From NCBI GenBank assembly GCA_016748015.1, contig JAAOMT010000586.1, positions 604,534 to 668,533 of the forward strand: 64,000 nt of DNA, in the 5' to 3' direction. The DNA comes from Geosiphon pyriformis. Taxonomy: Eukaryota > Glomeromycota > Glomeromycetes > Archaeosporales > Geosiphonaceae. Below the pieces are notes generated by a model. The model saw only the letters and a list, made by a program, of their open reading frames with translations, searched no databases and was not told where the DNA came from. The translations under genes were made by a program, and so were the position numbers. This document shows positions 1 to 64,000 of this stretch, in pieces; position 1 is the stretch's first letter, and each line of letters opens with the position of its first letter.

Positions 1-230
1 ACAAAATCCAACGGGACGCGTGTTTTGTACTTATTTGTTACAGGTAAAAAGTGAGTACCTCATGAAAAATGAGTTCGTAAAATATACTTGTTTTCAAGTT
101 GTCGACATAATTTTACGACAAAGTATGATGATGTTAAATTCTATTCAAGAAATCGATAATCAGTGTAACGTAATGCCCTCAAAATTCTAGAGTTTTCCAT
201 AGAATCAATTATATAACTCTGACACATATC

Positions 231-3354
<3,124 letters not shown>

Positions 3355-3744
3355 TGTGAAAATAGCTTTGCTACTTGTAAAAAAAAGAAAACTATACAAA
3401 TTTCTAAATATTTTTTAATTAACAATTATGTTATTTATCAGAAATGAGATGAGCGACTACCTCTAGATACTAATCCATGTAGTCTATAAAATGAGGGTTA
3501 ATAGAAACATTACACACCTCAAAGTTTACAAATAAAAAATCGTGGCATCTAAGAAAATACTGCTAAAATCTAGAAGATAATTACAACATTATATAGAATA
3601 ATACATCAAGCATTCATCAGATTCGTAAAAAATTTCTTTCAAAGTAGTTCGAGAATGAAGTATTGGTAGTACCAAGATCAAGATCAAGTCTATGACCAAT
3701 TGAATTTGTTGATTCATGATTCAAACTTTTCTAGACAGAGATAT
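3355..3744. other. Intergenic, no gene seen
   Basis: This lies between the start of the zinc transporter and the stop of the next gene, both on the minus strand. It would hold the promoter of the transporter and the 3' UTR of the RGG/helicase-fold gene. I see no conserved coding frame and no RNA gene. Confidence 0.6.
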
Positions 3745-5899
3745 TTACTCTTGGGCTTCCACTCCTGTTTGGATTTCTACCTCACAAGGGGTAGAGGGCT
3801 TCTGACAGAGGAAGAATTAGCTTAAGAAAATTTGATCAACATATAATTAATCCCGATAATTAGTTTCCAATGCGAAATTCCATCTCACCTCTAATGGCTC
3901 ACTTTGAACATGGAAATAACGTTCCAACGGTTCAAGATCATGTACAGTGACCTTGGTAAGGATGTTAACCAAAGTGCCTTCACGACCATAACCACCGCTG
4001 CAAATAGCCCTATATTTCAAAGTGTTTAACCTTTGGTCGTGAATGAAAAATAATACAAGATATTCATATGTTTACCGATCATGATAAGGCTCTTTTCTGG
4101 GTGGCAAGTCATAATTGATAACAAAAGGAGTAGGGCTGAAAGTAAGGGACGAAGAATAATTGCCAACAATCACCATGATTCCATCTTCATTTTCAAAGAA
4201 TTTGTTAAGTATTTCCCAACGTTGTTCGTCAGGTGTATCGAAATCCTAAAAAAAATTATTTAGTTTTGGGATGAGGGATGAAAAGAGTTTCTGGGATCAA
4301 CTCACAATAGCCATAACGGGCCAGTCCGAATACATCGTAGTCAGCTTTTCAGCTAATGAATTAACAGTTTCAGAATTGCGGCAAAAAACTATTAGTTTAT
4401 CCATTTCAAGAATATCAATAGCATCACAGAGGGCACTCAGTTTTTGTTCCTCGTTATCAACAATGATATAATAAAAGTGCAAGCCATCACTAAATCCGCT
4501 GTCGTCGAGCACAACTACCGCATTTGGTGCTTCTCTCTCTTTCAATTCAGCAAGGGTATACGTTGTGGCAGTTGTCATCAAGATTCTTTTAATTCTTGGA
4601 AAACATCTAAGAACATCAAAAGTCTTATGACCGTGTTGTCGGGAAAACATGAGGCAACACTCCTCGACAACAATGGTTTTGATGTGGCCACCAACCCAGT
4701 CGCGTGTTCGAATTAAAGGTAAAAGAAGACCTATTTAAATAATAAAATCAAAAACAGTTAACTTCGAGAATGATGCAACAATACTAAAATAAATTTTTGC
4801 TCTTTTAATAGGTAAATTTATACCTGGAGTAGCAATCATTATTTGTTTCGCTTTCTGTTTGTCCGCCATGGCCACCATATTATCTTCTAAAGTGGTCTCA
4901 GGAGTGCAGGTGATAAGGTTCACGCCAAGGAAACGACCCACAGACTGAAAAAGGTCTTGAACGAAATGACCAATATCTTTAGTAGGGACAAGTACAAGGG
5001 CTTGACAAAGTGGATCATCTGGGTTGACCTCTTGAAGGAGAGCAATTACAAAGCACATTGCTCTTTGCTCGATACATGGTATTTGAATAATGGCATTTCT
5101 TCCAGAGAAGATCGCTGGGATAGCACGTTGCTGAATAGATGAAGGTTCAGTATACCTATTTGTTTTAAGAGAAAAACAGGGAGGTTTTATTTTTGTTTTA
5201 AAAACGATATTAAAAAATTTACAGAAACTAAAACTACTTACCACCCATGCTCTCGAATGCCATCCAATAATGGTTGTTTCAAATTCATAGCCTCGAAGGT
5301 GGCCACACCTTGATTCCAATTTTCCTGCAACATTACACGATTATTGATACCGATGGCACTCATGTTCCCCTGTAATTTTCGGAATTAGTTTTTTTTTGTT
5401 TGATTTCCCATTTTTAAAGACATGGGTTTAATTGGCAAGAGCAAAATGAAGGGTGTACCCATGTTACCTGAAATCGAAACCCAAACCCACGGCCTCCCCC
5501 TCTTTGATAACCACCTCGAAAACTTCGGGAAGTACCGCGAGGGTAACCTCGAACAAAGCCTCGAGAAAAACCACGACCAAATCCACGCGGAGGAAATACT
5601 CTTTGAACTGTAGTTGATGAAAGTGGAATTTGATCATATTGTTGATTTTGAGAAGCCTGAAAAAGTTTTGTTGGCCGACCTCCATTTCTTTTTTGAGATT
5701 GAGGCTGTTTTTGCGATTGTCCTTGACTTGTAGATACTTCCTCCGACTCCCCCTGAATAGTAACAGTAGTGGTATTCGTAGATGCAGCAGCTTTTTTCTT
5801 TTTTTCAAGCTTTTTTTGCTTTTTTCTTTCGGACATTGATAACCTTTTCCTGTTCTTTGGAGCATTGTCAGTTTCTGTCGTACTGACTTCTGTTTCAGT

Positions 5900-5948
<49 letters not shown>

Positions 5949-6409
5949 GCTTCTTTTTTCTTATCAATTGCAACTATAGTTTCTTTCTTTGGTGGGGAAG
6001 TTTGCATGTCATTATTATTTGATGGCTCAAGAGTGCTTTGCAATGGGACCGTCAAAGTAGTAAGTCTTTCGGGAGTGTGAAACATTTTTTTTACTGGGGT
6101 ATCCAGGTCTGACGGGATAGGCTCGGGTAGACTGTTGATGAAGCGATTGTCGTTTGAACGGTAAGGTGATAGTGTGGCAACAGTATCAGAAAGTCTCGCT
6201 ATTTTGTCTTGAATCTCGGGGATAACGTTCAAGGCTGCCTTTATTTCCGGAAGAAGGGTTAAAGCTTCCTTGAGCTCAGGTAAGACAGCTAAGGTGGATC
6301 GTATTTCCCCGATAGCCTCAAGTAAAGCGGCGTGAGTTTCAACCTCTGGTATCATTTGTTCGTTAACTTCAACCTCTGGTATCATTTGTTCGTTAGCTTC
6401 AACCTCCAT
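3745..6409 (-). CDS. RGG/coiled-coil protein fused to an eIF4A-like DEAD-box fold lacking catalytic motifs
   Basis: Seven exons join in phase: 5468-6409, 5242-5369, 4824-5155, 4306-4730, 4076-4245, 3889-4009 and 3745-3801 (724 residues). Residues 1-314 hold a near-duplicated VEANEQMIPE start, a Leu/Glu heptad-like segment, a 15-Asn run, a Lys-rich basic stretch and a Gly/Arg tail of GFGRGFSRGF type. The rest follows the eIF4A/FAL1 fold. The Q motif (TEPSSIQQRAI) and ATPG are kept. The Walker A lysine motif is replaced by IQIPCIEQRAM, DEAD reads VEEC, SAT reads TTAT, the ARGID segment is lost and HRIGRxGR reads RAICSGGYGREG. It should therefore not hydrolyse ATP as DEAD-box proteins do. A role as an RNA-binding scaffold is inference. 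The fusion depends on one 97-nt phase-0 intron (5370-5467); two separate genes remain possible, the second starting at the ATG at 5363. Confidence 0.75.
5904..5948. repeat. (TTA)15 trinucleotide repeat coding an asparagine run
   Basis: Forty-five bases of TTA repeat. On the minus strand this is AAT repeated and codes about 15 consecutive Asn in the RGG/helicase-fold gene. It is likely length-variable. Confidence 0.95.
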
Positions 6410-6896
6410 AGTCCTTTAAGGATTTTTTTAAGTGTAGTAAAAAGATAGGCTCGCGTTTAATATCAGTATGTAAGGAGGCTAGAAAGGAAAGTAGTATGTC
6501 GTTATTTAGGAGAAAAAAGAAAAAGTGAATCAAAGATGGAAGAAAATTTTTTTTACCTGAAAGTGTCTCATATATAAGCTCTTTATTGACTGATATGTGT
6601 AAGGCTTGACGACAGTAGGAATAACGTGACTCACGAAGAAAAATTCACAAAACGACTTTATCAAGTATGATAAATTAATAATGCTTAAAGGTTCAAGATG
6701 ACAAAGTTAATGATAAAACAAAGTTTGAATCAGGTGAGAGGAAAGTGATCGCAAAGGTTGCCAAAGCCAAATTGTAAAGGTTGAACGCGTCGCACTTTGA
6801 AAATTTTTATTTGCAGCATCTCATTAGTATTTAATTGGTTATCAGTTATAACGCCAATCTAAGAAGTTGAATCAACAACCTGGGACCGCAGTAATC
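6410..6896. promoter_or_regulatory. Divergent intergenic region
   Basis: This is 487 bp between two divergently transcribed starts: the RGG/helicase-fold gene leftwards and the twin-CX9C gene rightwards. It must contain both promoters. I could not identify a specific factor site and saw no further coding frame. Confidence 0.5.
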
Positions 6897-7238
6897 ATGG
6901 AAAAGATTAAACAAAGAAAAACTGTTGCGATATTTGCTAAAGCTTTAATTCAATGTTCTTCTCAGGTTATTCTTTAATTCAATGATGACTTTGATTCCGT
7001 GTTTTTTTTAGTGATCTATATTTTTTCTTAGGCTACAATATATGCAAAATGTGTAGTAAGACAAATTGATAATGTTCATAAAGATAATTGCTTATCTGAA
7101 TTTCAAGCGTTCAAGCAATGTCTTCGGAAGGTTATTGTTATCTTATATGTTCAAAAGTTTGTGTCAAATTTATTCATTACTTTCTGATTTGAGAATTTTT
7201 ATAATACTTTTTTTCTTTAGATAGTTAAATCTTGTTAA
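6897..7238 (+). CDS. NDUFAF8: Small twin-CX9C mitochondrial protein, NDUFAF8-like complex I assembly factor
   Basis: Three small exons (6897-6965, 7032-7130, 7221-7238), all in phase 0 with GT-AG introns, give a 61-residue protein. It holds two exact CX9C pairs (Cys20/Cys30 and Cys43/Cys53), the CHCH fold imported by the Mia40 pathway into the mitochondrial intermembrane space. Spacing and residues around the cysteines (IYAKCV, then KDNCLSEFQAFKQCL) resemble animal NDUFAF8, which has YGRCV and KDFCxxEFEALRSCF and stabilises NDUFAF5 during complex I assembly. The final exon adds only IVKSC before TAA. The CHCH call is seen directly; NDUFAF8 identity rests on pattern resemblance. It is divergent from the upstream gene and tail to tail with ketopantoate reductase. 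Confidence 0.72.
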
Positions 7239-7401
7239 ACAACAAGGTATTACGAATAATATCTGTGATAAGCTGGCAAAAGCAAAAGTAAAACGATTAA
7301 ACTTTGAAATCAATAGACAGAGGGAAGGGGAAAAGATAAAAATTATTGTAAAGATTAAGATTTACCAATTTTTAAAAGATATTTAGTCAATTTGTTTTGT
7401 T

Positions 7402-8649
7402 TTATTTTATTTTATTTCTCATGTTTTTTTCGTCAATTAATTTCAACAAAGTATAAAGTGTTTGAAGATATGGCACTTCAATACCTTTTTCTTTTGCAAT
7501 TTGTACCGGATTTCCCAAGATTGCTTCAATTTCCATCGGATTACCTCTTTCGCAATCTAATAACATACTAGGTTTATGTCCACCCTCCAACTTTCTAGTT
7601 AACTCAACGTACCGATCGATTAAACTATCGGGTAATTCATACCCGTCTGCTTTTGCTACTTTTAAAACATCTCCCATCGTCAGCTTAATTAATTCTACCG
7701 TTAATGAATCTTTAAGCAATGTATGTGTATCATTTCCACCTGATGTCACGCTTATTGCACTCCAAGATGCATTCCTGTGGAGAAAAATTTTATTTTAAAA
7801 ATTTATCTTTAACTGAATCAAATACCAAAAAAACCAATAACATACCAAACTAACTTTTCCCATCTTGCAGCTTGAATATCATCTACCACATCAATTTGGA
7901 CACCTCCAGCTTTGAAAAAAGATGCCAAAGTGTTAGCCATTTCCTCTTTTTCCTCTTTAGACCACTGAGCCTCTCCTTGATTTTTATCATGAAAATAAGA
8001 AATCTTTGTAAATTCTGGTCCTCGTTGATGAATCACACCTATATCTAATTGTCCAACTCCAATCCAAGTTACAATCGATAGCAAAATATTCTGGGGAAAT
8101 TGGGTCGCGACAGGTATTTCAATTCCTACTCCATTTTGTATCAAGACAATGGTGGTTTTAGATGAGATGATTGCCGGCCTAATTAATTCGGTTACGTCAA
8201 AAATATTTGGTAAAACTTTGGTGCAAACTATCACGAAGTCAAATGGGCTTGATTCTGTTACAGCCTCCGTAACTGTTCTGGTAACTATTCCAAAAAATTT
8301 AATGTTGAATGAAAATAGATGACAAAAATTGAAAATTTTCTAGTAATTTGGAAAAAATCATTATCAAGAACCTATATCAGGTCGATAATTAAGATCTCCA
8401 AATTTTGTCGAATATATTTCGAAACCCTGCGTTCGGACTCGTTCATAATTTGATCTACACACTGCTGTTATATGACAATTTGCGACTTGAAGACGCCAAC
8501 TATAAATGGCTCCAATTGCTCCTGCCCCAACTATCATCCGATATAGAATTTTCAATTTCTTATACAAAAAAAAAAAAAATCTCAAATATCCTCATGATTT
8601 TACCCAAAAGAACCTTAGTGCTTGGTAAACTTGACTTGGTTTCTTCCAT
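7402..8649 (-). CDS. 2-dehydropantoate 2-reductase (ketopantoate reductase, PanE/ApbA family)
   Basis: NADPH-dependent reduction of 2-dehydropantoate to pantoate in pantothenate and coenzyme A synthesis is the family activity. Four exons join in phase (8614-8649, 8372-8558, 7846-8284, 7402-7774) to 344 residues, a normal length. Features in order: the Rossmann dinucleotide motif VGAGAIGAIYSW near the N terminus; VIVCTKV; QNGVGIE; the family WEKLVWN segment with the catalytic-type lysine, split by the last intron; and the C-terminal-domain motif KPSMLLDCERGNPMEIEAILGNPV. The first exon (ATG at 8649) is inferred from a clean phase-0 intron. The alternative is a start at the Met just before IVGAGAIG. 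Some fungal members act on other 2-oxo acids, so the exact substrate is unproven. Confidence 0.88.
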
Positions 8650-8945
8650 AGAATGATTCGTTGATTAATATTCTTTGGTAAATTTTTCAAAATGGAAATT
8701 CTCAAAATACTTTGATAATAAGAGTATAAATTTGAAAGTTATTTTTCCAAGACAGTGGACCTCGGATAATCACAATCTATCTATTCACATATTTATAAAG
8801 GATCGGCTCCCATCAAAAGTAACAAATCATTTAATGAATATTTAATTTAGTAAAGCCTCGGTTTTTAGCATTTTATTTACAACGAAAGTAATGTGGGCAA
8901 CAAGTAATAGAAATTTGCTGATTTGTCCTGAGCCAATCATTTGAT

Positions 8946-11829
8946 CTAACAAGCGCAATAAAGACTTATCAGGAGACCTCTGTCGTCATAAACATCCTCT
9001 TCAATTTCCCTTTCTTCTTCCTTTGTCATTGACAAGATATCGTGTTTACGAATGGCAGCACGTTTTTCGGAATCTTTAGAACCGCATACAGCCTCCATCA
9101 GGCGCTCACAGATTACTTGGGCTTCAGTAAGGTATTCAGGGATTTCTTCATCCTCATCCACCGGCTCTTCTATAACTTTTCTCGTCCTGGCCCTGACAGG
9201 ATCAACGGCTGGAGGAGTGGTGGAACCTGAAATCCTCGGTTTTTTAGAGGGAACATTTGAAATAATCGAATCATCATCATCACCTCCTTTCCGCTTGCCT
9301 AAAGAGGCATCAGAAAATGTGGCAACTTCAAATGAAGAGGTATCATGATTAGAGGAAATGTCAGCAGAATTAATAGTAGTGGTAACGGCAGATGACGCAG
9401 ATATATTTTTGGTGGCAGGGGCACCACCAACGACATTAGGGTCCAAATTATCGAGATTGCTAGGAACAGAAGTCGTGAGATCAGTAGAAGAATCAGCGAG
9501 ATCTGAAAGAGAGGAATTTACAATATCTCCCGAGGAAATTGTTGGACCAGTTTGAATGACTGAAGATTTTCGGCCTTTCTTTTTAGCTGGTGGTGATCCT
9601 GTTAGATCGATCAACTCAGTACTGGTAACGAGACTGGTTTTCCCAGTAGCTTTCTGTGATTTGGACTTTTTGGCACCACCAGATCCCCCATTAATTTGTC
9701 CTGAATTTTTCGGAGCCGGGAGTTTAAGTTGTTCCTGACTTACTCTTGGTGGAAGAATTTGAGATTCCGCATCAGGATTTGCATTCCGCGGGACCAAGTA
9801 TTGTTCGAAAGGATTTTCACCTTGTTGAATTCGTTCCCAATGATTTTGGTGTGTTCTCAATTCACTTAATCCGTTTTGAGCAGTTTTGGGATCCAAAATA
9901 ATTTTGCTGAGATTAATATCAGCCAATTGGCGGTTAATCAACTCCTTTAAAAGTAAAATTTTTTTGAGCCCATCAGCACGATGGGTGAGGAACCAAAAAT
10001 ATGGCAAATATTCATCCAGCTTATCAGCCAACAACCGTAACTTTTTAATTAAATCAAGAAACTCTTTCTTCTCTTTTTCATTCATGTTACACTGTTGATG
10101 TTTAAATGGGCCTTTTTGAATCTCATCATTAGCTTTTTTTATCATTGCTATAGCTTGTTGGCTATCAGCAAGCGATAAATTAAGCAATCTGCGAGGAGAT
10201 GAAGGTAAATTGTTGATATTATTAGATGGTGATGGTTGACGTGCGTTTGGAAGCATATTAGAAACCCCTTGTTGATTTACACTAGATGCGAGAGTGGAAG
10301 TTGCTTGTTGATTAATAGGAGGAATATTAGACGCTCCTAGCTGATTAGATGCTTGTTGTACAGTCGTTCGAGATGCCGGGTGAACGCTCATATTGGAATG
10401 GATCTGTGAAACGCCCCGATTTGCAGACGGTTGTGGATTTTTCCGGTTGGGTTGAAGTTGTTGAACGCCAATGTTAGATGGTACTTGTTTCCCAATAATG
10501 TTGTTGGAAGGCATTTTTTGAGAATTAGATGGCGCCTGATCCATATTGATGGTATTGGATGCTTGTTGAACATTAATGTTAGAGGGAGACTGAGAAATCC
10601 CAGCAGGTTGTTGCATCATAAGACTATTGGCAGCAGGATTAGGTGCAATCATCGGACCTTTCCTCATATTCGGAGGGGGGGGGCTGATTTGTGTGGTTTG
10701 GACAGGTGTACGATTAGGTTTTGTTGGGAAACTCTCAATTATGGTTGAATTAAAGCCAGGCATTGTCGAATAACTTGGGGCCATAAGATTTTGGTTTACT
10801 GGAACGCTTGCTGGTCTTACAGGAGGATTATTAATGACAACTGACCGACCAGAATTATTTGATGCTAAAGATGTTTGTGGATTCGAGATGGACACTTGCA
10901 CTCCACCGTGAATATTTGCTGATGCTGCTATCATATTGGGATTTTGTTGGTGGCCAGCTGGGTTTTGTAATATCATGGTATTGGAGTTTTGTGTTAGAGG
11001 TGCCGTAGGTTGAGTTACTATCGTATCAGAAATTTGTGTAATGGAAGTTGGAGAAGTTAACATTGTGTTTGCAGATTTTTGAGCAATAGTTGGAACTGGA
11101 GATAAAGCTGATGAGTTTTGCTGCATGATTAGATTACTTTGATTTCCATTTGGAATCCGCCTATAATATAACTGTAACAATTGCGCCAGCTCCTCTTGAC
11201 TAGGAGGACGACCATTTTCTTGGGAAAACAAGTTACTCAATTGGGAATAGTGGCGGATGATATTGATCCGTCGCTGGTTTTGCTGCTGCTGTTGTTGTTG
11301 ATAGGGAGTCCATCCTGGACCCTGAATCTCCGTTTGTTGGTTATAAGGGAATCTTCCAGCTGATTGTTGCTGCTGAGAGTTCAAATGTTGTTGTTGTTGT
11401 TGTTGCTGTTGTTGCTGTTGATTCTGCTGTTGTACATTTAATTGTTGCGGTTGATTGGGCTGCTGTAGTTGTAGTTGATATTTTTGGAGTTGCTGTTGCG
11501 TTAATAGTTGCTGATTAGGTTGTCGGATTAATTGAGGTAAAGATTGAGGAAGCTGGGAAATTAGTTGAGCTGCATACTGCGTATCAGAACCTAATCCTAC
11601 TCGTGGTGGCTGCTGTGTTGTTTGAGGCATGCGTTGGACCGGAGATATTAATGGTTGGGCCTGCTGACTTTGTATAGCCTGTGGAAAACTCGTATATTGG
11701 TGGTGCAAAATTTGTTGAAACTGATGTTGTTGCAATAATGGATTGTGCTGTTGCTGCTGCTGCTGCTGCTGCTGCTGTTGCTGTTGTTGCTGTTGTTGCT
11801 GCTGTTGTTGTTGTTGTCGTTGTTGTTGC

Positions 11830-11860
<31 letters not shown>

Positions 11861-11922
11861 GCTGTTGTTGTTGTTGTTGTTGTTGTTGTTGCTGTTGTTG
11901 TTGTTGTTGTTGCTGTTGTTGT

Positions 11923-11961
<39 letters not shown>

Positions 11962-12554
11962 ATGTTCACGTTCACGTTCACGTTCATTTGACCTCTAGTT
12001 CTTGGAATAAAGTACTTATTTCGTGACTGATTATTGAGGTTTGGCTGCGTAATATTTTGAGGAGAATTTTGCTGCGGTAGACCACTTAGAGGAGCAAGGT
12101 TCTGAGCTATATTCTGCGGCGGCAAACTATTTTGTTGAGACAAAGTTTGCCCCGACAAATGTTGCAGTGGCAAACTGGATTGATGAGGAGAAACTACACT
12201 TTGCTGCATCAAATTTTGTTGTGGCAAAACGGTTGGTTGAGCAATCGCGCTTTGTTGGTTGGCACTTGTTGAAGTTGTATTCTGTTGTTGCTGACTTTGC
12301 ATCACATTTCCTGAACTCCGCGGCATTTGATTTAATTCGTTGAACTTTACAAGGATCTGATTATTGTATTCTTTGCCTGTTTGAGAAGTACTGTTAAAAA
12401 TATCTTGCTCCAAATTAGAGGCAATGCGAAAGCATTCTTCTCTTGTCATAGGTGAAGTCCTAGAAAGAAGTTGAAAAAAACCCGCAATCACTCTTTTTCT
12501 CATATCTCTATTAGGTCGCCCTTGTTGCGAGTTTGAGCTATCCATCGTGAGCAT
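8946..12554 (-). CDS. MED15: Mediator subunit MED15 (KIX domain, long polyglutamine)
   Basis: Single-exon frame of 1202 residues. Residues about 15-75 (RKRVIAGFFQLLSRTSP, then EECFRIASNLEQDIFNSTSQTGKEY) form the fungal MED15 KIX-type activator-binding domain. Polyglutamine occupies about residues 197-270, with further Gln/Asn/Pro-rich, intrinsically disordered sequence to about residue 800. A helical region follows (about 800-920; EKKEFLDLIKKLRLLADKLDEYLPYFWFL), then Lys-rich NLS-like patches (PAKKKGRK, PSKKPR) and an acidic conserved tail (EEIPEYLTEAQVICERLMEAV). MED15 is the tail-module target of activators. Translation may start at Met4 (MDSSNSQQG) instead of Met1. The last few residues after DDRG may be intron read-through. 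The cyclin C gene of the Mediator kinase module lies 4 kb away. Confidence 0.88.
11744..11961. repeat. CAG/CAA trinucleotide tract (polyglutamine of MED15)
   Basis: About 218 bases of mixed CTG/TTG on the plus strand, that is CAG/CAA in the coding strand, giving about 70 Gln interrupted by one Arg. Mixing of the two codons favours selection for glutamine over pure repeat slippage. A shorter tract of the same type lies at about 11,388-11,425. Confidence 0.95.
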
Positions 12555-13166
12555 TACAACGAGGATTCACAAAATGATTGAGAGACGTAGAATCGGAAAT
12601 GAATGGAACGCGGCAGATAACTTTGACCTTATCTTTGGACACTTTTAAAAGAAAATTAAAGGGACGTGAAAAGAAAAAAAAGGTAACAAACTTAGACATT
12701 ATATAAGTTTTTTGGTCCTTACTCTTGGAGTCGATAGGTACATTAATGCCACATAGTCGATAGCCACAATACTTATGACGGCGATTTTTCTGTCTCGACG
12801 AAAGATTAAACAAAAAAACTAGAAAGGTACCTGTTGCCGTAAAGTGTCCAAGACGTTTAGGATGAGACTAACAAGAGGACACTAGGAAGAGTGTGGATAT
12901 TTCTTCAAGATGTCTTTTATGAGACACAAGTAGTTGTAATAAGAAAGAAAAACTCTCCTAAAGATAGAATTCTCAGTTGATTTAGTTAACGGTTTTGAAA
13001 ACTGTGGTTTGAAGGAATTATTATACAAAATGGTTATGACATAAAAAATTGGGAGAGAGTCAGGAATCCGAGTTTATATAAAAAATCTGATTAAATATGG
13101 CCAATCAAAATTTGCCTAGCTGTGTCCAAGTGTTACTTTATTCAAATGATCATAAACGACTTAATT
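12555..13166. other. MED15 upstream region, no gene seen
   Basis: This is the 5' flank of MED15. A short open frame (12,538-12,813, minus) overlaps the MED15 start in another frame. It looks like chance or a leader ORF, with no recognisable domain. I see no RNA gene. Confidence 0.5.
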
Positions 13167-13550
13167 CTATCCACGGTAAAAAACATATTTTCTAATGCCC
13201 AAAGAGGATAAGAAATTTATTGAAGCATGAACAATTGATTTTCCATATACAAAGTTTCCAAGCGCCTTTTCAAATCCTGCTATTTGAGAAATTCTTGCTT
13301 CCCGTTCACATTAGATTGAAATTTTTTGAAATATTCCATCATTTTCGTGAAAGCCGTTGTGATAAGAAATCAGTTGTCCGCGATAGAAGACATTAGTTTC
13401 GGCGAAATCAATTGGACCTCTTAAAATTCTGGCCAATTCAAATGTTTCATACTAAAATGACATTACCAAAGTTAATAGATTTTTAATTATTTTATGAATC
13501 TAAAAATCTTAATACCTTCCATCCCATAAACCGTCACTTTGAGAATTCAT
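13167..13550 (-). pseudogene. Possible small spliced gene or gene remnant, unknown function
   Basis: On the minus strand, a run of 95 codons from 13,451 to 13,167 has only one stop and better codon balance than the surrounding DNA (LARILRGPIDFAETNVFYRG, then GQLISYHNGFHENDG). A short exon starting ATG at 13,550 (MNSQSDGLWDG) can be joined in frame by a GT at 13,515 and an AG just before GGTCCAATTGATT, giving a protein of about 47 residues. A TATAAAAG box lies about 80 bp upstream of that ATG. I do not recognise the family. It may be a real small gene, a decayed gene, or chance. Confidence 0.28.
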
Positions 13551-13999
13551 TTTTAGATCTCATCATTTTAGGTTGAGCATTCAATTTTTGCGATAAGAAA
13601 ATCAAGTTTAGGTGAGAGAACAAAGACTTTTATATGCCTAAAGAGATTAGACTCTCTCAATATTTGATAGAAGACTTTTATGAATTCTCAGCAGTGCAAT
13701 ATAAACTTTTGATAGATGTATCCTTTTTATTGTTGCTGTAAACATCATTAACAGTAGGTTGAAAGCTAAACTTATTTGAATCATAAAAATTTGTTCAAAG
13801 TTATCTGTTTACTGTTGGTTAAATTTTCAAAATTAATATCTGCTCAAACTTTGAATATTTGTTTTTATAATAATTATTTGATAAAACTAAATTTTTAATC
13901 TATATTTTATTTATCTAATTATTTAATTATATATAAAATAAAACAAAAAACAATGTATTTTTGAAAATAAATTGTGTTTTAAAAATTTTATTATCATTT

Positions 14000-14125
14000 T
14001 TTGATAATAATAATAATTTTTTACATTAGAAGAATTAAGCAAAAGTTAATTTTAAACAGTAACCTGTACAATAAATGCTTTCTACACGTGACCAGCCACT
14101 TGAGCCGATCAAGAAATTTTTAGAA
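14000..14125 (-). mobile_element. LINE 3'-tail relic
   Basis: On the minus strand the sequence around 14,077-14,110 reads GGCTCAAGTGGCTGGTCACG followed by TGTAGAAAGCA. This matches the 3' UTR of the LINE copies at 30,790 and 37,615. Downstream lies a TTATTATTATTAT-type tail (about 14,000-14,012). It appears to be a very short, 5'-truncated insertion of the same LINE family far from the main array. Confidence 0.6.
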
Positions 14126-16460
14126 ACATGTAACTTAAGTGTTCTTTATTTATTTTTTAGCCAATTATATAGTTGAATTGCTCAATCTGTGAAAAGATTA
14201 AAGTTTTTCTTATGAATTGTGTTGTTTGTAGTGGTGTGAATTTATTGCTATGACTTTTAAAGATTCTGGCTAGTTTATTTACTTGTATCTATAAAGGTTT
14301 ATTATAAATCTCAAAAAAAAAATCAATCATATAAAAAAATAATACATAAGTACAGTACTTCCAATATTACAAAATAAGCTAAAATCAATTCGATTAAAGG
14401 CATAAAAACATTGTTAATTACGAACTTTATAGTAAAGAAGAGCCATAATTGATAAAGTTTATCAAACTTGAGATTTATCAAAAAAGATTCAACAATATTA
14501 CTTAGATTATATATATTACAAAATTAAAAAATCTATAAATATAAAAATTATATTTACCAAATTACATATTCAAATTGATAAATAAAATCTTTTTACTAAG
14601 ACTATCTTTTGTTTTTAATTGTTTTTTTTACAAATTCTTTGGCTTTCAAATAAAGTTTAACAAAGTTTTTTTATTTTTTAATATTACATATATCTAAAAA
14701 ATTTAAATTTCGAATTTAAAAATAAAATATCATTTATAATACAACTAAAATCAGATTTTTGTCTTATATTTTTTTAACATACCAATTTAAATTGGCTTTA
14801 TATTTTTTAAATGATTTAAGTAATAATACAAAAAAAATCAAGTAATAAATAAAATCAATACTTTATAATACTTACAAAAATTTCATAAATATTATTTTAT
14901 ATTAACTTATTTTTATATATTTTGTTAATTATTTGTATTTAATATTACTAAAATTTGTAAGTTATAATATTAATTTTTTATTAAAATTCAAAATATTAAT
15001 AAAACAAAATAAAAAACAATAAAATCAAAATTTTATTTATTATAATTGTTTTATTTATTTAAAAAATATTTAATAAATTTTTTTTAATTCTTAAACTTAT
15101 TATAATTAAAAAAAAAATACAATTTAATTTTTTATATAATATTTTTTTATTTGTTTAAATTTAAACTTGTTTATTGAAAATTTTTTTTTTTACTAAAGTT
15201 AACAATAATATTTTAAAAAATAATAAATAAAAAACTCTAAATTCAGATTAAAAAAACAAAACATAAAAAAAACATATAACAAAAATAAAAAAATTTTAAA
15301 TTTAATATTTTTAAATATAAATTATTTTTATTATTAAAAAAAAAATAACAATTAAATTAATTGTTAAATAATAAAAATTATAATAAACAAAAATATTTAA
15401 ATATAATACAAAAAATCAAAAATAATAATATATTTAAAAAACTATTTTTTATTTTTATTTTTATAAATAATAACAAAATTTTTTAACAATTTATAAAAAG
15501 TTAATTTTGACCAAAAAAAAAACTTTATTATAAATTTTACAAAAATATAAATTTAATATATTTGTTTTAATTGATATTTCTATAAAATTTATAACAATAA
15601 ATTTTAATTTTAATATTTAATTTAAATTTAAACAAAAACAATAATATTAATAATATATATTTATTAATATAAATACAAATTAACAAATAATTAAATTGTT
15701 AATAATAGTTAACTTAAATAAATTAAATTTAAATATGTAGATTTTTTTAAAAATATTATAAAAAATCTAATTTAAATAATTATATTAATAAAAATATTAT
15801 TACAAATAAAATTTAATTCTTTAAAAATTTTACAATTATGAAAAAACAAGAAAAAATAACACAGTTAATTTAAAAAAATTAGTAATTAATTTAAAAAAAA
15901 ATATATTAAGCATTAAAATTATGTAAAATTAAATTGTAAAAACTTTGCTAATTAATAATATAATAAAAAAATACATAAAAAAGACTATTTTAAAAAATCA
16001 ACTTGAATTATTTTATACATAATAAAAAAATGTTATTAAAATTCAAAAAAAAACAAAATAAAAGATAAAAATATCAAATATATTTACAAATTAGAATATT
16101 TAATATAAATTATTTAATTATATATAAAAAAACTTTTAAAAAAATAATAAATAAAATTATTATAAGTTAATTATCAGATGCAATTTTTTAATTATTTAAT
16201 AATAAAACAGTTGGTTTGTTAAAAATATTAAATAAACTTTGAAAACAGAATAATACTTTAATTTATAATATATGTTATTAAAGCTTTTTAACTTTTGCAT
16301 AAGATTAAAAATAGTCTTAAAACATTGAATCAAAGTCTGAGTATTAATGTAAAAAAAATCAATAATCTACAAATATAAAATTAAAAACGTATAATTTGAT
16401 TATTGTTTTTAATTAAGAAAATATATATTAATTAAATTTAATTATTATTTTTTATTTCCA
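14126..16460. other. Extremely AT-rich block, no gene seen
   Basis: About 2.3 kb composed almost entirely of A and T, with long A and T runs and no usable reading frames on either strand. It separates MED15 from cyclin C. It may be an old decayed repeat or a structural AT island; nothing in it can be assigned. Confidence 0.8.
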
Positions 16461-16485
16461 TTGGAAATCTTTTCATCGGTCTTGT

Positions 16486-16491
16486 CACGTG
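16486..16491. promoter_or_regulatory. CACGTG E-box upstream of cyclin C
   Basis: A palindromic CACGTG within GTCACGTG lies 57 bp before the cyclin C start codon, at the edge of the AT-rich block. It matches the consensus for bHLH factors such as Cbf1. Function is inferred. Confidence 0.35.
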
Positions 16492-16547
16492 AAATTTATA
16501 TATTAAGTTTTAACATGGAGACCTTGTCTTTCTACCCGATATTCATA

Positions 16548-18423
16548 ATGGCCGCTGACTTTTGGGCCTCAACTCATGGGTATGTATCATTATAACAATT
16601 TCTTTAAAAGTTCCAAAAATCCCTCTTCATTTAATAATTTAATATTTTTCATATCCTTTTTGAATTCACCCTTGTTTCAAGACGTCACTGGATACTTGAT
16701 AGGAGAACTTTGGAAAAGTCCCGTCAACCCGATCTGAAATATGTAAACGAAATAGAACTAGGGAAGTTACGTATATGGTATGCAAATTGTATGTACTCTT
16801 GAAAGGTATAACTAATGAAATAAACAATTTTTTAAAATTGAAAATTTAATAAATTATGGGATTGATGGTTTTCAAAAAATCTTCATCTAATAGTTTTATA
16901 AAATTTTTGAATATTGGATCTGCCGGTCTAATATAATGATTTTTTATTTTTTTTTTACTTCAAGTAATTCATAATCTGGGTAAAAAACTCAGTGTAAAAC
17001 AAGTCATTATCGCTACGGCTATAACGTACTTTAAACGTTTTTATACAAAGTAAGTATTAAAAATCTGAGTTTCTGTATTTTTGTTATTTTAATATTTGTT
17101 TTTTTGTTTTTTTTTTAAAAAAAAAATTATGATTTTAGTTTTTTAATACCATCATTAATTTCTCAGAAATACATATAGAAACACAGATCCAAATCTTGTA
17201 GCGGCTACTTGTATGTACTTGGCATGCAAGATGGAAGAATCTCCACTTCATATTAAAACTGTAATCAATGATATGAAAGTTATTGTGAATAATTGCAAAA
17301 AGAGTATGAAAAATTTTTAATTTAATTTTATTCATATAATTTTTACTTTTTACTCTAAACAAAAGATTTAATCTTTATAATTTTAATCTAACAGCGACTC
17401 CATCCATATCTACTGAACAATCTTCATTCCCTTATGATAATCAAAAAGTAGCTGAAATGGAATTTTACCTTCTCGAAGAACTAGAATTCAACTTGATAAT
17501 CTATCATCCATACCGTACCTTGACCATATTAGCTCAAGAACTCGGTGCGAAACATGATGCGATTCGTGACGCGTGGACAATTGTCAATGATTCTTATAAA
17601 TCTGATTTATGTCTTTTACATGCCCCACACATGATTGCTATTGCTGCACTTTATATACCAATTGCTATGAAATCGAATGATAATGTGATTAATAATATTT
17701 CTCCTAACGTTACCCCTATTATTCCTAGTAGTGGTCGAAGAAGTGCATCAACTATTACTACTACTACTACTACTACTACTACAACAACTACAACTACTAC
17801 TACTACTTCTTCTTCGTCATCATCAAAAAATGATAATAGTATTGGTAAAACTAATGATTTGAAAAAATGGTTTGCTAATTTGAATGTTGATATGGAAGAG
17901 GTAATAAAGAGAAATTTATTTGAGCTTCAGTTTTTCTTTTTTTGTTATTATCCTTTTTCATTTATTTGGTTTTAATCATATTACTAAAAAAATCTTCATT
18001 TCCTCCTCTCCCGAAAAAAAAAAGATAACTGAAATAGTCCAAGAATTGTTAACACTATATGAATCATGGAATCAATATACAGATGATCAAATTCCGGAAA
18101 TATTCTTAAAATTGAAAACATCCACATCAGAAATAGATGATCTTGTCACAACTACAACTACCATTACTACTACTACTACTACTACTACTACCAACGCCAC
18201 CCCCACCCCCACCCCCACTGCCACTGCCACTGCCACTGCCACCAACAACAATAATCCAATCATTACTACTAACACCAACGCTATAAGAGCTTTTCAATTT
18301 GAAACTAATAATTCTAAAATTGAAGATTATTTCGATCTTGAGGATCCAGATCAAGTCTTTGTTCAAGAAATTTTGCAAAAGTATCAGCCTGAAACTTCTT
18401 CTGATTCGGAAATTGTGAATTGA
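16548..18423 (+). CDS. SSN8: Cyclin C (Mediator kinase-module cyclin, SSN8)
   Basis: Multi-exon gene starting MAADFWASTHG, the cyclin C N terminus (compare MAGNFWxSSH). The following exons read RHWILDRRTLEKSRQPD, then LSVKQVIIATAITYFKRFY, then NTYRNTDPNLVAATCMYLACKMEE: the first cyclin box, including the TxxxYxxRFY and LAxKxEE signatures. The 17,395-17,899 exon holds the second cyclin box (EMEFYLLEELEFNLIIYHPYR; AWTIVNDSYKSDLCLLHAP). A large insert of poly-Thr/Ser lies before KWFANLNVDMEE, and the last exon (about 18,026-18,423) carries ITEIVQELLTLYESW and a second Thr/Pro/Ala repeat. Cyclin C pairs with CDK8/Srb10 in the Mediator kinase module. The Thr repeat inserts are unusual for the family. 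Splice sites of the two small middle exons are approximate. Confidence 0.88.
17751..17824. repeat. (ACT)n repeat coding poly-Thr then poly-Ser in cyclin C
   Basis: ACT/ACA triplets followed by TCT/TCG/TCA triplets encode about 17 Thr and 7 Ser between the second cyclin box and its last helix. The tract is likely length-polymorphic. Confidence 0.9.
18148..18242. repeat. Second Thr/Pro/Ala triplet repeat in cyclin C tail
   Basis: ACT, ACC CCC and ACT GCC alternations encode a Thr-rich, then Thr-Pro, then Thr-Ala repeat in the C-terminal tail of cyclin C. The switch from ACT to a six-base ACCCCC and then ACTGCC unit shows stepwise repeat expansion. Confidence 0.9.
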
Positions 18424-18963
18424 ATTTTTCTTTTTGAGAATAAATTTTTGAAAAAATAATGGCTACCAATATTTAAGGTAATTATTCTTATTTAATCTAA
18501 TTACCTTTCTTTTGGTCCAATAACGATTTATATTTGTTTAAAAAATCACACTTATCCAATTTTTACAAAGGAAATTAGAAATTTACAGTTTATAATTTTT
18601 TAAACCATCCCCTTTTTTTGATCAAAGAATAAAGTTCTTTTCGAGATCTTCAACCTCTTGTAGTTTTAATAATCCCCATACAAATCATTACTTTTTAAAT
18701 TAAATATAATAATAATAATAATAATAATAATGAGTGATTCTAATATGTAACAGTTGATTTTAGAAAGATTATATTAACCATTCAATACAAAAGCTTTCCT
18801 ACAACAAAAACCACCTCCCCTCCCCCCCCATCTGATTTTTATTTAATGACATCTAATATCTGGTTGATATCTGACTTGTCTTTTTAAAAGCTTCCTTTGA
18901 GTATGGTCTCAGAAAAAGAAAAAAGAATCCAGCTTCATACAAGATAGCTTTGTTTTGGGTTAA

Positions 18964-19002
<39 letters not shown>

Positions 19003-19715
19003 TTGAATATAGTGGTCAATGTGCTTCAATACAACTCATGTAAGAAACTTACGCGATCAAAATCATCTTATCTAACAGTTTCTCTTTAAATATATAACGT
19101 TCAACGTGATTTGTCTTATTATATGAATTCCAAAAATTTTATCTGGGGCCTATTCGATTCTCCATGCAATAATTCTTTGTTTTCTTTAGATACCCAAGAT
19201 CTAGGGTTTCATCTAATATCTTCTCATCCTTGAAACTCTTCAAATGTGCATAATGTGTAAGTTTACTCTTAAAAATTGTATGCTTTTAATACTTGTAATT
19301 ATTCTCTTCTTTCTTCCTGACAAGTCTTAAAAAGATATAAATAAAAGAATTCTCGGCTGCCCAAATAAAACCCCAATATTTGATAGACTCTTATGTTTTC
19401 GTATGTTTGAATCATATATTGCTCGCTACCCAACTCTTATGCAAATATTAATTTTATCATTACTAATAAGGGTTCCATTCTATTAAATAGTTTTTAGTAA
19501 AATTGGACCACATTAAGAGGTCCAGTCCATAAAACCCAGTAAAAAAGCAACTGTGTCTTTTTTTATAAAAATTTCTTGTGAATAGCTTCTTTTAATTAAA
19601 AAAATTTGACGCGTGATCATCATGATTTTCGTCAATCATCACATCTGCCAATTCCAAAAAACACGCTTCTATAGTTTGATTCTTGGAGCGAGCCTAGTAA
19701 TACTAGTTACCAGAA
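18424..19715. other. Intergenic with two microsatellites
   Basis: No convincing gene. It contains an (AAT)n run at about 18,706-18,730 and a (TTA)n run at about 18,965-19,000. A small inverted repeat, GGACC...GGTCC, lies at about 19,505-19,522. The 3' part must carry the promoter of the HAUS3-like gene. Confidence 0.6.
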
Positions 19716-22501
19716 ATGTCTTCCTTGACAAAACCTGAACTTCCGAGAATGGCCTCTGCAACTTCTTTCATTGCTCTTCTCAAAAGTTTAAAATATCCAC
19801 ACGCGTCCGAACTACTTCCTGAACAAATATCCTGGGCTACTGAAAACTCCGAAACGCGTGTTATATTTGATTGGTTATGCGAGAATATTGACCTTGAAAA
19901 TAATGTGGTGAATAAGGAAATACTAACATTGTAAGTGGTAAGATTTAGGTAGGAATTTATTTGTAAATGTTATCAGCCAAAAATCGAATGGTTAAAAGGT
20001 GAAATCAATATATATTTTTTCAATTGATTTTTTATTTCTATTTACCCATTTTATTGTTGAATTTGAAAAGAGATAACGTGCAAAATATTGAATCTAAAAT
20101 ACAACCATTGCGTAAACGTCATAATAATTTAATTATTCATAAAAATCTGATAAAGTGAGTGTACTTTAACACGTTTCGATATACTTTTATTTAAAACATT
20201 GTAAATTGCTAACTGAATTTCTGTTTCACGATCAAAAATAGATCAACAATTTCTGGCCTTGAAACCCAACTTGAGAACCTAAGAGGTGTCCTTGAAGACT
20301 TAGATGAGAGCTATAAAGAGAAAGATAGATATTTTGAGCAAGATTCGATCAAGGTTGGCATAATAGATACATTTCCTACCGGATAATGTCATTAAATGGG
20401 AATAACTTCTTTTCAATAAATTATCTTCATTAACTTTTTATGATCATCCATTTATTTAGTTGGATTTGAACATGACCGATACCGCAAATGCTGTCAAAGA
20501 TGTGGTTACCGAGCGAAAAATCCAAAATGGCAAAGGTGTAATTCGATTCTATTATTGTATTTCACCATTTCTCCATTCATTATCCCGAATATGATAATAA
20601 GTCTTCTTTACTTTTACCAGGTAAGATAAGACGAAATTTTATGTATCAATGCTCGAATGCATTTAAGGAGTTTGTTGAGGTTGATCAGAATTTCACATAC
20701 AAGTTGGAGGAACACTGTAAAAGTTTTTTTTCTTCGGTATGGAAATGTTTTTGTTTTCGACTCCTTTGATTAATGAAAGAATATTAACTAGATTCTTGAA
20801 TAATTCAGGCTACGACTGATTTTTCTCAGGATGACAGTATAGTTCAGGAAATAGCCAGATTAAAGTCTATGTATTTAATAAACTATTTTAGTCTCCAATT
20901 TTTTGTAACCACGCTTAAAATATCCCTTTTCTCCTTTTATTCAGATATCCTAATACAGAGCGTAGGTTGATAGAAGCTACAATAGAGCATCAACGTCTTT
21001 CAACCTTTCTGCTTGCGTTGGTAAACGAAATTAACCAAGTTGATAGCTATATTCCTGATAAAGAAGTTCTCAGGTGAATCTCTAGATTTTAGATTTCTTC
21101 AATTTTAAATTTAGACTAATTTTCAAAGTTTTTGTTCAGATCCAAATTTCAACAAAATTCTGTTATAATCTCCTCCGTCAACGAACAAATCAAAGATAGT
21201 CTTGTAAAAATTGAAGCCCTATTAAAATCACTCGCTGAGACTCACATTGAAAACCCGATTTTGATTGCCGAAAATATTTCAAAATCAAATTGCCAAACCT
21301 CTATAATCAGATGTCTGGATGTGGTGAGTTGCTCCCTCTGATTCATAATTAATGGATATCACCTTTTGCTTATTGGTGCTTTTTTTTAACAAGCGCTATT
21401 AGGTTATCGATTTATCGTTATCGCAATATGCTCACAATCAATTCATTGCACAAGCCTGTCAGATTGAGTACGAAAACCAGAAAACGGTGGATGAATTGCT
21501 GATTAAGATCAAAAATGAGTTACAAGTAAAAAAAGATGATTCAGAAAAGCGAATAGTATGTCTCTATCGCTCTTTCTTATCAATAAAGAATTTCCAAAAT
21601 TCTTTGTATTTTCCAACTATTTACCTGGGATCGGATTTTATTTTTAGGCTCTATTTTCTGCAAAATGCTTGAACAATCCAGAAACAACCAGCGTGGTGTC
21701 TAGTCATGATCATTTGTTACTTTCCATGAAAAATTTGATGTTTCTGGATGGAAGTAAGTTTCAAATACAAAAGTCAGTTTGAAAGAATATTTTACATGTT
21801 AATAAATTGGATTATTAATTTTACAGCGAATGAAAAGTTTAGCAATGACCCATCGGAAGGATCATATTCATTCTTTACATCATATCAATCTTTGAAAGAA
21901 AAAATATCCCAGATTCAAGAGTGCAAAGGAAATGTTTCCCACAACCTTGAAGAAGAATTGAAAGAGTTACAAGAATTTGTTGAAATTTGGTAAAACGATT
22001 AGCTTTTTTTGAATAATTTATCTTTTTCGTGAAATCGAAATTTACTATCATGATATCAATTTTGCTTACAGTTCCCGGTTTGAACAAACGATGATAGAAA
22101 CTTTGTACAGTAATTCCCTCACATCCGAATTACTATTGACCCCGATAGTATGTATATTTTTTGGTAAATTAATTTGCTAGACATTTTTATGGATTATTAG
22201 AAATTTAACAAATTTGCTCCGTTTTTTCTACAGTCATTGTCAGATTTGCAACTCACACTACGTGCCAAAACAAATCGGCTTCAACCAAAGTTGAGCCAAA
22301 TTGCTAAAGTGAGTTAAATATAAATTGAATTATTTGGCATGTCTTTTATTTGCATTTACTAAGTGAGATCTTTTATATTTTGAATATTTTATTTAGGAAT
22401 TGATGGCTACCGACCAGATCAGAAAACGTAAAGAATTGTTTCATTTGTTTCACACAGATCCTGAACAGTTTCAAAACCGTTTCTTTGGGAATTTAAGTTG
22501 A
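19716..22501 (+). CDS. HAUS3: HAUS3-like subunit of the augmin complex
   Basis: Many-exon gene. The first exon (19,716-19,930) reads FIALLKSLKYPHASELLPEQ, then FDWLCENIDLENNVVNKEIL. This resembles the conserved N-terminal domain of animal HAUS3 (FVEMLKKIGYPKAD; FLKWFCGNVNEQNVLSEREL). Later exons verified in phase are 20,071-20,154, 20,242-20,353 and 20,460-20,535. They continue to about 22,501 and are mostly charged, heptad-like coiled coil (for example STISGLETQLENLRGVLEDL), as in HAUS3. The stop is TGA at 22,499. Augmin recruits gamma-tubulin to existing microtubules in the spindle. Middle exon borders were not all fixed, and the identity rests on the N-terminal domain plus coiled-coil architecture. 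Confidence 0.65.
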
Positions 22502-22759
22502 TAAAACTCTATGGCAAGTTTGAAATTAACTCCAGGTATTTTATTTATAATATTTACAATTCGTTCTATAACCCTCAAATTATTTTTGCAACGGACAAAT
22601 ACTCGGGTTTGAACATTACTACCCTCTCAAAAAATTAAATAAAGTAGAAATCACTTACCTCGGATTCATATGACTTCTGAGATAGTCTCGGGTACGTCTT
22701 TCCAGCTGTTGACAAAGACAAATTTCTTAAAAACTAACTGGAAATGTCATGTCATTATT

Positions 22760-23325
22760 TTATCCATTATCCTCTTTTGGGTCGCCAACCTTATTGTGAT
22801 TCAATAAACCATAATAATAGAATAGGAGAAAAACTGAAACAATACAGATCACGATATAGCACAAATATCTCTGATTTCGAACCGAAATCATATGGCGAAA
22901 GCGACTAACAGTAGTGTTCAATGACCCGGTAAACGTTGTGAATGAAGAATCCTAACGAATGATGAAAGAAATTTGTAATCTAGATATGTATTCACTCATA
23001 TCGACCCGAAAAATATTAAACGCTTGACAATAAATACCGTTTCCTCTAACAAATTAACTTGATCATTTACTTCGTGATGAATATCTAGGGTGAGCTATTT
23101 CAAAAGAGACCAAGGTTTTAAAATGTTGGATTAGTAGTTAGCAAAGTATGAACTTTGATATTATCATGAGTCCAAGTGAACCACAGGAAACTTTACAGGT
23201 TGCAGACTAGAAAAATTCACCTTATGTAAAGCCGAGACTTTTGAATTGAGTTCTTCTAGGTGCAAGTCATTTTGTGCTTCGTATGTACGAGCAGTCGAGG
23301 AGTTGTGATCCCGGTGTGATGACAT
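22760..23325 (-). CDS. BET1: BET1-like SNARE (ER-Golgi)
   Basis: Three exons in phase 0 (23,221-23,325; 23,038-23,094; 22,760-22,951) give a 117-residue protein, the length of animal BET1. The N terminus MSSHRDHNSSTARTYEAQND leads into a SNARE helix (LHLEELNSKVSALHKLTLDI, then HHEVNDQVNLLEETDSSF) with the zero-layer Gln at NDQVN. A linker and one C-terminal membrane anchor follow (YLCYIVICIVSVFLLFYYYG). The order and the LCY at the membrane edge match animal BET1 closely. The protein acts in fusion of ER-derived vesicles with the Golgi. The last residues (KVGDPKEDNG) may be intron read-through if the GTTGGC after AAG is a donor. The gene lies tail to tail with the HAUS3-like gene. Confidence 0.85.
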
Positions 23326-24124
23326 TCTCGACAGGCAATTTGCGATTAAAGAACCATAGTCTAACTTTTAAAGTTATGTAAAAAAGGTTTGATTATTTTA
23401 AAAATTTTAATAATTAATAAAACACAATAATATTTATCATTATTTATTGTTTATTGTTTAAAGAAATTAAATTTTAAACAAATAATCTATTTAATTACCG
23501 AATAAATATTATGTAATTTAAATCATATATTAAATTATTATGTTAATTTAGAAAAACTCAAGTGGTTGGTCACGTGCAAACTGCGTCTATTATAGAATGT
23601 TTTTAGTTTTGTTTGTGATAGAAAAAAAAATTTCTAAGTTTTAAATATTTTTCATCAACTTTTTGTGATTAAAGTAAATTAATTTTTTAGAAATAAATTT
23701 AATTATTTTTTTGATTTGGATAATATTTAATTACAATTATTAATTCTAAATTTTAAGCTATTTAATCATAAAATATAAAAAATATTAATGTTTCAAATTT
23801 AAAAATTAGATAATTGTTTTTGGTAACATATTTTTAAGCAATTGTTATATATTATATTTTTAAAAATTTTATTATTTAAACATAATTTGTAAATTTAATT
23901 ATTTAAAATATTGTAAATATAAATAATCTATTTTATTTGTTATTAAATTTTTTATTTTATTGTTTTTTAGTTTTTATACAATATAATAAATTTTTATTAT
24001 TTATTTTGTAAATAATAAAACTGTTTAAAAGTTTGTTATTATGTTTGGCTTTTTGTTGTTTTTAAAAATACTTAATATTTTGTATTGTAATTTAATAAAT
24101 GTTTTTTAAAATTTTTAATAATTT
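23326..24124. other. BET1 upstream region and AT-rich spacer before the LINE array
   Basis: Mostly AT-rich sequence without a gene. It holds a short LINE-tail-like stretch (next entry) and a CACGTG at 23,571-23,576, about 245 bp upstream of the BET1 start. The boundary to LINE copy A is not sharp. Confidence 0.5.
23552..23615 (+). mobile_element. Possible LINE 3'-tail relic
   Basis: ACTCAAGTGGTTGGTCACGT, then a diverged GTCTATTATAGAATG stretch, resembles the LINE 3' UTR at 30,790-30,850 (GAATGACTGGTCACGTG, then CGTCTAGTTTAGAT). It is short, so it could instead be a promoter element with E-box CACGTG for BET1. Confidence 0.4.
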
Positions 24125-24175
24125 ATATATTTTTTCTACTTGCTATATTTCACTATTTCTCTTATAAATAATCCA

Positions 24176-26090
24176 TTTGTTGTGGACCTGGAAGCTGCTC
24201 CCAGTGGTAGTATGTTGAATAAGAAAGCTTCTGTTGGTGCTTTTTCTGGTTCTACTGGTGGTTTCTCCTCTCAAAAGAAAAAAGTTTCTCTTCACCATAT
24301 GATTCAGTCTGGTGATAAACATGAAGCTGCTTTGGCCAAACCTTGTTTTAAAGGAAGTCAATACTCGGATATAGAAAGTGATTCTGGTAACAGTGTTGCT
24401 GGTAACATATTGGCTGGTGGTGGTGATGGTTCTCTTTTCAGCTCAGCTGCAATGACTCCTAAGGCAAAGAAGATTAAGAATAATTTGGACTGCAGTTCTC
24501 TTCTTGGTTCCTTGGATTATAATATGGACGATAATGATGGTAGTCCTCTCTCTTCTCCTTTTGGTATTTCTCTGGACAGGATTTGGTTAGATCCTAAAAT
24601 TATTAAGACTTAAGTAGAGATAGCAGTTAAGAAATTATTTGTTTTGGATATCAATATCTCAAATATGGAAGGCAAATCAGTGACAGCAAAGACTCAGCTC
24701 ATAAGAAAAATTTTCTCAAAAATCATTGGTTTTGGGGGGGGCCACTATCCCTTCAAAATTTGAAGAGATTATCAGATCCACATTCACATCAGAAGAAAGC
24801 ATGAAAAAAGCTGTGTCATTGACTGGAGAAAATGGGATCATCGTAAACACCAATTTCAAGAGACAGGGAGTGCATTCAGATCGGACTGTGGTGATAAAAA
24901 AAATTTCCATGAACATGCCAAAAGAAATGATCATCACTGTAGTATCCGAGTATGGTCAGATTGTGTCTATCAAAGTTCAGTTAATTGGGCTGTAATAGAA
25001 GACTGTGGTGAAGTTCACCGAATCTAGCCAGGCTGATCTGTTAGCATCAAAATGGTCATTCCTAATTGGGAAAGATTCTGTGCGTGTGGCCAAAGCTATG
25101 GAAGATCGTGAGACATGGGCTTTTAGGGATCAATTCAGGGTGCTTCTTTTCACATTGCCAGTGGGAACAACAGCTCATGATCTTGGGACTCTTTTGGAAG
25201 GGGCTGGTGGGAAAACTTGTGTCATCAATCGTTCATTGGAGACTGGCAATAGAACTTACTGTGCTGTGGTCTGTTTTGAATCTGATGAAGCTATGGAATC
25301 AGCTTTTCGCATGGAGCCAATCTTTGATGGTGTGAAACTCTCATGGGCTAGGTTGGATTTAGTTCACTGTGAACAGTGTGGAAAGTTTGGTCATTCTGCC
25401 TTGGAATGTAATGCTGAGATTGTGTCAGCTTCCCAGTCATTCAAGTCATTTAAAAAGTCTGCTAACTTGGATACTCATCTCCAGTTGGCCAAATTATATG
25501 CTAAAAAGAAGGTTCCGATCTCTCGTCCTGTTGCTTTTGGAGGCAAATCCTGGGCCCAAGTGGTCTCAGTTGCTTCAGTCTCTCATGGTTTTCATGATGG
25601 CTCTGGTTCTGGTTCTCTGCCTTTTGGTGCTTCAAGTTCTGGTGGTACCCCTCCCCTTTTTTCTATGGTCGATTTCCCCTTGGGTACATGTTTGGCATGG
25701 CTGGAACGCTCTATGGAGCTCTTATCTGATCAAATTTTGAACATTTTTCTTTGTCTTGACAATTTCAGTTTGGTGCCTTCAGCTCCTCTTTCTAGTATGA
25801 TTTCTTTTGTGGGTACTCCTCATCTATCCATCTCTGATTCTCTTATGGTTGCTAACTCTGACTTGGGTTCCAACATAGTGTTAAATGTTCCTATGATTCA
25901 GCCTATTTCTCTTTCCTCTGGCAATAACAATTCTCAATTGGATCTAAGCAGTTCCAAGGTGCTAACTTCTAAAGTTGGCATTTTAGAGTCAAAGTTGGTT
26001 GCCCTTGATGCCTCCATTGGCTCAATTTTGGCAAAGTTAGAGCAGATGTGTGCTGGTTCAGGTTCTCTGGTCCTCTTCTCATCTCAATGA
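24176..26090 (+). pseudogene. LINE A ORF1: RRM-RRM-CCHC nucleic-acid-binding protein, broken
   Basis: Encodes the RNA-binding protein of the element. A Ser/Gly-rich N terminus is followed by an RRM-like fold (IKKISMNMPKEMIITVVSEY), a second RRM-like fold (VLLFTLPVGTTAHDLGTLLE) and a CCHC zinc knuckle (CEQCGKFGHSALEC). A long Ser-rich tail ends in a weak heptad segment. It is broken by TAA at 24,611 (Gln in copy B), an eighth G in the G-run at about 24,735 (copy B has seven), and TAATAG at 24,993 (Trp-Gln in copy D). The rest, 25,005-26,090, is open. The stop overlaps the ORF2 start as ATGA at 26,087-26,090. Confidence 0.85.
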
Positions 26091-29000
26091 CCAGTTATAT
26101 TTGGAAAATTGCCACATACAATGTTAGGGGAATAAACAATCTTGTAAAACAGGAGGATATAATTTGTTGGCATAAAGAAATGAACAATATGATCTTAATT
26201 GTTATTAAGACTAAGTTGAAAGATGAGGTTTGCCCTTGGATCATGAACAAGTTTGTTGGTGTTTGGGTTTTTACTTTTGGTTTGAATTCTGATCACATGA
26301 GTTCTGGAGTCATGATCATTATAAATGATTTCTTGGCTCAGCATGTGTGTAAGGTTTCAGACATTCCTGGCTGGTTTTTTTCTGTCAAGCTTCTCTTCAA
26401 AAATAAACTGTCTGTGTTGGTTTTAGGGTTGTATACTGAATCATCTTTGGCAGTACATTTCTCTCAGGCAGATGATATTAATTCTTTGATTGCGAGGGCA
26501 GTAAATGAGTCTTCTTTCGTCATCTTGGGTGGTGATTTCAATGAAGATGGTTCTCGCAAGAGTGCTAGCTTCAGAAAATGTTTTGATTTGGATTTGGTTA
26601 ACTCCTTGAGTGGAAGCTTGTTTGGAAAGAAAGCTACATAGACCAATTCTTGTGGAGCGGCTAAAATTATTGATTATGTGTTTGTGTTGTCGAGTCTAGT
26701 TAATGCAATTCTGGATCGTGATGTGTCTGGTGTTGAAGAGTATTTTGATACTAATCATAAGGCTGTTTCTGTTTCTGTGAGTCTTGATGGTTTGCTGGAT
26801 GCGCAGTTGAACTCATTGTGCAAACAAGCAAATAAGGATTGTTGAAAGTACAATTTTGTGGATGCTGATGATGCTGAATGGATCAAGTTTAAAGAGGATA
26901 CGTTAGCAAATGCTGCCATGTTCTATGATGAATTTTACGCTGCCAAGATGAGTTTGGATCTGGACACAATATGAAGTCACCTTCGCCAAGTGGTATGTTT
27001 GTTGGCTGAGAATGTTTTCAAAAAAAAGTGGTTTAAGGGTTTCAACAGTATCTATAATAAAGTATCATCTAGATTTCACAGATTAGAACTTTTGGTGTTA
27101 AAGATTGTCAAAGTCTCTCGTCTGGTCTCTCATGAGGAATTTGTTTCTCTACTTGATACATGAAAAAAAATTAATCCTGCTAATGCTTCTGTTGTGGATT
27201 CTCTCTTTCTTTCGGGTTCCCATTTTGATACCATTTGTTCAGCTTTGGCCAAGATTAGGAAGTCTTATCGTTCATCTAAGTTGTCAGAATCAAACTGTGC
27301 CAAAGAATCTCAGATCAAGTCAGCGATTGACAAAAGAATGGAGAGTTTTGAGTTGAACAAAGGTTATACTGTACGTAGTGTTTTAGAACGACTCTTCCAC
27401 AAGGTGGTTTTAGACTATTTGGTGGTAGAAGATGAACTGGTGTTGGATCCTGCTCTAGTGAAGTCCAAGGTGGATGAGATTATGGAAGGTTGGACTAGAA
27501 GGGGTAGGGTGGTGCTTGACATTAATAATGTGTGGTCTTGCCAGTATCATCCTCTAGGTTATGTTTTTGACAAAGCTTTTTCTAGTGTGATGGGTTTAAT
27601 AGACTTTGACGAACTGTTTGGGGTTGTTTCCAACCTGCTGGATGGCAAAGCTACTGGCCTTTCAGGTATCTCAAATGAGCTTTGGAAACATTGTGATATT
27701 TTGGTCCTTAATATGCTTTTGGTGCTTTTGAACTCTTGCTTGTCTGAGGAATCTGTCCCTGGCCCCTGGAGAGAAGCTTGGATTTCAATGATTTCCAAAC
27801 CATACGAATGGGAGGGTGTTCTTACCAATACTCGTCTTATTGCACTGATTGAAACAGCTTACAAGATTCTTTTCAAAATACTCTTAGACAGGATTTCTTC
27901 TGCATGCAGCACTCATAATGTCCTTCATGGTGACAATTTTTTGGTTTTGAAAGATACAACAACACAGTCCCCCATTTTTGCAGTTGATTTGGTTGTTGAA
28001 AATGTCCTGAAAAAGAACTGAGAACTTTGGCTGGTCTTGCAGAATATGAGAAAAGCGTATGATTCAGTTGGCTGGAAGCATTTGGAGAAGTGTTTGGTTA
28101 GAATTAAAATATACAACAGATTCATTCAATTTTTTGGCAGCATTCACAAAGGTCGCACTAATCAAGTTATGACAGATTTTGGTTTGACAGATGATTATCG
28201 GGTCCATGATGGTTTAGATCAAAGAGAGGTCTTTTCCCCCCTTCTGTGGTGCATTTTTTATGATCCTTTTTTGTGCGAAGTCAAGCATCAGAAGAGCATA
28301 TGTGAATACAGGCTAATTTCTTATTTCATTTCCAAAAGTGGTCGTGTTGAGTCACAGACTGGGCTTTCTTCCTATTTTGCCACTGGTGTCTTTGTTGATG
28401 ATATGATTTGGATTGGCAGTAGTCAGAGTGCTACTCAACACATTTTGGATGTTGCTAGCAAGTTTTTCCGGATTAATAACATTTCAATAAACAATAACAA
28501 AACTGTAGCTATTCCCATCAATTGTAGGGTTGGAAATCCTGCTCTTTTCATTAGTGGTTCACCTATCTCTGTTGCCAAAAAAGGTGAATCTCATCAGTAT
28601 CTGGGCATATTTCTGTCGACTAAGGGTCTTTTCAAATCTAGTTTAGCTAGGGTGCATTCGAACATTTGTTTTTTTACAAATTTGGTTCTAAAAAAAGTTA
28701 TCTCAGATAAGCAGTTCTTATATTTGGTTTCAGTGGTTCTTCAACCTATTGTTAGCTACAGGACACAGTTTAGCTTTGTTCCTATCAGCATTTGCAACAA
28801 GTAAGATGCTATGATTTGTAAGGGCCTGAAGCTCAAATCTGGACTTCCACTCGACTTTCCTAGTGATTCGATTCACCACCCCTTTTTTTATGGTTTGAAA
28901 TCTTTCCTGCAAATTCAGTCTGAAGGCAAGGTTGCTTCTCTTATTAATTTTGCCAACTCTGGTGGAATTGTGAGACATTTGTTCTCTCATAGGTCTTATA

Positions 29001-30776
29001 ATCTGCAGGTTTTATGTTGACACCCTATTCATCCGTTGAGTTCTTCTGTTCACATTTGTGTTAGTGTCTTTAATAATTTTCTGGTGGGTGTGGTTTGCAT
29101 GTTTTATAATTGCAAATTGTCTTTGGGTAGATCTTTTGCCAATTCCTTTCGTGTTAATGGTGGGACACCCATGTCAACTGTTTTGGGTGAATCAGTTTTC
29201 TCCAGGTGTCTCCCCTTACTTCAGCAGTATAATGTGGCCTTTGTAGACCAACTTTGTGATCATCATGGTACAGTCTTTGATTGGTCCACATTTAAGCAAT
29301 GGAAAAAACTGGACCCCTGTGGCCTTGTTCCTGAGTGGTTCAGGCTTTCTGCTATGTTTCTTGCTGGTGAGGATTCCTCTTCTGCTCGCATCCCAGTTCT
29401 TGCTAATGTTGGTCCTTTGGATATTCTGGGTTCCTTTGGCTTTGTGTCTATCTGTGATTGTCTTTCACAGGTTGATGCAAGGATGTTGTCAGTCTATACT
29501 AATGAGTCATTGAGAAATTTGGGTACAGTTAGCTGTAAAGTGGATGCTGCAGCTTTTTTCGAGGATATTGGTATGGGTTTGGGTGTTGGTGTGTCTGGCT
29601 TGATGTCATCTATCATGGCTGAGTTACAGGCAATTGTATTGGCTCTTGAGTGTGTTCCTGTTTTTAGTAATGTCCATTTGTTTTCGGATAGTCAGTCTGC
29701 TTTGGATGCTTACAAATCAGAATTGGGTATGGTGGCTCCTGATTTCCAGAATCGATGTTGAATTGAGCGTCAGCACATTGCCAATGTCATTTCCTATAAG
29801 GTTCTAAATGTTATTTGGCACAAAGTCAAAAGTCATTCTGGAGTTTTGGGAAACAAGCATGTTGATTTAATTGTTAGTGCTGATTTTGTTTCTGACTGGT
29901 TTTTTTCTCCTTGCCTGGATAAACACTTTTTGATGGCTGATGGCAACATTGTCTCTGGCAATTCAAGGCACTTTGTCTGTGACACTTTTTATGCCATGTG
30001 TCATGCACATTGGGAAGTGGGGTCTGGTTCTAAATTTTTGCCTGACAACTTACGGGCTGATGTTGATTGGTCTTACTCATCTTTGGTGTGGCATCCTGAT
30101 TTGCATATGGCCACTGGTTTCACTAGCAAGATTTCAGCTAATGCGTGCTCTTATTTTATAAAGGCTTTGCATCATCAGTTGTCTGTGGCTGTTCATAAGC
30201 AGCTTTATAATAAACTTTATTCCAGTGTATTGTGTCTATATTGTGGTGACGTAGAGGTGTCGGATCATGTTTTTTTCTTATGAAGTTGATGATTCTGCTT
30301 GGTGTCGGTTGTTGAATTCTCACATAAACACTTGGAAAACACTTTTTGGTTCTTCTGTCTCTTTTTCATGTTTGTTGCAGTTGTTGTCGTCTTGTGTTTC
30401 AGGTTTCTCAATGTCCATGGCTCTTCATAAGGGTTTTGTTTTTGATAATTGGTTTTGTAAAGCTGTTTCTGTCTTCCATAATCCCAAGGTGGCATGTTTG
30501 AAGGTCGTTGATTTCGCACGTTCTCTTGGCCTCGCTTTTAGAGATGAGATATGATTAGTTCGTGCCAAACATCATGTCTATATAGAAAAGCATGGACTGA
30601 TTCCTTTAGATGGCTCGTCTCTTACTTCAGTCTCTGGTTTGACTTCACGTCTTTTTGCTAGTGTGGTTGATTTGCTTGGTATCAATGAAGCTTTTGGTGT
30701 GCATTTTGGTTTTCGCAAGTCTTGCATGTTTTTTTCCAGCATTGGTAATTCGGTTTCTGTCTATATAGCTGTGTAG
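26087..30776 (+). pseudogene. LINE A ORF2: endonuclease, reverse transcriptase, RNase H, zinc motif; broken
   Basis: The nuclease domain of endonuclease/exonuclease/phosphatase type starts IWKIATYNVRGINN and contains GGDFNE and IIDYVFV. Reverse transcriptase runs from about 27,400: GKATGLSGISNELWKH, then LTNTRLIALIETAYKI, DSVGWKHLE and the catalytic box FVDDMIWIG at 28,390. RNase H (about 29,490-29,860) has VYTNESL, AELQAI, FSDSQSALDAY and the WHKVKSHSG segment. The C terminus carries CLYCGDVEVSDHV, a zinc-type motif. Stops mostly replace Trp codons (26,638; 26,842; 28,801; 29,758; 30,552). A T-run gain at about 30,270 and a shift at about 27,150 break the frame. Confidence 0.87.
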
Positions 30777-30888
30777 TGTTGTTCTGACTGGCCTGAATGA
30801 CTGGTCACGTGTAGAAAGTACATGATTCACGTCTAGTTTAGATTATTTCTTTGATGTATAGTGCTAGGTTGTGTGTGGATCTCACTCG

Positions 30889-30911
30889 TTAATAATAATA
30901 ATAATAATAAA
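30889..30911. repeat. (TAA)n tail of LINE A
   Basis: TAA repeated seven times directly after the 3' UTR of copy A, in place of the A-run seen at the ends of copies B and H2. Confidence 0.85.
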
Positions 30912-30915
30912 ATTT

Positions 30916-30930
30916 ATTAACTTGAAAAAA
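30916..30930. repeat. Left target-site duplication of LINE B
   Basis: ATTAACTTGAAAAAA directly precedes the B 5' UTR. The same 15 bases occur at 40,043-40,057. They also start at the end of the B tail (37,737), where they are split by insertion H1. Confidence 0.8.
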
Positions 30931-31045
30931 AAACTTCTTTCTCTCTTACTTCCACAAACCCTCAAAAAATGCTTTTCTGATAAAGAAGTTTTTTATTTTT
31001 CCTTATTAGTATTTCACAATTTCTCTTTCTAACAACCCCTTTTTC

Positions 31046-32913
31046 ATGGACCTAGAAGCTGTCTCTAGTAGCAACATGTCTAAAAAAAGGCACCAAAGAG
31101 TGCTTTTCATGGTCCTGCTGGTGGTTCCTTCTCACAGAAGAAGAGAGTTGTGCTTGGGAATGTCAAACACTTAGGTGATAAAAAGGATATTTCTTTAGAC
31201 AGGTTTGAGCTTGGTAACAGTGTGTTCTCTAATGTGGATAGTGTGTCTGGTAATGAGGAAAGTACTAACATGACTGGCATTAATGTTGAGTCTCTTCTGG
31301 ATTCAGCCACCAATACTTCTAAAGCCAAGCATGTCAATACTGGTGCCATTTTTGGTTCACTTCTTGGTTCTCCTAATTTTGTCATGGATGATGATAATGA
31401 TGTTTCTCTTCCTCCTTATCTTTCAATCTCTCTGGAAAAAAAATGGATTGACCCTAAAATTGTTAAGACTCAGGTTAAGGTGTCTGTCAAAAAATCTTTT
31501 GCTCTTGATATCAATCTTAGTGCTATGGAAGAGAATTTGACAACAGCAAAAACTCAGTTAATTAGAAAAATTTTTTCATTGGTCAATAGTTTTGGGGGGG
31601 CCATTACTCCCTTAAAATTTGAAGGGATCATCCGATCTATTTTCACTTCTGAAAAAAGCATGAATATGGCTGTATCTTTGGCCAGAGAAAGAGAGATCGT
31701 CATAAACACTAATCTCAAGAAATCAGGAGTGCATTCAGATCAGGCCGTAGTAATCAAGAAAATTCCCATAAATACACCAAAAAAAATGATCGTTGCCACA
31801 GTTGCTGAATTTGGTAATATTAAATCAATTAGGATTCAGTTAATTGGTATGTAGCAGAAGGCTATGGTGGAATTTGTCGAATTGAGTCAAGCCAATCTGT
31901 TGGCATCAAAATGATCATTCCTAATCGGAAAAGACTCAGTGCATATGGCAAAAGCTGTGGAAGATCATGATATCTGGGCATCAAGGAACCATTTTAGGGC
32001 ACTTTTGTTTATCTTACCAGTGGGAACAACTGCATATGATCTTGGTACTCTTTTGGATAGGGCTGGTGGTAAGACTTGTATCATCAATAGATCTTTGGAC
32101 ACTGGCAATAGGTTTCATTGTGCTGTGGTTGGCTTTGAATCTGAGAAGGATTTGGATTCAGCATTTTGCACTGAGCCTGTTTTTGGTAGTGTGCGGCTCT
32201 TATAAGCTAAATTGAATTTGGTTCAATGTGGAAAGTGTGGGTATTTTGGGCATTCAGCTCTTAAGTGTGATGCTCCAATTGGCTCTATGCCATTGTCATC
32301 TTTGGTTAAGTCTTTTAAAGATTTTGTTTTTGAGGAAAGACGTTTCCAGCTGGCCAAGTTATATAAAAAGAAGGAAGTTCCTATCTCCTGCCCTGTTGCC
32401 TTTGGTGGAAAGTCTTGGGCCCAAGTGGTTTCAGTGGCTTCCCTCCTCTTTCATGGTTTTCTTGCTGGTTCCAGCTCAAATCTTTTTTCTTCTTCTTATC
32501 ATGACATTGGTAATGTTTCTTCTTTGAATAAACACTTGGCCTCTTTGGAATGCTCATTTGAGCTTTTTTCTGATCAAGTGTCCACTATTGTTAGACATCT
32601 TAATAGTGCTGAACTGGTACCTTTGGTGTCTTCCTCTTTTGTTTTTCCTCCTGATGTTTCTGCATCTTCGGGTTCAGATTCAGAATTGAATATGGTTTTG
32701 GATGGCACTTCAATGCTGTCTGCTCTTTCTTCTTCTACTGTTGATGTTGGTGTGTATGTTCTCAGTTTTAGTAGCTTTAGGACTCTCACTGGCAAAGTGG
32801 GTGGCTTGGAGTCTAAGTTGGCATCTTTGGAGGCTTCTATTGGTTTGGTGTTAGCACGTTTGGATGGCTTGTGCTCTAGTTCAGGTGCTTTTTCACATTT
32901 TTTCTCCAAATGA
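31046..32913 (+). pseudogene. LINE B ORF1, broken
   Basis: Starts ATGGACCTAGAAGC. One A is missing in the A-run at about 31,081 compared with copy D, shifting frame, after which it is open to 31,854. Stops at 31,852 (TAG), 31,912 (TGA) and 32,203 (TAA) all fall at Trp codons of the sister copies. It carries the two RRM-like folds (IKKIPINTPKKMIVATVAEF; LLFILPVGTTAYDLGTLLDR) and the knuckle CGKCGYFGHSALKC. It ends in TGA overlapping ATG of ORF2 (ATGA, 32,910-32,913). Confidence 0.85.
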
Positions 32914-35900
32914 ATAACCTAGTTTAGAAGTTTGCTATGTGTAATGTTTGGGGTCTCAATATTCCAGCCAAATGGGCAGACGTTGTTCATTGGCATGTAA
33001 GCTCTGAAAGTATGGTTTCTTTTGTTACTAAAACAAAGTTGAGGCCTTTCTCTGGACCATAGATCAAGGATGAATTTGAAGGGGTTCAGATCTTTACTTC
33101 TGGTTTGGATGTTGGTTATCTTAGTGCTGGTGTTGCTGTGATTATGAACAATTCTTTGGCTCACCATGTTTCTAAGATAGAAGTGGTTCCTGATTATATT
33201 ATCTTGGTGCATCTTCTGTTCAAAGACAAGCTTTCAGTAATTGTGTTAAGTTTGTATGCTGGTGCCTCTTTTGGCGTTTGTTTTGGGCAGGTGTTTAAGT
33301 TTTATTCTCTCATTGCTAAGACTGTTAATACCAGCAATTTTGTTGTTTTGGGTGGGGATTTTAATAAAAATAAGTCTGGGAGGAGTGCAAGTTTCAGGTT
33401 TTGCCTGGGTCTTGGTCTGGTCAATTTGTTTGCCAGCCATCAGTTGGCATTGGCTCCTACATGGTACAACTTGAAAGGGATTAAAAAAACTATTGATTAT
33501 ATTTTAGTTAGTAAGAGTCTGTCATCTGCTGTTGCTAAGCATTGGATTGGGTCAGTTTCAGATTTTTTTGACATGGATTATAGTGTTGTCATGGTGTCAG
33601 TTGGTCTGGATGGGCTTTTGGCTGTTCAGTTGAATAGCTTGCACAGGCAGGCTAACAAAAATTGTTGGAAGTTCAAGATTAAGGATGTGGATGTGTTCAA
33701 GTGTGATAAGTTTAGAGATTGTATTTCGGCAAGGCTTCTGTTGATTAAAGGCATTTTTGCTAATGCCAAAGCTGGTGGTAATTTAAATACTATGTGGGCA
33801 ATTTTAGAAAAGAAGATGGTTGAGTCTGCTGATGAGATTTTTTTCAGACTGTGGTTTAGCAAATTTTGTTGCTCTAGGAACAAATATTTTTCGAAGTTCT
33901 TTGGATTGGAGTTGCTCGTTACAAAAATTTTTGGTGCGGTCCATTCTGGCAATATGCTTGAAGTTGTCTGTCTCATAAAAAAATGGTCCACTTTGGATGA
34001 GAACAAAGCTTGCGTGTTCTCTAATTTGGTTAGATTGGGTAAGGATAGTGGAGTTCTTCTTAAGCATCTGTTTTCATTTCACAAGGAATACAGAAAATCA
34101 AAAATGTTTGAATCAAAGCTAGCTGAAGAGGCTTCTGTTAGAAAAGCTATAAAAAAACACATGGAGAGTTTCACTTCTAATAAAGAAGGCATGATCAAAA
34201 GTATTTTGGACTGGTCTTTTCACAAGGTGGTACTTGATTATTTGGTGGTTGATGGAGGCTTGGTTCTGAAACCTGGGGAGGTGAAGTCTAAAATGAATAA
34301 GATTATGGCAGGATGGACAAGGAAGTGGGTGATACTTACAGTAATGCCTGATCTCTGGGCTTGCCAATATGCGCCTTTGGATTATGTATGGAATGATGCT
34401 TTTTCTAGAGTGATGTGTGATATCAGTTTGGATGAACTGCTTTTAGTGGTTAATGATCTTTCTGATGACAAGGCTGCTGGCTTGTCTGGCATTCCTAATG
34501 AATTGTGGAAACATGGTAGTAATATAGTATTGGGTTGCCTTCTGGAGCTGTTGAATACATGTGTAATTGTTGGTAAGGTGCCTACTTTATGGAGGAGAGC
34601 ATGGGTGTCAATGATTCTAAAGCCTTATAATTGGGATGGAGTTCTTACAAATACTCAGCCTATTGCATTAATTAAGACTGCCAGGAAGATTCTCTCTGAT
34701 AGAATTTTGTCTGCTTGCAGCAAGTTTGGTGTTCTTCATGATGATAATTTCTCTGTTTTAAAGAGTATGTCTACACAGTCTCCAGTTTTTGCTGTTGGCT
34801 CAGTAGTTGAGAATGCTTTAGAGAAGAATTGTGAACTTTGGCTGGTGTTACAAGATATGCATAAAGCATATGACTTGGTTGGATGGCATTACTTGGAAGT
34901 GAGCTTGAAATGCATTAAGATGTGCAGCAAATTTATTAGTTTCTTCAGAGGCATACATAAGGATAAAATTAATAGGATCATGATGGATTTTGGTCTGTTG
35001 GATGACTATTGTGTACATGATAGTTTGGATCAAGGTGAGGTCTTCTCCCCCTTTTTCTGGAGGATCTTCTATGATCCACTCTTGTGTGAGGTTAAAAGGC
35101 ATAAACATTTGTGTGGATACAGGATTGATACTAATTTTATGGTGAAAACTGGCAGAATTGAGAATAGTAGTGGGATGTCATTCTTTTTTGCTGCTGGTGC
35201 TTTTGTGAATAATACGATTTGGGTGGAAGATTGCCAGGATTGCCAAACTTCCATGCAGTATGCTCTTAATATTGCCAGTAAATTTTTTTCAATCAATGAT
35301 ATTTCTATTAACAATAAGAAAATAGTGGCTATTCCAATTAATCAGAGTGTTAAGGTTGTCTCTTTGAGTATTAGTGGTCAACTGATCTCTATAGCAAAAA
35401 AAGATGAAGCTCACAGATACCTGGGAATTTTTTTGTCAACTAAGGAGTTGTCCAAACCTAGTTTAGCCAAGGCATATTTGGATGTTTGTTTCTTTGTCAA
35501 TGTTGTACTTAAGAAGACTATTATGAACAAGCAGTATTCTTATTTAGTCTCCACTGTTTTGCAGCCAATTGTTAGCTACAAAATGCAGTTTAGTTTTGTT
35601 TTTTCTGGTGTATGCTACAAGTGGAACGTTTTGGTTAGAAAAGGCCTCAGGTTTAAGACAAGCTTGCTTTGTGATTTCCTGAATGAGACTTTGCATCATC
35701 TTTCTCTTTATGGCTTAAAGCCTTTTGACCAGGTACAATCTGAAAGTAAGGTGGCTGTAGTGATATCTTTTTCAAATGCTCCAGACATTTTTGGTTGGTT
35801 GTTTCTTCATTGCTTCTTGGATTTACAGGTTCTTGGGTGGACACCTTTGAATCCGTTGCAGTTTCCAGTTAAGCTGCTCATTAGTCCTGTGAACAACTTT

Positions 35901-37598
35901 TTAGCTGGTATGGTCAGAATTTTTTTGAATTGTGAGCTGTCTTTGGCAGACTTTCTACCTAGTGCGTTTAGGGACCCTGGTTATTTTCCTATGCCTGAGA
36001 TTTTGGGGAAATTCTTGTTTCTTAGTTGTGTTCACTCTTTAAAGTGTTTTGGAGTTGCCTTTGATAACAGACTCCTTGACAAAAAAGGTGCTGTGATGGA
36101 TTGGAAGACTTTTCATTGTTGGAAAAGGCTTAATTCCAGGGGCCCTGTGCCTTACTGGTTTAATGTCATATCAAGGTTTTTGCTGGATAAGAGTTCAGTG
36201 TCACCTGCTGCTGTTAAAGCTGGTGGTTTTTCAGGCTGTAGCATTTTGGATTTTGAACAGTTTGCTTTTGTGTGTAATGGTTTGCTCGAAGTTTGATCTG
36301 GCTCTTTTGATGTTTATACTGATGGTTTGTTGAAATTTGCTGGCTCTTCCAGTGTAATTAGCGGAGCCACTGCTTATTTTCCTGCTTTGGATTAAGAAGT
36401 TGGTATTGGTGTTTGTGGGCTTTTATCTTCAACTTTATCAGAATTGCAGGCTGTGGCTCTTGCTCTGGAATGCATTCCTCTTTCCTGCACAGTGGTTTTG
36501 CATCTTGACAGCCAAGCTGCTATTGATGCATGTGTGTCCAAATTAGCTTTTGCTGTTCCTGATTTGTGCAATTATTGCTGAATCAAAAAAAAATATATTG
36601 CCAATTTGATTAAGAATAAAGATCTTGCTGTGAGTTGGGTTAAAGTCAAGGGTCATTCTAGGGTCTTTGGTAATGATAGAGCAGATACGCTGGCTGGTGA
36701 GGCTGCTGGCTCTCCTCTTTCTTTGCCGGCTGGGGTTCGTGAGTGTTTTTTGTTGGCTAAGAGTACTGCAATTTCAGGTAATGCTCATCACTTTGTCAGA
36801 AATGTTTATAAATCTATTTGTCGTGCTCATTGAGAGGCTGGTTCAGATCATGATGTGGTTCCAGTTGCTTTGTTGCAGAGTTTTGATTGGATTGCTTCCA
36901 CACAGGTTTGGCATCCTGATTTGCACATGTTTGCTGAGTTTACTAGCCATAAGTCTGCGATTCTTCACACATACTTGATGAAAGCTCTACACAAAAGGCT
37001 GCTGGTGGCTGTCCGCAAAAAGTTATATGATAAGAGTTATTCTGGCGTGCAATGTTTGTTGTGTAACAAAGTGAAATTGCCAGACTATGTCTTTACATGT
37101 TCACAGGATGTTTATATTCAGGGGGACATTTTGTCAGAAGTGTCTGCTCATTGGATTTCTCTGACTGGTGCTTGTGACCCATCTTCTTCTTCCATCTTGA
37201 GGACTCTTGATCTTTGTCATTCAGATGTCAGCTTGTATTCTGTCATGTGTAAAAGGTTTGTGCTTAAAGATTGGTGTGCAGAAGTGGTTGGCATTTTTGG
37301 TGATGTTAAGAGTGCAACTAGTGTGGTGGTTGACTTTGTAAGATATTTGGTTAAGTTGCATCAATCCAAGGTGTAGTTGACAAAATCTAAATTTAGAGTG
37401 AATATGGAGAGGGTGGACTTGGTTGATGATAATGGTTTGGTAGTGGGTTTTTCTTGTTGTGGGTCTTCTATGCTTTCAGATAGAGTGGTCAGGTTGCTTG
37501 GTATTGTAGAGTCTTTTGCTGTGAGTTTTGGCCATCGCAGGTCTTGTCCTTTTTTTTCTGGTTTGGATGGTAATCTGTATGTTGTTTTAGGTGTGTAG
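32910..37598 (+). pseudogene. LINE B ORF2: endonuclease, RT, RNase H; nearly intact
   Basis: Two early Trp-to-stop changes (TAG at about 32,925 and 33,060) precede a 1063-codon open stretch from 33,105 to 36,296. Motifs: VVLGGDFNKN, TIDYILVS, DDKAAGLSGIPNELWKHG, LTNTQPIALIKTARKI and DLVGWHYLE. At the catalytic box AGAFVNNTIWV replaces the FVDD of copy A, so both Asp are lost here. RNase H follows in broken pieces (DVYTDGLLKFAG; LSELQAVALALE; LDSQAAIDAC; VKVKGHSRVFGNDRADTLAG). The C-terminal zinc motif is CLLCNKVKLPDYVFTC. Further stops at 36,294, 36,393, 36,579, 36,831 and 37,374. The FVNN change alone should abolish polymerase activity. Confidence 0.88.
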
Positions 37599-37733
37599 TG
37601 TTGCCTTGTCTGGCCCGAGTGGCTAGTTACATGTAGAGAGTGTGTGAATCATGCTTAGTTTGAACCACTTAGTTTGGTTCTATGTACTAGGTAGTGGTTA
37701 GGCTTCATTTGTTAAATTGTTTTAATAAAAAAA

Positions 37734-37743
37734 AAAATTAACT
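37734..37743. repeat. Target-site duplication flanking half-LINE H1 (left copy)
   Basis: AAAATTAACT here and again at 40,040-40,049 bracket H1. The site lies in the tail and flank of LINE B, so H1 inserted after B. Confidence 0.75.
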
Positions 37744-40039
37744 TTTTTTTTTTATTTTTTATTAAATTTTAACGAGCGAGACCCAAATACCACCTAAACT
37801 ATGATATCACAGAAGAGATTACATTATAGGCGTAAATCATGCATTTTCTACATGTGATCAGACACTCGGCCTAATCAAAGACTCACTATGCTGAATCAAA
37901 AATAGGTGGAAATAATTCCAACTCACGAATTCTCTCAATGATACCATTCAGATTCCTAGAATCAAAAATAAACTCACTAAGAAACAATCTAATAGACTCA
38001 ATATTGCCTCTGGTTTCAGCACCAGACATACACCACAAAGCAATAATATACTCAATAGTGTCCTCACTTAAAAAGGAAGGCTTAGCAGCCAGCATACCAT
38101 TATAATCCATATTACCAAAGTTAACCTCAGATCTAAGACAAGCAATGTCCTTGGAGATCCCAACCAAGAGATTAGAAAAATTGTTAGCAGCACTCTTCAT
38201 AGAAATGAGATCCTTCGCAACCTGAACAGCCTTAGCAGCATTATCATTAAGAAGACGAGACACCAAAGCAACCAAAGAACCAACAGGCTCAACAATAGAC
38301 TTAACCAGAGCAGCCAAATCCGAAATCTGCTTTTTCAAAGAGTCCAATCTAGAACCAACAGCAGGATCAGCAACAGAAGCAGCCAAAAGAGCCACCAAAG
38401 GAGGAAACTCAGAAAGACCAGAAGAAGCAGCAGTCTTGGCATATGAAGCAGAACCCACAAAATGAGACCTGAAAATCTTGGGAACCTTGGGAGTGGGGGG
38501 TGGAAAAATCTTGCAATCTATGGCCAGATGGCCCATTTCTTGACACCTAAAGCAGCGCCGGCAGCCAGGAGTTTTCCACCAGATATGGCATTTCTTTAGA
38601 GTACCAGTCTTGACTACAGCAGAATCCAAATCGCCTTGAGAGTCAAATGTAACCAAAGCAAACCAGGAACAACGACCAGAATCAGGAGAACAAGGGATGA
38701 AACATGTATGACCACCAATCTGAGAAATCATATCACTGATTTCAAAAGCAGTACAACCAGGGGGAAGGTTGACCAATTTGGCCTTAAACTTATCACGAGA
38801 CAAAATAGTCTCATTTTGATTCACCAGAGGGAGGATTCTAACACTATCCTTGCCCACCAAGATTGACCAATGCTTCAAGACAGACACAGCAGAGTCCAAC
38901 TTTTCAAAATAAACCACTACATACTGCCAAATGCCAGCAGGCTTCAGCACAACACGAGCAACACTACCAAACACACTAAGAGCCAACTTAATGTTAGCAG
39001 CAGACACACCCAAAGGTATATCACGCAGCACAACAGCAGCAGAAGAAGAACCAAATTCAGAAACCACCAAAGACTTGGCAATTTTGAGGGTGGCCAAACA
39101 AACAAAGCTTGTGAGCTCAACTAGAAACGCAGCTTTCAAAGACTGTTGAGAAGCAAACTCCACACAGAAAAGCTTCACATTGTCTTTTGAAACAGATTTG
39201 GCACCCAAGAAACCATGCAAAAACTGAAAAACAGTCTTAACATGAGCCAATTTGGTCTTGAAAATAGCACCAGGCACCAGAGTGGAGGCCACCCACCCAG
39301 CAAACTTTTGACGACTAGTAATAGTTTCCCAAGCACTATCAGAAGTAGCACCAGAAACTAAAGGAGGAGATAAATCAGTTTCCATTTGATCAGCCCAGTT
39401 CCCAAGAACAGGTGACCCAACAGAAGAAGATTGTTTTGCTTCTAAAACCGGCGATGATCTGCTGGAAGACACCATATTTGGCAACACAGCCAGTGATTGA
39501 TCTTGGCCCATCTTGGATGACGTGTTGAATGATGCTATGGAGATCTCACCTAAGATCTCATTGGGAACCACAAAGGGGTTCGGTGTAACAATAGCAGAGA
39601 CAAGCGACTGCTCCCACTTTTCTAAACTTTTGGTCTTTTTGACCATTTTTTTTGAAAAGGTGGTGCCAGAAGCACCAGGTGTTAAGTCTATAGAGGGGAA
39701 AACCAGCTTATTTACTGGTCTATTATTAAAAACTTTTGGGCTCTTAGTCGGGGTGGAGGCAACACTGGGATTAACCCAAGTGTGTCTCTTTGAAGAAACT
39801 TTGACTGGTGAAAAACCAGCCAAAGATAGGGAAGTTGATTCAGTGGCTACCAAAGGCAGCTTTTCATGATTACTGGGTAAGGGGAAGGCTTCTAAAACAT
39901 TTTGCCTAATTGCTTCTACAACAGAAAGAGCTCCTCTGGTTAAAATTTTATTAGATATCTTAGGACAGATATCAGATGCAGCCTTTTTACTCTTAGCTCT
40001 GGTCGTGGTCATAAAATTAAGGAGACAAAGAGTGAAATT
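37744..40039 (-). mobile_element. ORF1-only 'half-LINE' H1, complete
   Basis: Non-autonomous retroelement on the minus strand. It has a short 5' leader (ACTCTTTGTCTCCTTAATTT before ATG), a single ORF and a 3' UTR with the family tail motif (GATCACATGTAGAAAATGCA, then CTCGCTCGTTAAAATTTAAT) plus an A-rich end. Flanked by AAAATTAACT. No nuclease or reverse transcriptase is present. It meets the tail of LINE B tail to tail. Confidence 0.85.
37886..40012 (-). CDS. Intact half-LINE H1 protein, RRM-RRM-CCHC (ORF1p-like)
   Basis: Uninterrupted 708-codon frame, the only intact transposon ORF in the window. The N-terminal about 300 residues are Ser/Lys-rich with KRHTWVNPSVA. They lead to an RRM-like fold (about 318-395; VVLRDIPLGVSAANIKLALS), a second (about 404-475; AKLVNLPPGCTAFEISDMIS) and a CCHC knuckle (about 482-495; CFRCQEMGHLAIDC). 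A long helical C terminus follows. WSILVGKDSVRI between the two folds matches WSFLIGKDSVRV of LINE ORF1, so the proteins are distant relatives with the same domain order. The expected role is RNA and cDNA chaperone in retrotransposition. Intactness next to decayed LINEs implies recent mobility or selection. Confidence 0.85.
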   Translation of the reverse strand: MTTTRAKSKKAASDICPKISNKILTRGALSVVEAIRQNVLEAFPLPSNHEKLPLVATESTSLSLAGFSPVKVSSKRHTWVNPSVASTPTKSPKVFNNRPVNKLVFPSIDLTPGASGTTFSKKMVKKTKSLEKWEQSLVSAIVTPNPFVVPNEILGEISIASFNTSSKMGQDQSLAVLPNMVSSSRSSPVLEAKQSSSVGSPVLGNWADQMETDLSPPLVSGATSDSAWETITSRQKFAGWVASTLVPGAIFKTKLAHVKTVFQFLHGFLGAKSVSKDNVKLFCVEFASQQSLKAAFLVELTSFVCLATLKIAKSLVVSEFGSSSAAVVLRDIPLGVSAANIKLALSVFGSVARVVLKPAGIWQYVVVYFEKLDSAVSVLKHWSILVGKDSVRILPLVNQNETILSRDKFKAKLVNLPPGCTAFEISDMISQIGGHTCFIPCSPDSGRCSWFALVTFDSQGDLDSAVVKTGTLKKCHIWWKTPGCRRCFRCQEMGHLAIDCKIFPPPTPKVPKIFRSHFVGSASYAKTAASSGLSEFPPLVALLAASVADPAVGSRLDSLKKQISDLAALVKSIVEPVGSLVALVSRLLNDNAAKAVQVAKDLISMKSAANNFSNLLVGISKDIACLRSEVNFGNMDYNGMLAAKPSFLSEDTIEYIIALWCMSGAETRGNIESIRLFLSEFIFDSRNLNGIIERIRELELFPPIFDSA

Positions 40040-40057
40040 AAAATTAACTTGAAAAAA

Positions 40058-40654
40058 TAAATATAAAATTTTAATTTAATAGATAGTTTTATGTATTAAT
40101 TTAAATAATGTAAATTTAAAAATTATTATTTTAATATATTAGAATTTTTGGATATTTATTTTTAAAATTGGTTATTAGAAAAATAATAAGTTTTATTAAT
40201 TTTTGTAAAATAAATTAAAAATAATATAGTAAATAAAATCTAAATTAAGATAATTGCTTCTTAATAAATTGTAAAATAATAAAATAAAATATATATTTTT
40301 TATTTAATATAATATTATATATATTTTTTGGTTATATAAAATATTCTAATAATTTTAATTATTTTTAGGTTTTATTAATATTTTTAAAATTTTTAACCCA
40401 AATTAATATAATTATGAATAGTTAATATATTAATAAAGTTTTTATAAAAAAATTTTTGCAAGTTTTAATTTTTATGTTTTTTTAAAAATTATTATATTCT
40501 TTTATTAACATAAAAATTAAATAATTATTGTTGATTAATTCCAAGTATTTTTAATAATATTTGTATAATAAATTTACAAATTTTAAATAATTTGTTTTTG
40601 CAAATTTTAATTTTGTTAATTTTATTAATTATTATTAATAATATTTTATTTTTT
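40058..40654. other. AT-rich spacer between head-to-head half-LINEs
   Basis: About 600 bp of AT-rich sequence with no gene. From 40,043 it continues the 3' flank of LINE B beyond the H1 insertion. H1 and H2 point away from each other across it. Confidence 0.7.
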
Positions 40655-40664
40655 ATAGATTATA

Positions 40665-42954
40665 ACTTAATAAAACTCTTTGTCTCCTTAATTTTATGAC
40701 CACAACTAGAACAAAGAGTAAAAAAGCTGCACCTGATATCTGTTCTAAGATATCTAATAAAATTTCAACCAAAAAAGCTTTCTCTGTTATAGAAGCAACT
40801 AGGCAGAATGTTTTAGAAGTCTTCTCTTTACTTAGTAATCATAAAAAGCTGCTTTTAGTAACTACTGAAGCATCTTCCTCATTTTTGGCTGGTTTTTTAC
40901 CAGTCAAAGTTCCTTCAAAGAGACACACTTGGATTAGTCCCAGTGTTGCCTTCATCCCTACTAAGAGCCCAAAAGTGTTTAATAATAGACCAGTTAACAA
41001 GCTGATATTTTTTTTTATAGCTTCAGTATCTGGTGCTTTTAGCATCTTCTTTTCAAAAAAATGGTCAGAAAGACCAAAAGTTCAGAAAAGTGAGAGCAGT
41101 CGCTTGCCTCTGCTATTGTTACACCGAACTCCTTTATGGTTCCCAATGAGATCTTAGATGAAATCTCCATAGTATCATCTAGCATGTTGTCCAAGATGGG
41201 CCAAGATCAACTATTGGCTGTGTTGCCAAATATGGTGTCTTCTGGCAGATTATTGCCAGTTTTAAAAGCAAAGCAATCTTTTTTTGTTGAGTTACCTGTT
41301 CTTAAGAACTGGACTGACCAGATGAAAACTGAATTATCTTCTCTTCTAGTTTCTGGTCCTACTTCTGGTGGTGCTTGGAAAACTATTACTAGTTGTCAAA
41401 GATTTACTGAGTGGATGGCCTCCACTCTGGTGTCTGGTGCTACTTTTAAGATCAAATTGGCTCATATTAAGGCTGTTTTTCAGTCAATACATGATTTTTT
41501 GGGTGCAAAGTCAGTATCAAAGGACAATGTGAAGCTGTTTTGTGTGAAGTTTGCTTCTCAAGTGTCTTTGAAAGCTGTGTTTTTAGTTGAGTTTACAAGC
41601 TTTGTACACTTGGCCACTCTCAAAATTACCAAGTCTTTGGTAGTTTCTGAGTCTGGTTTCCCTTCTGCTGCTGTTGTATTGTGTGATATGCCCTTGGGTG
41701 TGTCTGCTGTTGACATTAAGACAGCTCTCAGTGTGTTTGGTAGTGTCACCCATGTTGTGCTAAAGTTTGTTGGTGTTTAGCAATATGTGGTAATTTATTT
41801 TGAGAAATTGGACTCTATTATGTCTGCTTTGAATCATTGGTCAGTTTTGGTGGGCAAAAATAATGTTAAAATCCTCCCTCTGGTGAATCAAAATAAGATT
41901 ATTTTGTCTTGTAATAAGTTTAAGGCCAAGTTAGTTAATTTTTCTTTTGGATGCACAGCTTTTGAGATTAGTGATATGATTTCTCAAGTTGGTGGTTGGA
42001 CATATTTTATCTCTCGTTCTCCTAAGTCTGGTTATTATTTCTGGTTTGCTCTGATTACATTTGATTCCCAAGCTAATTTGGACTCTGCTATTGTCAAAAC
42101 TAGGACACTAAGAAAATGCCATATTTGATAGAAAACTCCTAGTTGTTAACATTGTTTCAAGTGTCAAGAGCTGAACTATCTGGCTGTAGACTATAAGATT
42201 TCTTTACCTCTCTCTCCCAAGTTTCCCAAAGTGTTTATATTACACTTTGTTGGTCTTAAGTCTTATGCTAAGACTTCTGCTTCCTTGGGTTCCTCTGAGT
42301 TTCCACCTTTGTCATCTCTTGTCTTTTTTTCAGTTGTTGTTGGTAATTCTTTGATGCTGTCCTATCTGTTTTCTTTGGAATCTGATTTAACTAAGCTTTC
42401 TGCTTTGGTTGAGTCTATTGTTAAGCTTATTGGCTCTTTGGTTACAACTTTTAAACAGTTTATTAATAATGATTTAGTTTCAAGTAGTGCTCTTGGTCTT
42501 AGAATCAATGAGATTTTAGTACATATGGGTTCTTTTAGTAGGACTGTTAGTAAGTTAAGGAGGGAAGTGGTTTCTTTGAAAAAGGAATGCTGCATGGAAG
42601 ACATTGATATGTCTGGTGATTCAGAGCTTCTGCCTGTTGTGGGTGATAAGGTGTTTTCCAACTTAATGTTCCTTTGGGAGCATGAGTCTGTTGATATTAA
42701 AACTGATTTCTTTAAAACTACCAAGTGGCTAATTGGTTTGATTTCTTACAATGCAACTTTGTTTTCTGTCATTCAGAAGATGTCATCTCTGGATAAGTTT
42801 TCTTTTATAGCATTAATATAGTGTGTTTTTGACTGGTCCGAATGGCTGATCACATGTAGAAAACACATAATTAGCACCTAGTTTAGATTGATTCTTTGAT
42901 GTATTGTTTTAGATAGCTTTTGGGCCTCACTTATTAAACTTTAATAAAAAAAAA
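40665..42954 (+). mobile_element. Half-LINE H2, complete length, mildly decayed
   Basis: Same structure as H1 on the opposite strand: ACTCTTTGTCTCCTTAATTT leader, ORF from 40,696, 3' UTR with GCTGATCACATGTAGAAAAC, A-run at about 42,945-42,954. ATAGATTATA occurs at 40,655-40,664 and 42,955-42,964, a candidate target-site duplication. Confidence 0.8.
40696..42822 (+). pseudogene. Half-LINE H2 ORF, broken
   Basis: Starts ATGACCACAACTAGAAC, parallel to H1. It is broken by a shift near 41,060-41,130, a TAG at 41,778 (Trp in H1: GIWQYV versus GV-stop-QYV), TGATAG at 42,126-42,131 (H1 has Trp-Trp at IWWKTP), and decay of the knuckle (the first Cys codons are changed around 42,145-42,175). The last open part ends at TAG 42,820. 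Confidence 0.8.
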
Positions 42955-43156
42955 ATAGATTATATTTTATAAAAAATATTAAATATTACAAATAGATATA
43001 TTAAATTATATTTTATAATTTAGTATTGTAATTTAATTATATTTTTTAAAAATTTTAATAAATTTAAAAATTTTTATGTTTAAATTTTTGTATAAAAAAC
43101 AGAAATTTAATTATTAATAATTTTTAATATTTAGTATTTTTTATAGTAATTAATTT

Positions 43157-43877
43157 TTTTTTTTTATGAGTGTAGTCCAAACATTATCTAGTACTATATA
43201 TCAAAGAAATAATCTAAACTAAGTGTAAATCATGTATTTTCTATATGTGACCAACCACTTAAGCCAATTAGAACAATACTACACAGTTATATGAACAGAG
43301 ACTGAATTACCAACACCTGAAAAAAATACACAAAATTTACAAAAACCAAAATATACATCAAAAGTCTTAGTAATGCCAAGCAATTTGACCACACTAGCAG
43401 AAAATTTCAAAGCCAGGCCAGACACCAAGATAAAAGCTGAACTATTCAAAGAAATCAGTCTGTTCTTTTCCATATAGGCATGATATTTAGCATGAACCAA
43501 CCAGATGTTATTCCTAAAAGCAAGACCAAGAGAGTACATAAATTTGACAATCTTTAAATTAGCAATCTTGGAATTATAAAACATAAAAACAGTCTTGTTA
43601 AGCCAACCATTAAAAACAAAATTCTTATAGAAAGCTGTATACATAGATAAATTAGAAGCACAAAATAACAACAGTTGTAGCACACTAAAAGAGGAACAAG
43701 AGAGACCAAAAAGTGCCTTCCAGGAAGCCACATGGGAGTCTATTATATAGTAACAAGCAGAAATGTTTATCTCACAAGAGAAAATATGATCTGATACCTC
43801 CATATCACCACAATATAAACACAACACACTGGAATAGCTTCTATCATAAAAGTGTTTCTGAATGACCACAAGCAGCC
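43157..43877 (-). mobile_element. LINE fragment C, 5'-truncated 3' end
   Basis: Only the last about 590 coding bases of ORF2 and the 3' UTR are present on the minus strand. The 196-codon frame (43,279-43,869) starts within the segment equivalent to LYNKLYSSVLCLYCGD of copy A. It keeps the zinc-type motif CLYCGDMEVSDHIFSC and runs to the natural stop. AATTAATTT at 43,148-43,156 and 43,878-43,886 is a candidate target-site duplication. This is typical 5' truncation by incomplete reverse transcription. Confidence 0.82.
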
Positions 43878-43889
43878 AATTAATTTATT

Positions 43890-44019
43890 TTGATTATTTT
43901 TATCTTTTTAATAAATATTTAATTATTAATAAATTAATTTTATATTATTTTTGTGTTTTTTATTAATAATAATAATAAAATAAAATAATAAAATAAAATA
44001 AAAATAAAATAAAAAAAAG
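43890..44019. repeat. A/T-rich short-unit repeat before LINE D
   Basis: Stretches of AATAA/AAATA-type units (about 43,965-44,015) directly precede the D 5' UTR. This may be an older retroelement tail into which D inserted. Confidence 0.5.
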
Positions 44020-47000
44020 AAATAAACTTTTTTCTCTTTTACTTTTCAAATCCTCTAAAGAGCAAATTTTTCGAAAAAGAAGTTTTTAATTTTTTTTTGC
44101 AAATATTTCTCAATCAAATAATCATTTTGTAATAAATTTGGCTGCTGTTTTAGGCAGTACTATGTCTAAAAAAAAAATATTTAAAGGAGTTTTTTATGGT
44201 CTTGTTAAGAATTTTTTTTTCCAAAAAAAAAAGTTTCATTTAATAATATTAAGCATTCTAAAGATGAGAAAGATATTTCCTTAGTCAAACCTGGTCCTGG
44301 TAATAGTGTGTTTTTAGCTATGGACAGTATATCTGGCAATAGTAAAAATAATAATATTATATTTAGTGTTGGCAATAATTCTCTTCTTGGTTTGGTGGCA
44401 AACATTCTTAAAGCTAAAAAAATTAATACTGGTCTGGTTTGTGTTTCCTCTTTTGGCTTGATCAATTATAGCATAAATGAAAATAATGAATTTTTCTCTT
44501 TTTTTTTTAAGATATCTTTCAACAAAAAGTGAGTTGATCCAAAAATTATCAAGACTTAAGTTAAAGTGTCCATCAAAAAATCTTTTGCTCTTAATATTAA
44601 TTTTAATACTGTGGAAGAAAAATCTATTATAGCAAAAACTCAAGTTGTTAGAAAATTATTCTTATTAATCAATAATTTTGGGAGGGGAGCTATTACTTTT
44701 TCAAAATTTGAAGAGATTATTCAATCTACTTTTACTTCAGAAAAAAGCATAGAAATAGTCATTTTATTGGCCAAAAAAAAGGGGATTAACATAAACAATA
44801 ATCTTAAAAAACAAAAAATAAGATCAGATTAGGCTGTGGTAATCAAAAAAATTCTCATAAACATGCCTAAAGATATGATCATTGCTGCAGTATCCAAATT
44901 TGGGAAGATTAAGTCGATTAAAATTCAATTGATTGAAATATGGCAAAAGACTGTGATAAAGTTTGCTGAATTAAATCAAGCTGATTAATTGATCTTAAAA
45001 TAATCATTCCTAATCAGAAAATATTCTGTACATATAGTCAAAACTATAAAAGATTGTAAGATTTGGGTGTCTAAAGATTGGTTCAGAGCACTTTTGTTTA
45101 TCTTGCTGATAGGAACAACAAGACATGATCTTAAGACTCTTTTAGAAAGAGCTAGTAAAAAAATTTGTGTTATAAATAGATCTATAGAAACTGGTAATAA
45201 GATTTACTGTGCTGTGGTTGACTTTAACTCTGATAAGAATTTGGAATCTGTCTTTTGCACAAAGCTGATCTTTGGTAGTATAAGGCTCTTTTGGACTAGA
45301 ATGGATTTGGTTTGTTGTAAAAAATGTGAATATTTTGGATATTTAGCTCTCAAATGTGATGTGTCAAGTATATCTGTGCTGCCATTGTCAAAAAAATTCT
45401 ATAAAAAGATTTTTTCTAAGGAAGTTTACTTTCAACTTGCCAAGTTGTATAAAAAAAAAATGTTCTAATTTCTTGCCCTGCTGTCTTTGGTGGCAAATTT
45501 TGGGCCCAAGTGGTCTTACTTGCTGGTTCTTCTGGTGATACTTACTTCAGTTCTGGTCCTGGTTTCTTTCCTTCTGGTGTCTTAAGTTTGGGTGGTACTT
45601 TTTATCTTATCTTTGCTGATAACTCATTTTTGAATGCTTATTTAGCCTCCTTAAAACACTTCTTAAAACTTTTAATGGATTAAGTTTCTGGTATTGTGTA
45701 CAAATTCAGCAATTTGGAATTGGTGCTTCTGGCTCCTTTTTTTTTTTTTTCATGTTTAACTACTCCAATAACTGCCAATTTGAATTTGGGTTTGACTATG
45801 GTTTTGAACAGCCCTATTTTAGTGCTTCTATTTCCTTCTTTTATTGTTTTTAATGTCTTAATTCTGGGTTCAAGTAGTTCAAAAGTGCTGACTACTAAAA
45901 TAGGCTGTTTAGAATCTAAGTTAGTGGCTCTTGAGGTCTCTGTTAATTCAGTTTTGATAAAATTAGATCAATTGTGTACTAAATTAAATTTTTATGTGCC
46001 TTTTTTTTCCCAATAAGTAATTTGGTTTGGAAAATTGCTACATGTAATGTTTGTGGTATCAATGTACTGACTAAGCAGAAAAATATTATACATTGGCACA
46101 TGAACTCTAATAATATAATTTCAATAATCACAGAAATAAAATTGAGATCTAGTATTAGGCCATAGATTATAACCAAATTTGATGGTATGTGAGTGTTTAC
46201 ATTTGGTTTGAATAAGAGTTTTTTTGATGCTAGAGTGATAATTATTATGAACAATTCTCTGGCTTGACATGTTTTTAAGATTAGGAGATGTCTGATCATG
46301 TTATTTCAGTTCAGCTTCTTTTCAAAAGCAAGCTTTTGGTCATAATTTTAAGCTTGTATGTTGGTGTTTTTGCTGAAACTAGGTTTGGTTAGGCAGTTGA
46401 AATTAATTTTTTTATTGCAAAAACAGTTAATGTCAGCACTTTTGTGGTTTTGGATGGGGATTTTAATAAAAATAGTTCTAAAGAGTGTGAGCTTTCAATT
46501 TTGTTTGGATCTGAATTTGGTCAATTTACTTGAAGGCTATTATTTGGCCAAAACTTTCACATGGAGCAATTTAAGAGGAGTTGAGAAAATTATTGATTAC
46601 ATTTTTGTTAATAAGTATTTATTGTTAGTAATTGCTAGTCATGAAATTGTTTCTGCTTCTGATTTTTTTAATACTAATTACAAGACTGTTATGATGTCAG
46701 TTGGTCTGAATAGACTTTTGGATTTTCATTTGAATAGTTTGCACAAACAAGCTAATAGAAATTATTGAAAGTTTAAAATTGCTGGTGCAGATGTTCTTAA
46801 ATGGGCTTGTTTTAAAGAATGTATTTTTGTCAAGTTTTTTTCTGTAGTTGGTAAGTTTTTATTTGCAAGTGCTAGTGGAGATCTTAATACTATGTGGAAT
46901 TTGCTGAAGAAGATAATAGTAGATTTGGCTAATAATGTTTTTTCTAAACATTGATTTTGTAATGTCAAATATTCTTTTAACAGACAATCTTTTAAGTTTT

Positions 47001-50000
47001 TTAAACTGAAACTAATGGTTGCCAAAGTAATTAAGTCTCTTTAATCTGGTAATTTTTTTAGGACTAATTTATTTTTTGGTGCTTGGTTAATTGTTGATAA
47101 AGTTAAGACTCTTAAAATTTGAGACATATTAGATAATAGCACCAGTGGTATAAATGTTTTTAGTTACTTGTTAAGGATTAGAAAAAGTTACTATTATTCC
47201 AAGATGCATGAATCTAAGACTACTAAGTCTGCTGTTATTAAGTGTGCCATTAATAAGAAAATGAAAAATTTTTGCTTAAACAAAGACCATATAATCAAGA
47301 GTATATTAGATAAGCCATTTTATAAAATAATTTTTGATCATTTAATTGTTGATGATAAGCTGGTTTTTGATCTTGATAATATTAAATCTAATGTTAATAT
47401 TATAATGGAGGAGTGAACTAAGAAGCATTTAGTTTCTGAATCTTTGTTTGATCTTTAAGCCTGCCAATATGCCTTTTTATAATATGTGAATAACAATGTT
47501 TTCTCTGATATTATGAATGTTGTTAGTTTTAATGAGTTGGTTTAAGTTGTTAGATATTTACCAAATAGAAAAACTACTGATTTCAGTGGTATTTCTAATA
47601 AATTGTAAAAGCATTGTAATGACCATATTCTCAGAGGTTTTTTGGATTTTTTGAATTTGTGTTTGAAGTTGAATGCTGTTCCAATTTTATGGAAAAGAGC
47701 ATAAGTTTTAATAATACCCAAACCTTATAAATGGAATGGCATCTTGATGAATACTCATCCTATTGCTTTGGTTGAGACTGTTCATAAGATTTTTTTTAAA
47801 ATTCTCTCAGATCAAATCTCTTTTGTCTGCAATAAATTCAGTATTCTCTATGGGAATAACTTCTTTATTTTAAAAAGTACTTTGACACAGTCTCCTATTT
47901 TTGCAGTTGGTTTAGTGGTTGAAGATGCTTTGAAAAAAGACAAAAAAGTTTGGTTGGTTTTGCAGAATATGCACAAGACATATAATTCAATTGGTTGATA
48001 TTATTTAAGAGCTAATTTGTGACATATCAAAATGTGCAAGAGATTTATTGAGTTTTTTGGTGGAATTCATAAGGATAGATTGAACAAAATCATAACAGAT
48101 TTTGGCCTTTCAGATAGATATTAGGTGTTTAATGGTTTTGATTAAGATGAGATGTTTTCTTTCTTTCTTTGGCAAATTTTTTATGACTTTTTTTTTGTGC
48201 AAAGTCAAAAGACAGAAGAGTATATGTGGTTATCAAATTAATACTAAGTTTGTGATCAAGATAAAGAGAATTAATAATGTGAGTAGAATGATTTCTTTTT
48301 TCATGACTAAAGCTTTTGTGGATGACATTATCTGGGTTGGGAATAGCCAAGCTGCTACACAATTTATTTTAGACATTATTAGTGACTTCTTTTTAATTAA
48401 TATTATTTCAATTAATAATGACAAAATTGTTGTCATTCCTATTAATAAGAGGATTAAAAATGCTGTTCTCAGGATTAGTGGATTCTCTATTTCAATTGCA
48501 AAGTGTGGTGTATTTCACAGGTACTTGAGTATCTTCTTGTCTACTAATGGTTTATTCAAGCCCAGTTTGGCTAAGACTTAATCTGATATAAAGTTTTTTT
48601 TCAATATGGTGTTGAGAAAAACTATCTTGGATAAGCAGTTTTTGTATTTGGTCTCAGCAGTTCTGCAGCCCATTGTTGGCTACTGCACTCAGTTTAATTT
48701 TATTTCTTTCACTGTTTACCAGTGTTGAAATGTTTTGGTTAAGAAAGATTTTAAGTCAAAGACTAGACTGTCTCGTAATTTTTCAAATAAAGTGCTGTAT
48801 TATCTTTCATTATATGGTTTGAAAACATTTAAGCAAGTTCAAACTAAGGAGAAGTCAGCTTCAATTGTTATTTTTACTAATGCTTCTGGAATTCTTGGTC
48901 AGCTTTTTGAGCACAGATTTTTGGATTTGTAGGTTTTGGGCTGGGCTTTTCTGAACTCCTTACAATATCCAGTATAGTTGTATGTTAGTTTTTCAAACAA
49001 TTTTTTGGCTGAAATTGTGCATGTTTTTTTGGACAATAGTATTTCTATGACAAACAATTTGCTCTGTATTTTTTTTTGTTCTGGCAGGTTTTTTGTTTCA
49101 AGTGTTTTGGGGCCATTATTGTATTATGATTGTATTAATTTCTTAAAAAGATTTGGTGTGCCTTTTTATAACAGACTTTTGGACAAATGCAGTAGAATTT
49201 TAGATTGGAGAACATTCCAAAATTAAAAAAAATTAGACTTCAGAGGATTTGTGCCCTTTTGGTTTGTTTTGGTGTCAAAGTTTTTACATGATTCTGTGCT
49301 TACATTAGCATTTTCTAACAGAGATTCTGTGTTGAATGTTAATAATGTTTTGTTATCTGGTCAGTTTTTTGATATTAAGAGTAGTTTGCTTAAAGTCTGG
49401 TCAAATATTTTTACTGTATATACAAATGGTTTCTTAAAAGAGCTTGGTTTTGTTAATGTGGCTAGAAATGCTGCTGCATTCTTTTCTGAGATTAATTTGG
49501 GCATTAAAGTTAAGATTAATAAGTTTTTGTCTTTTATAATGGCAGAATTACAGGCTATTGCTTTGGCTTTGAAATGTGTGCCCTTTTTTTGTTTAGTGGT
49601 AGTGTGTTTGAACAGTTAGACTGTATTGAATACATGTGTTTCAGAGTTGAAGTTATCTGGTCCCAATTTTTGTAGTAATTGTTAAATAGAGAGAAGACAT
49701 ATTGCAAATTTGATTGTTAATAAGAACATCTCTGTGGTCTGGTTAAAGGTTAAAGACCACTTAAGTATTTTGAGTAATGTTTGCACAAATGCTTTGATAG
49801 AAGTGGCTGCTTATTCTTCTTTGCTGTTGCTGATTAATGTATGTAAACATTTTATTATGGTTAATAATCTGCTGGTTTCTGATAACATTTATTATTTTAT
49901 TTGGAATATTTTTAGATTGGTAAATCATGCACATTGGAAAATTAGTTCTGGTTCTAGGATTTTAGGTGGTTTTTTGGTTTATGATATTGATTGGATTCAT

Positions 50001-50850
50001 ACTATAGCAGTTTGGCATCCAGATTCATATATGTTGTTAGGATTTACAAGTAGGGTTTTAGCTAGTTTGTGTACTTATTTTATGAAAACTGTCTATAAAA
50101 AACTGTTTATTGCTATTAGGAAGAGACTTTATAACAAATATTATCCTGGTGTTTTATGTTTACATTGTAAAGAGGTTAAGTTTTCTGATCACATGTTTAT
50201 GTATAGTAAAAAGTCTATCTCTCATAAGACAATTTTGTTTGAATGTATTTCATTTTGGAGGTTTCTGGCTGGTTCTCATTTTTTTGCCTTTTTTATGATT
50301 GTGGAATTTTTTCTTTTGTGTTTATTTGATGTTAATTTGTATATACTTTTTTGCAAGAGCTTTGTATTTGTGGGATAGTTTGAAGAGATAATACAGATTT
50401 TTGAAGATCATAAAAAGACTGCTCAGATTTTGGTTAATTTTACATGTAATTTGGGTATATGACACTGTTCTGAGTTGTAGAGATTCAAATTTAGATTTAG
50501 AGTAGATATAAAGAAAAATAATTTAATTGGTGATTCAGAGGTGGTGCCTGTGATATTTGTTGGCTTGGTGCTGGTTCTATTAGATAGTGTGATTAGGTTG
50601 ATTGGTATTAATAATTTCTTTGGAATTAGTTTTAGTTTCTGTATATCTTGCTTATTTTTTTTTAGTTTTAGTAGTAAAGCTACTGTTTGTATAGGGGCTT
50701 AGTGTTGCTTTAATTAGTTTGAGTAACTAGTTACATGTGATAAATATGTGAATTGTATCTAGCTGGAATTCATAGTTTTGACTCTGTATACTAGATAATA
50801 ATTGGGCTGTATTCATAAAATGTTAATAAAAAAATAAAAAATAAAAAAAA
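44020..50850 (+). mobile_element. LINE copy D, full length, heavily decayed
   Basis: The 5' UTR aligns with copy B (AACTTTTTTCTCTTTTACTT). ORF1 remnants run from about 44,160 to 46,014, including KMDLVCCKKCEYFGYLALKC-type knuckle sequence around 45,310. ORF2 remnants run from 46,020: FTWSNLRGVEKIIDYIF; TNTHPIALVETVHKIFFKI as MNTHPIALVE at 47,744; the RT box AFVDDIIWVG at 48,310, which is intact; RNase H VYTNGFLKELG and MAELQAIALALK at 49,410-49,580; CLHCKEVKFSDHMFMY at 50,150. Dozens of stops, many C-to-T or G-to-A changes relative to A and B. The tail with A-runs ends about 50,850. Confidence 0.88.
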
Positions 50851-50867
50851 GTTGATATTTTGTTAAT

Positions 50868-53151
50868 TTTTTTTTATTAAAATTTAATAAATACAGCCCA
50901 ATTATTATTTAAAAATTAAAAACAAACTAAATGTTTTAAGATTAAATATGGTTTACGTGTTTTTTACATGTAACTAGTTATTTAAACCAGTTTAGACTAT
51001 GTTATATTAATACAATAAAAGAAAACTTACTTAAAACCAACATCTTTTAAACTATATTAAACAATTTAACACTATAAAAAATCAACTCAACTAGCTATTT
51101 GGCTGTTTTTAAGAGATTAATTTTAATATTATTAGGCTTATGTATCCAAAGAGACATTAAATTAAAAAATAAATTATTATTAATATCAATTGATAGTTTT
51201 AAATTATCAAACATATTAATATTATCTATGCAGTATTTTTTTTTCAATAAAACTATTTTTTTTTAGCTTATTAACAATCTTGCTAAAAAAGTCTAGATAA
51301 ATTATAAGCTTATTAATCTTAAGATTAAAAACACTACTTAAAATTAAATTACTATTAATAATTTATTTAAATACAAAATTAAGAAATTAATAGACTTAAT
51401 AATTAATTCAATCAAAGCAAAAAATTTAGCCAAATCAGATTTCAAAAAAATCAATCAAAAAAACACTATAGAATTATTAATAATCATAAAAAAAAGAGCA
51501 GGAATTATCAAAAACAGAAACTTAAAAGAACTTAAAAGAACAGAAGCTTTGATATAAAACTTAAAATTTATAAAACATTATGTAAACATTTTAAAAACCT
51601 TAAAACTCTTGGAAAAAAAAGGTATAGATACTTTATAGTCTACAAATAGATGGTTAATTTCTTAATATTTAAAATAATACTAACAATCAGAAATTTTTTA
51701 TCAAATATAGCACTTTATTAATGTATTAATTTTGACTATTACAATATCCAAATTAGCCTGGAATTTAAATATAATCAGAGCAAATCAAAAACAATGACCA
51801 GAATTAGGAAAGCAAAAAATAAAACATGTTTAACTACTAATCTAAAAGATTATATTACTAATTTTAAAGACAATATAGCCAAAAGAAAAATTAATTAACT
51901 TGGTTTTAAACTTATTATAAGACAAAATAGTCTTATTTTAATTAACCAAAAGAAGAATTCTAATAATATTTTTACTTATTAACACTAATTAATAATTTAA
52001 AACAGATATAACAGCATTTAGCTTTTTAAAATAAACAATAATATATTGTTAAACACTAGTAGATTTTAATATAATATAAACAATTTTACTAAATACACTA
52101 AGTGTTATCTTAATATTAACAACAAATATACTCAAAAACATATTATGCAGCATAATAATAACAAAAAAAGAACCAAATTCAAAAACCACCAAAAATTTGG
52201 CAATTTTAAAAGTAGTCAAATAAACAAAACTTGTAAACTCGACCAGAAATACAGCTTTTAAAGACTTTTGAAAAGCAAACTCTATGCAGAAAAGTTTCAT
52301 ATTGTCTTTTAATACCAATTTTGTATCCAGAAAACCATGTACAAATTAAAAAACAGTTATAATATAAACCAATTTAATCTTAAAAGTAATATTAAACACT
52401 AAAGTAAAAATTATCTATTTAACAAACTTTTAATAACTAGAAATAGTTTTTCAAATACTATTAGTGATAGCACCAAAAATTAGCAAAAAAAATAATTCAG
52501 TTTCCATTTGATTAACTTAGTTCTTAAAAACAGATAATTAAACAAAAAACTGTTGTTTTGCTTTTAAAATTAATAATAATTTGTTAAAAGACATTATATA
52601 TAGCAATACAGTTAATGGTTAATTTTGGCCTATTTTAAATAATAGACTAAATAATATAATAAAAATTTCATTAAGAACTACAAAAAAGTTCAGTATAACA
52701 ATAGCAGAAACAAGTAATTGTTTTTATTTTTTTAAATCTTTGGTTTTTTTGACTATTTGTTTTAAAGAAGTAGTGCCAAAAGCACTAAGTATAAAAATTA
52801 TAAAAAAAAATCAGTTTGTTAACTGATTTGTTATTAAAAACTTTTAGGCTCTTAGAAAGAATAAAAACAATACTGAAATTAATCCAAATATGTTTTTTTA
52901 AGAAAAGTTTAACTAGTAAAAAACCAGTTAAAGATAAAAAAAATGCTTTAATAATTATCAAAAGTAGCTGTTTACTATTACTAGCCAAGAAAAAAGCTTT
53001 TAAAATATTCTGTCTAGCTGTTTTTACAATAAAAAAAACTTTTTTGGTTAAAATTTTGTAAAATGCCAAAAAAAATATTAGTCACAACTTTTTTATTCTT
53101 TGTTCTAATTATAATTATAAAATTAAGAAAACAAAAAGTTTTATGATTTTT
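50868..53151 (-). mobile_element. Half-LINE G, heavily decayed
   Basis: Minus-strand relic aligned to H1 over its whole length. The leader at about 53,130 reads AAAACTTTTTGTTTTCTTAA, with the start codon position now ATA. Fragment 52,785-53,069 corresponds to the N terminus (HIWINFSIVFILSKSLKVFN versus HTWVNPSVASTPTKSPKVFN). Fragment 52,049-52,318 corresponds to the RRM1 region. TTTTGTTAAT at 50,858-50,867 and 53,152-53,161 is a candidate target-site duplication. It sits tail to tail with LINE D. Confidence 0.78.
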
Positions 53152-53594
53152 TTTTGTTAATACTTATAATTAAAATTTATTTTTTTAATGTGTTAAAATT
53201 CTTAAATATTTATATTTAACATTAATTATTTAAAAAAACAATATAAATAGAATAAATATTTTTAATAATATAAGATATTTTGGTATTTTTAATGATTTTT
53301 ATATTTTTTTTAGTTATTATTAATATTTTTGGCTTTTTAAAATTCTTAATATTATATAATTTTTCTAATTTTAATATATAATTAATTAATATATATTATA
53401 TATTTTATATTTTATAATTATAATTAAAACAAAAAATAAAAAGTTTTAAATATTATTTTTTTTATAGTAATTAATAAAATTTTAACAAAAAAAATTTTTT
53501 TTGTTGTAAAAACAATTAAGCAAAATATTTTAAAAGTATTTTTTTTAAATATATATTTTTTTTTATTGTAATAATAAGTAGAATAACTAAAAAC

Positions 53595-56500
53595 TAAAAA
53601 AACTTTTTTTTTTCTTATATTTAAAAACTCCTAAAAAAGTATATTTATTAAATAGAAGTTTTAACCATTCAATATAATAAATCCAAATTCTTTTTGTTTA
53701 ACTATAAAACTATTGTTGATCTTAGTGTTACTGTTATAAAAAAGTCTATTAAGAAAGCTATTAAAAAATCTGGTTTTGGTAACAATAATGAATAAATATT
53801 TTTTAGAAAAAAAAAAAAAGAAATAGTGCTTTAAAAAACAATATTAATAACAAAACAGTTTTTGCTAAAGTTGTAAGTAGTTGCTCTTAGAGCTCTAAAA
53901 TTGGTAATACTATTGAATTTAATAGTGTTAATATAGAAAAAAAGTGTTTAATAAAGAAAACCAGTATTGATTATAGTAAAAAAAACATTTTTAATAAAAA
54001 AAACTCCAACCAAACACTAAAAAATCTATAAGTAAAGACTAAGCAAACATTAAGAATATTTTTGGATAAAATTAATTTATTAAGTAATAATAATAATGGT
54101 GTTTTATTGAATGTTTTGCCAAATTTTTCTTCTCTTTTAAAAAATTTGGTGAGAAGTTTTTTCAAGACAAACTTACAGTAATCAGAAAATTATTTTCCAA
54201 AATTAATGATTTTGAGAGAATATTTATTCTCTCAAAATTTGTTGAGATTATTAGAGTAATATTTACTTTCAAATTAAGTTTGGCACAGGCTTCTAATATG
54301 GTTAGAAATGTGAAAATCTTGATAAATACCAATCTCAAAAAATTTGCTAAATATTCAGATCAAGCTGTAATAATTAAGAAAATTCTAATTGAATATTGGC
54401 TAAAACTATATATATTATACTATCTGAGTTTGGATTAATTAAGTCGATTAAAATGCAATTAATGAATATATGACAGAAGACTGTAATAGAATTCAAGCAA
54501 TCTAATTATGCTAATTTAGTTGTAACAAAATAGTCTATTCTGATTGAAAAAGATATTATATAAGTTACTAGGACCAATTTGAACAAAAAAACATAAAATG
54601 CAAAAAATTATTATAAAAAATTGCTTTATATACTGCCACTGAGAATTAATGCTCATGATATTTAGGACTTTATCAGGTCAATAAGTAAAAAAACATGTGT
54701 AATTAATTGTTATTTAGTTATATATGTTTGGACCAAATGTGTTATCATTTGTTTTAATTTTATTGAGTCTTTAGATGCCATTATGGAAACTATGCCAATA
54801 TTAAAAAATGTAAATTTATATTGGTCTTATCTGAACTCTGTCAAATATACAAAATATAAAAATTTAGAACATACTTCATTGGATTATATTATAAGTAAGA
54901 AAGTTTTTTCTGGTAGTTTATTTTATAGAGTTTTTTTGAATACAAATAAAAGCAGACTTGTCATTATTTATGCTAAAAATTCAGTATTTATTACTTATTT
55001 TGTCTCTTTTGGTAGTGTTTTTTGAACTAAAATTGTTGACAAATTTTCATTTTTTTCATTTTTTATGCAAAATGGTTCAACAAATTTTGGCTTTTCTTTA
55101 AAGATAAAGTTTTTTTTGTTTGTATTAGTTGAATTAAATAATAGGTTAGCTGTTTTTAAGTGTAATTTTGTTAGCTTTATAGAGCAAGTTAATAAGCTAA
55201 CTAAGAAATTAAATATATTTAGGCCAATAGTTTTTTAGCTTAGTCCTGAATATTAGCTATTGGCGACTTTTTTATCACAAAATCAAGGAGTAAATACAGT
55301 AATAAATAAAATTTTGGGTGTAATTACTTGTAGCAAAACTGTAATGTGAGCAATATTTTTAAATTTTTTAATGATTTATAAGTTAAAAGACAGTTTAAAG
55401 TGTCTTTTGGATATGGTTTTGGGCTTTTTGGCCAAGATAGACAAATTTGGTTTGGTCTTGAAATTTTATTTATCTTAATAACCAGTCTTGTTTGGAAAAT
55501 TGCTATGTGTAATATTAAAAACATAAACAATTTGGCAAAACAGAAAAACATTGTTAATTAGCATAAAAAATCAAACAATTTAATCTTTATTGTGACTAAA
55601 ACAAAATTAAAAAGACAACACAAATCTTAAATTAAAAACAGATTTTTGGTTTAAAAGTTTTTGTGTCTGGTTTAAATTCTGGTAATTTGAGTTTAGATAT
55701 AGTGATAATTATTGATAATATGTTTGCTCAGCATATATACAAAGTATTAAAAATTCCAGATTATCTTTTGTTAATTTGTTTTTTGTTTAATTGTGGTTTT
55801 AGAGTTGTATATTAAAACTTTAGCTAATATGTATTTTGACTAAGCAGGTAAAGTGAATATATTTATTGTCAAGACAGTTAGTTTTAAGTTTTATGTAGTA
55901 CTGGATGATAATTTTAATAAAAATAGTTTAAAAAAAAGTATTAGTTTTGATAAATATTCTAGTTTGGGTCTATATAACTCACATACTAAAAACTTTGCAG
56001 CCAAGATATTAAAATAGAGTAATTCAAGAAAAATAAAAAAAACCATTAATTATATCTTTGTTAATAAACATCTTTATCAATGATTATTAGCTGTGAAGTT
56101 TTTAAGATGACTAAGTATTTTAATACTAATTACATAGCAGTCTTTCTTAGCATAGGTAGTTTTTTGAATATTTACTTAAATACTATGTGCAAACAGGCCA
56201 ATTGTGATTATTAGAAATTTGAAATAAAGAATGCAGATAAACCAAAGTGGGTTTATTTTAGAAAATGCTTAATATTAAGTTTGAATTTGGTTCAACATAA
56301 ATTTTGGGCTGCAAAAAATCAGAGTGTTCTGGATAGAATGTGAAATTGCTTGCAAAAAATAATAGTATATTTACCTGAGAATGTTTTTCATAAAATTTGG
56401 TTTAATACATCAAAAAATAAGCAATTTTCAAAGTTTTTTAAGTTGAAATTATTGGTCTTTAAGATTGTTAACACATTTATCTTGAAGAATATCTTTGAGG

Positions 56501-59500
56501 TTAACTATTTTATAGGAGTTTGGTTAGCAATCAACCATAATATGGCTTTAAAAATCCAGTCTTTGATTGGACAAAAAGTAAAATTTAAGAAAATTCTTGG
56601 TTATTTATTTGGAATTAGAAAAAAACATTGCCAGTTAAAGTTTTAAGAATTAGAAATGACTAAGATATTGGCTATAAAAAAAGCTATTAATATAAAAATA
56701 GAAAATTTTTGCACAAACAAAGACCATATAATAAGAACTGTTTTAGAGCAGCCATTTCAAAAAATGGTGCTGAAGTCAGATAAGATTAAAAACAAGATAG
56801 ATAATATTATGATAGATTAAACAAAAAAAAGTCTTAATTCTTAGTCTTATCAATATGCTTTTCTGAATCATGTGAATAATAGTGTGTTTTTTGGTGTAAT
56901 AAAAGAAATTAGTGTTAAAAAACTGAAACATGTAATTAGTTGTTTCTCTAATAACAAAGTGGCTGGTTTTTCTGGCATTTTGAACAAATTATAGAAGTAT
57001 GATAATAATAGTGTTTTAAGATGTCTTTTGGTTTTGTTAAACAATTGTTTGGTTTTAAGACTTGTTTTTTTATCTTAGAAAAGGGCTTGGATTTCCATAA
57101 TTCTAAAGTCTTATAATTGAAAGGAGTTTTTAATAAATACTAGACTTATAGCTCTAATTAAAACAGTGAGAAAATTTTTTCAAAGATACTATCAAACTGC
57201 ATTTTTTTTGCTTATATTTGATGTGCTTTGTGTTGTAAACTTTTTAGTGCTTAAAGACATATCTAGAAATTTTATTTTTACAGTAAACTCTGTTTTGAAA
57301 ATACTTTAGAGAAAGACAAAAAAGTGTGACTAGTCTTTAAAACATCTATAAGACATATAATTCAGTTAAATAAGTTTATCTAAAATATAGTTTGGAGTGC
57401 ATAAGAATGTACAAAAGTTTATTAAATTTTTTGGAAATTTACATGAAAACAGGTTCAACAAGATGATAACCAATTTTGGTTTTTTAAACAAATACAGAGT
57501 GCATGATAATTTGAATTAGGATAAAGTTTTTTTACTACTTTTCTAAAGAATATTTTGTAATCTTTTTTTGTGTGAAGTCAAAAAAGATAAGCAATTATAT
57601 GAGTACTATATCAATACTAAGTTTGTTGCCAAATCAAAAAGAGTAAAAGCCAGTTTGGATAAAATGTTATTTTTTGCAGTTAGAGCTTTTATTGATAATA
57701 CAATTTGAATAAGAAGTAATTATATGTCTATATAATATATTCTAAACTTGGTTAATGAATTTTTTTTATTAATGACATTTCAATTAACAATAAAAAAACA
57801 GTGGCTATTTCTATCAATCAAAGAATAAAAGTTGCTTCTTTGTCTATAAATAAGTTTTCAATTGTGATTATATGTAAATGTATATCATACAAGTATCTAA
57901 GAATCTTTTTTTTAACAGAAAACTTGTTTAAGCTGAGTTTAATTAAGGTGTATTCAAATATTAAGTTTTTTTTTAACATAGTCTTAAGGAAAACTTTGTT
58001 AAACAAACAGATTTTTTATTTGGTTTCAGCTGTACTATAACTGATTGTCAGTTATAGAATACAGTTTAGTTTTATTTTAAAAAGTGTATATTACAAATAG
58101 AATATTTTAATATGTAAAAAACTCAAAGCCAAGACTAATTTGCCAAAAAACTTTTTCAATAAATCCTTATATTATTTTTTTTTATATGGGTTAAAATTAT
58201 TTAAGCAGTTGCAAACTGAAAATAAAACAGCATTGGCTGTGGCCTTTTCTAATGCTCTTGGCATTTTTAACAGACTGTTTGAATATTGCTTCTTGAATTT
58301 ACAGGTTTGAAATAGGCATCTTTAAATTTTTTACAGTTTCTAGTAAAACTAAGAATTAGTTCAGTAAACAATTTTTTTGTGAGTTTAATAAAAATTTTTT
58401 TGAACAATAAAATTTTTTTGAGTAATTATCTACCTGATGCTTTTTAACATGTTGGTAGATTTCCAATATTAGTCATGGCATGATTAATTTATTAAAATGC
58501 TTTGATATAGTCTTTAATAACAGATTTTTGGACAAACATAAAACAGTTATAAATTAGAAAACATTTTACTATTAAAAAAAATTAGATCTGAGAGGTCCAG
58601 TGCCAAAGTGGTTTAATATAGCTTTCAAATTTATGTTTAAATTATACTTTGTTTCTTTGCAGGCACTTTTGATCTATAATTTTGCCAGTGTTTTAGATTT
58701 GAATAAATTTTTGGCTGCTAAAAACCAGTTATATTAAGTTTGGGCTGGAAGTTTTACTGTTATACAAATGGGTTTTTGAAGGATAGAGGTCTATCTTTTA
58801 TGGTTTGTAAGACAGCTGTTTATTTTTCAGATGTTAACAAAGGAGTTAAAATGGAAATTCAGAGTTTGGTGTTATTAATGATGGCCAAATTGTAAGCAAT
58901 TGTATTGGCTTTAGAATATGTGCTGTTTTTTTGCTTAATAATCTTGTATTCAGACAGTTAGATAATTATTAATATATATACAGTTGATTTGGAATTTAAA
59001 TAGTCTGATTTTTATAATGTTTTCTGGATAAAGCACAAACATATTATTAATTTAATTAAGAATAAAAGCATATTAATTAAGTGAATTAAAGTCAAGAGCT
59101 ATCCAAATAATGTGAGCAATAACTAAACAAATATACTTATAGATATTGCTGTCAGGCTATGTTTGTTTTTTGTTTATTACATTTAGGAAAAATTGTTGTT
59201 TGCTAATGGTTAAATAATATTAGGTAATACTTATTACTTTATGTAGAATGTTTACAAATCAATTAACTGTGTCAATTAAAAGACAAATTTTAATGCAGTA
59301 ATAGTGGCTGATTTTTTTATTTTTCATATTGATTAATTGCATACAGCATTAGATTAGTACCCAAATTTTTATATGTACACTGGTTTCACTAGCAGAGTGT
59401 TTTCAAGTTTGTATATATATCTCATAAAGACTGTACATAAGAAATTACTAGTTATTATTAGAAAGAGACTTTACAATAAAAGTTATCTTAATGTTTTGTG

Positions 59501-60070
59501 TTTAATATATAGTAAAGTAGAATTTTCTGATCATGTCTTTACTTGTTTAAGTAATGCTAGCTCTTGTAAAAATGTAGTACAAAAAATAATTTCTTGTTGA
59601 AAAGTTTTAATTGGTATTAATGCATCTTTGATTTTAATAGTTGTTTATAATTTTTGGTCAAGTTTGTTAAATATTGGTTTGTATAAACTCTTTGGTAAAG
59701 ATTTTGTTTTGAAATTCTAATTTAAAGAGATGGTAATAGTTTTTAAAAATAAAAAAAAGACTGTTTTAGTAATAGTTGATTTTGTTTACAAATTTGCTAA
59801 GTTTTATTATCTCAGTTATCAGATGGTATAGTTTGTTTGCTTAAAATTAATAAGATGTTTGCAATTGGTTTTGGTTTTTATAAGCCTTGTTTGTTTTTTT
59901 TAGACTTGAATAAAGATGTTTTAGTTTAGATAAGTGTGTAATATGGTCTTGATTAGTCTAAGTAGCCAGTTACATATAGAAAATACATAAATTACATTTA
60001 GTTAGAAACTCTTAGTCTGTTTCTGCATATTAGTTAGTGATAAGACTGTACTTATTAAATCAATAATAAT
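53595..60070 (+). mobile_element. LINE copy E, full length, extremely decayed
   Basis: Recognisable only by alignment to A, B and D: a 5' UTR-like pyrimidine stretch at 53,600; the ORF1 RRM region at about 54,300-54,560 (SDQAVIIKKIL, then a TGA at the Trp-Gln-Lys position); ORF2 start VWKIAMCNI at 55,493; nuclease remnant VLDDNFNKN at 55,897; KQANCDY-stop-KFEI at 56,192; RT box AFIDNTI at 57,690; RNase H remnant at 58,760-58,980; C-terminal MYTGFTSRVFSSLYIYLIKT at 59,373. The 3' tail GTTACATATAGAAAATACAT lies near 59,970. No usable frame remains. Confidence 0.8.
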
Positions 60071-60074
60071 AAAA

Positions 60075-63000
60075 AATAAGTAAAGCCCAATTATTATCTA
60101 ATACAATACAACTATTTAGAATTCTAATTAGATATAAATTACATACTTATTACATGTAACCAGCTATTCAACCAATTAAGACTATACTATATATCTATAT
60201 TAATTATAACATTTTTAACTGTATTAGAAAAAAACAAATAATCCACTCTTGATTTAAAACTAATAACATGACTTTCTTTAATTTTCAGCAACTGAATAAT
60301 ACTACTTGAAACCTTAACAAAAAGGCTACAAACAGTCTCAAACAAAAAATTGTTCTTATCTAACAAATTTTTACAATTTATATTAACCTAAAGCTTTGAA
60401 TTAGACATTTATATTTATTCTTTATAGCCAGCAGCCAAGCCTTAAATAAACTTAACCAACTTGGTTGTGGCAAGTTCAGTATTCTTAAACAAAGCTTTGG
60501 CCTCCCCAACCAATTTTCAAACACAAATCCTTTGTATAAGACTATATATAAATTCACATTAAAAATACATAAAGCCAATAACTACAAAACCACAGATAAA
60601 ACTAGAGTTGTATTAGTTAAAAATGTCCAAAAAAAAATATTTATTTAATAGATTCTGACAAATAAACAAATTCAGACTATAAACAAAACTGTAATTTGAA
60701 AACTCCATCTTTTTACAACACACATACAATATACTTAGATAACTGTAATTATATAAACATCTTTTGACTGCTACCAGTAATTTTTTATAAAGTGCTTTTA
60801 TCAAATATGTACATAAATTAACAGTTAATTTACTTATATATCTGGCTGTCATATAAGAATTGGAATGCCAAACCAAAGCAATAAGCTTCTAATTAATGTT
60901 TCTAACTTGTAAAGAGTCCACAACATTGAAATTAAATTTAACTTCTTATTGAAAATGCCTTATAGTATTGTATGTTGTCTTAATAAAATACTAAGTATTG
61001 CTAAATACTACCTTATTATCAACCAGTAAAAAATTTTTTTTAATATTTGCCAGAAAAACAAGTCCTAAGTGTGCAGTCTAATTAGTTAGTCTATTAGCAA
61101 ATTTATTGTCTAAAATACCAAAATGGTTTTTTATTTTAGTTTAGCTTACAGAAATGTTTTATTTTTGACCAAGTTATTAATATAATGCTACTTAATTCAA
61201 CATCTGTTGTAAAAGTCAGGTGTTTTCAATTTTAGTTCAGCTTGATATACATTTATAGATACTTGACTGTTAGAAAAAATCATTACATTAAAAAAAGCCA
61301 AAATATGTTTAAGAGCCAATATTATAGTCTGTATCTTAGTTAGAGTTGATAAAAACAAACTATAAATCTCCATTTTTACATTCAAACTCAGATCAGAGAA
61401 GTAAACAGCAGCACTACTAGTTGTACTAAAAGAACCAAAGTTTTTAACAGAACTATTAATATATATTGAGATTTTAAACAAGAACATATTCTTTAAACAA
61501 GAATAAATAATACTAAAGTTATCTGTATTAGACATACATATTTTAAAACAGAGTACAGAAGCTAACAAAAGCTTTTAAGTTAGACTACTATTTTTAACAA
61601 ATTCTGAAATCTGCACAAACCAAGAAAAAATTGGACTTCTGAAATCCAACTATTTCCAATAACAAAAATCCTTCCAAGAAAAGCACTCTTTATAATTATT
61701 TAAAAAATCCAAAAATATTCTACTTGACCCAAAATATCTACAACAAAAATTCCATTTTTAAGACAAAAAACATTGAACAAACTATTAGCCAAAAAAATTT
61801 CATTGTTTAAGAAGATTTGAGTAATGCCAGTAAAAAAATTGTTTGCTAAATTTACTTTTAGTCTGATAAGAAATTAAAAAAAATTCTAAAAAACCCATTC
61901 CAACATCTGCAAATCCAGCAACTTGTATCAAAAAAACCAATTCAAAACACTATTGTTATTGGTAAAATTCATAATTAAAGCCACTTTATCTTTTATCTAA
62001 ATTTAATTAAAAAGTCTTAAATTATACAAAGACAGATGATATACAGTTTTATTAAGAAAGTTATTTGGCAAATTAATCTTGGCTTTCAAATTTTTTCTGA
62101 TCAAATAGTCTTATTTGTTATATGTATTTTTGTTAACAAAGCTAAATTGAGTTCTGTATTTAATAATTGGCTGTAAAGCTGTTAAGACTAAATAGAAAAA
62201 TTGTTTATCTAATATAATTTTGCACAAGACTATTAATAAGAAAAACTTTATATTTGAGTTCATCTTTTTTATACTTGGACCAAAGAGACTCTTAATTAAC
62301 AAAAAAATGTCCAAATACTAATAGAATTCACTAATCTTTACAATTAAAATAAAAAAACCACTTATGCTCAAAAAAGCACCACTAGACTTTGAATTTATTA
62401 AAATAATTACTGTTTTTTTTGTATTTATTGAGATATTTATAATATTAAAAACTTACTAGCAATGTTTAATATATTCTGTGTCATTGTGTAACAATTGTCA
62501 ATCTAAATTATATTATCTACAAAAGCACCAGCAGTTAGATAGAAGATTAAACTTATATTAGATTCAATTCTGTCAGTTTTAACAAAAAATTTAAAATTCA
62601 CATAATATCTTAAAGTTAAATTATGTCTCTTTATTTTACACAAAAGAAAATCATAAAAAATTTTTCAAAAAAAAGATGAAAAAACTTTACTCTGATCTAG
62701 TCTATCATGAATCATATAACTATTAAACAAACCAAAATTTGTTATTACTCTATTTTATGGCCATTATAAATATGACCAAAAAACCTAATAAATTTGATAC
62801 ACATTTTAATTTTTCTTAGATTTTGTTCTAAATGTGACCAGTCTACTAAGTTATAAGCTTTTTGCATATTCTAAAGCACTAACCAGATTTTTTTGTCTTT
62901 TTTTAAAATATTTTTTACAATAAATCCAACAGCAAAAATAGAAACTAAGTAAAAGTGTCTTTTAAAACCAAAAAATTGTCACTTCACAAAATATTGTGCT

Positions 63001-64000
63001 TATTGCAAGCTTTAAATATCTAATTAAACAGAATTTTTAAAAGAATTTTTCTTATAATCTCAATAAGAGCAATTGGCTTAATATTTGTCAAAATGTTTTT
63101 TTATTTATAAGGTTTTGAAATTATTAATACTTAAGTCTTTTTTTAAACATTAAAAACAGATTTTATTATCAAACACAAGTTGAATAAACACAAAAAAAAA
63201 TTCAAAATGTCTTTATTATAATACTTCTACATTTTATTAAAAATATTAGACAGTTCAACAGTTTTTCTATCAGAAAAATTTTTATTTATCAATATAAATT
63301 CATTAAGACTAATAAGATTTATAATACCAAAAAATGCTCTATTCTTAATATAATCAAAAAATGCAAATTGTTTTTACTAATAAGAAGAAATAATATTATT
63401 AACAGCATGTTTTCTGGTTTAATTTTTCATAATTGAATTAATTCTGGTTTTAACCAAATTAGATTCCAAAACTAGATTACTATTATTAATTAAATAATTC
63501 AATATAAACTTCTTAAATAGTTTTTCTAATACACTTTTTATTATTTAATTTTTGTTACTAGTAAAAGCTTTTATTTATTTGGTAATAGCAGCTCTAATAC
63601 AAAAATTTTCAACTGTTTTAGATTTTAACATTTTGTAAAATCTATAAAATTTTCTAGATTAAGCTAATAATTATTTAATTAGAACTTTATTATGACTATT
63701 ATTAAAAATTATCTTAAACTTAATTATTTAATCATAGTCTAATACTATTTATTTATTGATTAATGTTTAAGACTTTTTTAAATTATCCAATTTGTATATT
63801 CTCAAGATTTTTAATATTAACAATTTCAATTTGTGAAACTTAGATAATAATGTATACATAAATGCATTTTTATCCTAATACTATGTCTTTAAAAAAACAG
63901 TATTAGCAGCAAAATATACTATTTGATTAAGCAGTTTTTATATTTTATTAATGTTAGATCTTTATTTACAGTCTTTAAAGTTATTGACAACAGCCAAAAT
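60075..64000 (-). mobile_element. LINE copy F, 3' part, heavily decayed, runs off window end
   Basis: Minus-strand copy starting with its 3' tail (TTACATGTAATAAGTATGTA region at about 60,145-60,165). Fragments: C-terminal domain 60,613-60,876 (LCTYLIKALYKKLLVAVKRC; VCCKKMEFSNYSF); RNase H 61,197-61,568 (KIQTIILALKHILAFFNVMI; FSNSQVSINVYQAE); RT to thumb 62,111-62,314; RT box AFVDNII near 62,520-62,535. ORF2 upstream parts continue to the window end without a usable frame. It is tail to tail with copy E. Confidence 0.78.

Follow-up and report, generated by a model that had tools for sequence, protein, structure and literature searches.

ORF1-only LINE-like elements with a structured LINE-type tail in the genome of Geosiphon pyriformis

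Results

H elements and LINEs in the window

The window (the whole 64,000-nt stretch analyzed, from contig JAAOMT010000586.1 of Geosiphon pyriformis, assembly GCA_016748015.1) contained three elements of one kind, H1, H2 and G, among three two-ORF LINEs, L1, L2 and L3 (Table 1). H1 carried an intact ORF, and H2 and G were broken copies of the same kind. H1 and H2 were placed head to head in the interior of a 1.05-Mb contig, both with target-site duplications, and H1 adjoined the A-rich tail of L2. The 28-nt 5' end motif was identical in H1 and H2 (chance expectation 0). No reverse transcriptase was found between ORF1 and tail in H1, H2 or G, in agreement with an earlier sequence-only reading of this DNA. 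That reading gave all three elements two defined ends, which holds for H1 and H2 (common 5' end, target-site duplications), while the ends of G are approximate; of the three, the interval assigned to them (37744..42954) contains H1 and H2, and G lies outside it. The reverse transcriptase and endonuclease matches of L2 fell below the curated Pfam cut-offs. A search of the window against Rfam returned zero matches.

Table 1. Positions of the H elements, their parts and the resident LINEs, counted from the first letter of the window.
Feature	Position	Strand	Remarks
H1, ORF1-only element	37744..40033	-	intact ORF, class A C-terminus, H1-type tail
H1 ORF	37886..40012	-	708 codons and a stop; encodes a variable N-terminus, RRM-like folds, a CCHC knuckle and a helical C-terminus
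H1 3' tail	37744..37885	-	LINE-like, structured, starting at stop codon
H1 5' end motif	40006..40033	-	conserved; 28 nt; 422 genome places at up to three mismatches
H1 target-site duplication, 5' copy	40040..40050	-	AAGTTAATTTT on minus strand; by eye
H1 target-site duplication, 3' copy	37734..37744	-	by eye
H2, ORF1-only element	40675..42954	+	broken ORF, class B C-terminus, H2-type tail
H2 5' end motif	40675..40702	+	conserved
H2 3' tail	42821..42954	+	LINE-like, structured; tail profile match spans 42821-42961
H2 target-site duplication, 5' copy	40655..40664	+	ATAGATTATA; by eye
H2 target-site duplication, 3' copy	42955..42964	+	by eye
G, ORF1-only element	50867..53140, ends approximate	-	strongly decayed; class B C-terminus, G-type tail
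G 3' tail	50998-50867	-	tail profile
L1, two-ORF LINE	24100..30920, start approximate	+	different ORF1, related tail
L2, two-ORF LINE	30980..37742, start approximate	+	ORF2 frame 33063-36296
L3, two-ORF LINE	44020..50844, start approximate	+	decayed

The H protein

The intact frame of H1 was borne out at its full 708 codons. RRM_1 was matched at E 3.5e-06 and zf-CCHC at E 5.4e-05, each better than its Pfam cut-off. Instead of the two RRMs first read from the ORF, a structure model suggests, with low confidence, three RRM-like folds; a PDB profile search returned one weak match (E 0.074). The proposed relationship to LINE ORF1 was upheld: H ORF1 was 23-33% identical to the sampled LINE ORF1s in the RRM/CCHC region, and the GKDSV motif was present in both. 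Comparison of the H C-terminus with five LINE sequences in hhalign (probability 1% or less) revealed no related C-terminal module in the LINE ORF1s.

Between H2 and three H1-type copies the observed/expected ratio of non-synonymous to synonymous changes (N/S) in the RRM/CCHC core was 0.33-0.57, in three comparisons that all involved the decayed copy H2 and comprised 16-29 non-synonymous and 22-29 synonymous changes. Core N/S was 0.67-2.34 in close pairs (H1 with L005 and L012), N/S was about neutral inside the H1 subfamily (0.92-1.09), and no constraint was found in the N- and C-terminal parts when H1-type copies were compared with H2. The comparison of dN/dS among copies proposed beforehand showed signs of purifying selection in the core when subfamilies were compared, and near neutrality within the H1 subfamily.

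Among class B C-termini, pairwise dN/dS was 0.36-0.39 at 50-70% identity and 0.61-0.79 in closer pairs; between H1 and class B C-termini it was 0.95, near saturation. Measured against a mutation-matched expectation, the ratio for class B C-termini was 0.56-0.68 (40-65% identity), 0.75 (65-70%) and 1.0-1.4 (closer pairs). Plain pairwise dN/dS of these C-termini leans low under mutation bias and was rejected as evidence of selection, so the claim was rested on the RRM/CCHC core. A promoter scan of the 5' region returned nothing; its model is bacterial and uninformative for H.

Genome-wide family

In the 124.7-Mb genome, the H 5' end was found at 422 places with at most three mismatches (control 0), and 44 H1-type tails were found (control 0). 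Further H copies were spread over many contigs. The 100 5' ends with the fewest mismatches were listed. Forty-four of these were explained: 28 led, after 2182-2490 nt, to an H1-type tail, and 16 lay within H1-like protein matches. All 56 remaining listed ends were sampled: 49 led to a LINE-like tail and seven to other sequence. It had been stated beforehand that these elements would be reduced to simple deletions if an H-type ORF1 were regularly found with its own ORF2 after it; an ORF2 lay between 5' end and tail at none of the 56 sampled ends.

The tail began 3-20 nt after the ORF1 match in 29 of 30 H1-type and all 20 H2-type copies, and element length was near-constant at about 2.27 kb among copies chosen as the best full-length protein matches. 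The count of intact copies proposed by the sequence-only reading gave full-length frames in 3 of 29 H1-type copies. All 14 LINE copies read upstream, each reached through the L2-like search, had a different (L-type) ORF1; LINE ORF1 was read beside L2-like ORF2s and within the window. The protein searches scored the best candidates (61 of 5445, 43 of 8175, 150 of 4528 and 150 of 1459), and 20 of the 150 matches were fetched from each of the last two. No relatives turned up among contigs of viruses or of prokaryote genomes.

Target-site duplications

A composition-weighted score of at least 14 was reached by 10 of 30 copies and by 1.0% of the 870 mispaired controls used for comparison (Mann-Whitney p 5e-10); the other 20 copies fell below this threshold. 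The score was adopted after the result of a first score (at least 8 nt) was known. The first score, found in 18 of 30 copies vs 42% of 870 controls, was swamped by A-rich flanks and was therefore dropped. In the examined H copies, the target duplications lay in A/T-rich DNA. Together with the near-constant length, the target duplications support the H elements as a unit moving as such.

Fold and phylogeny of the 3' tail

The LINE-type tail ascribed to H1, H2 and G was recovered by profile matches and covariation, with the profile built from these three tails and three LINE tails. When compared with LINE tails, H tails were found to have a four-helix, covarying fold in common with the resident LINEs. 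In this fold 94.5% of cells were paired vs 25-38% when it was slid, and its covariation score was matched by 0 of 500 shuffles; for the counts of pairs changed on both sides and of further pair types, 126 and 185 of the 500 shuffles, respectively, did at least as well.

An exchange of tails across H elements and LINEs was considered first and set aside. On the tail tree four label changes had to be assumed, yet a single H-tail clade was not rejected (AU p 0.46), so that no such exchange is claimed and no one LINE can be singled out as the partner. The first tail tree included nine of the 28 H1-type tails fetched, and two duplicates as well as two rows that were truncated or unsure were omitted; for the AU test, eight more decayed rows were dropped.

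Mosaic structure

The H C-terminal domain fell into two classes, A and B, which were defined on protein matches after the first tail tree was known. Subfamily typing by C-terminal class and tail covered 107 sequences. A tail was present in 100 and was preceded by sufficient sequence in 96; four of the 96 had been fetched twice (L139=L062, L131=L064, L033=L063, L160=H2), leaving 92 distinct copies. The histories of core, C-terminal domain and tail differed (AU p 0.001 for tails, 61 of the 96; p 0.0004 for the core, 12 copies). One exchange breaks at the stop codon and another break lies after the CCHC. These trees indicate that core, C-terminus and tail are exchanged between H subfamilies. As H1, H2 and G belong to different subfamilies, the divergence among them does not reflect age alone, and the earlier description as three copies of very different age gives way to one as members of different subfamilies.

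Discussion

The sequence comparisons confirm H as a large ORF1-only family of apparently non-autonomous, LINE-like retroelements. From the common tail and the target duplications we infer mobilization in trans by LINE ORF2 protein. The reading we favor, with a probability of about 0.85, is that H encodes only an ORF1-type protein, carries a structured tail homologous to that of LINEs, is mobilized by LINE ORF2 protein and exchanges modules. In this proposal, the H protein would coat its own RNA in cis, and the H ORF would be under selection for that reason. The LINE ORF2 protein would recognize the H tail, nick A/T-rich target DNA and copy the H RNA via target-primed reverse transcription. Either template switching among RNAs packaged together or recombination of genomic copies may account for the module exchanges.

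The homology of H ORF1 to LINE ORF1 implies that an ancestor with an ORF2 probably existed once, and it would also suit an origin of the H copies by internal deletion from a two-ORF LINE carrying an H-type ORF1, with this autonomous parent residing elsewhere in the genome or in relatives. This origin is unlikely given the 56 sampled ends free of ORF2, the tail directly following ORF1 in 29 of 30 H1-type and all 20 H2-type copies, the other ORF1 in every LINE read through the L2-like search, and the near-constant length and target duplications among copies. The sequence-only reading also raised capture, in which the intact H1 ORF would be a host gene domesticated from ORF1 and the other copies its retropseudogenes. 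An intact frame and the signs of selection on the core would fit; H1, however, has insertion signs of its own (a target duplication, and its tail against that of L2), shares full-length frames with other H1-type copies, does not stand out in nearest-copy identity (0.934 within a range of 0.909-0.942) and belongs to one of several subfamilies with separate tails, and we regard capture as highly improbable and the earlier suggestion as unsupported.

Compatible with LINE-mobilized H elements is a reading in which the LINEs, too, make use of the H protein. The common tails would agree with such mutualism, and Gag sharing is described for HeT-A/TART in a part of PMC5537684. It seems rather unlikely here, as the sampled LINEs have their own ORF1, four of them in open frames of 611-649 residues.

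More tentatively, LINE-mobilized H elements may be a long-lived class of LINE parasites that persists by exchange of modules (RNA-binding core, C-terminal domain, enzyme-recognition tail), a tail swap at the stop codon possibly giving an element another LINE as its partner. If true, this would be partner switching through tail exchange in a protein-coding parasite. With its 422 5' ends, several subfamilies, conserved core and exchangeable tails, the family lends itself as a natural experiment to two questions: what makes a non-autonomous element retain an ORF1 protein, and in what way a parasite is tied to its LINE through recognition of the tail. For Rhizophagus irregularis, parts of two reports give unclassified repeats as 32% of the genome (PMC8647823) and two-thirds of TEs as unclassified (PMC11075540). 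If the fungi are related, H-like elements could explain part of these repeats.

Comparison with known systems

With target-site duplications and an A-rich 3' end H is of the non-LTR (LINE) type, and it lacks the reverse transcriptase ORF of an autonomous LINE. It resembles L1, L2 and L3 of the window, which have the tail fold, a homologous RRM/CCHC region and the GKDSV motif; they differ in having an ORF2 and another 5' end, and no relationship was detected between their ORF1 C-terminus and that of H. Some SINEs carry the 3' tail of a partner LINE and resemble H in modular tails and in tail-based parasitism of a LINE enzyme, but SINEs have no ORF, whereas H has a conserved protein.

ORF1-only LINE-type elements are a kind already known, of which few examples have, to our knowledge, been named, HAL1 and HeT-A among them. 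HAL1 elements have only ORF1 and a LINE-type 3' end, lack a reverse transcriptase and are likely mobilized by the L1 machinery; they derive from L1 and their ORF1 is L1-like. The parallel with HAL1 drawn at the outset stands for the proposed mechanism, H also having ORF1 without ORF2 and a LINE-type 3' end. It fails for membership as judged against the resident LINEs: HAL1 is by definition derived from L1, and no such derivation is apparent in H, whose ORF1 is of the RRM/CCHC type and 23-33% identical to resident LINE ORF1s. H further differs in its own conserved 5' end, structured tail and mosaic of exchanged modules. The HAL1 (half-L1) elements of mammals are attributed to Bao and Jurka (2010), as cited in a passage of PMC4161310. 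HeT-A of Drosophila telomeres is, in the part of PMC5537684 concerned, a Gag-only non-LTR element without its own reverse transcriptase, with negative selection on gag suggested. H is likewise Gag-only and non-LTR, but HeT-A forms head-to-tail arrays at chromosome ends, whereas H1 and H2 stand head to head inside a contig, with target duplications in A/T-rich DNA and a covarying tail common to LINEs.

Elements in the window

Alongside several two-ORF LINEs, the window contained three elements of the ORF1-only kind (H1, H2 and G), whose tails, or LINE-like structured 3' ends, were all related to LINE tails. For the tail profile six window tails were used, including those of H1, H2 and G; single tails also matched each other and the fetched copies by blastn without the profile. 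H1 and H2 were arranged head to head and their 28-nt 5' ends were identical (chance expectation 0). The ORF1 of H elements had 25-27% identity to the ORF1s of the LINEs L1, L2 and L3, and L2 ORF1 pieces had 38-62% identity to the ORF1 of other LINEs. Three pairs of elements in the window stood tail to tail; insertion may favor an older element's A-rich tail, in opposite orientation.

The 18S rRNA gene stretch downstream of the window matched Rfam's eukaryotic SSU and had one mismatch to a primer site specific for arbuscular mycorrhizal fungi, which points to a Glomeromycotina fungus as host.

Features of the window and its contig (window positions, except for the 18S stretch)
Feature	Position	Strand	Description
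H1	37744-40033	minus	708-codon frame
H2	40675-42954	plus	Broken copy, same kind as H1
G	about 50867-53140	minus	Broken copy, same kind as H1
L2/H1 pair	37599-37885		Tail to tail, A-rich ends meeting
L3/G pair	50702-50998		Tail to tail, A-rich ends meeting
L4 and opposite-strand element	59944-60184		Tail to tail, A-rich ends meeting
Host-like frames	4735-5340 and 7818-8339	minus	Pfam matches over the cut-offs: DEAD-box helicase and ketopantoate reductase ApbA
Open frame	8946-12566	minus	1206 residues with long stretches of glutamine; Pfam at E 0.01 gave no match
Low-G+C stretch	14001-16000		G+C down to 12.5% across 2 kb
18S rRNA gene stretch (L161)	G000:C320:1045300-1045700		Same contig as the window, some 377 kb further downstream

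Search for an adjoining ORF2

In the 124.7-Mb assembly containing the window (G000), the H 5' end was found at 422 places (226 + 196) and an H1-type tail stretch at 44 places, each with at most three mismatches and with 0 places in the control. Downstream sequence was scored for the 100 of 422 5' ends with the fewest mismatches. An H1-type tail lay 2182-2490 nt downstream of 28 of these, and a further 16 fell within H1-like protein matches. The remaining 56 had neither and were all sampled downstream: a LINE-like tail followed in 19 of 20 and 30 of 36, other sequence followed in seven, and none had an ORF2 between ORF1 and tail. In copies L040 and L048 the C-terminus and tail lay approximately 1 kb further downstream and an ORF2 match was not found; two ORF2 matches, those in L140 and L143, were antisense and beyond the tail. 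Thirty H1-type copies were fetched together with their flanks; in 29 of them the tail lay 3-13 nt from the protein match, and in all 20 H2-type copies it lay 3-20 nt away. LINE pieces neighbored six of the 30 H1-type copies; none fell within an H unit.

The region upstream of ORF2 was read in 14 LINE copies chosen from 43 L2-like matches, and all 14 had an L-type ORF1; LINEs unlike L2 were covered in the window only. Their ORF1s had 28-80% identity to L2 ORF1 pieces and 23-33% to H, and summed scores were higher against L2 ORF1 pieces than against H. Because no sampled 5' end had an ORF2 ahead of the tail, tails nearly always adjoined ORF1, and every L2-like LINE read had an L-type ORF1, the refuting condition named by the sequence-only reading did not go against the ORF1-only unit: among the copies sampled, an H-type ORF1 routinely followed by its own ORF2 was not found.

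Some LINEs looked young, since ORF1 frames of 611-649 residues were open in copies L115, L118, L124, and L113.

Tail fold and insertion as a unit

The same reading had assigned a LINE-type 3' tail to the H elements, and the tails of H elements and LINEs were indeed related, with a common covarying fold. RNAalifold on 39 H and LINE tails gave 23 pairs, 14 of them changed on both sides. A four-helix count on the alignment found 94.5% of cells paired vs. 25-38% with one side slid; this comparison favors the structure, which comes from that very alignment. None of 500 shuffles reached the observed values for cells paired, for cells changed on both sides, or for the covariation score; for two other fold measures, 126 and 185 of the 500 did.

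Measured from the 5' motif (the conserved 28-nt end) through the tail core, 26 of 29 H1-type copies were 2256-2266 nt long and the other three 2244, 2273, and 2541 nt; the measured copies were the best protein matches, a choice favoring full length. On a composition-weighted target-duplication score, 10 of 30 copies (29 H1-type and H2) reached at least 14 and 20 scored below it; among 870 mispaired controls 1.0% reached 14 (Mann-Whitney p 5e-10). Between the duplication and the 5' motif there was often filler, variable in length and for the most part A-rich. The H copies are probably independent insertions.

Exchange of modules

The H C-termini formed two classes, A (H1-like) and B (H2-like), that were homologous to each other (hhalign 99.7%); homology to LINE ORF1 C-termini was not detected by hhalign. 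Each tail was assigned the type of whichever of six reference tails, picked by us, it matched best; 92 distinct copies (96 rows) were covered. Class A carried H1-type (32), L048-type (9), L047-type (7), and H2-type (1) tails; class B carried TATAGCC-type (21), H2-type (11), G-type (7), and L047-type (3, plus one unsure) tails. The L047-type tail thus occurred on both classes.

Class A as one clade was rejected on the tail tree of 61 rows, where it cost 61.6 in log-likelihood (AU p 0.001), and also on the core tree (12 rows, AU p 0.0004). In the copies that carry L047-type tails, identity between A and B was 0.33-0.57 for the greater part of the final 150 nt of the ORF and 0.82-0.90 within the tail, with the step at the stop codon; A-A and B-B identity was at least 0.69. 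Core identity between three H1-type copies and two class B TATAGCC-type copies was 88-91%, and the profile of one such class B copy was closer to H1 before about +1540, just past the CCHC, and to H2 beyond about +1650. Because of these clade rejections and identity steps, core, C-terminus, and tail must have been exchanged between H lineages, which could proceed by template switching or by genomic recombination. Tail exchange between H elements and LINEs was also considered and was not adopted, as all H tails forming one clade was not rejected (AU p 0.46).

Coding sequence and selection

The predicted RRM-RRM-CCHC order held in part. RRM_1 and zf-CCHC were both found in the H1 frame above Pfam's curated cut-offs; the AlphaFold2 model, poor overall (mean pLDDT 47.8), had three RRM-like strand-helix patterns, not two (258-331, 346-415, and 433-491), and long helices at 571-650. 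The best PDB matches by Foldseek were RRM proteins, with low TM-scores.

The frame was full length in three of 29 H1-type copies. Within this subfamily N/S was near neutral in every frequency class (0.92-1.09), and most changes were C to T or G to A. Across H1-type copies L001-L030, CpG cytosines differed at 30.6% of copy-sites vs. 7-11% in other contexts, an excess that would be expected of cytosine methylation. Between subfamilies, observed over expected N/S for H2 against three H1-type copies, with small counts and H2 common to all three comparisons, was 1.08-1.82 at residues 21-260 (118 codons), 0.45-0.57 at 261-430, 0.33-0.48 at 431-530, and 0.96-0.99 in the C-terminus. We read these small counts, with H2 common to all, as suggesting that selection maintains the RRM/CCHC core between subfamilies.

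Comparison with known systems

No fungal ORF1-only LINE family was evident by title or abstract start among the matches listed, a scope outside which most subscription literature falls. The terms "ORF1" and "non-autonomous" had no occurrences in the main texts of three Rhizophagus irregularis papers (PMC8647823, PMC11075540, PMC10234402). H elements do not share the L1 ancestry of HAL1, so the proposed HAL1 parallel does not extend to descent, nor do they share the placement of HeT-A at chromosome ends. By mechanism the parallel stands: HAL1 (PMC4161310) and HeT-A (PMC5537684) are the systems closest to the H elements.
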